Shown: positions 1 through 64,000 of the stretch, piece after piece | Numbering within the stretch: the stretch's first letter is position 1 | Layout of the letters: every line of letters begins with the position of its first letter | NCBI GenBank assembly: GCA_903813345.2 | Contig: CAIIXF020000012.1 | Location: forward strand, 4,255,318-4,319,317 | Direction of reading: 5' to 3' | DNA length: 64,000 nucleotides | Origin: Owenia fusiformis | Lineage: Eukaryota > Annelida > Polychaeta > Sabellida > Oweniidae | The notes under the pieces: generated by a model | Told to the model about the DNA's origin: nothing | The model's input: the letters and a program-made list of their open reading frames with translations, nothing else | The model's database searches: none | Made by a program: the position numbers and the translations under genes

Positions 1-922
1 CAGGTGACCACCAGCCTTTACTTTTGCCACAAGTTTTCTTCTTCTGAATGGTTTGCTCAGCGGCAGACAGTATCAGCTCGCAAAGCTTAGAGTAACTGGC
101 TTCAATATCTTCAGGATCTGAAACAAAGTCAGCAAACAGCGAGTTACATTTTAGTCTGAAACCATCCCAATCAGCAGACTTGAAATTCCACCTCTCTTTG
201 GCCTCTTCCTCTGGTTCTTTGCCCAGTTCAAACACAATTGCATTATGATCAGATTTCAGAAAAATTTCTGGCCTGACAGCCCAATTTGCTATTTTGTTTT
301 TGATGCTAGTTGAGCACAGTGTTAAGTCCAAAATAGCCTCCCCTCTAGTAGGGGTGTTGTTATTGACAATATGGATATCATTACTGTTTATGAAATTGAT
401 GAGTGATATTCCAAGTTTGTCTGAAATTTTGCTGTTCCACATTTGGTGCTTAGCATTAAAATCTCCCATTAGAATAACTGGTGCCTTATTTCTCATAGCA
501 ATTTCAGCGCATCTTAAAAACTCATGCATTGCCTCATCGTTGTTAGGTGGAATGTAGACTGAGCCTACAACACAGAAAAAGTCATGTAGATATACATTGG
601 CCCACACTGCCTCTACATTGTCTCTTTTGAGATCATTCCTTTCATACATTTTCACATCACCCGCAGCCACAATAGCTGCCCCTCCTCCAACCCTGTCTTT
701 CCTTACATGCTTTATCCATTTCCATGATTTTAAAATTTTGAAGTTTGCCACATCAGGGTCCCAAATTTCACTTAAGCAGAAGAGTTTTATGTCTTTTGAT
801 ACAAGATTCTCCAGAAAATTAATTGATGTATTTGCCGATCTTATGTTTGCTTGTAGAATTTTCATGATTGCAATCAATGTCACAAAAAATGTTAATTTGC
901 GCACAGTTATATAGCCCAGCAT
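1..922 (-). CDS. Non-LTR retrotransposon ORF2, N-terminal endonuclease part (cut by window edge)
   Basis: An open frame runs on the minus strand from an ATG at 922 (a second ATG at 865 is equally likely) off the left edge, about 307 codons with no stop. It encodes an APE-type endonuclease (exonuclease-endonuclease-phosphatase fold), the enzyme that nicks target DNA to prime reverse transcription. Motifs seen in order are ILQANIRS near residue 22, LSEIWD near residue 51, the catalytic LMGDFNAKHQMWN near residue 150 and SDHNAIVFEL near residue 222. The reverse transcriptase would lie outside the window. The frame starts 11 bases after the ORF1 stop and in another phase, so it is probably translated by reinitiation or from the same bicistronic RNA. 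Placement in the Jockey/CR1 group is inferred from the ORF1 type and gene order. No frameshift is seen. Confidence 0.85.
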   Translation of the reverse strand, partial: MLGYITVRKLTFFVTLIAIMKILQANIRSANTSINFLENLVSKDIKLFCLSEIWDPDVANFKILKSWKWIKHVRKDRVGGGAAIVAAGDVKMYERNDLKRDNVEAVWANVYLHDFFCVVGSVYIPPNNDEAMHEFLRCAEIAMRNKAPVILMGDFNAKHQMWNSKISDKLGISLINFINSNDIHIVNNNTPTRGEAILDLTLCSTSIKNKIANWAVRPEIFLKSDHNAIVFELGKEPEEEAKERWNFKSADWDGFRLKCNSLFADFVSDPEDIEASYSKLCELILSAAEQTIQKKKTCGKSKGWWSP

Positions 923-933
923 ATTTTACTACT

Positions 934-2094
934 TTAGTGTCTGTTTTTTAGTTTTGTCAAAATGTCTCTATAAGTTCTACAGAGTGAACTACCCGGTTCA
1001 TGTGCTTCCCCACAATTGATGCAATTAGGTTTGTTTGCACAAATGAGCCTTTCTTCGTGTGTCTCAGAACATTTTGAGCATCTGCTTTTCGCTGTGCATA
1101 AATTTGCTGTGTGCCCAAAAATTTGACAGTTGAAGCAGCGTACAGGCTTGAATGTTGCCTTTCTAAAGGGTAGAATTTGCCAGTTGATACCAGCGACAGA
1201 AATTTTGCATTGGAATATGTTATTTAGGTCAGAGTGACTTTTACAAGTTATCTTTACTATAGGCAAAGGTTTACCTGTATCCTTGTAGTGTAGCCTTTTA
1301 ACATCAACTTCTGCCTTAGTGTTCTCCTCTATGACCTTTTTAATTGTATCTGTAGATAACGTCCTGGTAACGTTCTTTATCACAGCTCTCGGTAAGGGAG
1401 TCGTGTCATGGACGTGTGCTTCACCGCCAAAGGCCTTTTTGTTGAGGTTGTTCTTGAGCAGGTCTGCGTCTTCAGAGTTCCTACAATGTATAGCAACCCC
1501 CCCTCTGTTTAGACTATAGCAATATTGAATATCAATCTGAGGAAGATACTTACTGACTTCTCTTTTGATAATTTGACTGTTTTTGAACTCACAAGGTTGG
1601 GCTATTTTGTCAATTATGACTATGTCTTCGTGTCTGCACTTTGTGCTTAAGTTTGAATCACAATTTTTTGGTGATACTGTTTCGATGTTTATCGGTGACT
1701 CAAATGATTTATCGCATTTGTTTGTTTTTAAACTATCTGTAATGCAAATTGGGCAGAGGTATTCCAGATTTTTCTTTTTAAAAATATTTATCATTTGTTG
1801 GTTAAGACATACACATGAAGCGTGCCACCACTGAGCACATGCAGAGCAGCAAATCCAAGCAGTATTTTTTCCTGTTAATGCGTTGCTGCAAGGGCATTTA
1901 GATTTACAGTTTTTTGTTTTAAGTGCTTGAGAATCAGACGAGTTGACCTCAGTTGTGTTTTTCTGAGTTTTGCCCTCTTTTTGGTTACTTGCCTTGCTTG
2001 CTTTGTTTCTTTTTACATTTTTAGTTGTTTGAGCTTCTGATTTTTCAGTGTTAGTATTGATGCTTTTATTTTTAGCGCTGCGTGTTATAGGCAT
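934..2094 (-). CDS. Non-LTR retrotransposon ORF1 with PHD-like finger and three zinc knuckles
   Basis: This is a 386-residue nucleic-acid-binding ORF1 protein of a LINE. The N-terminal ~70 residues are Lys/Asn/Thr-rich and look disordered. A Cys4-His-Cys3 arrangement typical of PHD fingers follows at about residues 66-115 (CPC, then CCSAC, WWHASC, YLCPIC). The C-terminus has three zinc knuckles: CFNCQIFGHTANLC, CSKCSETHEERLIC and CINCGEAHEPGSSLC. A central ~100-residue part resembles the RRM-like/esterase-free ORF1 core only weakly. I chose the ATG at 2094; the frame is open a few codons further upstream but without another ATG. It ends 11 bases before ORF2. PHD plus knuckles is a known ORF1 design in Jockey/CR1-group elements. 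The reading frame is intact, so the copy may be young. Confidence 0.85.
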   Translation of the reverse strand: MPITRSAKNKSINTNTEKSEAQTTKNVKRNKASKASNQKEGKTQKNTTEVNSSDSQALKTKNCKSKCPCSNALTGKNTAWICCSACAQWWHASCVCLNQQMINIFKKKNLEYLCPICITDSLKTNKCDKSFESPINIETVSPKNCDSNLSTKCRHEDIVIIDKIAQPCEFKNSQIIKREVSKYLPQIDIQYCYSLNRGGVAIHCRNSEDADLLKNNLNKKAFGGEAHVHDTTPLPRAVIKNVTRTLSTDTIKKVIEENTKAEVDVKRLHYKDTGKPLPIVKITCKSHSDLNNIFQCKISVAGINWQILPFRKATFKPVRCFNCQIFGHTANLCTAKSRCSKCSETHEERLICANKPNCINCGEAHEPGSSLCRTYRDILTKLKNRH

Positions 2095-3338
2095 TTGTCC
2101 AAGCAAGCTAACTTATTGCATAACTATATTATCACATTTGTGCCACATTTAACAATATCGGCCGTCCATCTCGGCATCTGGGAATGTTGGAGCTTCAGTA
2201 GGCGTCACACGGCTGCTGTGTCTCTCTCCAGTGCTCTATCTAAATGACATGCCTTCTAAAGCAAAGAGTTAATAAGCCTAACTAAACTACACATAAAGCA
2301 TTTCTGTGTTAATACGCTGGGTACCCTGTTTCACCGAGTTCGGAGAAAATTATCTGAAACGGAATGTTATTGTACTTTTATCTAACTAGTCTACTACAAA
2401 CAACGACAATAAGACATTCTTACCTATATACAGTGACCTTGAACTGTGCAAATAAAGATGGCGCCGTATATAATTGATTGGGGACCTGTCATTTTACACC
2501 TATCTTCATGATTGAAATTCCCCAATTTTTCTTGCGTCTTTCAATTAATTATTGAGACAGCAATAACATTTGGAATCAGCACTATAAAAAAACACTTATT
2601 TGAGAAAATGAAATTATCGTTATCATAAAACGGCCCAGACTTATTTTTGGCTCAAAAATTATTTAGTTTTTCTACAGCGCAAATAATCATCGTCTGCAGT
2701 AAAACATGGATAAAAGTGAGTAGCTTTAATACCTAACATTAGAAATTTCAGCAAAGATGCATTTGAATGTATGTTTTTAAAATAAATTGCTTTCCTAGAC
2801 TTTCTGTAAGTTTCTGGTAGAGTTTAAAACCTTTATTTCTACTCATGTCAAAATAAAAAATGAAATTGTATGAATTGCGAACCCCAATTTCAAAGTCAGA
2901 TCTTGCCAACTCATATTGTGATTTTGATTAGGCCACATGGTGGAAAAGAACCGGCGTCATTAGGGCTATCACATATCTGAATATGATAAAATATAACAAA
3001 TGTTATCATCAAACGGCCCAGCAAAATTTGCGATTCAAGCGTTATTTTGGTTAAAAAATATATCGTATTGGGTCCATATGGAAATACGTCACAGAAACTC
3101 CCATGAATAAGATATTCGTTCAAATGTACATCAGACCGACGCATGAGACTACACTCTCACATAATATTGCATTAATATACATTTAAAAAGTTTCCTAATA
3201 TCCTTAAACTTAGTTTGAAACAGGCTGTCACTTTTACAGAAATCCAATCAACGATCTATTTTCTCTCCGCGGAAGAATACCTCATTTTAATGCCAAACAA
3301 CGTAGACAATTGAAACTAGGGGCCTTGCTGCCCGGCTG
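2095..3338. other. No gene seen; probable 5' UTR of the LINE and unassigned AT-rich DNA
   Basis: The first few hundred bases above 2094 are probably the 5' UTR/promoter of the minus-strand LINE. Beyond that I see no coding exon. A short phrase, TTATCATMAAACGGCCCAG, occurs at about 2619 and 3001 in the same orientation, hinting at a very old tandem duplication. Confidence 0.4.
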
Positions 3339-4061
3339 GATATACCTATTTCACCCACCAGATTAGACATGATAAGAGAGGCAACAAAGTCAGATAGTAA
3401 TTTATCGCGAGTATATGCATATACACTTTCTGGTTGGCCCAAATATCACAAAGATGTGTCTATTGAGTTGAGACCATATTACGATGCGCGCGCTTCTATC
3501 AGCGTTTACGATGAGTTACTTCTATTCGGGAATAGAATCATTATCCCCATGTCAATGCGTGACGATATTCTAGAAAAGATTCACGCGGGTCATTTTGGGA
3601 TTCAAAAATGTCGTGAGAGAGCTGCCACAAGTGTTTGGTGGCCAGGCCTTTCAAGTGCCATTCAAAATAAAGTCGCTAATTGTCAACATTGTGAAGAAAA
3701 GCGAGCTTCAAATCCAAGCGAGACACTATTACCAACACCATTACCAGACAGACCTTGGCAAAAACTAGCCACGGACCTTCTAGAACATGCTAAAAAGAAC
3801 TATCTTGTAATAGTTGACTACTTTTCACGTTATTTAGAGGTTTTACATGTTCCTGGGTCTGTGACTTCCCAACAGGTCATTGACAAACTTAAAACTGTGT
3901 TTGCAAGATTCGGTATTCCTGAGACCTTGATATCGGACAACGGACCTCAATTTAAGTCATATGAGTTTAAGCGGTTCGCAGAAGAATACGATTTCAAACA
4001 CGTAACGAGTAGTCCACATTTTGCGCAGGCTAACGGCCTCGCAGAACGCGCAGTTCAAACG
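3339..4061 (+). pseudogene. 723-bp copy of the gag-pol integrase region of the neighbouring Ty3 element
   Basis: Bases 3339-4061 match 8152-8874 of the adjacent Ty3/gypsy element with a constant offset of 4813; I saw no mismatch, and the translations from 3369 are identical. The piece covers the linker after RNase H, the HHCC zinc-binding domain and the catalytic core of integrase up to just past the glutamate of the DDE triad. It begins and ends abruptly inside the frame, has no LTR, no poly(A) and no clear target duplication. The open frame continues by chance into unrelated sequence to a stop at 4158-4160. It cannot make a working integrase. It could come from template switching during reverse transcription, from gene conversion or DNA repair, or from an assembly error. 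Confidence 0.85.
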
Positions 4062-5015
4062 CAATTCTTTTCGGGTCGGATGGATATTGAGTTGGAAAAA
4101 GAGAACGGTGAGGGTAGAAACTCTAAGGAAACTCTTCTAAAGTGCCTTAACAGGTTTTAAGAAGGTTATAAAATTCCACACCCCTATTTGAAGGGCTTTT
4201 AAGGTCATATCTGAAAATAATTGCTGCTGTTAACATGGCCAAGGGGGGACTTATTGACTTGTAATGTGGTGTAAAATTGAACTTTATTTTGACAAAACAC
4301 TAACTTTAAAATGACTGTAACTTTTTCCCATTTGGGAGTTAAACCATGATACTTGACAAATCAATATAACTTTGGATAAGCTTTAAAATGATAAATGACA
4401 CATACTCTGAGGACACTGGAATATGTATGCCTAGGGAGGGGGGGGGGCATACTTTCGGGACACCCTGTATATGACAAGTCCATGCACACAGGCGTTGTTT
4501 TCTAAACTTAGCACTCATTTCTGCGAATCTCGTGCAAAGTTGGAAACACCCTGTATTATTTTGAAAAAAGTAGCTCGCGCTTTTAAAAAAATGGACCAAC
4601 ATTTACAAAAGTCCGGCCAAATTTTCAAAAGGGTGTCAAACAAATTTTGTGGATAATTAGATCTGATATTATACGTGAAGTCTCAATGGCAATTATTATT
4701 TAGAGAGTAAATAATGCCGTTAAATAATGACATTTAAGATCTGATTCTTACTAATGTGACTGTGGGCGCATGCGTATAAATTTTATTGATGCATAATGTA
4801 CACGTAGTGAGATTTGAGAAATCATATAATAAAAGGGATAAAAGGGTTATATCTAATTTTGCATTCACTAAAAATTCGAATGGAGGTTAGATTCTTAAAG
4901 CTGGCCCTTTCAGCTTTCCAACGGTATGTATTGGAGCCCAAGTGCAGAGGTGGTCATTTATATCACCCTAGTTTGCTCTACTACGTATAAGTCATTTTGC
5001 CTCAAATCCGACCTA
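4062..5015. other. No gene seen between the integrase fragment and the Ty3 element
   Basis: AT-rich unassigned sequence. A poly-G run lies at 4437-4447, followed by the phrase ACACCCTGTAT, a common end of dispersed invertebrate repeats; it recurs at about 4547. I find no splice-bounded exon. Confidence 0.35.
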
Positions 5016-5020
5016 CCGAC

Positions 5021-5233
5021 TGTTGTGTAATGATATGCAACTATAATTACAAATGTAAGTTTGGCACAATCCATGATTGTGCTGTCAGTATTGTGTTATG
5101 CGCTGAGGCCATCTAGCGGCAATAAATAGAACTAGACGCCATCTTGAAAAGAGCATGGTTTTGTTGACCTAGATATTAAATGGATCAATTACATCTTATA
5201 GTGAGTTAATCAATTGGAATAAGTAATTCTACA
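5021..5233 (+). repeat. 5' LTR of the Ty3/gypsy element
   Basis: 213-bp terminal repeat starting TGTTGTGTAATG and ending AATTCTACA. It must hold the element promoter. An AATAAA lies at about 5121-5126 and would serve as the polyadenylation signal in the 3' copy. Confidence 0.95.
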
Positions 5234-5250
5234 TAGTGTCAGATGAACCA
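5234..5250 (+). promoter_or_regulatory. Possible primer-binding site
   Basis: The sequence directly after the 5' LTR, TAGTGTCAGATGAACC, is where a tRNA primer-binding site is expected and resembles the TGGTGTCAGA type of many Ty3 elements. I could not assign the tRNA. Confidence 0.4.
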
Positions 5251-5436
5251 TAGAACCCTGAAATGCTCTGAAATGGACTGAACAGTGAGTAGAGTGAAGA
5301 GGAAAATACTTTGAAAAATTTTGACAGAAAATTTATCAATTTATGAAAGCTTGCAAGAATTAATTGGAGTTTATCATAGATATCTTCACTGGATTAACAT
5401 TGTATCAGTGCCAAATAAACATATCAGATATTGATA

Positions 5437-8400
5437 ATGGCGTGTAAATTACCACCACCAGAGGGATTTAATTTCGCTACACCAAACTTATGGCCTGCAT
5501 GGAAGAAGCGATTCCACAGGTTCAGGCTTGCTACAGAACTATTCAAGAAGCCTAATGAGGTGCAAGTGAGTGCATTATTGTATGCAATGGGATCAGAGTC
5601 TGAGAAAATATATGAAACATTTGTATTTCCACCAACACCTGTTGTTGAAGGTGAGGAAGGTCAGCCAGTCGCTCAAGGTGCAATTGCTGCTAGTGTAGAG
5701 CCGGACTATGATCTAGTGATCCAGCGTTTTGATGGATATTTTATTCCGCAACGAAATATTGTATATGAACGTACTGCATTTGAAAGGATGACGCAGGCTA
5801 AAGGTGAACCAGTTGAACAATATATTCGTCGACTTTACGAGCAAGCTGCTAAATGTGAGTTCACTGACAAGGATGAACGGATTTTAATGCGGATAATTAT
5901 TGGCATTACTGACTCTGAATTGTCATTAAAGCTACAGGAACCAAGGGAACCAGAATTAACATTGTCTCAGACTATAGCTATGGTACGGAGCAAGGAACAA
6001 GTACAACTCGAGAATAAGGCTCTGTCGACTGAAGTTGAAACCGTATCAGCGATTAAGGATCGAAAGACATTTAATTTCAGCAAGTCAAAGCCAGTGCGAC
6101 AAAAATCTGAGGCTTCCAGTAAGAAGCCAGATTCCCAAACTGCCATCCGTAATGATTGTTCTAAGTGCGGACTTACACATGATAGGGGACATTGCCCGGC
6201 GGCTAATCGAAAATGTAATAAGTGCGGAAAAATGGGGCACTACGGGAGAAAGTGCCGATCAACATCCTGTAAGAAGGCTGTCAGAGAGGTCGAATGCGAC
6301 GACAGTTCAGACGACATTGATGATGTTTTCTACATTGATAATGTGAACGTAAGTACGGTTCGATCTACTAATGTACAACCCTGGAGAATTTTGTTGCCAG
6401 TAAACAAGAATATCATTGATTTCAAAATTGATACTGGGGCGGATGTGTCTGTGCTCAGTCATGATATTTATACTCAGTTAGACCCCAAGCCCAAGTTGAA
6501 GTCTATGGGGGGTAGGTCTGTAACTAGTCCTGGGGGGGATTTATCTGTGGTAGGAGAGTTTGTAGCAGAGGTGCCATATCGCAATGTAAAATATAAAATG
6601 CGGACTATAGTAGTCAAAAATAAGACTGATTGTTTACTTAGTCGAGCCGCAGCGGATAAAATGAACCTAGTGACGCGTAATCAGTGGGTAAACAATGTTC
6701 GCGAAGAGAAGATTATTATGTCCGGAGATTCCGTCGGCAAAAGTACAAAATCTCGCGAATTACCCATAATGAAATGTAAACCAGTGACCATATCATTAAA
6801 TGAGGATTGTAAACCATATTCACTCGCCGTGCCGCGACGCATTGGATTAAATCTAATGAAACCGTGCCGAGAGCAGTTAGAGAAAATGGTTGAAAGGTCA
6901 GTTATACGCCGCGTCGAGGAGCCCACTGATTGGGTAGCGCCTATGGTTCCGGTTTTGAAGAAAAACGGGTTGGATGTCCGTATAGCGGTGGATTTGAAAA
7001 GATTGAATCAATCTGTAAAACGTGAAAGATACGTTATGCCTACGCTAGATGATATTACACACAAGTTGGCAAAATGCAACACATTTTCAAAATTGGATGC
7101 CAAGAGCGGTTATCACCAGATACCTTTAAATCCGGAGTCGCAACTGTTGACCACATTTATTACACCGTTTGGGAGGTTTTGTTTCCAAAGGTTGCCAGAG
7201 GGGGTAAGTTGTGCACCTGAGATTTATCAGAGGACAATGTCTGAGATTCTTAAAGATATGCCTGGAACATCAGTTTGGATGGATGACATCCTTGTGTATG
7301 GTAAAACAGTTCAAGAGCATAATAAGAATCTTGACAATGTTCTCAAACGCTTAAAAGACATGAATGTGACATTGAATCGCGAGAAATGTGAGTACAGGAA
7401 ATCAAGCATTGAATTTCTTGGATACATTTTCAGCGAAAATGGAATGAGTCCAGATCCAAAGAAAGTACAAGCGATTGTGGACATGCAAAAGCCTTCTAAC
7501 GTAGAAGAGCTTAGACGGTACCTCGGGATGGTTCAATTCCTTGGTCGGTTTGTGCCAAATTTATCGACGGTTTTGAAACCGCTCAATGAGCTATTGCGTA
7601 AGGATAATGTGTGGGTATGGACAGATATACAACAAGATGCTTTTGATAAGGTCAAGTCCATGCTTTCTACAGCACCGAGTTTAGTGTATTATGAAATTGG
7701 ACGTCCTACAATGGTAAGTGCAGATGCCAGTTCCTACGGGTTAGGGGGAGCAATTTTTCAGAAACATGAGAAAGGATGGCTTCCGGTAAGTTTCGTATCA
7801 CGTACCTTGACTGATGCTGAGACAAGATATGCACAAATCGAAAAAGAGTGCCTGGCCTCAGTCTGGGTATGTGAGAGGTTTGATCGATATCTCATAGGCT
7901 GTGAAAAGTTCAAACTCTTGACGGACCACAAACCATTGGTACCTTTGATTAGGGATAAGGATATAGACAAAGCTCCGATAAGATGTCAGCGGATGTTGCT
8001 ACGGTTACTTAGATATAATCCCGAGGTTGAACATTGCGCAGGGAAAAATTTGGTAGTTGCGGATCAGTTATCGCGATCTCCATTAAATTCCACTTTTGGA
8101 GCTCAAGACAGTATCGACAGTATTGAGAGTTATGTCAAATCAGTGATTACTGATATACCTATTTCACCCACCAGATTAGACATGATAAGAGAGGCAACAA
8201 AGTCAGATAGTAATTTATCGCGAGTATATGCATATACACTTTCTGGTTGGCCCAAATATCACAAAGATGTGTCTATTGAGTTGAGACCATATTACGATGC
8301 GCGCGCTTCTATCAGCGTTTACGATGAGTTACTTCTATTCGGGAATAGAATCATTATCCCCATGTCAATGCGTGACGATATTCTAGAAAAGATTCACGCG

Positions 8401-9579
8401 GGTCATTTTGGGATTCAAAAATGTCGTGAGAGAGCTGCCACAAGTGTTTGGTGGCCAGGCCTTTCAAGTGCCATTCAAAATAAAGTCGCTAATTGTCAAC
8501 ATTGTGAAGAAAAGCGAGCTTCAAATCCAAGCGAGACACTATTACCAACACCATTACCAGACAGACCTTGGCAAAAACTAGCCACGGACCTTCTAGAACA
8601 TGCTAAAAAGAACTATCTTGTAATAGTTGACTACTTTTCACGTTATTTAGAGGTTTTACATGTTCCTGGGTCTGTGACTTCCCAACAGGTCATTGACAAA
8701 CTTAAAACTGTGTTTGCAAGATTCGGTATTCCTGAGACCTTGATATCGGACAACGGACCTCAATTTAAGTCATATGAGTTTAAGCGGTTCGCAGAAGAAT
8801 ACGATTTCAAACACGTAACGAGTAGTCCACATTTTGCGCAGGCTAACGGCCTCGCAGAACGCGCAGTTCAAACGGCCAAGCGTATTTTATCAACAAATGA
8901 CCCTCAGTTAGGTCTTATGAGTCACCGTGCAACTCCAGTTAATGCTACAGGCAAAAGCCCAGCACAGCTGCTCATGGGACGTAACTTGAGAACCACATTA
9001 CCCACTATTTCAAAGAATCTTGATCCTGATTGGTCGGATATGAGAGAAATGAGAAATCGCGATCAGAGAGCAAAACTGATTTATGCAAAGAATTTCAATT
9101 CTAACAAAGGGGCAAAAGCCTTACCAGAACTAAAATCGGGAGATCGGGTTAGAATCAAGTTAGACAAAGAAAAACAGTGGAGTTCACCAGCGAAAGTAGA
9201 GAGAAAAGCGCAAACTCCGCGTTCATATATTGTTAATCATGAGGGGTCTCTTTATCGGAGAAATAGAAAGAATCTACTCCAAACTCAAGCCATGTTAAAA
9301 CCAAAGCTTTCATGGGATAAACTGTTCCAAAATACTGATTGCCCTCAAACTCTTGAGTCACATGCAAGACCAGTTACAAATCAGATTGAGAGTCCTATTA
9401 AGAATATTCCACTCAGCAAGCTTCCCAATCTAAGCACAGATACTGAGCTTCAAACCCCTTCATTTCATGCTAGTGGCAACCAGGGTATTAGTAGTTCCAA
9501 CAGTGCTTCAACAAGTATGAGTGGATACACCACACGTAGTGGTAGAGCAGTAGTAAAGCCACTCAGATACCAGAACTAA
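5437..9579 (+). CDS. Ty3/gypsy Gag-Pol polyprotein (single frame)
   Basis: A 1380-residue fused Gag-Pol starts at the ATG at 5437, whose frame is open only two codons further upstream. Domains in order: a Gag capsid-like region (1-235); two zinc knuckles near 241-275 (C-x2-C-x3-H-x4-C and CNKCGKMGHYGRKC); an aspartic protease with DTGADVSVLS near 331; reverse transcriptase with DLKRLN, LDAKSGYHQ and the catalytic WMDDILVYG near 615; RNase H with SADASSYGLGGA near 762 and TDHKPL near 829; an integrase HHCC zinc finger near 985-1025; and the DDE core with TDLL near 1050, SDNGPQF near 1104 and NGLAERA near 1140. The tail ends with a TTRSGR motif common in this clade. Gag and Pol share one frame without a frameshift. 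No chromodomain or envelope is seen. It appears intact. Confidence 0.95.
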   Translation: MACKLPPPEGFNFATPNLWPAWKKRFHRFRLATELFKKPNEVQVSALLYAMGSESEKIYETFVFPPTPVVEGEEGQPVAQGAIAASVEPDYDLVIQRFDGYFIPQRNIVYERTAFERMTQAKGEPVEQYIRRLYEQAAKCEFTDKDERILMRIIIGITDSELSLKLQEPREPELTLSQTIAMVRSKEQVQLENKALSTEVETVSAIKDRKTFNFSKSKPVRQKSEASSKKPDSQTAIRNDCSKCGLTHDRGHCPAANRKCNKCGKMGHYGRKCRSTSCKKAVREVECDDSSDDIDDVFYIDNVNVSTVRSTNVQPWRILLPVNKNIIDFKIDTGADVSVLSHDIYTQLDPKPKLKSMGGRSVTSPGGDLSVVGEFVAEVPYRNVKYKMRTIVVKNKTDCLLSRAAADKMNLVTRNQWVNNVREEKIIMSGDSVGKSTKSRELPIMKCKPVTISLNEDCKPYSLAVPRRIGLNLMKPCREQLEKMVERSVIRRVEEPTDWVAPMVPVLKKNGLDVRIAVDLKRLNQSVKRERYVMPTLDDITHKLAKCNTFSKLDAKSGYHQIPLNPESQLLTTFITPFGRFCFQRLPEGVSCAPEIYQRTMSEILKDMPGTSVWMDDILVYGKTVQEHNKNLDNVLKRLKDMNVTLNREKCEYRKSSIEFLGYIFSENGMSPDPKKVQAIVDMQKPSNVEELRRYLGMVQFLGRFVPNLSTVLKPLNELLRKDNVWVWTDIQQDAFDKVKSMLSTAPSLVYYEIGRPTMVSADASSYGLGGAIFQKHEKGWLPVSFVSRTLTDAETRYAQIEKECLASVWVCERFDRYLIGCEKFKLLTDHKPLVPLIRDKDIDKAPIRCQRMLLRLLRYNPEVEHCAGKNLVVADQLSRSPLNSTFGAQDSIDSIESYVKSVITDIPISPTRLDMIREATKSDSNLSRVYAYTLSGWPKYHKDVSIELRPYYDARASISVYDELLLFGNRIIIPMSMRDDILEKIHAGHFGIQKCRERAATSVWWPGLSSAIQNKVANCQHCEEKRASNPSETLLPTPLPDRPWQKLATDLLEHAKKNYLVIVDYFSRYLEVLHVPGSVTSQQVIDKLKTVFARFGIPETLISDNGPQFKSYEFKRFAEEYDFKHVTSSPHFAQANGLAERAVQTAKRILSTNDPQLGLMSHRATPVNATGKSPAQLLMGRNLRTTLPTISKNLDPDWSDMREMRNRDQRAKLIYAKNFNSNKGAKALPELKSGDRVRIKLDKEKQWSSPAKVERKAQTPRSYIVNHEGSLYRRNRKNLLQTQAMLKPKLSWDKLFQNTDCPQTLESHARPVTNQIESPIKNIPLSKLPNLSTDTELQTPSFHASGNQGISSSNSASTSMSGYTTRSGRAVVKPLRYQN

Positions 9580-9820
9580 TAGTTCTAGGTTATAACATTT
9601 GCATAAAGTGAAATATATAGTGTGTTCATTCATAAACAGTTTGTATGTAAAAACTGTGGACAGTAAAAGTGTGTTTAATATATTGAGATTTTAGTTTATT
9701 TCATACAGAGACAATTAAAGACAAGATGTTATACATGCACAGCATCATTAGAGACTTTAAATGTAAAGTTTTATTTTATTGACTCTTGAGATACAATTGC
9801 TTAAAGTGATACTTTAACTT

Positions 9821-9831
9821 AAAGAGGGAGA
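9821..9831 (+). promoter_or_regulatory. Polypurine tract of the Ty3 element
   Basis: AAAGAGGGAGA lies directly before the 3' LTR, the standard place for plus-strand priming. Confidence 0.8.
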
Positions 9832-10044
9832 TGTTGTGTAATGATATGCAACTATAATTACAAATGTAAGTTTGGCACAATCCATGATTGTGCTGTCAGT
9901 ATTGTGTTATGCGCTGAGGCCATCTAGCGGCAATAAATAGAACTAGACGCCATCTTGAAAAGAGCATGGTTTTGTTGACCTAGATATTAAATGGATCAAT
10001 TACATCTTATAGTGAGTTAATCAATTGGAATAAGTAATTCTACA
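9832..10044 (+). repeat. 3' LTR of the Ty3/gypsy element
   Basis: Second copy of the 213-bp terminal repeat, no difference from the 5' copy seen, followed by the target duplication CCGAC. Confidence 0.95.
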
Positions 10045-10049
10045 CCGAC

Positions 10050-11983
10050 CTACCGACCTCGAGGCGAGGCTCAAGCTGTACTCTACTGTATTGTGTGACA
10101 AAACGTTTAGTGCTTTGGGTGGGTATTGGAGAACTTGAGATTTTAAACTTAATATCGATAGAAAGATGTCACTGTTTGCATTGCGATCATATTACATTCC
10201 TACTGGGTATATTCAATAAAGCAACAAGGATGTAAAAAACAAGGGCAATCAATATTGAATATTGAATCAGTTCCAAGAAGTAAAACTAACTCCAATTGCG
10301 ACATCCGATTATTCGTTTGGGTATAGCCGAGCTGAAAATTCAGGTAAGAAGCAGTTTTGTCACATTGTACGGGGAAATACTTATCTGTGTATCTTTCAGG
10401 CCGAAAGATGAGAGGCTATTGAAGGCAGAAAAAACTCAGGGGGCTCCTAATAAGGGCTGACAATGATGGTTAAAAAAGGTACAGCTGGAAAATAAAATTT
10501 CGGTAAAAAATTGCTATACCTGCACATGTTATTATCTGGTACACTATAAAGTATGAAGGGATGTGTTAATTTCCTTGCTTTTTTCAGGAAAGTGTACATG
10601 TGCAGGTATAGCAATTTTTTACCAAAATGTTACTTTCCAGCTGAGCATTATGATGAATAAATGAATGATTTCAACAATAAGGCATTCTGGTTGATCATAC
10701 CCCTTCTTTATTATCTGTCGTTTGAGAGGAAATGTTAAAGATCACTTTGGAAAGTTCAAGACAAGGGGCACAAGTGACAATTAGGTATTTGTTGCAATAC
10801 TGAATTGGTTTTATGGTAGGCCAACATTTATTTGGATCAACCAACTAGTACGTGGGACTCACTGAGAACCCATTTTCAAAACAGGAGTGGGCCCTCATTT
10901 GAGAAAATAGGCCTCGCTCCGTCGCTCGACTTTTAAACGTGTCCTCAATTTTTAACTTTTAAATTCGCAACATTTTCAAAAAGAATAAACTTTCTACAGT
11001 TTTCAAGTCTGTTTCTATTTACTTGGTAAAGACTAGGTATTTATTTATTTAGATTAAATTGTTTAACAGTTGCACTCTTATAATTAATGAGGTACATCTA
11101 TAGAAGGGTATACATCGTGACATGTAGGCTAGGTTAAAAACAAATATATCTAACTAAAGTAAGATTTTAAAAAAAAGAATCAAATAAAATACAATAGTCA
11201 TGACATCAACAATGTGTCCCTCATCCCCCGATAACCATCTCAATTTTATGTTAGTTGGGGCTAAAAAAGAGGAGATGCAATGCACAACTTTATGGATGTC
11301 AACTTAACAAAGTGGAAAGTGATGGGCACTAGAAATCACCTTTTTATTTTCAAACTGTATCTAGCATATTCAAAGCTGTACAGCAGGAAATATGGCCTTA
11401 GTGGTCTCAACGGAGAGAAGCTATAAATAGACAAACCACCACACAATCTCAACCTAGTAACTCTAGAAAGGACAGAACATTTAGAGCCCTCCATAGCTCA
11501 AAAGGTACATAAATATATATAGAAATGATAATGATAAATTCGTTTTATAATGTGACTTACCCGAGGCCCGGGTATACTGTCATAAATAAAAGTCTTATTT
11601 TTATCCATTAAACTTATAAAAATCAGTCTTATTATTATCAGTATAATATACATGTTTATTATGCACCTCATTTAAATACTCAAATCTGATTGGTTAAGAG
11701 CTGCAGGGTATATTGCAATACGTGGCAGCAAGATCTCGTTCTATCCAGTATTGAAGAAACGAGATCTCCAACCATCCAGTATGCCAGAATACCTATCATC
11801 GAATAAAAATACTAGGCTCGGCTTCTGTTTTTAGTAGACGCATTCTTTAAAATAAAGTATTTCTTGACAATTTAACACCATCTTTTATTTATCTACAGTA
11901 AATTAATGGTAGGAATATGATATTAACCAAGGGAGGTGCATAATAAAATAAATACTGGATGACCATGGGGTGAATATATAAGG
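10050..11983. other. No gene seen; repeat-bearing intergenic DNA
   Basis: Apart from the foldback at 10482-10643 I find no coding exon. The stretch 11690-11830 (resolvase-like direct phrases such as AGATCTCGTT and AATACTAGGC) shares the phrase AATACTAGGC with 12460-12500 and probably belongs to the same composite repeat family. Confidence 0.35.
10482..10643. repeat. 162-bp foldback element (MITE-like)
   Basis: Two 47-bp arms, 10482-10528 and 10597-10643, are inverted copies starting CAGCTGGAAA with about five mismatches, separated by 68 bp. The arm core, TTTTTTACCGAAATTTTA in one strand and TTGCTATACCTGCACATG in the other, reappears as a single degraded half at about 13889-13930. Confidence 0.8.
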
Positions 11984-12456
11984 GTTATGTACTGGGAGGT
12001 TTTGGATACAGGGTTTATCCCAAAGGAAATATGTGTATCTCACGAGGGACTGCAGGGACCGAGGGAGATACACATATTTCCCGCCGTACATAACTGGTGT
12101 ATCTCATACTTGAGTGGGTTTGGGGTAGATATAACCTTTACCACCTTTTTCAAATGACAAGATAGGCCTATACTGTAAAAGCACAATTTATATTTAACAT
12201 TTTCATAATATTCCTTCAGTTCAATTCAATAGAATTGTAACATTTAAACTTTTTGAAAAATTTTAAACTTCTGAAATTTAAATTTTTAAAATTTTTAAAC
12301 TTTTGAAAAAATTCCCGGGAGCGGGATGGATATATTATATCTGCCCGCATTTGGACTAGAGCGGGACATATACAATATATCCTGCCCGCTCCTCAGATAT
12401 GATATATATTCCCGGGTGATATCTACCCCAAACCCACTCAAGTATGAAATACACCA
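11984..12456. repeat. Composite foldback repeat, copy 1
   Basis: A hairpin at 11984-12094 (ends GTTATGTAC / GTACATAAC, centre near the CTGCAGG) abuts a unit bounded by 38-bp inverted repeats, 12095-12132 and 12419-12456, which differ at about one base. The interior is AT-rich and ends in GC-rich GAGCGGGA palindromes. The right arm of the hairpin has lost about 26 bases that are still present in copy 2 (21231-21791). Confidence 0.8.
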
Positions 12457-15400
12457 GGATACCTATCCTCATAAATAAATACTAGGCGAGGATAGGTATT
12501 CTTGCATATCCACCTCATGGTCATCTAGTTTGTTTAATACACCACGCATTAACAATTCAGTGCACTAGCGAACTCTCAATGACTTACCATGCTCTACACT
12601 AGCTACATTACATATCACATACATTTTTCATAAGGAAATCAATTCTATATAATCCTTGATCGACCAAGATATAGTAAAAAACAAGGTCTAGTCCTAGAAA
12701 GATTGCTCCGAACCGGTCCGTCTTCTCGCTGCAAGCAGGAGGAAATTCTTTGTCACAAAGTTTGGCATTTTTTATAAAATCAAACGCGCGTCATTGAAAC
12801 TCACAAGATGTAAATAGCATGTCATTTACATCATACCTTGATGGGGAAAATAGATCTTATATGGTAGAAGTACTAAATAAAAGTTATCGTGAAAATGAGA
12901 CAGTCGTTCTCGAGAGAAAAGAGCATAAATGCGCATTTAGAGTTTTGGTCCGTTTAAAAATCTGTAAAAATTGGGGTACTTAAAAGCATCGGGAGGCATC
13001 ATATATTTCAAATTAGACACGAGGAAGTCAATATTGAGCAAGTTATGGCTGTTTTAAATTCAAATAAAACCGTTAACCCGTACCGGTCCAGCTTTTGACC
13101 CGTACCGGTCAATTTTCGTTAACTGCGTATACCAAGGGTGCTGAAGGCAGGTACAGATCTGTACCAAGTTTTCGGCATACATGTACATATAAGACTAGGT
13201 CAGCCTTCAGGGCCTTACTCACTTCGAGAGCCATGTTAGATTTTGAAACTTATCGGGAGGTATTATATCAAAATCCACATAGCTTTCGCAGGAAGTAAGG
13301 TCAGCCATCAATTGATTAATTATGTACTTTAGCTATATCCTTCTTTAATGGACTTCATTTATGCTTAAATTCATAAAATACTTTAAAATACTATGTACCC
13401 TTGTTGCAAGGGTGCTGTAGGTATGATATTTCGCGAGAGGGAGCAAAAAGCAAATAAAAATGTCATCGATACGCTTTTTATGATATTTATGATACTGCGC
13501 TATGTACTTGTGCAATGATATATCATAGTAACTGCAAACAATACAAAGTAGTGGAACCCATACATAGGAGCACCTCTTTAATCCGAACACCTCTCAATAT
13601 CAACCCCCTTTTAGTCCCAATTTTGCTTCTACCCCTTGACTCAAAAATATGAACACAACCTAATCCGAACACATTTGGCTCGTTCCACTAGTGTTCGGAT
13701 TAGACAGGTTGCACCTTGGGTTGCACTGTATTTTTTAAGGTCAAGGTCGAGGTCAATATATTTTCACGTTTGTAATTATAATGACAGCGAATATGGGGAT
13801 TATGGTCGGTTTAATGACGGAACCCTACATATTTTTTATGTATAGATAAACATGGCATTACTTTAAGGTTCAACTGTTCAAGAAAACATTTTTTGAAAAA
13901 TTGCTATATTTGCCCATGTTATTTTCTGGTGTTATTTTCATTCAAAAAATTAAAAGGATCCGTACCTATAAGTGTACCTATAAGAACTTAGAAAATTATT
14001 GAAAAGGGTAAAATGGAATTCCAGAATTATTTTTATGCAATTTGAATCTTTATTAAGTATATTTTCAACAAATCACAAAAATAGTGTGAAAAATATGGTA
14101 AAAAAAGGTGTTTTTAACAGTGATTCTTAGCACATATCATGTTGACTCTTCAAATGAGTAATTTTGACATATTTTCACAGAACCTTGATTAAAATCTTGA
14201 GTTTTGTAGATAGACTTAATTTCACTTGTCAGTAAAAGAACTACAATGTGCCTCAATCTACTAAGCTTCATTTCATGTGCGATTCATGCATAAATAGTTA
14301 GTAATCCTAAATGTATTGAAAGACACCCTATTGTGTTTTTGTTGTAAACAGTGAATTACCTTCTCCATTCATTGACAGATTGAGGCACTTCCACAAACCA
14401 GACCCCCTCTGAATTTACCTTTATTGTTTAGTATTGACACTATTTTATAATTCAAACATGAAATAAGAGAGGGTCCTAAGTGTGGAAGATACACAATATG
14501 AAAGTATAGCAAAACTTTTAGTTTCAAAAAGGAGGCCATATTGAAATTACCATTATAGTCAAGAATCCATTCTGCCTTGAATGTATTGCTTAAGGTAGGT
14601 GCAACATCGAACCTTCTACAAAAATAGAAAATCTTCTTTGGAAAGACATTCTGGACTGAACCTTCCAACAAACTCTGTCATTTACAATAACGATTGTGTC
14701 ATCGTATCACGCCACAGAGAATCCAACCCGAGTTCCCATAGATAATTCTGAGCACCATTTTCAAACCTCTAAACAAACATGTATTCAATTTTCAATGATA
14801 GCAAGATCAAAGAAAACAATTATCATTTACAATAAAGCAATTAAATCACAGGTAACTAAAAGTATGTTTTTCAAAAATCTGTTCATGGGGTGTACTATTA
14901 GAACATGTGATATGTAAGCAATGAGCCTGATAATCCCAAAAATATGTTTCGGCTAGTCATTTGTTTGAATGAATATTGCTTGTTAAGTGTTCATATGAAA
15001 TAAACTAAGACAATTATGTCATCTATAATTGTTTTAATTTCTTTGACAATGCCAAATGAAAATATAATGCAATGGAAAGTCGCCACTAGATTTAACTTGA
15101 ATTTAGGTTTTGTATTTTCAACTGTTGCTCTTTGTGTTCTACCTATCTTTGTGTTCTATCTTTAATGATGTTTTGACATAGTTTCTAGGTTGAATACCTA
15201 GGTTAAAGCTACAGTATACACAATAAGGGTGATCATGGAACTATTGTTGAGAACACATTTATTAAGGTTCATTTTTTCAAAAGATATATTAGTTTTTAGT
15301 TTTTTTATGATATGTGTTTTCAATATGTTGCCCTTTGTGTTCTACCTTAACAATGTTCTGATATATCGATTGAAGAATGGTCAACATACTTATAATGATC

Positions 15401-15600
15401 ATGAATGAAGACTAACATACCCCTAAAATGATATTTAGAATGATTTGTGTAGTCAAACTTAAATGCACTGAATGACCTTAGTTTTAATCCAAATGACCTA
15501 ATTTCATTTTTTATGAGTTCATAATTGTTAAAAGTAACTATTTCCATATTATTTTCAATGAAACCTTTGGGGGCACCTTCAGGTACATTAGGTAACGGAT
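12457..15600. other. No gene seen
   Basis: Intergenic AT-rich DNA. I note CCCGTACCGGTC twice near 13076-13108 and a pogo-like short repeat at 13571-13710. Short open frames here have no splice sites or family likeness I can support. Confidence 0.35.
13571..13710. repeat. Pogo/Tigger-like inverted repeat fragment
   Basis: CACCTCTTTAATCCGAACAC and, inverted, GTGTTCGGATTAGACAGGTT flank a short spacer. The same ends occur at 63245-63303. ACCTGTCTAATCCGAAC-type ends resemble pogo/Tigger terminal repeats of invertebrates; the assignment is an inference. Confidence 0.45.
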
Positions 15601-15603
15601 CCT

Positions 15604-15753
15604 TTCAAGACAAGACAAGACAAGACAAGACAAGACAATCAACAACACTGGATTGCCTATAATTCATTTCTAAATCACTAAACACAAGATGCAAAAAGGA
15701 TGCCACTGGCGGATCCAGAAGCAAACAAGGGGGGGGGGGGGGGGGGGGGGGGC
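15604..15753. repeat. Microsatellites: (CAAGA)n and poly-G
   Basis: About six CAAGA units at 15604-15636, then a G-run of more than 20 bases at about 15730-15752 next to a GGCGGATCCAG phrase. The long G-run is a likely sequencing and assembly weak point. Confidence 0.85.
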
Positions 15754-15759
15754 AAGTCA

Positions 15760-16464
15760 CTCTGGAAAAACATTTGGGCCCCTAAAACCCCAAATTTTAA
15801 AATTTTAAGGCCTATTTTTGTAATCTGGCCTATAAAGGCACATTTTTGAGAACCTACACAATTTTTGGGGCCCTAAAAATGTGTTCTCTCATAGAAAATA
15901 GGGGGGGGGAGCTTGTTTTGAACTAGAACATAACGTGCGGTATACCAATTCTTCTTGGTTGCACGTTGTCCCCTTTTCTCCAGTGAATTATGCATGCGCA
16001 CAGACTTGATTCTTCCTTCTTATAGTCGAATCTTATAGTACTTCGAATTCACCATGCAATTAATGATATTACTTTTACATGACCTTAAACCTTTTAACAC
16101 ACAATATACGCTCTGCGTCAAATTGTAATAATATGTTGTGTAAATAATTTGAATGGAACAATAAATATAAATGTATAATGCATAATAAAAAAGCAACATT
16201 TGAACCAATATTTAACAGTTTAAGGAGGTCCTGGTCCATAATATGTCTTGATTTAAAAAAAATACTATTTGCTGTAAAAACGTCGGGCTTTTGGGTCGAA
16301 ATATGTCTCTCATCACAAGGGGTCAAAAACGTAAACGTTTTCATTCGAATTTATACACTATAAAACCTAAGACGTTAACTTCTAAGCATGTATTTGCAAT
16401 AAATTGTACTATCGTTTTTGTCAAAATTAATTTGAAATTCAATGCAATTTTCGGTAAAAATAAT
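15760..16464. other. No gene seen
   Basis: AT-rich. A second G-run lies at about 15901-15909. Short frames on both strands near 16020-16540 overlap each other and show no family signal. Confidence 0.35.
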
Positions 16465-16794
16465 TACACTCTTAAAAATTATTACTTGGATTTCCTTATA
16501 TTGAGAAATTGTACTACTCATTTTAAGTCAAAAATTACTTAAATAATCTTGAACTACTGAATAATTTTGAAGTAATTTTTAAGTAATTCATTTATGGTGA
16601 ATTTACTAATGCAAGGAGAGAAATTGAAATACTTACTATAGTAATTGTAATACTCATTTACATAATTAAGCAATTAAAAAATTCAAAATGACAATATAAG
16701 TTAAACCTAAGTAAAATGAAGTAAAACTAAGTATTTAACTTTAAGTAATTTTTATACCTGGGAAATACTCAAGTAATTCATTTTTAAGAGTGTA
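16465..16794. mobile_element. MITE with TA target site
   Basis: 330-bp element beginning TACACTCTTAAAAATTATTA and ending as its inverted form (TTTTTAAGAGTGTA). The TA at each end can be the target duplication, as in Tc1/mariner-type MITEs. The interior is rich in AAGTAATT phrases and has no coding capacity. Confidence 0.75.
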
Positions 16795-17296
16795 GGTATG
16801 TAAATATTGTTGCTACCAGATCCTAATGAGGCGTCCTAGGAATTTCTTACCGTGGACTATATTAGTACATAATCATTCAAGGGTCAGTTGTATAAGGGCA
16901 ATACAAATGGGACCAATATATGTTCCACTCCGATGTCATAAACGATGACTATCACGATCGGTAGGCCTATGTATACACGCGTGTATATGCTATTAATCAG
17001 TTAATTAAAATGATATACAATATATACAATGTGTCAGGTTATATTACATTTACCTGGATCAATTCTTTATTCCAGCTGAGCCCCTGCATTATGATCACAT
17101 AACATGTGACAAACTAACAATACTCCACATATAATAGTCTAATAAATACTGAGGTTGTTTGTATACTTTTTTTTTTATTTCTCACTCACTTTAATATTGA
17201 ATCATGCACTTGAATGTGTTCGTTTGATATTGAACTTGTATTATTGAATTTTAGGAACCAGCGACAACCATATAGATTCGACAATAGCTGTCAAAT

Positions 17297-20200
17297 ATGG
17301 AGGAGAAGAACGTAAGTATTCTATCAAGAGGTTTGACTTGCTGCTTTTATTCTTCATTTTATGAGTCAACAACACATGCGAGGATTCATATTTGAGGAAG
17401 TCAAGACAACATTTGTACTCTACAGGTGCGATATACCAGGTTCAGAGATTAGTGATCGTACAACTTACCAGGTTCAGAAATCAGTGATCAATACACTGAT
17501 AAACCCATGTTCAAAGTTAAGAGATCGTGCAATGTACCTATGTTCAGAGATTAGTGATCGTGCAATGCATTTAGGTTCAGAGATTAGTAATCGTGCAATA
17601 TACCTAGGTTCAGAGTTAAGAGATCGTGCAATGTACCTAGATTCAGAGATTAGTGATCGTACAATATACCACGGTTCAGAAAGTAGCGATCGTGCAATAT
17701 ACTAGTACTTAGGTTCAGAAATTAGTGATCGTGCAATATACCTAGGTTCAGAAATTAGTGATCGTGCAATATCAATAGGTTCAGAGATTAGTGATCGTGC
17801 AATGCATTAAGGTTCAGAGATTAGTAATCGTGCAATGTACCTAGATTCAGAGATTAGTGATCGTGCAATATACGGAGGCAGGGGCGTCCCCGGGATTTTT
17901 CCAAAAAGGGTCCCCTCTACATCTGAAACAGCAAAATTTGCATCTGAAACCTAGCTTCTCCACCTCTTCGCGAGCGCACAGTTCTTGCTTCCTTCGAGTC
18001 GCCTTCTCTTCAACATCGTGAACGAAATCAACGGGGACTGGCTCAAAAAGGGGGATGTTATCGCACCAAGCGCATCCCCCCTTCGGATGCCAATGTGAAT
18101 AAAATAACTAATTAGAAAACATCCCAGGAAAACTTTGTACCAACGGAAAAAATTGAAAATGTTATGGAGTCTGTATTGCAACTTTTGAACTATCACGGCT
18201 TACTCTTTTTATTGGAACATATGTATTTGCCGTTTTTTGAATTCACTGGGCCGTATATTTTGATATGCTTTACGTAAGAAATAGTTCACGTTTAGTAAGG
18301 TCAAATGTTCCTCCCGAGCTCGTGCTTAATATTTCTTGCTCTTTCTCAAACGTATCATTTTTGTATTGGATGTTGGTCACTGTTTTTCTATATATTTTCA
18401 AACCCAATTTTCTGTCTCCTTATAGATGTCGACGCTACCCTCAGAACAGGCAGGATACGGGTATGAACAGCCCCCAAATTACAACCAATCAAACGTTACC
18501 ATACAGCAGCCAGGGGCTCACCCCCCAGTTCCAAATCCTCAAGCGGCTATGTCCCACACCACAGTTGTACAGTCTCAACCAGGACGAGGAGGGATGAACC
18601 CCAATGTTGTTACAACTGGCGGAGGAATACATCAGACAACTATTGTTAACACGCACACTAAGAGAAATTGGTCATCCGGTATATGCTCATGCTTCGATGA
18701 TTTGGGAAGCTGTAAGTATCTTTTATGTTATTACACTTACCACCCATCGAAGCTTTCCACTGGGTCTAGAGGGGTAGGAACAATTGGATTATTGGAACCT
18801 TGTAAATCAAGATGCTTACCAGTGCCCTTTTAGCCAGGATCATCAAAATAATTAAAAAGGCGTCTGGCGCTTTATCAGTCATATTTTTTGCTATTTTCTC
18901 TATTACTGATCATCTCTCTAAACATAATGCCGTACAATGTCTGACCAACTGGCGTAAATTCCAAAGAATTCTGGAATGGTTGGAAAGTTAGAAAGGATTC
19001 TATAGTAATAAATTGAAGTCATGAATATGATAGAACCATTATCAATGATTAAATGTGTTCAACAAGAGAATGTGAGACATGAAATAAAATGATATTGTTA
19101 GTTAAGTTTAGGAATGCATCATTTTTAAAATTTCATGAAATATATCGATTAATAGAATGAAATTATAGCCATTTTGTTATAGAATTAGAGATAATCGACT
19201 TTAGATTCAGAGTTCCCTCCTCAATTCAAAATTAGGGGTAACACATAAAACAATGAACTTGAAGTTGTAAGATTACTAATACGTTGTAGTAATTATGTTA
19301 CGATTATAACTCTTAGCCTATCTCAATCAAGGGAAAGATCAATACCCGGTGATTTCAGCGGGAAGTGGCGTTTCGTTCAGTGGATGAGCTGCGCGCGCAC
19401 GCATAAATGCGATTCTCAATCACCCTATATGTAAAACATCGTATTAAACTTAGCCTATGCATACCAAAGTAATATCAGATGTGGATATAATGTGTGTTTA
19501 TTGTGTTACGCGGTAAACACGACACTAAAATATGTCATATTCCGCAACGAATATGGCATATTCACTTGTGGTGTATGACAGATTCACCTGCGGTATATGG
19601 CATACACACTAACCAATGAGAACGTGATACGGAAGTACGAAATTGTCGATTGCATCGATTGAACGAACAAGTATAACGTTATAGATTATTATAATGATTA
19701 CTGAATCAAAAGTACTGTGTATCGAATATATTAACTAAGCAGAAGTATCAGTCACCAATCTCGCGTAATAAACTTATTCAATCAATCCAGGATTGATATA
19801 TTAGTACTCGACGCACTAACTATATTGGTTTTGCATTAGAGTCGATTCTCGCAACCAATCAAATCAAGGCTTTCTTTATCACGTTTTCACCTGCGGTATT
19901 TGTCATATTCACCTGCGGTATATGGCATATTCTGCAAGTGAGTATGACATATTCCGCAGGTGAGTATCGGGTACTCACTGAAATCAATGTATCGCATATT
20001 CACTGCGGAATATCGCATACTCACCTGCGGAATATGCCATATACCGCAGGTGAGTATGTCATAATCACATGTATCACAAAAACCGCGCAACCATGAATGT
20101 ATGCCATATACCGCGTAACATATTTAGCAAAATAGTTACATCATATCCTTAATTTCACTAGACTAATATTTGATGAGGGGTAAAAATCGTCTGAAAATCA

Positions 20201-23200
20201 TAGGGTCACACTTATGCGTTTGTAATACAATGTTTTTAACCATTGTTAGTTTTCTTTTTAAATTTTCATCTGATTTCCACTATTTATTTACAATATTTAT
20301 AGAACCTCCAAGATAAAGTACCACGCACCTTTTTCTTTACTATTTCGAAAGTCCTTTGAACCATTTTAAGGGAAAGTGATTATACCTAATTATACCTCTC
20401 AGATCTTTTCTAGCAATCGATAGATTGAATGTGTGTAGAGAAATTAATTGTTTTATTGCAGCATAGAGTTTTATGGTTATACCATTACATGTATATGTTT
20501 TGTTGTGTTCTACATGTACCTTATCTTGTACCATTTGTTTTCACTTGACTTGGCCTCTTAAAGAGCTAAACTCTACACTCAGCAGACTCATAGCCAGCTT
20601 TTGCAGAGGGGGCTCATTTTTTAAAAAATGGGGCTCAAATCACTTGAAAAGTGCTAAAAATGGTAAAAAACTGCATGATGTTGAAAGAAGTCTTGGCCAG
20701 AAGTAACCCATCTGGATACTGGGCTGGGATGAAATACATTAGACTCTGTTTTGCATCACGTTTGAACAATTGTAAAGGAGGTGTCAGAAAAACGAACAAG
20801 ACAAAATAGGAACTCTTGAACAACATGTAATACAAACTGTCCTCGAACACTGGGAAACAATGACCTACAATTTCCAAAGAAGAAGACCTGAAAGTTAAAA
20901 ACACAGTTCAGCAGTTAGAAAAGAAATATGTGTGGGACCCCAGCATTCATATACTGCAATTAACGAAATAACTTGAAAGTTGTTTACCCCGCACCCAAGA
21001 TATAGTTAAAAACTTAAGACGAAGGCTGTATTTTGGACATGATTTTGACCGCGACCATGATTTTAATCCCCAAAAATTACCGAGATTGTAGTTAGATTGA
21101 ATGATACTCGCGGTTAAAACAGAAATATTACGCAAGATCGTGTCAAAGTCACTTGGTCTATACAAAAATGCACCCTAAGAAAACTTAAAGAAAAACGAAT
21201 GCAAAGTGTAAAGTTGCTTAATATATAAGGGTTATGTACTGGGAGGTTTTGGATACAGGTTTTATCCCAAGGGAAATATGTGTATATCCCGAGGGACCGC
21301 AGGGACCGAGGGATATACACATATTTCCCGAGGGATAAACCCTGTATCCAAAACCGACCGTACATAACAGATGTATTTCATACCTACTGATGTTCTAGGT
21401 ACGTCATATACCCTATAAAGTTCCAAAATTCAAAAATATACTTAAGATACGCATTTTCTTGGTGTTATTTTAAGTTTGTGAGATTTTCAAACTCATATAA
21501 CTCATATTTTGAAAAATAAAATTTGAAAAAAAAAATTTTGGGAAAAATAGGGAAATTTTTTTTTGAAAAAATGTGAGTTTTTTTGAAAATTTTGGGAAAA
21601 ATTCAAAAAAAAATTGCCCAAAAATGTGAAAAAAATTCAAAAAAAAATTGAAAAAATTGTGAAAAAAAATTTCAAGAGCGGGACCGGGATGGATACAGCG
21701 TGTATCCATCCCGCCCCGGGCCTTGGCTAGATACAGTATATATTCCCGCTCGTTATGTACCTAGAACCTCAGTAGGTATGAAATACTGGTGTTTATTTAC
21801 CCTGGTAAGTGCAATATTGTCAATGCTTGGCTACTATCCCGGTGGTTTACGCTGTATAAATATTAAACAGCACTTCCCATGTCACGATGACATCCAAGTT
21901 ATTAGAATACATTCAGACATCGATCCGTGTATAAACAGAACCCACAACAGTAAAATGTTATTCTAAAATGGCAAATGAAATGGACTTCGCATAAAATTCT
22001 TATACCAAGCGCCCCTCCTTATTTTAACTCTCGCTTCTGGCTATACCCCTTACAGGCCCGTAGCCAGAGGGGGAGCTGGGGGAGCGGAAGCTCCCCCCCC
22101 TGGCCCCCCCTGGGCAGAAATTCTTTCAAAATCATGCAGTTTTTCACCATTCTGAGAATTTTTCGTATGATTTTTAGCCAAAATTGTGAAAAAGCTCTCC
22201 CCCTGGAAAAAAGCTCCCCCCCCTGGTAAAAGCTGGCTACGGGCATGCCTTACCATTTCTCCAATTTAGTATTGCTACATTCAAGCACGATGGCAGTGCA
22301 ATCATTCTGTTTTACCTATCTTCTATTTTAAAAAGTTCTACCGCTGCTGCCATCTTTATATCGCTCTAAACCTCTATTTTATATAAACAATGTGTTTTTG
22401 TGGTTTCAGGCTGTTTTGCCACATGGTGTCCAGCGATAATGGACTGTGTCCTTGCGGATGAGATGGGAGAAAGCTTCTGCGTGCCCGTCTGCGTTCCTGG
22501 TGGCACAATTCTCATAAGGCAGAAATTACGTCTCGAGAATAACATTCAGGTGCGTAAGAGGGGGGGGGGGTATCCAAAGTGTTATATACAGTCGTTGAAC
22601 CTATATCCATTGTGGGATCCACAGTATATATTATCCTTTTGAATAGAGATACTGAGTCTCTTTGGATAAAGACTGAAAAATCATGATGACCAATCTCCAT
22701 CTAAAGAAGATGAAACTCTTTGACGTTGTCATAAAGATAGTAGGTTCACCTATGAATCTTAGTGTACTCCCCCAGGGTGTTTTACTGAGTTGCTGCAGTA
22801 AGGGGATGGTCAATTGACCCTGTTTCACTTGAATGGTTCCCGTGACATGGCACTTGAATTAATCTTAAAACTATAGTCTAATATAAGGACTTGAATATAA
22901 AATATATAAATGTGTGATGACTGCTGTAACTATACAGCTACACTACAAATGTAGAAACGTTTGTGTTTATGGCTGTGTACAACTACAAATGTAGCAACGT
23001 TTGTATTATGTTACAGGGGACGATGTGTGGTGGCTGCATTATGGATGTATATAATTGCAAATATAGCAACGTTTGTGTTCATATTACAGGGGATGATGTA
23101 TACATTATATTACAGGGGTCGGTGTGTGATGACTGCGTTATGGCTGTGTACAACTACAAATGTAGCAACGTTTGTGTTTATATTACAGGTGTCGATGTGT

Positions 23201-25239
23201 GGTGGCTGCATTATGGATGTATATAACTGCAAATATAGCAACGTTTGTGTTCATATTACAGGGGACGATGTATACATTATATTACAGGGGTCGGTGTGTG
23301 ATGAATGCGTTATGGCTGTGTACAACTACAAATGTAGCAACGTTTGTGTTTATATTACAGGGGACGATGTGTGATGACTGCATTATGGCTGTTTATAACT
23401 ACAAATGTAGCAACGTTTGTGTTTATATTACAGGGTTCGGTGTGTGATGACTGCATTATGGCTGTTTATAACTACAAATGTAGCAACGTTTGTGTTTATA
23501 TTACAGGGTTCGATGTGTGATGACTGCATTATGGCTGTTTATAGCTTCAAATGTAGCAACGTTTGTGTTCATATTACAGGGTTCGGTGTGTGATGACTGC
23601 ATTATGGCTGTTTATAACTACAAATGTAGCAACGTTTGTGTTCATATTACAGGGTTCGGTGTGTGATGACTGCATTATGGCTGTTTATAACTACAAATGT
23701 AGCAACGTTTGTGTTTATATTACAGGGGTGTGTTGTGTGATGACTGCATTATGGCTGTTTATAACTACAAATGTAGCAACGTTTGTGTTTATATTACAGG
23801 GTTCGATGTGTGATGACTGCATTATGGCTGTTTATAGCTACAAATGTAGCAACGTCTGTGTTTATATTACAGGGGTGTGTTGTGTGATGACTGCATTATG
23901 GCTGTTTATAACTACAAATGTAGCAACGTTTGTGTTCATATTACAGGGTTCGATGTGTGATGACTGCATTATGGCTGTTTATAGCTACAAATGTAGCAAC
24001 GTTTGTGTTTATATTACAGGGGTGTGTTGTGTGATGACTGCATTATGGCTGTTTATAACTACAAATGTAGCAACGTTTGTGTTCATATTACAGGGGTCGG
24101 TGTGTTATGACTGCATTATGGCTGCTTATAACTACAAATGTAGCAACGTTTGTGTATATATTACAGGGATTGGTGTGTGATGACAGCATTATGGCTGTAT
24201 ACAACTACAAATGTAGCAACGTTTGTGTTCATATTACAGGGGTCGGTGTGTGATGACTGCATTATGGCTGTTTATAACTACAAATGTAGCAACGTTTGTG
24301 TTTATATTACAGGGTTCGGTGTATGATGACTGCATTATGGCTGTTTATAACTACAAATGTAGCAACGTTTGTGTTTATATTACAGGGTTCGGTGTATGAT
24401 GACTGCATTATGGCTGTTTATAGCTTCAAATGTAGCAACGTTTGTGTTCATATTACAGGGTTCGGTGTATGATGACTGCATTATGGCTCTTTATAGCTAC
24501 AAATGTAGCAACGTTTGTGTTTATATTACAGGGTTCGGTGTATGATGAATGCGTTATGGCTGTGTACAACTACAAATGTAGCAACGTTTGTGTTCATATT
24601 ACAGGGGTCGGTGTGTGATGACTGCATTATGGCTGTTTATAACTACAAATGTAGCAACGTTTGTGTTTATATTACAGGGGTGTGTTGTGTGATGACTGCA
24701 TTATGGCTGTTTATAACTACAAATGTAGCAACGTTTGTGTTCATATTACAGGGGTCGGTGTGTTATGACTGCATTATGGCTGCTTATAACTACAAATGTA
24801 GCAACGTTTGTGTTTATATTACAGGGATTGGTGTGTGATGACAGCATTATGGCTGTATACAACTACAAATGTAGCAACGTTTGTGTTCATATTACAGGGG
24901 TCGGTGTGTGATGACTGCATTATGGCTGTATACAACTACAAATGTAGCAACGTTTGTGTTCATATTACAGGGGTCGGTGTGTGATGACTGCATTATGGCT
25001 GTATACAACTACAAATGTAGCAACGTTTGTGTTCATATTACAGGGGTCGGTGTGTGATGACTGCATTATGGCTGTATACAACTACAAATGTAGCAACGTT
25101 TATATTACAGGGGTCGGTGTGTGATGACTGCATTATGGCCGCATGTTGTTACCAATGTCACCTTTGCCAAATGAAGAGAGAGATCAAATACATACAATGC
25201 GCACAGCAACAGATGACCGTCATTCAGACCGGTTACTAA
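17297..25239 (+). CDS. PLAC8/cornifelin-like cysteine-rich protein (4 coding exons)
   Basis: Coding exons: 17297-17311 (MEEKN, donor gtaagt), 18426-18711, 22410-22549 and 25111-25239; intron phases 0, 1, 0; total 189 residues. If the first exon is not used, the ATG at 18426 gives 184 residues. The N-terminus (about 1-80) is Pro/Gln/Asn-rich and low complexity. The PLAC8 domain (about 83-170) contains NWSSGICSCFDDLGSC, CFATWCPAIMDC, GESFCVPVC, then across the last junction IQGSVCDDCIMAACC and CHLCQMKREIK, the family hallmark. PLAC8 proteins are small membrane-associated or cytosolic cysteine-rich proteins with roles in growth or metal/cell-size control; the role here is unknown. An AG acceptor at 17254 suggests an upstream non-coding exon. 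The last intron is packed with copies of the last exon's own start (22937-25110). Confidence 0.9.
17430..17876. repeat. 33-bp tandem repeat in PLAC8 intron 1
   Basis: About 13 units of roughly 33 bp based on TTCAGAGATTAGTGATCGTG. Because 33 is a multiple of three, much of the array is open in one frame as an 11-residue repeat (SEISDRAIYLG-like), but it is intronic and has no gene context. Confidence 0.9.
19329..19412 (+). repeat. Dispersed repeat, partner at 59961-60040
   Basis: About 80 bp containing GATTTCAGCGGGAAGTG and CAGTGGATGAGCTGCGCGCG. The inverted copy at 59961-60040 lies 40 kb away in a GGT intron and differs at only a few bases. Confidence 0.8.
19520..20125. repeat. Cluster of CCGCAGGTGAGTAT palindromes
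   Basis: Short phrases CACCTGCGGTATATGGCATA and their inverted forms recur at about 19520-19610 and 19888-20125. The best palindrome is 20016-20058, with 15-bp arms (CATACTCACCTGCGG) and a 13-bp loop. The inverted phrase contains CAG|GTGAGT, a consensus 5' splice site, in the sense direction of PLAC8 at about 19946 and 20047. Confidence 0.8.
20588..20715 (-). repeat. Diverged copy of the 22053-22249 foldback family
   Basis: Reads TAGCCAGCTTTTGCAGAGGG, GGTAAAAAACTGCATGATGTTGAAAGAA and then CTTGGCCAG in pieces that match the reverse complement of 22053-22249 along its length. Confidence 0.65.
21231..21791. repeat. Composite foldback repeat, copy 2
   Basis: A near-perfect 138-bp hairpin at 21231-21368 (about 67-bp arms, GC centre CCGCAGG) abuts a unit bounded by inverted repeats at about 21368-21404 and 21754-21791 (TATTTCATACCTACTGA type). 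The interior is A/T homopolymer-like and then a GGGACCGGGATGG palindrome region. Same architecture as 11984-12456. Confidence 0.8.
22053..22249. repeat. Foldback element with GCCCGTAGCCAG ends
   Basis: About 200 bp beginning GGCCCGTAGCCAG and ending CTGGCTACGGGCATGCC, with G-rich and C-rich blocks inside each arm. It lies just upstream of PLAC8 exon 3. Confidence 0.8.
22937..25110 (+). repeat. 73-bp tandem array of a 3' splice site plus start of the PLAC8 last exon
   Basis: About 30 units, mostly 73 bp with some of 74 bp; 25-bp partial units lie at 23087 and 23283. Each unit has a T-rich stretch, TTTATATTACAG, then GGGTCGGTGTGTGATGACTG and CATTATGGC, then ~44 bp of intron ending in the next acceptor. 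The GGGTCGG...ATGGC part equals the first 29 bases of the true last exon at 25111, which alone continues into the CHLCQMKRE coding sequence. The array therefore arose by tandem amplification of the intron-exon boundary. Units are open in two frames; the third is closed by TGA. Alternating 73/74-bp units keep a 205-codon frame open at 23563-24180. No good 5' splice site is seen within a unit. Confidence 0.95.
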
Positions 25240-25759
25240 ACAAAGGCAGTTATCATAAAAACAATGCCAAAGATCTTTTACTCTGGGTCTGATGATCACA
25301 TGATTCGTCTACAACAGTTAAACTGTGGGGGTCCTTGTCGAGGGGAGCAAGATGAAATCTGATGACATGTTAATGAAACGCTAGAAAAAAAATCATTAAC
25401 GATATATTTTAATGATATTCAATAGTTGATATTAGTTATATGATCATTGACTATATGTAAGTTACAAAGAAAGTGCTTTTAGAAAGTATCACAAAGTACT
25501 ATCTGTATCTCTGAAAATTGTAGGTACCTGTTATATTTTAGTAAAAAGTTCAAGATTAATTTACAGACCTTTACCAATAGGGTTTCGAAACAGTATATCC
25601 TGTATTCACCTTTTAGTGAGGGCAATAATTATACATTTATAACATGTACAACAGTAATTACAATTCAGGTCCATTTTACTGATGTCCGCGAGATATATAT
25701 TCTTGTACACTAAAGTAGCCTAGATAAAATACTGGCGATGACACTGTTACCATAATAAA
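25240..25759. other. PLAC8 3' flank
   Basis: Presumed 3' UTR and flank. The first AATAAA I see is at 25754-25759, directly at the border of the foldback element, overlapping its target duplication. Confidence 0.35.
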
Positions 25760-27409
25760 CACGGGGTACCATCGAATAATTTTGGCAACGTACCGGAGAA
25801 CGACATTTTACTAAGAAATGGCAATAATGTAGCACAATATATTTTTTAACTAGAGTTCTATTTTGATTTTGACAAAAGTAAGTATTCCATGCAATAACTA
25901 TTTCATTCATGAGTTTGTAGGAATTCTGTTGGAACCCAGTTCTGATCAAGTACGAAGTTATTGAAATCGGCGCAGACGAACTTTACTCCGAAAGATGGTT
26001 TTTCGATTATAACTTTTCACAACATTTAAGTATAAACTTTTAAAAAAAAGTACAGAATAGTCCTTATACATTTGAATAATTCTGTTATTTCTGATTCACA
26101 CGACTCTGATTTGTTTAATTAAAAAAAGTTTTAAAAATATTACTTAGGAACGTAACCGGAGCTGGGAACGTAACCGGAGCAGATCAGTTGAATTATTTAA
26201 TCAAAAAAATTAAAATATATGATTTAAAGCACATATACTAATTTAAAAACATACGGGATTGTTCGAATGCGTATTTATTACATTTTATTTAAAGAAAAAA
26301 ATATATCCATTGTGAAAAATTAAATTTGGTATTTACCATGCATAAGTGCACTTACCTTAGAAAGGCTATCAAACATAGAACAATCATTGTATGGAGAATG
26401 AAGTGATTAAATGTAGTAAGCAAATAATTCCATTTGATTTCACCCATTGTATTTGTTCAGCGAACTATTAGAACCCACTCTGTTATACTAATTTCGTATA
26501 TATATACTGTTTATACATACATGTATTATACTTCTAAGACAACTTCTCTTTTTCAGGGGAAATAAAAGCATTTAAATGCTAGATTATTAAAAAAGTTAGG
26601 ATACAACGAACTGTATATAGCGTAGGTGTGTTAAGTACTTGTCATGTGCTCGACCAAATCGAATCAACATATGCTTTCTGAAATTCTTCACCTAACCCCC
26701 CCCCCCTCCATACAAACGTAAGATGTTTGAGTGAGTGCCCGTTTATTGTTTTATGCAAAACCAGTTGTTATCCATCTTTGTTTCGATAAACCTAGGCGTG
26801 GGTCATTAAGCAAGTAAGAAAGTGAATGATTTTTTCTAGTTAAACTACAGAACATTGCTTTTCAGTCGTTAATAGAGAGTGTTCTATAATTCTATCACAC
26901 CAAGTAAGCTGACATATGTGTTTGTAAATAATATATATGCTTTAAATCATATATTTTATTTTTTTAAATTATATAATTCAACTGATCTGCTCCGGTTACG
27001 TTCCCAGCTCCGGTTACGTTCCTAAGTAATATTTTTAAAACTTTTTTTTAATTAAACAAATCAGAGTCGTGTGAATCAGAAATAACAGAATTATTCAATA
27101 GTAAAGGGACTATTCTGTACTTTTTTCAAAAGTCTATACTTACATGTTGTAAAAAGTTATAATCGAAAATCCATCTTTCGGAGTAAAGTCCGTCTGCACC
27201 GATTTCAATAACTTCGTACTTGATCAGAACTGGGTTCCAACAGAATTCCTACAAACTCATGAATGAAATAGTTATTGCATGGAATACTTACTTTTGTCAA
27301 AATCAAAATAGAACTCTAGTTAAAAAATATATTGTGCTACATTATTGCCATTTCTTAGTAAAATGTCGTTCTCCGGTACGTTGCCAAAATTATTCGATGG
27401 TACCCCGTG
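25760..27409. mobile_element. Foldback DNA element, ~475-bp TIRs, 5-bp target duplication
   Basis: The arms 25760 to about 26232 and about 26936-27409 are inverted copies with only scattered differences. The outer ends are CACGGGGTACCATCG and its inverse. ATAAA at 25755-25759 and 27410-27414 is the target duplication. Each arm carries AACGTACCGGAG near its tip and GGAACGTAACCGGAGC twice near its inner end, which look like transposase-binding repeats. The ~700-bp middle has no frame, so the copy is non-autonomous. A 5-bp duplication with CAC termini recalls Transib, but Transib usually picks GC-rich targets; the class is left open. Confidence 0.88.
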
Positions 27410-27414
27410 ATAAA

Positions 27415-28869
27415 GAGATTTAAATGATTGCTTCATATGCAGACAATTTTTTGTAAATAAGTTATATATCTGTTCAAGGTGTTTCCTTTTTAAACTGCCG
27501 TATGCTGTTGGATAAGACTATACACAACTACAAATGTTGAAAAGTTTGTTACAATTCAAAACTTAAAGCTATTATTTCTTTTTACATGTACATTTTTATA
27601 AAAAATACATTTCTTTGCTCCTAGCTGCATAACACTTTTTTAAAGTTCAAAATGGCAGTTCATATAATTTTTTAAATGTAGTACAAACTTTAGAAAATCA
27701 TCGTTCTAACGCTGTCCTAACTACATGTATATTATATCACAGTTACTTAGTTTGCACAAAGCTATCTCTTGGGAGATCTAAAAGATGGCTATGTGCAAAT
27801 ATAGTAATATCACAGTTTGCTAGTACTGTGTATATAATAAGGTAGATACCAATGCTTTTTGAGACTCAACTTTTTGGCAATTAAAAGTCCCTGCCTGCAT
27901 TTAGTAGTCATATATTATCATGTGCATAATTTTGAAACCATATCCTTATTATTTCACAAACCCTTTGTTGATTCTGCAATAGTTTCCAATTTGTAAACAG
28001 CATTTAGCCTTTTTAATTGGGAACTTTTTTGAAATTTCCATAATGGCTGCCATGTGATTCCAGAATTAACATGAGTGTGACGTGACATCACAGTTGCTCG
28101 TTCCTAGGTAACAACAATATCACAAAATTTGCTCGTTTCTAGGTAGCAACAACATTTTTGATTAAAATGGCACAGAATTGCCATGATTAGCACCCTTAAA
28201 ATCCGATTTTCAAAGAATATATTTGGAGAAACAATAAAAGGTAAGCGGAATAAATTAGAAGATGGTTTCAAGTTACCACAGAAGTCAATTTGAAACTCAA
28301 GAATGCTTCTTTGACTCATAATCACAAAAAAGTCGAGTGACTTTTTAGATGTCGAAAATCTTAGTATAGTATTCATGTAGCTAAAAGTAGCATTACAATT
28401 AGGTGCTTCAATGTTATATGTAAATTCCTGTATATAATGCCAAGAATTATTTTTGAAGATGATATTAGATCTTTATAACTACACCTACGCTTCCAAAAGA
28501 GGGATTTCAGTCATATATAACTTATGTCTATGCGTATAGCTAAACGTTATAAGTATAAGTGAATTGAGATTTTGCGTTTTGCAAATAGATGTACTTAAAT
28601 ACATGTATGTATAGAAATGTATCTTATCAATCAATTCAAATATTCCTCTCACCGCGAAAATAAAGTTTATAGCCTACGTGAGTTACGAAATCTCTCTATT
28701 TTTGACTATGTAACACCTATATTGATAAAAAAATAAAACAGACAAGTTTTCTCTTCATTTGTGACATTGTGTGTTTTGTTAGTCTTCAAAACAGACAGTA
28801 GATTTAAGCCTCATCTAGATGTTACCCAGCAAGTCGCACTACACTTCAGCACAGGTTGACATCAATCGT
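27415..28869. other. No exon seen; 3' flank of the prokineticin-like gene
   Basis: AT-rich intergenic DNA between two convergent genes, presumably including the 3' UTR of the minus-strand gene. CTCGTT(C/T)CTAGGTA followed by ACAACA is repeated at about 28098 and 28133. Confidence 0.35.
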
Positions 28870-31800
28870 TTAGGCTGCTTTGCATTTCCCTGTAAATATT
28901 ATATTATTTTAATGATATAATACGAGGGATACCCAAAAATTCATAGATGAACCAATCTTCATGATAAGATGAACTTCTATTGGTTCATTTTTTACAAAAA
29001 TATAAGTTCATCCGTGAATTATGAATAATGGGGTATTATCTCTTCATCGATGAATGATCGTAAAGCAAAAATGGCAATATCAGAGCAACATAAGACAAAT
29101 CACTGTACATCGACTTTTGTGATCTCAAACCTTACCATTTGTGCTTTCTCAAAACTCCCACAAAAATACTCTAAATTACCACAATTCTATTATGTGCAAG
29201 TGGAGTGCCAGAAGTTTTATACAATAATATAAATATCACTGGTCCCCAACTGGTTATGATAAACAAATGGTGACCAGTGAATATATTAGATAAAATATAA
29301 CCCAATATAGTCATGCGTCTATTTTAAATCACGTGTATTAGCGCGTTAGCTTACGATGGATGATCCATGAATAGTACTAGTAGGCTTAAATATTAGTATT
29401 ATTTCACGGTCACCCCTCGTATATGCAGCTAACACCAACATAATGATAGCACTGGTATATTTACCCGTTATGGAAAGTGAATCCTTAGAATCACAAGTGA
29501 ATCCTTTACGACAAGGACAGTCGACATGTACTGGTTTGACGTTATAGTCCACGTCGTTGTTAGCAACGACACATCCTGTAAATTAAACATACTTGCTTTA
29601 ATATTTTTCCCAACACGAATTTAAATGGAGAGTAGGACCATAATTTGATAGGACCTCCTACCCTTTTACACTTTCTAGATCTTACTCTTATACATGTCTC
29701 ATCTAGTTACTCTGGTTACTCATCTAGTAACCAGTACACTTGGGGAGTTTTTAAACATTTTTAACATATTCCTGGGCCCCAGCAAGTGAATATGCCATTG
29801 ATGAGACCCATCCAAGAGAACATCATATACGCATGCGCATTTTTTTGTCAAGAAGCGCAACCTTTAATCACCCTGGACTTCTATATGGCTTTCACATAGT
29901 TTCTAACCTTCAGAGTCGTCTTTAAGAGGCTTACAAACACCTTCACTTCCAGTGTCATCTGTCAATACACAACAATCTCCAACATTTGGACAGTCTTGGG
30001 GCGATGAGCAGCGCTGTACCCCAGTCTGTAAGTTTCAAATTAGAGGTATCTTTCTATATGATTTTTCTTAATCAGCATATGGTTCAATTTGAAAATAGGC
30101 GTTACCAAATACTTTTTTTTATTAATCATTTTTATTTCAAGTTCATATATTATAACATTTAATTTCATACAATGAAAATTCAACAAGGTTAATCAATTTA
30201 ACATTTGTGTTGAACTTCGAAGTAAATATACCATACACTTATATGCAATACAAATTTGTTACAATTATTCGTAACTATTCATATATAAACAAAAAGGAAA
30301 AAGTACAATTAAAGCTGATATTGGAATGCTTTACAAAAAAAGGTGTGCAGTGGTGTAAATTATGGGATGGTGAAATATACATGTTAGTCAATCTTGGTTG
30401 CTTGTAGGAATTTTAAAGTTGCTTTCAGCAGAAGTGTATTATCTTCATTACTAAGTTCACTGTTACCATGCAAGAGCATATTTACTTTGCTAACAGAGTT
30501 AGCATCTAAGAATTTTTCTAAACAACCAATAATATGGAGATCTATAAGTAGTTGGATTCTATCATTTACAAATTGGGGGCATTTGAGGAAAACATGAGTA
30601 GGGGTTTCATTTTCATGACCACAGTTACAGGCTGGTGAGTCAATGTTTGTAAAGTGATGAGCAAATAATTGACTTTTTAGAAATAGGTCCACTTTTAACC
30701 TGTTAAATATAATTTCAGTTTTTCTAGTGATATCAAGTGATGCTATTATATTTATACATTTTTCATTCCCGAAATGCTTTCTAAGTTTGCCTTTAAAAGT
30801 TGATATTCTATTGCAATTTCTTAAATCATTAGGCAGACCATTCCATTCTTCAATCGCAACAAAATATGTAGTTTTTCTAAATGAAATGCTGATATTTAGA
30901 GGCACAATATACTCTCTGACAGCCCTTAGAATTCTATTTGGTTCATGTAAGTATTTATTAAATAATTCAGTGACATATGAAGCTGATAAATTGATTCTAC
31001 TTTTAAATAGAAATGAGCAAAGATGGCTTCTTCTTCTCTCAGACAAAGTAATCCAATTTAATGTCTTCAAGACCTTATAGGTGCTTGAACCATGCAGAGC
31101 ACCGGAAATTAGACAAGCTGCATTATAATGCAGTCTTTCAAGTTTGATGGTAGCTATATTTGGAGCACTATTGTAAATTATATCAGCATAATCAATTTTA
31201 CTTAGAATAAAAGAATTATATATGGTTTCCAAATGATTCGAACGAAGAATGTGAGTTAATTGTTTAAATGGATTTAAGATTGTCTGTAATTCCTTGGTGA
31301 GCTCATTAACATGTTCCTTGAAATTAAGCTTTTGATCTAAAATAACACCAAGGTGTTTATGACTAATAGTTTTAGGAATGGGGTCACCTCCCAAATAGAG
31401 TATAGGTTCATTAACAGGGTTAGTTAAAGGTGATGTAAAAGTCAGGTCAGCACTTTTTGATGCCTTAAATTTCATTTGCCAGGTATCAGCCCAGGTTTTA
31501 ATTGTATTTAGGTCAATTTGCAGATTTTGAGAGAGTAAAGGGCTTTTCTTAGAGTAAGGAAGGAAGATTGATGTATCATCTGCATAAATGAAAGTCTTAC
31601 AATTTAGATTATCAGGTAGATCATTTATATATATTAAAAACATAAGCGGCCCTAATACACTGCCTTGAGGCACACCAGCATTGATAAAATCAGGTTCTGA
31701 CCATTTCGAGAAAGAATTATTTACTTTAACCAAATACTTGGAGGGCAATTTTTTATTGAGGGCCCAAAAAGCTTTAGAATATGATTGAATCGTCTCTTGT

Positions 31801-34526
31801 TTTTGTCAGCTGATTTTAATTTTTAAAATATCACCAGCAGACACTAGGGAATATTTATTGTGCGAGTATACTCGCCACCAAACACCAGAAAATATCAATT
31901 GTGCGAGTGTACTCGCCAGCAAACTCCAAAAAATGTCAATTGTGTGAGTATACTTGTCAGCAGATGGCAGGGGATACCGATTGTGCGAATATACACATCA
32001 ACAAACACCAGGGTATGCCAATTGTGCGAGTATACTTGCCACCAAACACCAGGAAATGTCTAGAACATAGAACATGGTCAAAATGTTCTCGTGGTCGATA
32101 CGTTCTACAATTAGAACGAGTGACAACGTACTAAATACGAGCGGGACGTACTACGAACGGAACCGTCGTACTTCAATCCTACTAGGGACGTTTTAACAAC
32201 GATTTGAATTGTCTGATGACGTATTGAGAACGAGGTAGAACTGATTGCTTTTTACAAAGTGTTTTGGGTTAAAGTGAAAACACTAGTTGTAAATTCATTG
32301 AATTTTGGTTTCCAATCTGGTCAGTTATCAACTAGTCAGAGACAAGGGATAATCATACTTTTACTTAAAGGGAATAATTTACCAAGAAACAAGCTAAAAT
32401 CATTTCGTCCAATATCTTTAACATGCTCAGATTATAAGATTGGGGCTACAGTTCTTGCAAACAGATTACAAGTGGTCATTAAAAAGTTAGTAAATAGTGA
32501 TCAAAATGCATACCTTAAAGATAGAGGAATACACCTTAACCTGAGATTAATAGATGATGTCATGAACTTTATATATAATGATGACCAAGAAGGAATTATT
32601 GCAGCACTGGATTACAGCCGGGCTTTTGATTCAATTTCTAAAAAGTTTGTATTTAGAGTTTTGGAAAAGTTCAATTTTGGGCCAGAATTTCAAAAATGGA
32701 TAAAAGTTTTTAACAAAAATACAAAGTCCATGGTTTCTAATAATGGAGTTTTCACAAATTCTTTTAATCTAAATCAAGGATTGAGACAAGGTTGCCCTTT
32801 GAGTTCTCTGATTTTTATTATATCAACAGAAGTGTTTGCTTGCAAAATACGTCAAGATAATAACGTTGAAGGCATCAAGATAAACAACACCGAAATCAAA
32901 TTGACTAGTTATGCAGATGACACAACGATTTTTATTAAAAATATTAAATCCTTGGAAAATATACTGATTCATTCAAATAATTTCTATAAAACTTCTGGAC
33001 TAAAACTAAATATGATTAAAACAAAAGCAATGTGGCTTGGAAAAAATAAGAATAATGTTAATGCTCCATTGGGAATTGATTGGCAAATTGGAAAATCAGC
33101 AAAAATTAAAATACTAGGTGCTTATTTCTCTAACCATAAATCAGCACATTTGTTAGATGAAAATTGGAGAGATAAAATAGATAAGATGGAGTGCATTATG
33201 AAATGCTGGGACAAAAGAAAATTATCTTTAGCTGGTAAAGTGTGTGTGTTAAAAAGTCTCATTTCATCACAAATTTTACACATGTTAATGACATTCAAAT
33301 GTCCAGATAACTATTTAAAAGAGCTCAATACAAAAATGTACACATTTTTATGGAAAAAATCAGGTAAGGGCTCAGAAAAGATTAAACGAAAAGTATTACG
33401 GCAATCATACAAAGATGGTGGAATAAATATGGTAGATGCTTTTTTAAGTCAGGAATCTCTCATTCTCACTTGGGTTAAAAGGTTTATGAATGGTGAAAAT
33501 TCAATGTGGAAAGGTGTTAGTAAAATAATTTTAGCCAAAACAGGTCATGATTTTGATATTTTTATATGTAACTCAGATCTGAAAGATCTAAAACCTCAAA
33601 TTAACCTAGATATGCTCCCAGAATTTTACTCCTTTCTATTAAAGACATGGTTCAAATATCGAGAGTATGATGAAGAAATCTGTAAATCAGATTTATTATG
33701 GAATAATCGATGCATTGTGTTCAAACATAAACAAATGTATTTTAAACAATGGAAGGATGCAGGTATCAATTATGTTGCTGACATACTGGATACAAATAAA
33801 CATGTTAAGTCATTAGAATTTTTCAAACAAAAAATGCAAAATAATGCAGCCATTGTTCTGGAATACAATGTAATTCGCAATGCAATGATTAATAAGAAAA
33901 TGGGTATGAATAGATCAAAAGGTGAGAAGATGTACAATAATGTAAAGATAAAAAACCTAACTTCAAAGGATGTAAGGAAAATGATTCTAAAGAAAGACCA
34001 AGTTGTGCCTATTTGCATTGAAAGGTGGAAACATGTTTATCCAGATTTAAATTGGAAAAAAAATTGGCAGTTAATTCAAACTCTCAAAGAGCCACGACTT
34101 AAGAGCATTCAATATAAGATTTTACATAATATTTACCCAACTAATACTCACCTTTTCAAATGGAAAATTGAAGGAGTTGCCTCAAAGAATTGTACATATT
34201 GTAATGAGGAAGATTCATATGCACACTTTTTCATTTCTTGCAAAAGAGTAAAGTCTTTATGGAATGAAGTAGAGTGCAAACTAAATGCTAGATTTGGGCA
34301 CAGAATTAGACTAGGACACAAACACATTTTATTCAAGTATGAATGTAAAACAAAAAAGGAAGAAGACTACATCAACTATATCATTGTTATTGCTAAGAAT
34401 TGTATAAGTAAGTACAAATATGGGGATTATCCCAATTTACTGTGCTTGTTTGATCAAGAATGTAATATTAGAAATGTATAAAATTATGTACAATGATTGG
34501 AGAAAATAAATCGCAATAAAAAAAAA

Positions 34527-34566
<40 letters not shown>

Positions 34567-36992
34567 TTGCAATCGGGATTAAGAACGTATTTAACTGCAT
34601 ATGAACGAGTTAGCAAAAATATAGCTATCACACCAAACAAGTTGCCACTGCGTTCTTCAAAACTGATTTTAAACTGTGTGCGAACGGAATGAACGTAGCT
34701 GCAACTTTCTAAGGTCTATTTACGAACTTCATGAACGTTCTCAGACGGGAACGTGATTTTAGAATTTTGAATCGATTCCGACGTGGTGCGACCTGAACGA
34801 ACTACGAATGAGATGGACGTATTGAAGACTGTTTATGAACGAAGAAGCTAATTATTTTAGACATATTTCCCGACCACAGCCAGATTGAGCCCGTTTTACG
34901 ACTTTTTCGGAGGACTGGCAAGAACGGGTAAGAACTAGTTTGGTGTGATTAGGGGGGTGACAAGGATTTAAGACACCAGTCATACCTGTGTCGTCTTGGA
35001 ACTCTGTTGTCTTCTTTTAACCTTGCATTTACCTATAAATGTTGGTATCATTTTAATAATCAATTCATTTATGTTTGATTAAATAACAATAAGAGTAAAA
35101 ATAACTCGCAAGCTAACCATGTGGATTTAAATATAACCGAAAGAATTCCATAGAGTAAAATTAAAGCTGTGAAGCATTATGGCTAGTAAAAGAACGAACA
35201 TATAGCTTACCCATTTTGGCAAGTGGATCGTCAGACGAACAAGTGAATCCTTCACGGCATGGGCAATCGATGTACACTGATTTGACATTATAGTCCACAT
35301 CGTTATTAGCCACGAGACAATCTGTAATATACTAGCTTTAATTTAATTCTAAACTGTCTTGTATTTTAGAGGTATTTTAAAACTTGTAAGCAAATGAAGC
35401 TAGGCGGAGTTAGTCCCATTCGAAATAGGGGAACAAATTCTTCCGATATTGATAAACCCTCAATTTCAGCTTCGAACATGTATGAAATGACGTGTTGATA
35501 AGTAAAATGTTTTTTGTTAGGACAAGGATTACGTGAGAATTTGGAAAAAATGTGCAAGATGGATGTTTATTTTGGCCACACTGTGTATAAGCAAAAGTCT
35601 CCATAGCTACCTTCAGAGTCGTACTTGAGCGCCTTACAAACACCGGCTCCAGTATCATCTGTCAATACGCAGCAATCCCCGACATATGGACAATCCTGGG
35701 GCAACGAACAGAGCTGTATATCGGACTAAACCCATACAAATAAAAAAATGAATAAGTGAATAAAAGGTGTTTTGGTCTATAATATATTTTGTTTGCATCG
35801 TAGCCTGCAAGTGTAATGGGTATTTAGGCCTATACTGTTAATAGTTTGGATTGCAAATTGTAAATTTAAGAGGTGGTTAGGCCTATATTGTTATAGTTTG
35901 GATTGCAACTTGTAAATTAAATAGGTGGTTAGGCCTATACTGTTATAGTTTGGATTGCAACTTGCAGATTTAAGAGATGGTTAGGCCTATACTGTTAATA
36001 GTTTGGATTGCAACTTGTAAATTTAAGAGGTGGTTAGGCCTATGTAAATTGTTTGTACCGTTTCCTGTTAGTTTAGCTCAAAAAATACTTTACTTTTTTC
36101 GGCCAGGTTACTTTAGATATTCAGCCTTTTTTATAACTTTGACGTGTCATACCTGCACTGGCGTACCCTTACGCATGCGACTTGGCACCGAACTTTGGCG
36201 TGTACGTCGCGCTTCGGGGTCCCCAAACTCAGGACCAGAATCAGACGACTCTCCCGAATCTCTCTTGGCCTACAATGTACAATCTGGTGATAACAGATAA
36301 TGTATAAGCGTATACGATATTCAAAGAGAGTTATAAAGATCCTAGTAGTAGGCTATTTGTTTTTGAGAAATAAGAGTTTTTACTTACTGTAAAAGAACTT
36401 ATGAACAGGAAAGTCATAACAAATACATTTGGCGAAGGGCAACCTCATTTTTGATTCATGGTTCTATTTATTGTGAACCAAAAAATTATTATTGTGATAA
36501 AATTAGAACACACAGCGTCCGCCTGTTCGTTTGTTCGTCCGTTCGTCCATCCGCGTCCAAGTGTCAATATCCTCCAAAATCAATCAAGTTTTACAATTAT
36601 CACGCTCCAGTGAAAAGGTGGTCATAGGGCATCAATAATTTGAAACCCCTGCCGATTTCCTTTTTCAATGAAAAAGCCACATAATTTAAAAATGGCCGCA
36701 AATTTTGTTCCAGGTTTTGATCATGATTTGCATTTGAATGACCATTTATCTTCTCAAATGTATTACAAATTGATACGATTTTGAATTTCCAACTAAAATC
36801 CTTGAATGCCTCAGAATGACGGCCATTTTACACAATGTTTATACATTATGTATAAATAATACACAATGATTATGTATATATAATTATCTATATTATAGAT
36901 TTATACACATTATACGATTTACTTACGTTCGTATATACCAATGTAGCTGCAAAAAGCAAGACCGACATCAATGGGAGCACCTTCGTTTCCAT
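28870..36992 (-). CDS. Secreted protein with two ten-cysteine prokineticin/astakine-like domains (8 exons)
   Basis: Minus-strand coding exons: 36992-36927, 36269-36153, 35725-35611, 35321-35211, 35032-34986, 30025-29908, 29575-29465 and 28889-28870 (stop). They join in phase to 234 residues. Exon 1 is a 22-residue hydrophobic signal peptide (LMSVLLFAATLVY core). Exon 2 is an acidic then basic propeptide with EARRTRQ and RMRK. Exons 3-5 and 6-8 each code one domain with C-x5-C-x5-CC-x10/11-C-x9-C-x17-C-x-C-x5-C-x11-C, the spacing of the prokineticin/astakine/colipase fold, including DCPCR-GFTC. The two triplets have identical phases, so one arose from the other. The linker has KVKRRQQ, a likely proprotein-convertase site. 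No N-terminal AVIT sequence is present. Intron 5 (~5 kb) is swollen by two LINE insertions. The function is inferred from the fold only. Confidence 0.85.
29908..30025 (-). other. Exon 6, first exon of domain 2, of the prokineticin-like gene
   Basis: Codes QRCSSPQDCPNVGDCC and GVCKPLKDDSE; pairs with exon 3 (35725-35611), which has one residue less between the fourth and fifth cysteines. Flanked by tacag on entry and gttaga on exit. Confidence 0.88.
30384..31805 (-). CDS. 5'-truncated CR1/Jockey-like reverse transcriptase fragment
   Basis: The open frame runs from the stop codon TGA at 31806-31808 to a stop at 30384, about 473 residues, without an ATG at its start. It contains RT motifs [20 protein letters not shown] and [14 protein letters not shown] (the catalytic YADD), a thumb/maturase-like middle part with KHLGVILD, and a C-terminal CNCG-x5-PTHVFLKC zinc-like motif. 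The endonuclease and the fingers part of RT are missing. It sits in intron 5 of the prokineticin-like gene, in the same orientation as the gene. A T-run at 30113-30120 may be the remnant of its poly(A) tail. Confidence 0.88.
   Translation of the reverse strand, partial: [473 protein letters not shown]
31826..32060. repeat. 41-bp tandem repeat, ~5.5 units
   Basis: Unit based on AATTGTGCGAGTATACTCGC and CACCAAACACCAG. Adjacent units are clearly diverged. It lies right above the truncation point of the CR1-like fragment. Confidence 0.85.
32249..34560 (+). mobile_element. 5'-truncated L1-like LINE with poly(A) and 12-bp target duplication
   Basis: AGAACTGATTGC at 32237-32248 and 34559-34570 is the target duplication. 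The insert starts directly inside the reverse transcriptase frame and ends in AATAAA (about 34505) and a ~40-base A-rich tail, as expected from target-primed reverse transcription. It lies in intron 5 of the prokineticin-like gene, antisense to it. Confidence 0.93.
32250..34481 (+). CDS. L1-like ORF2, reverse transcriptase to C-terminus
   Basis: About 743 codons open from the truncation point to a stop at 34479-34481, with no internal break. Motifs: SFRPISLTCSDYKI near residue 48, ALDYSRAFDSI near 127, LRQGCPLSSLIF near 180 and the catalytic SYADDTTIF near 223. The C-terminus has CTYCNEEDSYAHFFISC (C-x2-C-x7-H-x4-C), the zinc-finger-like motif of L1-type ORF2 proteins. The endonuclease is lost with the 5' end, so it cannot be autonomous. 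The intact frame suggests a recent insertion. Confidence 0.92.
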   Translation, partial: FYKVFWVKVKTLVVNSLNFGFQSGQLSTSQRQGIIILLLKGNNLPRNKLKSFRPISLTCSDYKIGATVLANRLQVVIKKLVNSDQNAYLKDRGIHLNLRLIDDVMNFIYNDDQEGIIAALDYSRAFDSISKKFVFRVLEKFNFGPEFQKWIKVFNKNTKSMVSNNGVFTNSFNLNQGLRQGCPLSSLIFIISTEVFACKIRQDNNVEGIKINNTEIKLTSYADDTTIFIKNIKSLENILIHSNNFYKTSGLKLNMIKTKAMWLGKNKNNVNAPLGIDWQIGKSAKIKILGAYFSNHKSAHLLDENWRDKIDKMECIMKCWDKRKLSLAGKVCVLKSLISSQILHMLMTFKCPDNYLKELNTKMYTFLWKKSGKGSEKIKRKVLRQSYKDGGINMVDAFLSQESLILTWVKRFMNGENSMWKGVSKIILAKTGHDFDIFICNSDLKDLKPQINLDMLPEFYSFLLKTWFKYREYDEEICKSDLLWNNRCIVFKHKQMYFKQWKDAGINYVADILDTNKHVKSLEFFKQKMQNNAAIVLEYNVIRNAMINKKMGMNRSKGEKMYNNVKIKNLTSKDVRKMILKKDQVVPICIERWKHVYPDLNWKKNWQLIQTLKEPRLKSIQYKILHNIYPTNTHLFKWKIEGVASKNCTYCNEEDSYAHFFISCKRVKSLWNEVECKLNARFGHRIRLGHKHILFKYECKTKKEEDYINYIIVIAKNCISKYKYGDYPNLLCLFDQECNIRNV
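34619..34952. repeat. GAACG-rich element bounded by inverted TATCACACCAAAC
   Basis: Inverted ends AGCTATCACACCAAAC (about 34621) and GTTTGGTGTGAT (about 34941). The inside, and the bases on the far left side of the LINE (32070-32236), are unusually rich in GAACG, ACGTA and CGTTC phrases and in CpG compared with the rest of the window. Confidence 0.55.
35824..36043. repeat. 52/53-bp tandem repeat, ~4 units
   Basis: Units start at 35824, 35877, 35929, 35981 and 36034 with TTAGGCCTATACTGTTATAG. It lies in intron 2 of the prokineticin-like gene. Confidence 0.9.
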
Positions 36993-37034
36993 TTTGACTC
37001 AATAAAACAGGTGCCACATGTTGCGCTTTCTCTC

Positions 37035-37042
37035 CTTTTATA
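37035..37042 (-). promoter_or_regulatory. TATA box of the prokineticin-like gene
   Basis: TATAAAAG on the minus strand, 43 bases above the start codon at 36992. A transcription start about 30 bases downstream would leave a very short 5' UTR of roughly 15-20 bases. Confidence 0.6.
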
Positions 37043-37857
37043 TCGCTATTTATTGAAGATCAAATAAAGATCCAAGAAAAATATGTTTTCTTGTTAACTG
37101 CGTATTCATTGTGAACAGGAGCTCTAAGTAATTTGTCATAACTCCCTGAGAATTTGAGATCATCACTAAGAACGCAAGGATCTATGTTTGTAGTTGTGTT
37201 TATATTCGATATTACCGACTCTTATTATCATTTGATTAATAGCGTTTAACAAAGCTAAGCCCGTGTTGTAAACGTCATTGTGGTAATACCATAGATCCCA
37301 TAACTCTTTAGATATGTCTAACTATAATCCACGTGTAATACCAAGATCAGGAGGTGATGAATTACAAACAGGCCACTATTCGCCTCATTCTACCGTAATT
37401 AAGTTATTCTTGGAGATAACGAACCTATAGATATATAATTACATGTCCTACACCAACAACTATGTAATACATATGTAATATTAAATTTTAAACTGTAATG
37501 TGTATTTTTATGATTAATCTATAGTTCAAATAAAGAAACACGAACGGAAAACTGAACGAGAGCGGGTGCTGTCTATTAAGATGAGGAATAAAGTACACAA
37601 CACCCAAAAGAACAAAGGTATACCATATTCCAAAACTTAAGGCATCAATAGAGACACTTCATAGTGCAACCCTTTAAAAGCCACATCAAGTAAATTTTTA
37701 AAAACATGACCAAGTGAAGAAGTAAACAAACATGACATCTACACAAACGGTAAGGTGAAATATGTTTATATAATGCAGAAATGTTCTTCTTCTGACATGG
37801 TATTACTTATTGGCGCTAAGGGACCGGGGAGTAAATTAAACAAGGAGACCTCGAGGT
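37043..37857. other. Upstream region of the prokineticin-like gene
   Basis: No exon seen. AT-rich DNA between the putative core promoter and the satellite, so any promoter-proximal regulation would lie here. Confidence 0.35.
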
Positions 37858-40800
37858 TCTGGCAGAAAGTGTTCATATAATTGTCATTGTCAATGTCCCT
37901 CTTCTGTCATAGCTTCTTATTCATATCTAATAAAAGACGTGGCCCTGACAGAATGTGTTTATGTAATGTCATTGTCAATGTTCCTCTTCTGTCATAGCTT
38001 CTTATTCACATCTAATAAAATACTTGGCCTTAAAGAATGTGTTTATATAATGTCATTGTCAATGTTCCTCTTCCGTCATTGCTTCTAATTTATATCTAAA
38101 AAAAGACGTGACCCTGACAGAATGTGTTAATATAATGTCATTGTCTATGTTCCTCTTCTGTCATAGCTTATTCACATCTAATAAAAGACGTGGCCTGACA
38201 GAATGTGTTTATATAATGTCATTGTCAATGTTCCTCTTCTGTCATTGCTTCTTATTCACATCTAATAAAAGACGTGACCCTGACAGAATGTGTTAATATA
38301 ATGTCATTGTCTATGTTCCTCTTCTGTCATATCTTATTCACATCTAATAAAAGACGTGGCCCTGACAGAATGTGTTTATGTTATGTCATTGTCAATGTTC
38401 CTCTTCTGTCATAGCTTCTTATTCACATCTAATAAAATACTTGGCCTTAAAGAATGTGTTTATATAATGTCATTGTCAATGTTCCTCTTCTGTCATTGCT
38501 TCTAATTTACATCTAATAAAGACGTGACCCTGACAGAATGTGTTAATATAATGTCATTGTCTATGTTCCTCTTCTGTCATAGCTTATTTACATCTAATAA
38601 AAGACGTGACCCTTACAGAATGTGTTTATATAATGTCATTGTTTATGTTCCTCTTCTGTCATAGCTTCTCATTCACATCTAACAAAAGACGAGGCCCTGA
38701 CAGCTTGTGTTTACATAATGTCATTGTCTATGTTCCTCTTCTGTCAAAGCTTCTTATTTACATCTAATAAAAGACGTGGCCCTTACAGAATGTGTTTATA
38801 TAATGTCAATGTTCCTCTTCTGCCATTGCTTCTTGTTCACATCTGATATAAGACGTGGCCCTGACAGAATGTGTTTATATAATTGTCATTGACAATGTTG
38901 CTTTTCTGTCATAGCTTCTTATTTACATCTAATAAAAGACGTGCCCCTGACAGAATGTGTTTATATAATGTCATTATCAATGTTCCTCTTCTGTCATAGC
39001 TTCTTATTCACATATAATAAAGGCGTGGCCCTGACAGAATGTGTTTATATAATGTCATTGTCTATGTCCCTCTTCTGTCATAGCTTCTTATTCACATCTA
39101 ACAAAAGACGTGGCCTTGACAGAATGTGTTTATATAATGTAATTGTCTATTTTCCTCTTCTGTCAAAGCTTCTTATTCACACCTAATCAAAGACGTGGCC
39201 CTGACAGAATGTGCTTATATAATGTTATTGTCAATGTTCCTCTTCTGTCATTGCTTCTTAGTCACATATAATAGAAAACGTGGCCCTGACAGAATGTGTT
39301 TATATAATGTTATTGTCAATGTTCCTCTTCTGTCATTGCTTCTTAGTCACATATAATAGAAAACGTGGCCCTGACAGAATGTGTTCATATTATGTCCTTG
39401 TCAATGTTCCTCTTCTATCATTGCTTCTTATTCACATCTAATAAAAGACGTGGCCATGACAGAATTTGCTTATATACTGTCAATGTTCCTCTTCTGTCAT
39501 TGCTTCTTATTCACATCTAATAAAAGACGTGGCCATGACAAAATGTGCTTATATAATGTCAATGTTCCTCTTCTGTCATTGCTTCTTATTCACATCTAAT
39601 AAAAGGCGTGGCCCTGACAGAATGAATTTATATAAAGTCATTGTCAATGTTCCTCTTCTGTCATTGCTTCTTATTCGCATGTAATAAAACACGTGGCCCT
39701 GACAGAATGTGTTCATATAATGTCATTGTTTATGTTCCTCTTCTGTCATTGCTTCTTATTCACATCTAATAAAAGACGTGGCCCTGACAGAATGTGCTTA
39801 TATAATTCAAATGTTCCTCTTCTGTCATTGCTTCTTATTCACATCTAATAAAAGACGTGGCTCTGACAGAATGTGCTTATATAATGTCAATGTTCCTCTC
39901 CTATCATTGCTTCTTATTCACGTCTAATAAAAGACGTGGCCCTGACAGAATGTTTTTATATAATGTCATTTTCTATGTTCTTCTTCTGTCATAGCTTCTT
40001 ATTCACATCTAATAAAAGACGTGGCCCTGACAGAATGTGTTTATATAATGTTATTGTCTATGTTCCTCTTCTGTCATTGCTTCTTATTCACATCTAATAA
40101 AAGACGTGGCCCTGACAGAATGTGTTTACGTAATGTCATTGTCAATGTTACTCTTCTGTCATAGCCTCTTATTTACATCTAACAAAAGACGTTGCCTTGG
40201 TCGAATGTGTTTATATAATGTCATTGTCTGTGTTCCTCTTCTGTCATTGCTTCTTATTCACATCTAATAAAAGACGTGGCCCTGACAGAATGTCTTTACG
40301 TAATATAATTGTCAATGTTACTCTTCTGTCATAGCTTCTTATTTACATCTAATAAAAGACGTTGCCTTGGCCGAATGTGTTTATATAATGTCATTGTCTA
40401 TGTTCCTCTTCTGTCATTGCTTCTTATTCACATCTAATAAAAGACGTGGCCCTGACAGAATGTGTTTACGTAATGTCATTGTTTATGTTCCTCTTCTGCC
40501 ATAGCTTCTTATTAACATCTAATAAAAGACGCAGCCCTGACAGAATTTGTTTACGTAATGTCATTGTCTATGTTCCTCTTCCTTCATTGCTTCTTATTCA
40601 CATCTAATAAAAGACGTGGCCCTGACAGATTGTGTTTACGTAATGCCAATGTCAATGTTCCTCTTCTGTCATTGCTTCTTATTCACATCTTATAGAAGAC
40701 GTGGCCCTGACAGAATGTGTTCATATAATGTCATTGTCAATGTTCCTCTTCTGTCATTGCTTCTTATTCACATCTAATAAAAGACGTGGCCTTGACAGAA

Positions 40801-43642
40801 TGTGTTTATATAATGTAATTGTCTATTTTACTCTTCTGTCAAAGCTTCTTATTTACACCTAATCAAAGACGTGGCCCTGACAGAGTGTGCTTATATAATG
40901 TCAATGTTCCTCTTCTGTCATTGCTTCTTATTCACATCTAATAAAAGACGTGGCCCTGACAGAATGAATTTATATAATGTCAATGTTCCTCTTCTGTCAT
41001 TGCTTCTTATTCACATCTAACAAAAGACGTGGCTCTGACAGAATGTGTTTATATAAAGTCATTGTCAATGTTCCTCTTCTGTCATTGCTTCTTATTCACA
41101 TCTAATAAAAGGCGTGGCCCTGACAGAATGAATTTATATAAAGTCATTGTCAATGTTCCTCTTCTGTCATTGCTTCTTATTCACATATAATAAAACACGT
41201 GGCCCTGACAGAATGTGTTCATATAATGTCATTGTCTATGTTCCTCTTCTGTCATTGCTTCTTATTCACATCTAATAAAAGACGTGGCCCTGACAGAATG
41301 TGCTTATATAATTCAAATGTTCCTCTTCTGTCATTGCTTCTTATTCACATCTAATAAAAGACGTGGCTCTGACAGAATGTGCTTATATAATGTCAATGTT
41401 CCTCTCCTATCATTGCTTCTTATTCACGTCTAATAAAAGACGTGGCCCTGACAGAATGTGTTTATATAACGTCATTTTCTATGTTCTTCTTCTGTCATAG
41501 CTTCTTATTCACATCTAATAAAAGACGTGGCCCTGACAGAATGTGTTTATATAATGTTATTGTCTATGTTCCTCTTCTGTCATTGCTTCTTATTCACATC
41601 TAATAAAAGACGTGGCCCTGACAGAATGTGTTTACGTAATGTCATTGTCAATGTTACTCTTCTGTCATAGCCTCTTATTTACATCTAACAAAAGACGTTG
41701 CCTTGGTCGAATGTGTTTATATAATGTCATTGTCTGTGTTCCTCTTCTGTCATTGCTTCTTATTCACATCTAATAAAAGACGTGGCCCTGACAGAATGTG
41801 TTTACGTAATATAATTGTCAATGTTACTCTTCTGTCATAGCTTCTTATTTACATCTAATGAAAGACGTTGCCTTGGCCGAATGTGTTTATATAATGTCAT
41901 TGTCTATGTTCCTCTTCTGTCATTGCTTCTTATTCACATCTAATAAAAGACGTGGCCCTGACAGAATGTGTTTACGTAATGTCATTGTTTATGTTCCTCT
42001 TCTGTCATAGCTTCTTATTAACATCTAATAAAAGACGCAGCCCTGACAGAATGTGTTTACGTAATGTCATTGTCTATGTTCCTCTTCCTTCATTGCTTCT
42101 TATTCACATCTAATAAAAGACGTGGCCCTGACAGATTGTGTTTACGTAATGCCATTGTCAATGTTCCTCTTCTGTCATTGCTTCTTATTCACATCTAATA
42201 GAAGACGTGGCCCTGACAGAATGTGTTCATATAATGTCATTGTCAATGTTCCTCTTCTGTCATTGCTTCTTATTCACATCTAATAAAAGACGTGGCCTTG
42301 ACAGAATGAATTTATATAATGTCAATGTTCCAGAAGACAGAATGTGTTTATAGAATGTAATTGTCTATTTTACTCTTCTGTCAAAGCTTCTTATTCACAC
42401 CTAATCAAAGACGTGGCCCTGACAGAGTGTGCTTATATAATGTCAATGTTCCTCTTCTGTCATTGCTTCTTATTCACATCTAATAAAAGACGTGGCCCTG
42501 ACAGAATGAATTTATATAATGTCAATGTTCCTCTTCTGTCATTGCTTCTTATTCACATCTAACAAAAGACGTGGCTCTGACATATTGTGTTTAAATAATG
42601 TCATTGTTAATGTTCCTCTAATTCTGTCATTGCTTCTTATTGACATCAAATAATAGACGTGGCCCTGACAGAATTTGTTTTTATAATGTCATTGTCAATG
42701 TTCCTCTTCTGTCATGGTTTCTTATTCACATCTAATCAAAGACGTGGCCCTGACAGAATGTGTTTATATAATGTCATTGTCTATGTTCCGTTTCTGCCAT
42801 AGCTTCTAACTCACATCTATCAAAAGACGTGGCTTTGACACAATGTGTTTATATAATGTCATTGTCAGTGTTCCTCTTCTGTCATTGCTTCTTATTCACA
42901 TGTAATAAAACACGTGGCCCTGACAGAATGTGTTTATATAATGTCATTGTCAATGTTCCTTTTCCGTCATTGCTTCTCATTTACATCTAATAAAACACGT
43001 GGCCCTGACAGAATGTGTTTATGTAATGCCATTGTCAATTAATGTTCCTCTTCTGTCATTGCTTCTTATTCACATCTAATAAAAGACGTTGCCCTGACAG
43101 AATGTGTTTATATAATGTCTTTGTCAATGTTCCTCTTCTGTCATTGCTCCTTATTCACATCTAATCAAAGTCGTGGCCCTGACAGAATGTGTTTATATAA
43201 TGTCATTGTTCCCTTTCTGTCAAAGCTTCTAAGTCACATCTAACAAAAGACGTGGCTTTGACAGAATGTGTTTCTATAATGTCATTGTCAGTGTTCCTCT
43301 TCTGTCATTGCTTCTTATTCACATGTAATAAAACGCGTGGCACTGACAGAATGTGTTTATATAATGTCACTGTCAATTAATGTTCCTCTTCCGTCATTGA
43401 CGTTATTGACATCTATATAATAAAAAACCTGGCCCCAACAGAATGTATTTATGTAATGCTATTGTCTATGTTCCTCTTCTGTCAAAGCAAGGCATGGACC
43501 TGACAGAATGTGTTCATATTATGTCATTGTCTATGTTTCCTCTTCTGTGATAGCTTCCTATTCAAATCTAATGAAAGTCGTAGGCCCGACAGAATATGTT
43601 CAATGTCATTCTATACGATCATCTTTTGTCACGGCTTCTTAA
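37858..43642. repeat. ~85-bp satellite array, ~68 units, with higher-order structure
   Basis: Unit core: GACGTGGCCCTGACAGAATG, TGTTTATATAATGTCATTGT, CAATGTTCCTCTTCTGTCAT, then TGCTTCTTATTCACATCTAA and TAAAA. Shorter units lack ATTGTC blocks. A segment of about 1.5 kb (39565-41070) is repeated as 41070-42600 with a constant 1506-bp shift over its first 1.24 kb, then a shift about 34 bp larger caused by an insertion near 42310-42345. A smaller five-unit duplication is visible at 38010/38430. Nearly every unit contains AATAAA. Both edges are diverged. Short open frames within it are not genes. Confidence 0.95.
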
Positions 43643-43887
43643 TGTAGATTTTGTTGAATTTGCTATTAATCAGCCATTCCGTATTGCTTTGGATAGAATG
43701 TTGTTACTGATGACAAGTGACATTGGAATCGACCTTCTCAATTAATTGTCCATCACCGACAAATTCGCTTCCAATACAATTTCTTTCTAGATTCTATTTT
43801 ATTTATTTATTCATGAATGATTTCTTCTTCTTCTTCTTCTCCTTCTTCTTTATCCTAGACAAATATTAAATATTAAATTCGACTTAC
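43643..43887. repeat. Satellite flank with (CTT)n
   Basis: A (TTC)n microsatellite lies at 43821-43851. Otherwise nothing is recognised. Confidence 0.7.
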
Positions 43888-44072
43888 CTGGGTTGGAACA
43901 TGGACCATGGTTGCAAGTCCCGTATTCTTGACCTCAAATTTAAGAATCGACTGACTGTGTTTGTTATTGAAACGGTATCCATGAATCAGAAGTATTTTCT
44001 ATGACGTCATCACGCTGTATATTCATTATTGTTGACGTCACTCATGTTAAATTCACGCTACCATGGAAGCAG
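43888..44072 (-). pseudogene. Degenerate copy of the orphan Cys-rich exon at 48016-48195
   Basis: Aligns along its whole length with the 48.0-kb exon, including the gtaag donor and AG acceptor, and shares the phrases CTTCCATGGT, CGTGAATTTAACAT and GATGACGTCATAG. It carries small deletions and in-frame stops (TGA after the shared start, then TAA and TGA further on), so no matching peptide can be made. Confidence 0.75.
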
Positions 44073-44924
44073 CTTGCATCAACTATTTTGATGATTTTAG
44101 CTATAACTTCGTTCATCTTGGAACTTGATATTAATTAGGCATTCGACATATGAGGGGGGCCATCATATCGCCAAAGGTTTTTCTAAGCGTGAACAAATGT
44201 ACACACAAACATGTTATTTAGTTTGTTAAAAACGATCACAATAGAATATCACGTGGTGGAGCTGCCGGCTAGGAATCACTTTCAATATTACCTTTCAATT
44301 TTTTGAAGATCTTGAACAAATCGCCATTCTTTAGTTTTTGGTTTCACAACGAGCATGGCTGGATTACTTAGTGCATTCTGATCGAGAGGGACGAATTAAG
44401 TTTTGATCCTCGCGAGTAATTACTGAATTTGTCTTTTTTCTTCCCCATGTTTATCCGGACTTATGTGATCTCATTATTCGCCATAATAATTATAGCAAAC
44501 TCTTATATTTATTGCCTCAACGAAGCTGACTAATACAAGATCTAGGATAACCCAATTTGCAAGGAAAATGTTTGGAATAAAAGTGTTATTCCCCTATAAA
44601 TATCTTTATGCATTGGCACGGGATTTCACCGTTTATTGCAGAATATGGTTGAATCTGATATATAAATTATTTTAGGGGAAAAAGGTGCGAGAGAAAATTT
44701 ATTGAAAAGGAACGTAGCCGTAGACGTTTATACCATGTGGCCCAAAGCCGCCCAGATCTAATTTGGCTTAGAAAGAAAATGATATCTTGTGTATAGTATG
44801 GGAGCCATTGCCACGCATGGATGGACATGGAATTGATCTTACAATAGTGGTACCCTGTTAAATAAGTTTACACAAGCCCATTCCTTGTGTTCAGTTGACC
44901 TTTTCGACATCCAAAGAAACAAAA
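44073..44924. other. No gene seen
   Basis: Unassigned DNA between the pseudo-exon and the long-TIR element. Confidence 0.35.
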
Positions 44925-47415
44925 TCACTGGGGAGTATCGTGATGCAACAACACCGTGTTGTTGCATCAAGATGGCCAGACTTCCGGTGATAAATTTTCG
45001 TACGATATATTGTTTCCCCAATTTAAACCCATTTCTAGGACGAATTTCTCAATAACCATACACGTGAAGTTAGCGCACGATCTATATTTAAAGAAACTGT
45101 CATTAGTATACATGTAGCATCATCAAGAAGCAAGAAGTTCACGGTTTTAGTTCCTCACTATTGATGCAACAACACCAAACCGAAGATGCAACAACACTCC
45201 TCTAGATTTGAGCAATGATGCAACAACACCAATTAATAGTATAATTTCAGAAGACCATAAATCTCGAGAGGAACAGATTTTTAAATGCTACTATTGCAAC
45301 ACCGGGCCAGTACCCATTTGCGTTCTTCTCAGGCATTCAAAATACACGCAATTCTTTATATGTATTTTCAAAAAATACTTTTGAATATCATAATGTACTG
45401 GAAGTTGTTTTATAACATAATTCAATCGCCTTTAACATTGCAAGCTATAGTAACCCAATCTATTATCATAAACCCCTGTTCCATAGCTTGATGACCCTGA
45501 TACCAGTTAGTATCATTCAAAATGGTGGACAAACATCTTTCGTTCTCGGTAAACACGACGAGCTATTGGAAATCTTGCACGGCGCACATGTAGAAGTATT
45601 GTTCTCTTTGGATTCGTTCTCCCCGATTGAGTAAAAAGGTAGGTAATAGGATTTAGGTCCCGAAAAGGTAAATTGATAGGGGTACAGTAATCCCAGATTC
45701 CCCCTGGGCCCTCGGGAAATATCATAATGTGTCCCGGAATAAAACCAATATTGAATCCCTCTCAGTAAATAACCTCTATATAATAGCATTGTATAACTGC
45801 AATATCATTAAACCAACACTCATCGGAAGTTATGGCGTTTTGAAAACTCAAAATCGCTAAATTTGGTGCCCCATGTTAAGTCAATGGGAATTTTTTTTTT
45901 GAAGTGTAAAATACGACATATATACGACCGAGTACAGCTTAATTTAATGAAAGCCTTTAAATGAAGGGTACCTCAAAAGCTTCAAAATTTGGACGCAAAA
46001 ATGTCTAGGTCAAAATCTAGGTCAAATTCAAAGTTTTCCTTATTTTTGTGATTCTGACAGTACACTTCAATTATATTCTTCGAAATTGTGTATACATGTA
46101 GCCAAGAGTGTACTTATAGTGTTAGCCTTTTGCCGTCAGAAAGTTTTTTAACCCACTTTTGAGATATGGTGTCCAAAAAGTAGGTCAAAATAAAAAATTC
46201 TCCAAATTTAACGTTTGAGTTATGAATGAAGAATAGAATTTTTCTCAGGAATCAGAATCTGCAAACCAAATTTCGATCCGACTTCCGGTTCGGAAGTTAT
46301 GGCGTTTTGAAATTTCGAGAAAAATCGATCTGATGGTATCCTGATAGAAAGTCAAGAGTAGCGAAGAAAATGTTGAAAAATCCATCCATCCTTCCATCCA
46401 TCCTTCCTACCCTATCCTATCCTTTCCTACTATTCTATCCTATCGTTCCTTCTTATTCTATCCTATCCTTCCTATCCTATCCCTTTTATCCCTATCCGTT
46501 CCTTCCTATCTATCCTTCATATCCTTTCCTTCCTACCTATCTAACCTTCCTATCCTTTCCTTCCATTCCTTCATATCCTTTCCTTCCTATCCTTCCTACC
46601 TTATCCTTCCTTGCTATTCTATCCTATCTTTCTTCTCTATTCTCTCCTATCGTTCCATCCTATTCTGTCCTATCCCTCCTTCCTATTTCATCCATCCATC
46701 CATCCATCCATCTTTTTCATAAAGGATGACTCGGCTTAAAAAAGTCCAGATCTGGAGTCTGAAATTGAACTTGTTCAATTTCCAAAGTCTAGTTATATTA
46801 GTTCTTTGTAAACAATTTCCATACGATACGGTAAATCAAGGGGATTTAATTTAGAAAATGAATAATCTTTATTTTTCAGATACAATATCAATGAGGTTGG
46901 CTCCCGGGAATTCAATACTTAGCCTATGTATTTAGTTTACCTTGTATATCCTTTTAACTTTGATAACATAAAGACAAATACATTAAGGAACCAATCAAAA
47001 TACGTTTCATTCATGAACCACGCACTCGCGCGTTTTATTCATGTCCCGACCAACACCTATAAACAGAACATAAAACAGTTTCTCTTGATATTCAATGATA
47101 CATTATATTGGCGTTTTTGCATCAGCACATTGGTGTTGTTGCATCATCGATAATAAACAGAGTGGTGTTGTTGCATCAATAGTGAGGAATTAAAACCGCG
47201 AATTTCTCGCTTCTTGATGATGCTACATGCATACTAATGAGAGTTTTTTTAAATATAGATCATGGGCTAACTGCACGTGTATGATTATTGAGCAACTCGT
47301 CCTAGAAATGGGTTTAAATTGGGAAAACAAAATATCGTACGAAAATCTATCACCGGAAGTCTGGCCATCTTGATGCAACAACACGGTGTTGTTGCATCAC
47401 GATACCCCCCAGTGA
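44925..47415. mobile_element. 2.5-kb DNA element with ~300-bp TIRs and GATGCAACAACACC subterminal repeats
   Basis: The arms (44925 to about 45235 and about 47105 to 47415) are inverted and roughly 90% identical, starting TCACTGGGGAGTATCG. GATGCAACAACACC or its inverse occurs about nine times, all in the arms; near each tip a head-to-head pair forms a perfect 27-bp palindrome. The middle holds a CCTT-rich minisatellite (46376-46712) and paired GGAAGTTATGGCGTTTTGAA phrases (about 45827, 46290), but no transposase frame. Target duplication is not clear (A/T-rich flanks, perhaps AAA). Confidence 0.82.
46376..46712. repeat. CCTT/CCTAT pyrimidine minisatellite
   Basis: Irregular repeats of CCATCCATCCTTCC and CCTTCCTATCCTAT, almost free of purine doublets on the + strand, inside the long-TIR element. 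The open frame across it (Ser/Pro/Tyr/Leu only) is a by-product. Confidence 0.92.
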
Positions 47416-48015
47416 AAATGTCATTATCGGCGTTAAGGCGACGATCCCTTTCATTTCTCATTGCGATGACAAATTGTTATATTTCACGATCGGAGTATAT
47501 GATAAATCCAAATTAAACAAATAAGCAAATAATTGATATTCACAGAGCACAAATTCTAAAGCGAGTGACATTTAAGAGACGTTATGATAAGTAAGTAGTA
47601 ATAAGTAATTTGTAAAATGTATTGATGTATCTAACTATGCACTTTGGTATATGGAAACGGTAATATGTGGAAACACTCGTGGTTTTAGATTTTCAAGATA
47701 TATGAGGAACGTTTGGTAAATTTTGATACATGAAAGCATGAATAACGGTCATAATTTTCCCCATTGGAGATTGGCTCCCAGGATTCCTTCCAAATCACAT
47801 CTATTTAGAGATTGGACATCAACTACTTTGATTGGTGTACTGGTGTTTGACTCTTAGATGCTTTCTTTTTCTTGCCGTGTTATGTTTTTAATCCTTTCCA
47901 TTTGGCACATGTGCATACATATTCATGGCAAGATACTCAGTCATAACATTATTAGTGTTTATGTTTCTTTATTACAAATTCACATTAAAAGAATAATTTC
48001 TTTAATTCAACTTAC
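47416..48015. other. No gene seen
   Basis: Flank between the long-TIR element and the orphan exon. I searched the minus strand here for a following exon and found none that I can support. Confidence 0.35.
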
Positions 48016-48195
48016 TTGGTTTGGAAGGTCCAGCCCAACTGTGGACAGCAAATTTCCGGAATCGACTTACAATGCTTGTTATTGCAACGGTATCCACGAA
48101 TCTCAGCGGTAGTGCCTATGACGTCACCAAGCTGTATATAGTTATCATTGTTAACGTCACATGTGAATGTTACATTCACAGTACCATGGAAACAA
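48016..48195 (-). CDS. Orphan cysteine-rich exon, unknown family
   Basis: 180-nt minus-strand exon from an AG acceptor (ends aatgaaag) to a gtaagttg donor, open in one frame, entering and leaving in phase 2. It codes CFHGTVNVTFTCDVNNDNYI, then a short acidic/Gly part, YRCNNKHCKSIPEICC and LGWTFQTK: six cysteines, no signal peptide of its own. The frame is open upstream to an ATG at 48266 (start not credible). I do not recognise the family. A paralogous, broken copy lies at 43888-44072. Only 330 bases separate it from the SLC22 start, so any upstream exon would have to fit there or the exon is a stranded duplicate. Confidence 0.5.
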
Positions 48196-48418
48196 CTTTC
48201 ATTATTTTGTTGAAGCAGAAAATTATCATAACAAAATGATTTTTTATAGCCAAACATAAACAACAATTAATATGTGATCCAAGCAGGACTCCCAGCTGCC
48301 AAACTTAGCGGGGGATCGAATAGTGTACATGTACGTCGTGCACAGTTCCATTTCAGAAGAAATGAATAGGATATGGTATTTATATTGCTTTCGTTCTTGA
48401 CCTCAACAGTATTGGGAC

Positions 48419-48424
48419 TATAAA
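48419..48424 (+). promoter_or_regulatory. Possible TATA box of the SLC22 gene
   Basis: TATAAA 108 bases above the SLC22 start codon; a start site near 48450 would give a ~75-base 5' UTR. Confidence 0.4.
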
Positions 48425-48526
48425 TTAAACTGTATTAGCGAGAGGTTTGTAGGCAGAGGATTGTATCTACATCCAGTCCAATAAGAGAGCGCTCTAGTCT
48501 ACAAGGATATCTATAAGGGGAGTATA

Positions 48527-51500
48527 ATGACGTCACAATCGGCAACATATGATGCCCTTTTAACCGACACTATCGGTATTGGGCGTTACCAATATCTCTG
48601 TTCAGCCGGACTTATAATAGCCAATATCATAGAATTTTGGCAGATTTCTTTGACGAACTTTACGGCAGCGTTTATGGACCACTGGTGTCATATACCAGAG
48701 ATCTACTCTGTTCTGAACACCTCCGTCCACACCGAGGATGTTATCAAGAGTGTTACGATTCCATTAGAGAATCGTGGAGGGATTGAAAGTTACAGCAAAT
48801 GTCGCATTTATGCAGTGAACTTTTCAGCTTTTTCAGAGGAGCAGTTACTTAGCGGGATACACAAAATTAACGCAACGACAAGAGCTTGCAGGGATGGGTG
48901 GCATTTCGACACATCGCACTACGTGTCGACCCTTATGAGTCAGGTAAAAGGGGTAATATCCCAGAATTCACTTAGATAGATATTCATATATAAATTCTGG
49001 GATACTTCCTCCTCTTGAATCAGGATTTTTTGATTCTGAAAATAAAGAAACAATCTTGTAAACATCAACAAAAAGCACTAATACAAAACCTAATAGCATT
49101 TAAATCTAAAATATTAAGATTAAACACTGTCAAAATAGCATGTATTTTTGTCTTTCATGATTGACTAAAATGTCCAACAAATAATTTAAGATGTGTACAA
49201 TAGGTGTTTATTTCTTGACATCCCAAAGAAATATTGTAACACTTAACTACAATATTTTAAGTCACCAAAACCATCAAAACATCCCTTCATGGACGTATAT
49301 TATTTATGCTTAAACGAGCTCAATGTCATCAGTAGACTGAGACAATCCTTGTTTCAGCATCCCTTTGACTCCATTTACTATGTGAGAAATCTTTTTCTAG
49401 CCTTGGTATGTTCAAAATATAAACTTTGCACGAGGAGACACATATTTACAACATAAAACACATGAAATAATATAGTCTGCGTCGCCCTTTATGGAAATAT
49501 CTAATAGTCTTGTTTTTTATACTCGGGGTCACACGCTGGATAAAGATAATGATGGCGAGATACAGTTCTGAATGAATGAATGAATAAAATGATAAATAAA
49601 TAAATAATCCGATGCTAAAATACCAAGGAACTCAACAAGCAATAAAAAACAAATTAAAAACACGAAGAATAACAACCATCATGATCAGCCATACTAAATT
49701 CATTTTTTGTTTTCAGTACGACCTTGTTTGTGAAGATGAATATCTGACTACATTTTCGGCTTCGGCACTAGTGGTGGGATCTCTTATTGGGGGCTATATA
49801 TCGGGACAGGTTGCCGACAGGTATATATAAGGTTTCAATAAGGAGCTGTTATAGCACGCGTTTTTAGGAGAACTTGTAATATTTTGAACCCGATGGATTT
49901 TCCATGCTGCTTAATGGTATCCTCAATGATATACCAGGCCAATATACCTCTCAGCTTTCTAATGATATCTTTCAGTTTTCAAATTGAATCTCCCGGCTTC
50001 AAAATGTTTCGAGTGTCCAATCATTAACGAAACTCGTATTAAAAAGTTACATGTTTTTAGGTTTGGAAGGTTAACGACTGCCAGAGTTATGTATTTCATA
50101 CTGTTTGCGTCGGCAACTGGCGCCATCTATGCTCCAACATACGCCATCTATCTAGTGCTGAGGATATTTGTAGGAATTGGCCTAATTGCAGGGTATACCC
50201 CGCATTTCGTGAGTTGTGAGTATAAACTAATTTATCAAGTATTTAATATAATGGCTCCTTTCAAGTAGATTTAGACATTCTGATGCTCAGTCTTATAGAT
50301 AAATAAAAAGGCGTGTATATTATTAGTAAGTGTGTACGAATATTCTTTTGGTTCATTGAGACATACTATAAAATACAGTACTCATAAGAGGGACCACCCC
50401 GTTGCCTATAGAGTATAATAACCATACACGTCTAGGTGGACTCTTGATTTGCAGGAATCAAAACTCAACTTTTGAAAAAACATATTTTACAGGTGTAGAA
50501 ATGTTAACATCGAGGGGGCGGAGTGTGTTGATAATTGTAATGACGGCACAGTTTATCGTGACGTTAGGTCCGTTGCCGTTGACGGCATACTTTGTGAGGA
50601 ATCATATAACTCTGCAGTTTATCGCAGCCGGCATCTTGCTCATTCCAATAGTAATCGTTTTGTAAGTTAATTGAGCCTTTCATACACTCCAGAACCTGAA
50701 GTTTTCATCGTACTGGTATTTAATCCGAGTGGTTAATTTTCCGAATGGTCAAATTTCATCGTTTTCCTAATTTTAATTTTCCTAATGACAAGAAACCCCC
50801 ATTGGATAACATTATAAAGACTATATTTCCGACATTTAATTTTCCGAACCTGGCAAAAATTAGGAAATAGGCAAATTAAATTATTAGGCAAAATTACCAC
50901 TTATCATATCATACTAAAGCCTGTAAGTGTTGGAATCTCAATTACGATAGTTTGAAAATGATCGACTTTGAAGATTTTTAAATCCAAAACATAAGCAGGT
51001 TTTAAAAAGTGATCCAAACTTCCTGTTGCCAATTAACTTATATGGAGGGGAGTGTATCTTTGCTTGCAGCAGATTTTATCATATGAGAGACCAAACGAAT
51101 TTGCGCATAGGAAATTACAAATCATCTTTATATAAAACCGATTGTCAATGCCATTAAATAACAATAAACATATAACAAATAAACATACCAGTCTTGCTCT
51201 AGATTCACCCCCGAGAGTGCACGGTGGCATTTATCCGTCGGACAAGTGGACGCTGCCACAGGCATCATTAAAACTATGACGACGACAAACGGAAGAGCAA
51301 CGCCAGATAACTATGAAGAAATCATCAAGGCTATAGCTGAGGTAAGAGAATTTTGGGTCGCATACGAAGATAGCCGATTATCTTACCATAACCCTTCAAG
51401 AAATTTGATTGGTTCCTTGAAGCACATTCGGCAATCTTCGTGATACCTTCGGTTGTGGTGGATCGGTACTCTCTCATAATTCAAAACAGTGCGTTTGTCA

Positions 51501-54500
51501 GTTTTTAAATCTACAATTCGAACAATCAACCTTACAACCGTACAAATAGTTTACAGTTAATTAAATTGGATAAACAAAAAGTTGATGCCATTTTCAAAAT
51601 TATGAAGTATAGTGTTGAATTGCCATTTGATTGCCAACTTTCGGTGAATGTTAGGGACATAATGAAATAAACCGATCTTCTGTCTTTGAATTTACAGAAC
51701 GAGCGTTCCTTAGACGGCGGACATAAGGGAACCATAATAGACCTTTGTAGAACGCCTAGGTTGAGACGTCACACATTCATAATTTTTGCGATATGGTAAA
51801 TAGTAATTTCAGTATCATAATCTATGAGACTTAAAGATCTAATAGCAAAGGTTTTGCAAAAATAAATCAATGCAGTGTAAAACAAATGTATGTATAATGA
51901 AGAAATAAATATTTAATGAAAAAAATAGATATGTGTTTGTAATATTGGTATTAACTTAAGATTAAAAAGTGTCACTATCTCTTTCATTTTTCAACAAATA
52001 TAGGCTCACGTGACATATGACGCGGGGCAGTCAATTTTGATCTATCGTAGACCATATCAGTATCAAACTGCCGATATTTCAACCTCGTCTTGCGAGGCCA
52101 TTTTTATTTGAAACATCTTGAATTTGGTGTCAAAATAAAGCTGGTCACGCCCACTTTCAGAGTATCAATGAATCATTTACTACGACTACTATATTCATTT
52201 AGGAGGCGTGTAAAGTTAACCAATCAGAAAGACAATTGCTCCATATATGACAGTTCATTAACATATTCAGTGTTTACTATTGTTTTTCGCGTCATGACAA
52301 CACGAGTAGTAACCAATCAAAATGCCGTATTTTATCACGTGAGTTCAGAGTGACATGCACGACATGTAAGTTTAGTCTGAGCTGATCGCGATGTTGAACA
52401 ATTTCTTCTCGGAATTTGTCCAGAGAAATCAGCGATTCTAAATTAAGGTAGGATCTTCCATTTCTTCCTGTACAAGTTTTAACTTATCTCTATCGAATCC
52501 TAAAGTTTTGGATGAAGATATGAAGCATACGTTTAAAAACGAAGCGATTAATTTGACGATCTGATTTTGCAATTTGCAATGGCCAATTTACTGCAAGTCT
52601 GCGTGTATTTGACAAGAGATAGCGCCAAGTCTTGTATCCGAATGCTTGTTAAGCCACTCAAAAACAAGATCCATATTTTCTAAATTTGATAACTTTGCAG
52701 AGAGCCCGTTTTCATAACCTGTTTTCCGCGTCTAAATTCAAACTGAGTAGGATTATAGGATCGCTGGGATTCTCAGTCAATGGCAACGGGTCTTCATTCC
52801 AGAACGCACATTTTTTTAGTTGATTCTCCGTCATAGTACTTGTCTAAAGTCCATATCTGCTCTTTTACTGGCATACTTGGACATATTTCCCCTCCTTAAA
52901 TTGTCCTCCTTAAATAACACCCTCTCGCCGATATATAGCCATTTCCCAGAACCCGGGAGTCAGAATCGCTGATGTTTGCCATATTGAACATGTTGAAATA
53001 TGTACTGTAATATCTGTAATACTAGGCATTGCCTGCTACGCGTAAGGGTCACGTGACTAGCGCGATACAGGAAAAATGGGGAATTTCGAAACAACAATTT
53101 TTGGGCACTTTTATTGCAAATTTCAATTTAAGTGTTTGTGGTATAAAATATAATCCACAGACATAAATGAACATCCAAACTACATATTTTATTACGTTTT
53201 GGAGCCTTTTTTGCTTTTAAAATGACATCTTTAAGTGACAACATGTCAATATTCAGATATTGCTAGAAGAATCCCGAAATAGAAAGTGCAAATGCCTCAT
53301 CTCTTCACTTGACATAAGACAAAAAACTTGAAATAGTAAATGTATAGAATCAGACAGAATAAAAATAACACGACCATTCTACTTGAGAATGTTTTTCAGG
53401 TTTGCCGATATCTTTGGAAACTATGCGATGCGCTTCAACATTGGAACCCTAGTACCTGGAAACATCTACTTGAATATGTATTTGGTATTTGGATTGGGTT
53501 CGGCCCTACAACTTCCAATACACTACCTGGCACACTACAAGATAGGGCGTGTAAAGACATTCACCATTGCATTAGTTTTATCTGGAGTTCTAAGTTTAAG
53601 CATGATAGGGCTCGTGACGATTCAAGGTACGTTCTCGATCTCAAGGTCAAGGCCGAATCGGTCCGTCTTTCAAAGTGAGTCTGTTCCTTACCCGAAATCC
53701 TAAAATAGATTCACTCGAAAGATGCTTTTCTTACCATATGCGACCAATAGATGTCAGTCCTGTTATTTCATTGAAATTAAGTATTATGACACTCTTCATA
53801 AGAATAATGAAATCACGTCATTTATTTATGCTTACTTTTTTCAATAGGTTTTATTTCATCATAAAGATGGCAGCAGTAAAACAGATTGGTGGGCCTGCCA
53901 TCTCAATTCAAAATTATTTTTATCGCTCTTAAGTCTATAATTATGTTGTTTTTGTAGGATTGCCTATTCTTGCTGCTATAGCATCATTGATCGGAACTGC
54001 ATTTATAGAGACAATTCATCGAATAATCTACATCTACAGCGGTGAAATCTTTCCCACTCCAGCAAGAGGAGCAGGGGTTGGGTGTGGTTCAAGTATAGGG
54101 AGGATTGGGTCACTTGTGGCACCACAGATCCCGCTGCTCGTATGTAACGTTTATACATTTTTTTGGGTTTTAACTAAACGTTGGAGAAATATGAGAGTGG
54201 CTAAACTAGGAGAACTTCAATAAGTATAAGAAAAAGTTTAGAATATTTATGAATAAAAATGTCAAACTTGTACGGTACCAGTCTGCAATCAATCTGTCAG
54301 TAGTAAGCTAGTAAAATTCGCACAAACCTAGTATTGATTCTGCACGAATTGAGCTGTACTGGCAGTGCACAATTACCATGAATTTAGCACTAATTCTGCA
54401 CTGGCAGTAGTGATGATATTGTGATCAAAAAATAATTGACATATTGGAAAATCTCATGAAAGACATATAAATATAAATATTATTTAACATGAATTCAAAT

Positions 54501-56384
54501 GGAGAAACAAGATATCATTTTGTCAAAACGAGAGACCTTTGCCTAATCATCGAGTAATTATTAATAAGATATAAGTACAGGCGTTAATTTTTTTCTTTTA
54601 TAGGGCAATATCTGGTACGGTCTTCCATATGTAGCGATGGGAGTCATTCCTATTATAGTCGGAATCATGTGCTTTTGGTTACCAGAAACAATGAATAAGA
54701 GGATGCCAGATACTTTTGTAGAAGGCGAGTTATTTGGATTGTGAGTATTTTCATCTATGAAAATTTTATCGTCTTAAAGTAGATCATTATATCATTATTA
54801 CCATCCAATAGGTAGATTTAATTTGACGTTTCGTCTGTTTTAATAAAAATACAACGGAGACATCTATCGAGTGTATCTGATAAAATTAGTAAACTCAGAA
54901 TACTTTGGGCAAGTCAGAATACTTGGGCAAGAGTCGGAATACTTGGATGTCTAGAACAGATGGGCTTTCAAAGGCGTCGTTTGAAGTTGAGATAGGGATA
55001 ATACAAGGGTTGTTCAAAAAGTTTTGCACAAATATATCTAATTATGAAAATAATTATGAACCAATCTTGTTCATAGTTGGTAGGTATGTGCCCCCATCTT
55101 ATTCCCTTATACTGCTAAGGTTTCACGTATATGCGTCTTCTACTTAAAATCCTATGGTTGCTATAGTAACCAAGGCGATGACGCAATGGTTCATATCATT
55201 TTGTAAAAAGAAAACTAGTATTACTAATCATGCTTAATTTACTTACATAAACTGTCAACTTAGATTTAAACAATGTCTAGTTTTGTTCTCATGGCAAAAG
55301 TGAATTTTATATCAATATTTCCCATCTTCTTTTCTTTAATCATGCCAAATAATGACTGTAAATATACTCTTCAAACATCTTAAAAAATCACCTGATTTTA
55401 TGACGTTATCAAAGTTCTCATGGATTCATGAAATATTGGAGAGTATGGCTCGAAATAATAAAGTTGAAGCAGAAAACATTGATATAATACATGATAAAGA
55501 ATGGGGAAACACTATTACACAGTCAAGTTATATACATTCATGCATTAATACATGTATATATTGCATATAATGACTTCAATCACAGGCATTGCGAAGTATT
55601 CCAAGATTGAATTAGAAGGGAAGGTAAAATGTATTGAGGGTAGCTTAGTTATGAAAAGGCTCAAAATCCTATAGGTGGGGTGGTTCAGACATTTACTTAT
55701 GGACTAAGCATAATGCTACAAATATAATGCATTACTAAAAAGGAAGACTACATATAAATAAGTACTTTATATTTAGATTAAATATAAATTAGTTATAACA
55801 TAACCTGACTAACAGCTGAGAGAACAAAGATTGACCGAACCATTTCAGCCTATCAAAGCATTCACAAAATCAATTCAATTTAATGACGTCATATGGACCA
55901 TGGGCCAATTGGTTCAAAGTCAATGTATCTCAGGAAGTATATATTGTTTATGGTACTGAAATTTCATATACGCTTGTACAATTGTAGGAAAGGTTATACG
56001 ATATCTGTGACAAATTTCATGTAAAAATAATAAAATCTCTTCAGAGAAGCTTTCGTGCAAAACTTTCGAACGACCCTTGTATGTCCAAACAATCTACACA
56101 TTGTAATATGTTTTATGTCTTCAGATAAATTTTACCGTTTACCATTACCTTATGCGTACACATGCACATGATGTATTTCCAGATTAAGAATAGCCAAACA
56201 AGTCTCATTTGTCCGCAATGAAACAACAAATGATAACAGTAACGGTAATCAAGACGAAGAGTGTGATGGTAAAAGGGGCCATACAGATTGTGCAACAGCA
56301 AGCGTATTTTCAATCGATCCCTATTATACTGATATTAATAGGGGCGGAAAATGTGATGCAACAGCTAGCGTAGTTTTCAAATGA
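48527..56384 (+). CDS. SLC22-family organic cation/anion transporter (10 exons, complete)
   Basis: Exons: 48527-48943, 49717-49820, 50061-50215, 50493-50661, 51203-51341, 51698-51795, 53400-53626, 53958-54139, 54604-54740 and 56183-56384; all phases join, giving 609 residues. Exons 2-4 are 104, 155 and 169 nt, the usual SLC22 sizes. It is a twelve-helix major-facilitator carrier of the plasma membrane moving organic ions. Seen: helix 1 (GLIIANIIEFW), a large extracellular loop with DHWC, several cysteines and sequons NTS, NFS and NAT, then YDLVCED, DRFGRL across a junction, PHFVSCVEM, TPESARWHLSVGQVDAA, and YIYSGEIFPTPARGAGVG with SSIGRIGSLVAP before helices 11-12. The tail from exon 10 is hydrophilic and ends in a short tandem duplication. 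The exon 9 donor overlaps an in-frame TGA (TTG TGA), so retention would end the protein after ELFGL. The substrate cannot be told. Confidence 0.92.
55004..56079. mobile_element. Mariner-like non-autonomous element in SLC22 intron 9
   Basis: Ends CAAGGGTTGTTCAAAAAG and, inverted, CAAGGGTCGTTCGAAAG, both followed by TTTTGCAC/TTTTGCACG and flanked by TA at 55002-55003 and 56080-56081. Weaker inverted similarity continues inward (GACGCAATGGTTCA near 55180, TGAACCATTTC-type phrase near 55850). No transposase frame remains. Confidence 0.75.
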
Positions 56385-56843
56385 TCCCTACCACACTGAC
56401 GGGACGTAGCGTCCTCAGATGACATAAGGGATAGTCAGTTAGAGTATTTTCCGATGCTTCATAGGGATGTACTACTCTTTTTGTAGGACGATTTTGACAC
56501 ATCTTTTATAATATGAACTGTAGTTTATTTAAAAGAATATACAGTTGTAACGAAGAAGAGTGCATTCTTTTTCTTTTTTTAAAGAATGAACACTTGGCAA
56601 GCTATCAAAAACCAGTGTGGCACAAATGCTATTGACTGTCACATGCCGTGCACTCATTCAATACGAAATCAAATTTTAAACTGTACCTAGCCTGTTACAT
56701 ACTGTGCACAGAAGCCTGTTACATACTGTGCACAGAAGCTGAACTAATTACATCCACTCACTTCTCAACAGTCAATACAAAAGAAATGACATTTTCCTTA
56801 CATTGGGTCATGAGCCATTTACCTTTCATAAGAGTCATTAAGT

Positions 56844-56849
56844 AATAAA
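56844..56849 (+). terminator. Candidate polyadenylation signal of the SLC22 gene
   Basis: AATAAA about 460 bases after the stop at 56384, the first in this orientation that I noticed. Confidence 0.35.
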
Positions 56850-57119
56850 TCATTCATACTGGGTCTTAGGAGTCTTAGACTCGGTCCAAGGCCCACGCCG
56901 GCTATTATTCCTCCTAAAAGAACTCATAGTTCAGTACTCATAGTACTCATAGTTTATCCATAATGAAACCCTCAACTCTTCTACACACTGTTGTGTCATT
57001 GCCTAAGATTGATTGTGCTCAAAAAATGTTCCGTTCGGTTCCGTTCGGTACTTATCGGGGTCTTCCGAGATATGTTAGCCATCCCCTAGTGCATTTGAAA
57101 AGATCATTGATTTCATCCG

Positions 57120-57216
57120 ATATTTGTTGATTTTTGAAATCGACAAACATAAACAGGTGTTAATAAGTGATTCAAATGGGAACTTCAGGTTGTCAAATTT
57201 ATGGAGGGGAGTGTAT
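57120..57216 (+). repeat. Dispersed repeat ending in ATGGAGGGGAGTGTAT
   Basis: The same phrase group (AAACA-x-AGGT, ACTTCMGGTT/CCGGT, then TATGGAGGGGAGTGTAT) occurs at about 51000-51055, 57120-57216 and 58755-58850, and inverted at about 60853-60965. All copies are in introns or flanks of the SLC22 and GGT genes. Confidence 0.65.
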
Positions 57217-58403
57217 GTAGTGTTCTTCAGATAATGAATGATTGAGTTTCGGAGTAGGCCTTCACTGATTTGGCGATTTGGCGATTTGGCTACGTATCTG
57301 AGACGCCTGTTGGCGATGCAATGAATAACTCCTACCTGATTGACCTCCTCTTTAGGCTCTACCTGTATAGTACCCAAGCTAATTTGAATGGATACGATTG
57401 CAACTATCAATCATTGCTTCTTCCTTTCCATTATGCGATACTTATAGGAAAATTGACATGTATACCATCTGCTTGTGCCCTAAATAGACTAGATGCGAAT
57501 AGAAATGATCTTGATTTGCGTCATTAAATATTCAAAATTCAGTCAAAGTGATGTCATATTTGAAATCTACATGTAAAAGTACATCTAGAAAAATGGTTTC
57601 GAAAATTGTTTATCAACTTTGAAAATTTAATTTTTCTGAAAATGTGACTTCTAGCTCGGGTTGATTCCTCATAGACCCTATGTTACAAAATCACAAAAAG
57701 TGAAATATCTTTTCTTGTATTGGACAGATAACATTTTCTTTTACTGGACATATTTTAATTTGCATAACTATTTGATACATAAAGGTTAATTACAAATTGA
57801 ACCACTAAAACAGATGTAATTTAAGTTAAAGGGAACTTTCTACTATACCCGCCATGTTATCTGACCCGAGCGAGCCACCTGGTGGCGAAACTGGTAACTA
57901 CCTACTCGCATCTGCGTTATTATGCGGGCGGGATAAATAAAAATAACTATATTAATTTTAACATAGTTCTGTTTGCTAATTAATTGATTTTAAATCAGCA
58001 AATAAATGAGTCTGAAAAGCCGCAGTCTGCTTCATGTCCACAGCGGATCCATGTTAAAAGGATAAGGACATCTAGGATAGGAGTAAAATAGTTAATTGAT
58101 GGGTATGATGAATGGCCGAGGATACAGCCAATTATGCTCATATGTCTGCACACACAGGTACATGTATGTCAAAACATTTATCTGTTTAAATCAGATTCCT
58201 GGAGCTCACACTATTATGGAATAATATTCTTTCTATATTTATATACCCATAGTTAAGGGGTACACATAAGTTCATTGTGCTTTTGAATACAATTTGGGAT
58301 AATGGGGGTCTGTTTTGATAATATACAATTGTTTAAACCTGTCAATCTATACATTTTCGTCTTTTATATTTACCCTTTGGGCAATTATTGTCACATATTT
58401 CAG

Positions 58404-61400
58404 GACGATCTCTCTTCCAGAAGGCGTGCTCGATTCTGCAAGTATTTCGTTCTGTGTAGCTATAGCCTTGGGTTGGTACTCTTTGGCGTAATAGTTGGTG
58501 CGTTTATCATAATTTCAACAGACTCTACAACACCTTACACAAGCACGGACGTCGTAGAGAGGACTCGGCCGTTTGTGAAAAGAGAGAAGCTCCAGAAAGG
58601 TGTCGTTTTGGTAAGACTCCATATACACTATACAGTATATACTCCCATCCATAAGATTGGCAACCAGGAGTTTTCATTTAATTGCATACCATGGTTTGTC
58701 TATAATTAAATCTTAATTTTTTCTTCACGACAATAGTTCGGAAATGTATGATAAATTTGAGGAATATTTTTAAATCACATAGACTATATATAAACAGATT
58801 CAAAAATGACTTCCGGTCATTAAACTTATGAAGGGGACTGTACATACCAAGGGCGTTACAATACCCGGGAATTTATCGGTTCGTGCAGTACTTGTTTGTG
58901 ATAGCGCCCTCTGTAGGTCACTGTGCTTAATAGCCTACAGTAATACGGGGTAGGATATCGGGAATTCGGTCAGTTTCTATCCGTCGATTACGCTATGAAA
59001 TGAAGCAAGTGTGACCACTTTATCCACTTAAACAATTTGATAATTGATTAAATCTTTAAACAAAATCGATAAACACGTTATACACTTCTATCTCCTTAGA
59101 AATTAGCATGTATTTATGGATTGTGTTTTCGAACAAGGCTCGACCCAGACCAATAGGGAAATCCTTATGCTAATTAGTATGACGTCATATTTTCCTGGGG
59201 AATCCTAGATTTCAAAGCCTCAGTCTGTTATTGTGTCAAATGTAAACGCTCTTTTGCAGACAGAAAATTGACAGATTAGCTTTTAACTTTCAGCTTTGAT
59301 GTTTAAATATTCTGTATTTCTACCGGACTTCTTGCTGAATATCATATAATGTTATAACTTGATTTGGACCATTGCCTGATTGATCATTCTGAAATTTTGA
59401 TTGTGATTCATGATTGATTGGCGAGAAAAATAATTCCTATTGTTTTCCAGCGAAGTCAAAATGTTACAGCATGAGTTATAATGTCGAGTTTGCATCATGT
59501 TAAATTCTGCTAGTGATTAGAAGTCCATGCACAAGCATACACATAAGAGACAAACACACCCAGGCTCCAGGCCGTGGATGGAAATATAAAACTATTTAAG
59601 GCACAAACTGGTATTTAATAGACCGATATGTAGTATCTGCCATGTATTGAAGGTAAACAAACGGCATTATTAATGTTACTTCTATCAATACATGGATTGT
59701 GCAATGGAAAAGCAATGGCACAATCAAAAATGTGCATATCAATCATGAATATCTCTCATTTCAAAGCTTATTTCCAACAGAATCGTGTCAAAATATGTGT
59801 CTGAGTAACAGTTATACATTATAAGATCGCAAACTCTTACCAATTATCAGCCGAACGGCTCATTTTCAACGAAATGTCCTTAAGACAACAGCCCTGGGTC
59901 GCGCCTGAGACCAAAAACTATTTCAAATAGCCCTCCCCTAAATATATTGGATAATCACATTAATGCGTGCGCGCGCAGCTCATCCACTGAACGAAATGTC
60001 ACTTCCCGCTGAAATCACCGGGTATTGATCCTTCCCTTGTACATACTGGGTTTCCTAAAGGTAAGATTACTTGTGTTGCCAATTTGGTAATGTTTATATT
60101 AAATTTTGAACATATATTTGAGTCATGCTGTCACATTATTGGCGATACTAAGTAATATGGCGATACTTAGTAATCTAACCCATTACATGTAAGTAGTTCA
60201 CGGGAAGTCGGACATATGGACTTACCAACGTCCTTTGTACATATAGGAAACTCTTTATATCTATGGCGGTACCTTTATCATTTTACAAAACATCTGTTTT
60301 GCAAAATAAGTATGAAGACCTTAATTAAGAATAGAAAATCAAGATTAAGAACGGTATATCACAATGATGTGCGCAAACAATTAATTAATACTGGCCATAT
60401 ATCAGCCAGTATAGTCTTTACGGTGTAGTACATATATACTTGCAGTGTAGGCTTAATAAAATTGATGACAGTAAAGACTAATGAAGTTTATATTTTCTTT
60501 TGTCATAAAACAACATAATTCTTGTCTTTACAGTGAATTATGATTTATTAGGTTAACGAAAATGCTTACCGGAATATCCACGATGTTTACCTGGGTGGTA
60601 TTGGTGATGGTATTGACGAACCTCCTCCATCTACGTCACACATGGGAAGTTACACATCTGCAGCTGTAGCGGCAGACCATCACGCCTGCTCAGATGTTGG
60701 GAAGTAAGTCGTATATAGGATGGGAATGGACCCTCGGGTATGTGTGGGTTTTAGAGAAAACACATGATTGAAATTGTATTCTTTAGATTATAAAAGTACT
60801 GGCATTTTATTATATTGTACAATCATATATGTTTCCTTATTTGGTCAACAAACGGCTCCCCTCCAAAAGTATGATTACCGGAAGTCCAATTTGAGGTAAC
60901 TCGTTAGAGGTCTGTTTATTTTTGTCGAGAAATTATTCAGTCTTAGAAAAAGTTGATCGATGTACAAAATTAAGATCCAAACACGCTTTTGTACTCTAAG
61001 TTAATTATAAGTTCTTTCAAAGAGCTAACTCATACGAATTCAAAGGGTACCAAGAACCAAGGAGATAGAGACAACACATAAACTCTCATCCAATCCTATT
61101 TGTACTATTAAATATACTTTTTTATTGTTTTATTTTTTAGAAATATTATGGAACGACAGGTTGGTTCAGCAGTGGACGCTGCAATCGCGTCAATGTTATG
61201 TGTAGGAGTTCAAAACCCACAAAGCGTTGGGATAGGTGGAGGCTCCTTCGTTACTATATACGACAGGTATATAATCATTTCACCTTTCAATTTTTGTGAC
61301 TATCAGATGTGACAAATTGTTAGCCGCCAACCTTTTTCTGGACGGTGTTCGGCATTTGGCGTGTATAATTAAAATAAACTGAAACCCTCAAAAGTTGAAC

Positions 61401-63988
61401 ACTTTTTGAGGTACCAATGTCGTTCCATTTAGATCCATATGGAGGCAGGTAAGTGAGTGGAGCGTCGTACGTCTAACTCCATAATCACTGTGACAATACA
61501 CATGTAATACAAAATATAAAGTGGGATGTTGCTCTACGTGTAGAATTGTCATTCTAGCATTAAAAAAGAAGCGGTTTCTCTGGATTGTCGAGAGGAGGCC
61601 CCCGCCGCAGCTTCTACAAATATGTTCGTCAACGATGCACAGGCGTCTGTATATGGTAAGTCAGATTAATAGACTACACATTCTGATATTCAACGTATTG
61701 TTCCGAAACGCAAGATGCTCCGATCTATCAAAAACAGTACAATCTCTTCAAATCCTACAAAATATTATTGTAAGCTGTGATTGGCTGGATCGATTTCCAG
61801 AAGTTACAGTCGATCAAAATAAGTATAGTAGTGCATGTATTTCATATACGAGTATTTCCATTGACTGAAACCAAAAGTCTAAGTTTGTATTCGCAAATGC
61901 AACTTTCGGCTGTCTGCTACCGGATTAACCTACAATTAGTATTTTATAATCAACTTATTAAATATGAATAAAATAATGGCAGGTACTATATACTAGTATT
62001 CATATTTGAATGAGTTGCCCATAAAATAGTACGTTAATCCGGAAGCCGACAACCGAAAGTTGCATTCGCGAATACAAGCTAAATCAAATATATAAATTAA
62101 ACGTTTAGTAAAATATATAAAAAAGCGTTTCTTATTATTTTATGGTAACCATTCGTCCTTCCTTTTCAACATTATGGATATGTATGTATTCGCAAGCCAA
62201 ATGTAGTTGAATATTTGATTTTTCAGGTGGTTTGGCAATAGGGGTGCCAGCAGAAGTTGCGTGTTACAAGAAGATGCATGATATGTATGGGCGTCTCCCC
62301 TGGCGTGCCCTGTTCCAGCCCTCTATTAATATGTGCCGTAATGGCTTTAACATATCTCAGGGAATGGCGGCCGCGATTGCTCATAAATCGGACCTGCTCG
62401 CGATGACCCCTGGTCTGGAGTAAGTACGTTGTACACTCCTGTCCCCATTTGTAAATGTTTATTCCCGCTCTTAATAAAGTAAGAAATATCCGACCTATTG
62501 TGAACAAAATTTAGATTTAAACATTAGGAAGGTTGATTAAACAGGATATCAAATGAGGACTTTCGTTTTTCACACTTTAGGAGGGTTGGGGTGTAAAATA
62601 AATAGAGCTCATACATGTCATAGGGTATGATCTATCTCGAACTAATTTTCATTTCCATTTATGACCATGGAACATAATTACTAATCAATCACTCGTCGGA
62701 ACATGATTACTATTCAGTCACTCGTCGGAACATGATTACTATTCAATCACTCGTCGGAACATGATAACTATTCAATCACTCGTCGGAACATGATTACTAT
62801 TCAATCACTCGCCGGAACATGATTACTATGCAATCACTCGCCGGAACATGATTACTATTCAATCACTCGTCGGAACATGATTACTATCTAATCACTCGTC
62901 GGAACATGATTACTATTAAATCACTCGTCGGAACATGATTACTATTCAATCACTCATCAATCATCATTACTTCCAGGTTGCCAAAATTCGTGACTAATCC
63001 AAAGACAGGAGAGCAATATAAGTTAGGGGATAATGTTAAAATGCCCGAGTTGGCCGACACACTGGAGATCATCGCGGAGAAGGGGGCGGAAGAGTTATAC
63101 CATGGCGAACTGGCCAAGACTATCGTCAAAGAAATCCAAGAAGCTGGTGTGTGCCTTTAGTCTTCTGTAGAGCCTTCCTTCCCTTCACTTACTTACGAAA
63201 TTATATTGGACAAAAAACGAAAACGGATGTAAATACATATGTAAAACCTGTCTAATCCGAACGCCTCTGGGACCGGCCAAAAGTGCTCAGATTAGCAGGT
63301 GTTCACATTTTAAGTTAAAAGCTTTTGAAGTCTGCTTAATATATTTTACCATTTAAATTTGATATACACGTACTATTCTATTTCCATATTTCAAAAATAT
63401 ATATCTTGTCTACATCCTTTGCGGACGTATGTATTTTCCGTATAATTTGCCGTCATATGATTTTTTTGTATAATTTGCTGACATAAGTAATTTCTATTCA
63501 AGGAGGAATCGTGACATTGCAGGATCTTAGGGAATATAAAGTTCTTGTTCAAGACGCTTTGAATCTAACACTTAACAATGGCGGTTATACAGTGTATGGG
63601 GCTCAACCACCTTCTAGTGGAGCCATTCTGATGTATATATTAAACATTTTAGACGGTAAGCCATTTTCAATGTTTTTTTGTTAACTATCCAAGCAATGTA
63701 GGAATTACCAAGAATTTTGCTAAATAGAATGTTACTTTCATCTGGTGTAACCCATGCATGAAATTAAGAAAGCGTACTGTTTATATTCTGATTTTACGTA
63801 TCTGTTACCCTTTTGTAAGCGTTTTTATTTCTGATTAATTTCTCATTAAAGGTTACAATTTTAGTCCAAAGAGTATTGAAACCACTGCTGAAGCCGTGCT
63901 CACATATCACAGAATTATAGAAGCGTTCAAGTTCGCTTACGCCAAACGATCTCATCTTGGGGACAACAGATTTGTCGATATTGACAAG
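58404..63988 (+). CDS. Gamma-glutamyltransferase, N-terminal and large-subunit part (8 exons, 3' end outside window)
   Basis: Exons: 58404-58610, 60552-60703, 61141-61266, 61558-61655, 62227-62419, 62977-63146, 63503-63655 and 63852-63988; phases join throughout, 412 codons. GGT cleaves the gamma-glutamyl bond of extracellular glutathione and transfers or hydrolyses it, at the cell surface. Exon 58404 has an Arg-rich start and one transmembrane helix (about residues 18-36, [15 protein letters not shown]), the type II anchor of the family. Diagnostic parts: [61 protein letters not shown] (substrate-binding Arg), [34 protein letters not shown] and [13 protein letters not shown]. The autocatalytic Thr and small subunit lie beyond 64000. 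The N-terminal exon is unsettled: an unspliced ATG at 58302 is also in frame. A weaker donor at 58600 would break the phase. Confidence 0.93.
59961..60040 (-). repeat. Inverted partner of the 19329-19412 repeat
   Basis: GCGCGCAGCTCATCCACTGA and CACTTCCCGCTGAAATCACC read as the reverse complement of the 19.3-kb copy. It lies in the first large GGT intron. Confidence 0.8.
62670..62960. repeat. 29-bp tandem repeat in a GGT intron
   Basis: About ten units of TCACTCGTCGGAACATGATT plus ACTATTCAA; it runs almost up to the acceptor at 62976. Confidence 0.92.
63245..63303. repeat. Short pogo/Tigger-like inverted repeat
   Basis: AACCTGTCTAATCCGAACGC faces GCTCAGATTAGCAGGTGTT across a ~20-bp spacer; same ends as 13571-13710. 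It lies in a GGT intron. Confidence 0.5.
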
Positions 63989-64000
63989 GTATAGCATTTC

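What the first reader, a model, noticed from the sequence alone, without database searches (positions are those of the whole stretch)
22937..25110. A gene's last intron filled with ~30 copies of its own 3' splice site and exon start
Each 73-bp unit ends in TTTATATTACAG and then repeats the first ~29 coding bases of the PLAC8-like last exon (GSVCDDCIMA). Only the final unit goes on into CHLCQMKRE. The spliceosome therefore meets ~30 near-identical acceptors before the true one. Use of any decoy would replace the conserved C-terminal half of the PLAC8 domain by KCSNVCVYIT-type residues and a stop one or more units later, because 73 is not a multiple of three; 74-bp units change that phase. This may be a splicing buffer, a source of variable C-termini, or a neutral satellite born from an exon boundary. 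I know of no described case like it, though I cannot search.
Basis: partly seen in the sequence, partly recalled or inferred. Interest (0 to 1): 0.85.

Follow-up and report, generated by a model that had tools for sequence, protein, structure and literature searches.

The report
Repeated splice site in worm gene
In a marine worm, the end of one intron and the start of the exon after it have been copied about thirty times in a row inside the intron; it is a long example of a rare, already named kind of DNA repeat ('mirage'), and it offers a natural test of how cells pick the right splice site among near-identical ones.

Summary
The window is Owenia fusiformis (annelid) DNA. A four-exon PLAC8 gene has a 2,561-bp last intron ending in a tandem array: 30 decoy copies of [intron end + first ~29 coding bases], then the real exon at 25111. 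None of the 30 decoys can encode the real C-terminus. A genome search found the array only here, and six PLAC8 paralogs have the same intron with one ordinary acceptor. The annotated protein uses the last acceptor, whose pyrimidine tract is among the weakest.

'No described case' does not hold: such arrays are known in amphioxus as 'mirages', reported not to disturb splicing. A second Owenia gene about 60 kb away, GPR143, has an acceptor array (5 acceptors) and a donor array (5 donors); its annotated protein uses the last acceptor and the first donor. Tandem triples of acceptor words exceed their reversed controls genome-wide for two of three words.

Best reading: a neutral mirage minisatellite, tolerated because splicing picks the site flush with the real exon. 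I found no coding constraint in the decoys' exon part and no decoy isoform. RNA was not examined. New, as far as I searched: an annelid host and the length.

The parts
17297..17311 (+). Coding part of exon 1 (MEEKN) of the PLAC8-like gene
   Evidence: Splice model gives a 189-aa protein identical to annotated protein P0001
18426..18711 (+). Exon 2 (N-terminal region and start of the PLAC8 domain), donor GTAAGT
   Evidence: PLAC8 match 87-171 of the protein, 54.6 bits, cut-off 34.4
22410..22549 (+). Exon 3 (first half of the PLAC8 domain), ends ...NNIQ, phase-0 donor GTGCGT
   Evidence: same intron position and phase in six paralogs
22550..25110 (+). Intron 3, 2,561 bp, its 3' part filled by the array
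22943..25110 (+). Mirage-type array: 30 decoy copies of intron end plus exon start (spacings 23 x 73, 4 x 74, 2 x 26, 1 x 67 bp), preceded by one remnant that lost its acceptor
   Evidence: the only place found in the genome (29 of 29 matches lie at this locus)
25044..25110 (+). Last unit, 67 bp: 6 bp missing in the tract just before the real acceptor
25111..25239 (+). Real exon 4 (GSVCDDCIMAACCYQCHLCQMKREIK...), stop at 25237-25239
   Evidence: chiton homologue P0002 shares QGSVCDDCI and the Cys pattern after it
25754..25759 (+). First AATAAA after the stop (candidate poly(A) signal of the terminal exon)
   Evidence: sequence motif only

Best explanation
The array is a 'mirage': a minisatellite founded by tandem duplication of the boundary between the last intron and the last exon of a PLAC8 gene in Owenia fusiformis, then enlarged and partly homogenised by unequal exchange or slippage. 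All decoys lie on the intron side of the one copy that runs on into the real exon. Choosing that outermost copy removes the whole array with the intron, so the gene tolerates it. I infer that the choice is set by exon context (a complete terminal exon with its poly(A) site, i.e. an exon-side proximity rule) and not by the local acceptor sequence, since the real acceptor has fewer pyrimidines than 28 of 30 decoys and ties with the other two. Shown: anatomy, single place found in the genome, derived state, annotated junction, no sign of coding constraint in the decoys' exon part. Inferred: mutational mechanism, exon definition as the selector, near-complete use of the last acceptor in RNA.
For: Direction: the exon start GSVCDDCI is shared with a chiton homologue, and 6 of 6 paralogs with a readable 3' junction have the same phase-0 intron; an ordinary acceptor stands there and TRF lists no array (period 15 or more, 3 copies or more) at the junction, so the exon is ancestral and the array derived. 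Place: 29 of 29 genome matches lie at this locus (the tool warns that very common words are skipped). Block duplications: units 16-18 and 25-27 at lag 9 (at most 1 edit each), a 172-bp period over units 1-7, units 28 and 29 identical. No coding constraint in the decoys' exon part. The annotated product uses the last acceptor; the genome annotation used RNA-seq (PMC9977687, passages). Same rule in a neighbouring gene, GPR143: 5 acceptors at 88-89 bp spacing, annotated protein uses the last; 5 donor copies, annotated protein matches the first. Amphioxus mirages are reported not to interfere with regular splicing (PMC3087553).
Against: No RNA read was examined; the annotated model may favour the conserved protein, and overhangs of up to 29 nt cannot tell the real acceptor from five of the decoys. 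The intron-side proximity rule (Reed and Maniatis 1986, as told in PMC9225289) predicts the first acceptor, not the last. The 32 nt before the acceptor vary less among the 73-bp units than the rest (4 of 32 against 20 of 41 positions; P = 0.02 for any window of that width; widths 20, 25 and 35 gave 0.17, 0.10 and 0.02), which weakly hints that working acceptors may be kept. Over the whole unit in the decoy frame, synonymous changes are slightly above expectation (8 seen, 5.1 expected, 19 non-synonymous), but so they are in a frame full of stops (9 against 5.2).
Confidence: 0.78

Rival explanations
1. Decoy-array regulation: U2AF/U2 loads on many decoy 3' splice sites and slows or blocks removal of the last intron, so that the array tunes intron detention, as the decoy exon does in OGT.
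For: 28 of 30 decoys have more pyrimidines before the acceptor than the real one; in OGT, U2AF1 and U2AF2 bind decoy 3' splice sites and the decoy exon promotes intron retention (PMC12017769, passages); weak conservation of the last 32 nt.
Against: The OGT decoy needs its 5' splice site; I saw no strong donor in the unit by eye (best TCG|GTGTGT), not scored. No intron-retention data. Six paralogs do without any array at this junction.
Confidence: 0.08
2. A generator of variable C-termini: different decoys are used to make alternative tails (24 kinds), some up to 175 aa long through alternating 73/74-bp units.
Against: No constraint on the exon part of the decoys; four decoys give a 4-aa tail; one member sequence only for this protein in the database.
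Confidence: 0.05
3. Splicing buffer or back-up acceptors protecting against loss of the real one.
For: 31 acceptors in a row.
Against: 0 of 30 decoys can encode the real C-terminal half.
Confidence: 0.01
4. Assembly artefact: the array is inflated or misplaced.
For: Tandem arrays are error-prone; no second assembly was available to me.
Against: 19 distinct sequences among 23 73-bp units; assembly from PacBio reads with N50 of 25.75-30.75 kb, over ten times the array length (PMC9977687); same kind of array in a second gene.
Confidence: 0.03

Closest known systems
Amphioxus 'mirages' (Adh3; globins BflGb6, BflGb9)
   Same: Minisatellite-like tandem copies of an intron-exon boundary of the host gene; acceptor side (BflGb6: intron end plus exon 2 start) and donor side (BflGb9) both occur; many units carry splice signals; regular splicing reported undisturbed (PMC3087553, abstract and passages; the Adh paper of 2002 itself not held).
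   Different: Cephalochordates, not annelids; BflGb6 has 6 and 3 units in two haplotypes, here 30; length polymorphism not tested here.
ABCA7 intron 18 VNTR (human)
   Same: Intronic tandem array whose 25-bp unit begins with a splice donor; use of a decoy donor keeps exactly one unit and shifts the frame (PMC5954066, abstract and passages).
   Different: Donor side; the passages do not say whether the unit carries exon sequence; low use (2 +/- 1%) of the one-unit form was measured there.
IFI6 (6-16/G1P3) minisatellite
   Same: By its title, a minisatellite that gives multiple splice donor sites in one transcript (Turri et al. 1995; seen only in reference lists; paper not held).
   Different: Donor side; details not read.
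Human internal tandem repeats at exon-intron boundaries in segmental duplications
   Same: Minisatellites at exon-intron boundaries that alter splicing (PMC2812944, abstract and passages).
   Different: Short arrays on average (about 4 x 30 bp), said to form novel introns; single cases not looked at.
Decoy exons (OGT and others)
   Same: Splice sites inside an intron that are recognised but rarely spliced in (PMC12017769, passages).
   Different: Single exons with a 5' splice site, not copies of the next exon's start.

Membership tests
Mirage (tandem intron-exon boundary minisatellite) | Tandem repeat whose unit spans an intron-exon boundary | tested here: met
   About 44 bp intron end + 29 bp exon start per 73-bp unit
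Mirage (tandem intron-exon boundary minisatellite) | Copied from the host gene's own boundary | tested here: met
   5 of 30 decoys identical to the real exon's first 29 bases; found only at this gene
Mirage (tandem intron-exon boundary minisatellite) | Units retain splice signals | tested here: met
   29 of 30 intron-part cores (the last being the real one) are followed by an acceptor; two more acceptors lie in 26-bp units
Mirage (tandem intron-exon boundary minisatellite) | Does not disturb regular splicing | tested here: inconclusive
   Annotated protein uses the last acceptor, but no RNA was examined
Mirage (tandem intron-exon boundary minisatellite) | Homogenisation inside the array, boundaries excluded | tested here: inconclusive
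   Mean distance to consensus 5.6 for long units among 1-7 (n=5), 3.3 for 8-27 (n=20), 4.7 for 28-30 (n=3); but boundary copies 28-30 and 19 are only 6 edits (the 6-bp gap) from the real boundary
Mirage (tandem intron-exon boundary minisatellite) | Length instability between alleles or cells | not testable with these tools
   One haploid assembly only
PLAC8 family (PF04749) | Pfam PLAC8 domain over the curated cut-off | tested here: met
   54.6 bits, cut-off 34.4, profile 1-101 of 101
Decoy exon (intron retention type) | Decoy 5' splice site needed for retention | tested here: inconclusive
   No strong donor seen by eye in the 73-bp unit (sequences); not scored
Decoy exon (intron retention type) | Host intron is retained | not testable with these tools
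   No RNA data

The most novel reading that the evidence does not exclude
Owenia fusiformis carries a genome-wide class of splice-site arrays (acceptor and donor mirages in many genes, perhaps hundreds), all spliced to the copy flush with the real exon; the worm is then a natural library for testing exon-side against intron-side splice-site choice, with thirty-fold competition at PLAC8.
Probability: 0.45. Interest if true: 0.68.

Novelty: new member of a known kind. Interest (0 to 1): 0.45.

Why it matters
With 31 near-identical acceptors competing for one donor, the locus repeats on a natural scale the classical tandem splice-site experiments and pits the intron-side proximity rule (take the first) against the exon-side rule (take the last). 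Arrays in two genes within 264 kb suggest that mirages, which the passages I read place in cephalochordates, are also an annelid feature, bearing on how introns lengthen and how new introns might arise.

Tried and rejected
Rejected: splicing buffer (0 of 30 decoys encode the real C-terminus); dispersed satellite (29 of 29 genome matches at this locus); RNA structure of the unit (fold energies no better than shuffles: z 0.38, 0.26 and 2.35 for three stretches); coding selection on the decoys' exon part. The genome-wide claim was only partly supported: TTGCAGG triples 769 against 92 for the word read backwards, TTTCAGG 1547 against 274, but TTACAGG, the word of the PLAC8 array itself, 827 against 774, hardly any excess. 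These count overlapping matches, so large arrays dominate, and the backward form of TTGCAGG contains a CpG. Single-word ratios in 264 kb with TRF arrays masked are 1.21, 1.69 and 1.14 (17/14, 61/36, 33/29). Pyrimidine content before TTGCAGG in 11 printed arrays averages 0.62 (P = 0.025 against 0.5). Of 13 typed strings one was dropped because the second copy was not printed and one as a second block of the same array; with the latter kept, 12 strings give 0.60, P = 0.04: suggestive only. A donor-word count (GGTAAGT) was asked for eight times and never answered. Paper searches; only led to mirages.

Full report
WHAT IS THERE. The window lies in a 498-Mb assembly at C12:4255318-4319317. The spliced product of exons 17297-17311, 18426-18711, 22410-22549 and 25111-25239 is 189 aa and is 100% identical over its full length to an annotated protein of Owenia fusiformis whose contig has the same length as C12 (36,706,527 bases). 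Pfam gives PLAC8, 54.6 bits against a cut-off of 34.4.

THE ARRAY. Intron 3 (22550-25110, 2,561 bp) ends in an array with 31 TTACAG acceptors, the last being the real one. Spacings: 23 of 73 bp, 4 of 74, 2 of 26, 1 of 67. Each full unit is about 44 bp of intron end and 29 bp of exon start. Twenty-four of 73 positions vary among the 23 units of 73 bp, 13 of 29 in the exon part and 11 of 44 in the intron part (Fisher P = 0.13). Of 30 intron-part cores 29 are followed by an acceptor. The first units are irregular (a remnant without acceptor, two 26-bp units in a 172-bp period), and near-identical blocks at lag 9 and lag 2 show piecemeal duplication.

WHAT A DECOY WOULD DO. Read from exon 3 in phase 0, all 30 decoys end in stops before the conserved Cys-rich C-terminal half; tails run from 4 to 175 aa, 24 different ones. 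In the exon part of the units, changes are 2 synonymous and 11 non-synonymous where 15 and 66 are possible; over the whole unit in the decoy frame 8 and 19, with 5.1 synonymous expected, much as in a frame full of stops (9 and 17, 5.2 expected). So there is no good sign that decoys are held as coding sequence. The protein search returned one member sequence for this gene, the one using 25111.

THE REAL ACCEPTOR IS NOT THE BEST ONE. In the 16 nt from -20 to -5 it has 9 pyrimidines, 7 of them T. Decoys 3 and 6 have 9 pyrimidines and 8 T; the other 28 decoys have 10 or 11 pyrimidines and 9 or 10 T. Among the full-length units it alone lacks 6 bp of the tract. What sets it apart is position and the exon that follows. 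Two rules are described (PMC9225289, passages): the splice site nearest across the intron (among 3' sites, the upstream one, after Reed and Maniatis) or, under exon definition, the one nearest across the exon. The annotated junction fits the second. I did not test it on RNA.

WHICH CAME FIRST. A chiton homologue carries GIQGSVCDDCI followed by the CC..C..CQ pattern. Seven Owenia paralog loci show a matching exon 3 end; in the six with a readable 3' junction (L039, L040, L041, L042, L043, L046) the last PLAC8 exon begins with GS or GT codons right after an ordinary acceptor such as TTTTATTTCAG, in phase 0. TRF lists no array at these junctions, although some of the loci hold other tandem repeats elsewhere. 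The exon start is ancestral and the array is derived.

NOT A ONE-OFF. In the window plus 200 kb of flank, 21 tandem arrays have a period of at least 28 and at least 2.5 copies; their consensus and flanks were printed. Three of these 21 are built from an exon edge, as far as I could recognise; the other 18 were judged by eye only. Besides PLAC8, two belong to GPR143 (ocular albinism type 1 family, PF02101). In GPR143 an acceptor array has five acceptors at 88-89 bp (units starting L014:6025-6380), and the annotated protein P0003 reads on from the last; a donor array has the true donor at L014:7866 and four further copies 4.5 kb downstream (L015:2364-2664), and the protein matches the first. So in 3 of 3 arrays the annotated protein uses the copy flush with the real exon.

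GENOME-WIDE HINT. Tandem triples (52-82 bp apart) of TTGCAGG number 769 against 92 for the word read backwards, of TTTCAGG 1547 against 274, of TTACAGG 827 against 774. On contig C1 (62.2 Mb) I count by eye 10, 13 and 11 separate arrays in those lists; scaled up that would be a few hundred arrays for these words, not all of them from exons. This supports a class of such arrays without proving its size.

WHAT IS KNOWN. [quoted passage not shown] They say that the Adh3 data and globin RT-PCR suggest no interference with regular splicing, that length and even somatic instability occur, and that mirages may seed new introns. The Owenia array fits this anatomy. Donor-side relatives in people are the ABCA7 VNTR (PMC5954066, abstract and passages) and, by title only, the IFI6 minisatellite.

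VERDICT. A real, striking and unusually long mirage in an annelid, most likely neutral and tolerated. It is a new member of a known kind. Its value is as a natural experiment in splice-site choice and as a pointer to mirages outside cephalochordates. In what I saw of searches no acceptor-side case outside cephalochordates was spelled out; the human cases of PMC2812944 were not looked at one by one, and most subscription papers are not in that library.

Noticed in passing
L014:5962-6485, L014:7784-7958 and L015:2295-2688 (C12, about 37-44 kb upstream of the window): GPR143-like gene with an acceptor array (5 acceptors, 88-89 bp) and a donor array (5 full donor copies; four of them at 100-bp spacing 4.5 kb downstream of the first).
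   Followed up: yes
L040:2168-2704: 32-bp array whose unit reads TATATAACAG|GATTCAATATGATT|GTAAGTG, carrying both acceptor-like and donor-like words, about 100 bp after the apparent stop of a PLAC8 paralog.
   Followed up: no
window 37859-43484: 85-bp satellite, about 66 copies over 5.6 kb, with 170- and 255-bp periods also reported.
   Followed up: no
window 62669-62955: 29-bp array, 9.9 copies, ending about 20 bp before a TTCCAG acceptor-like site; the stretch after it looks like a gamma-glutamyltransferase exon (name recalled, not tested).
   Followed up: no
window 17426-17873: 33-bp array, 13 copies, in the first intron of the same PLAC8 gene, about 115 bp after its donor.
   Followed up: no
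window 5419-9579, 3306-4160, 30384-31805 (-), 32220-34481: Retroelement open frames: a 1386-aa frame with reverse transcriptase, RNase H and integrase domains, a separate integrase frame, and two further reverse-transcriptase frames.
   Followed up: partly
L041, L044, L039, L046 (C7:3.22-3.24 Mb): Four PLAC8 paralog loci within about 20 kb; in three of the four (L041, L039, L046) the last intron was seen to sit where it does in the window gene.
   Followed up: partly
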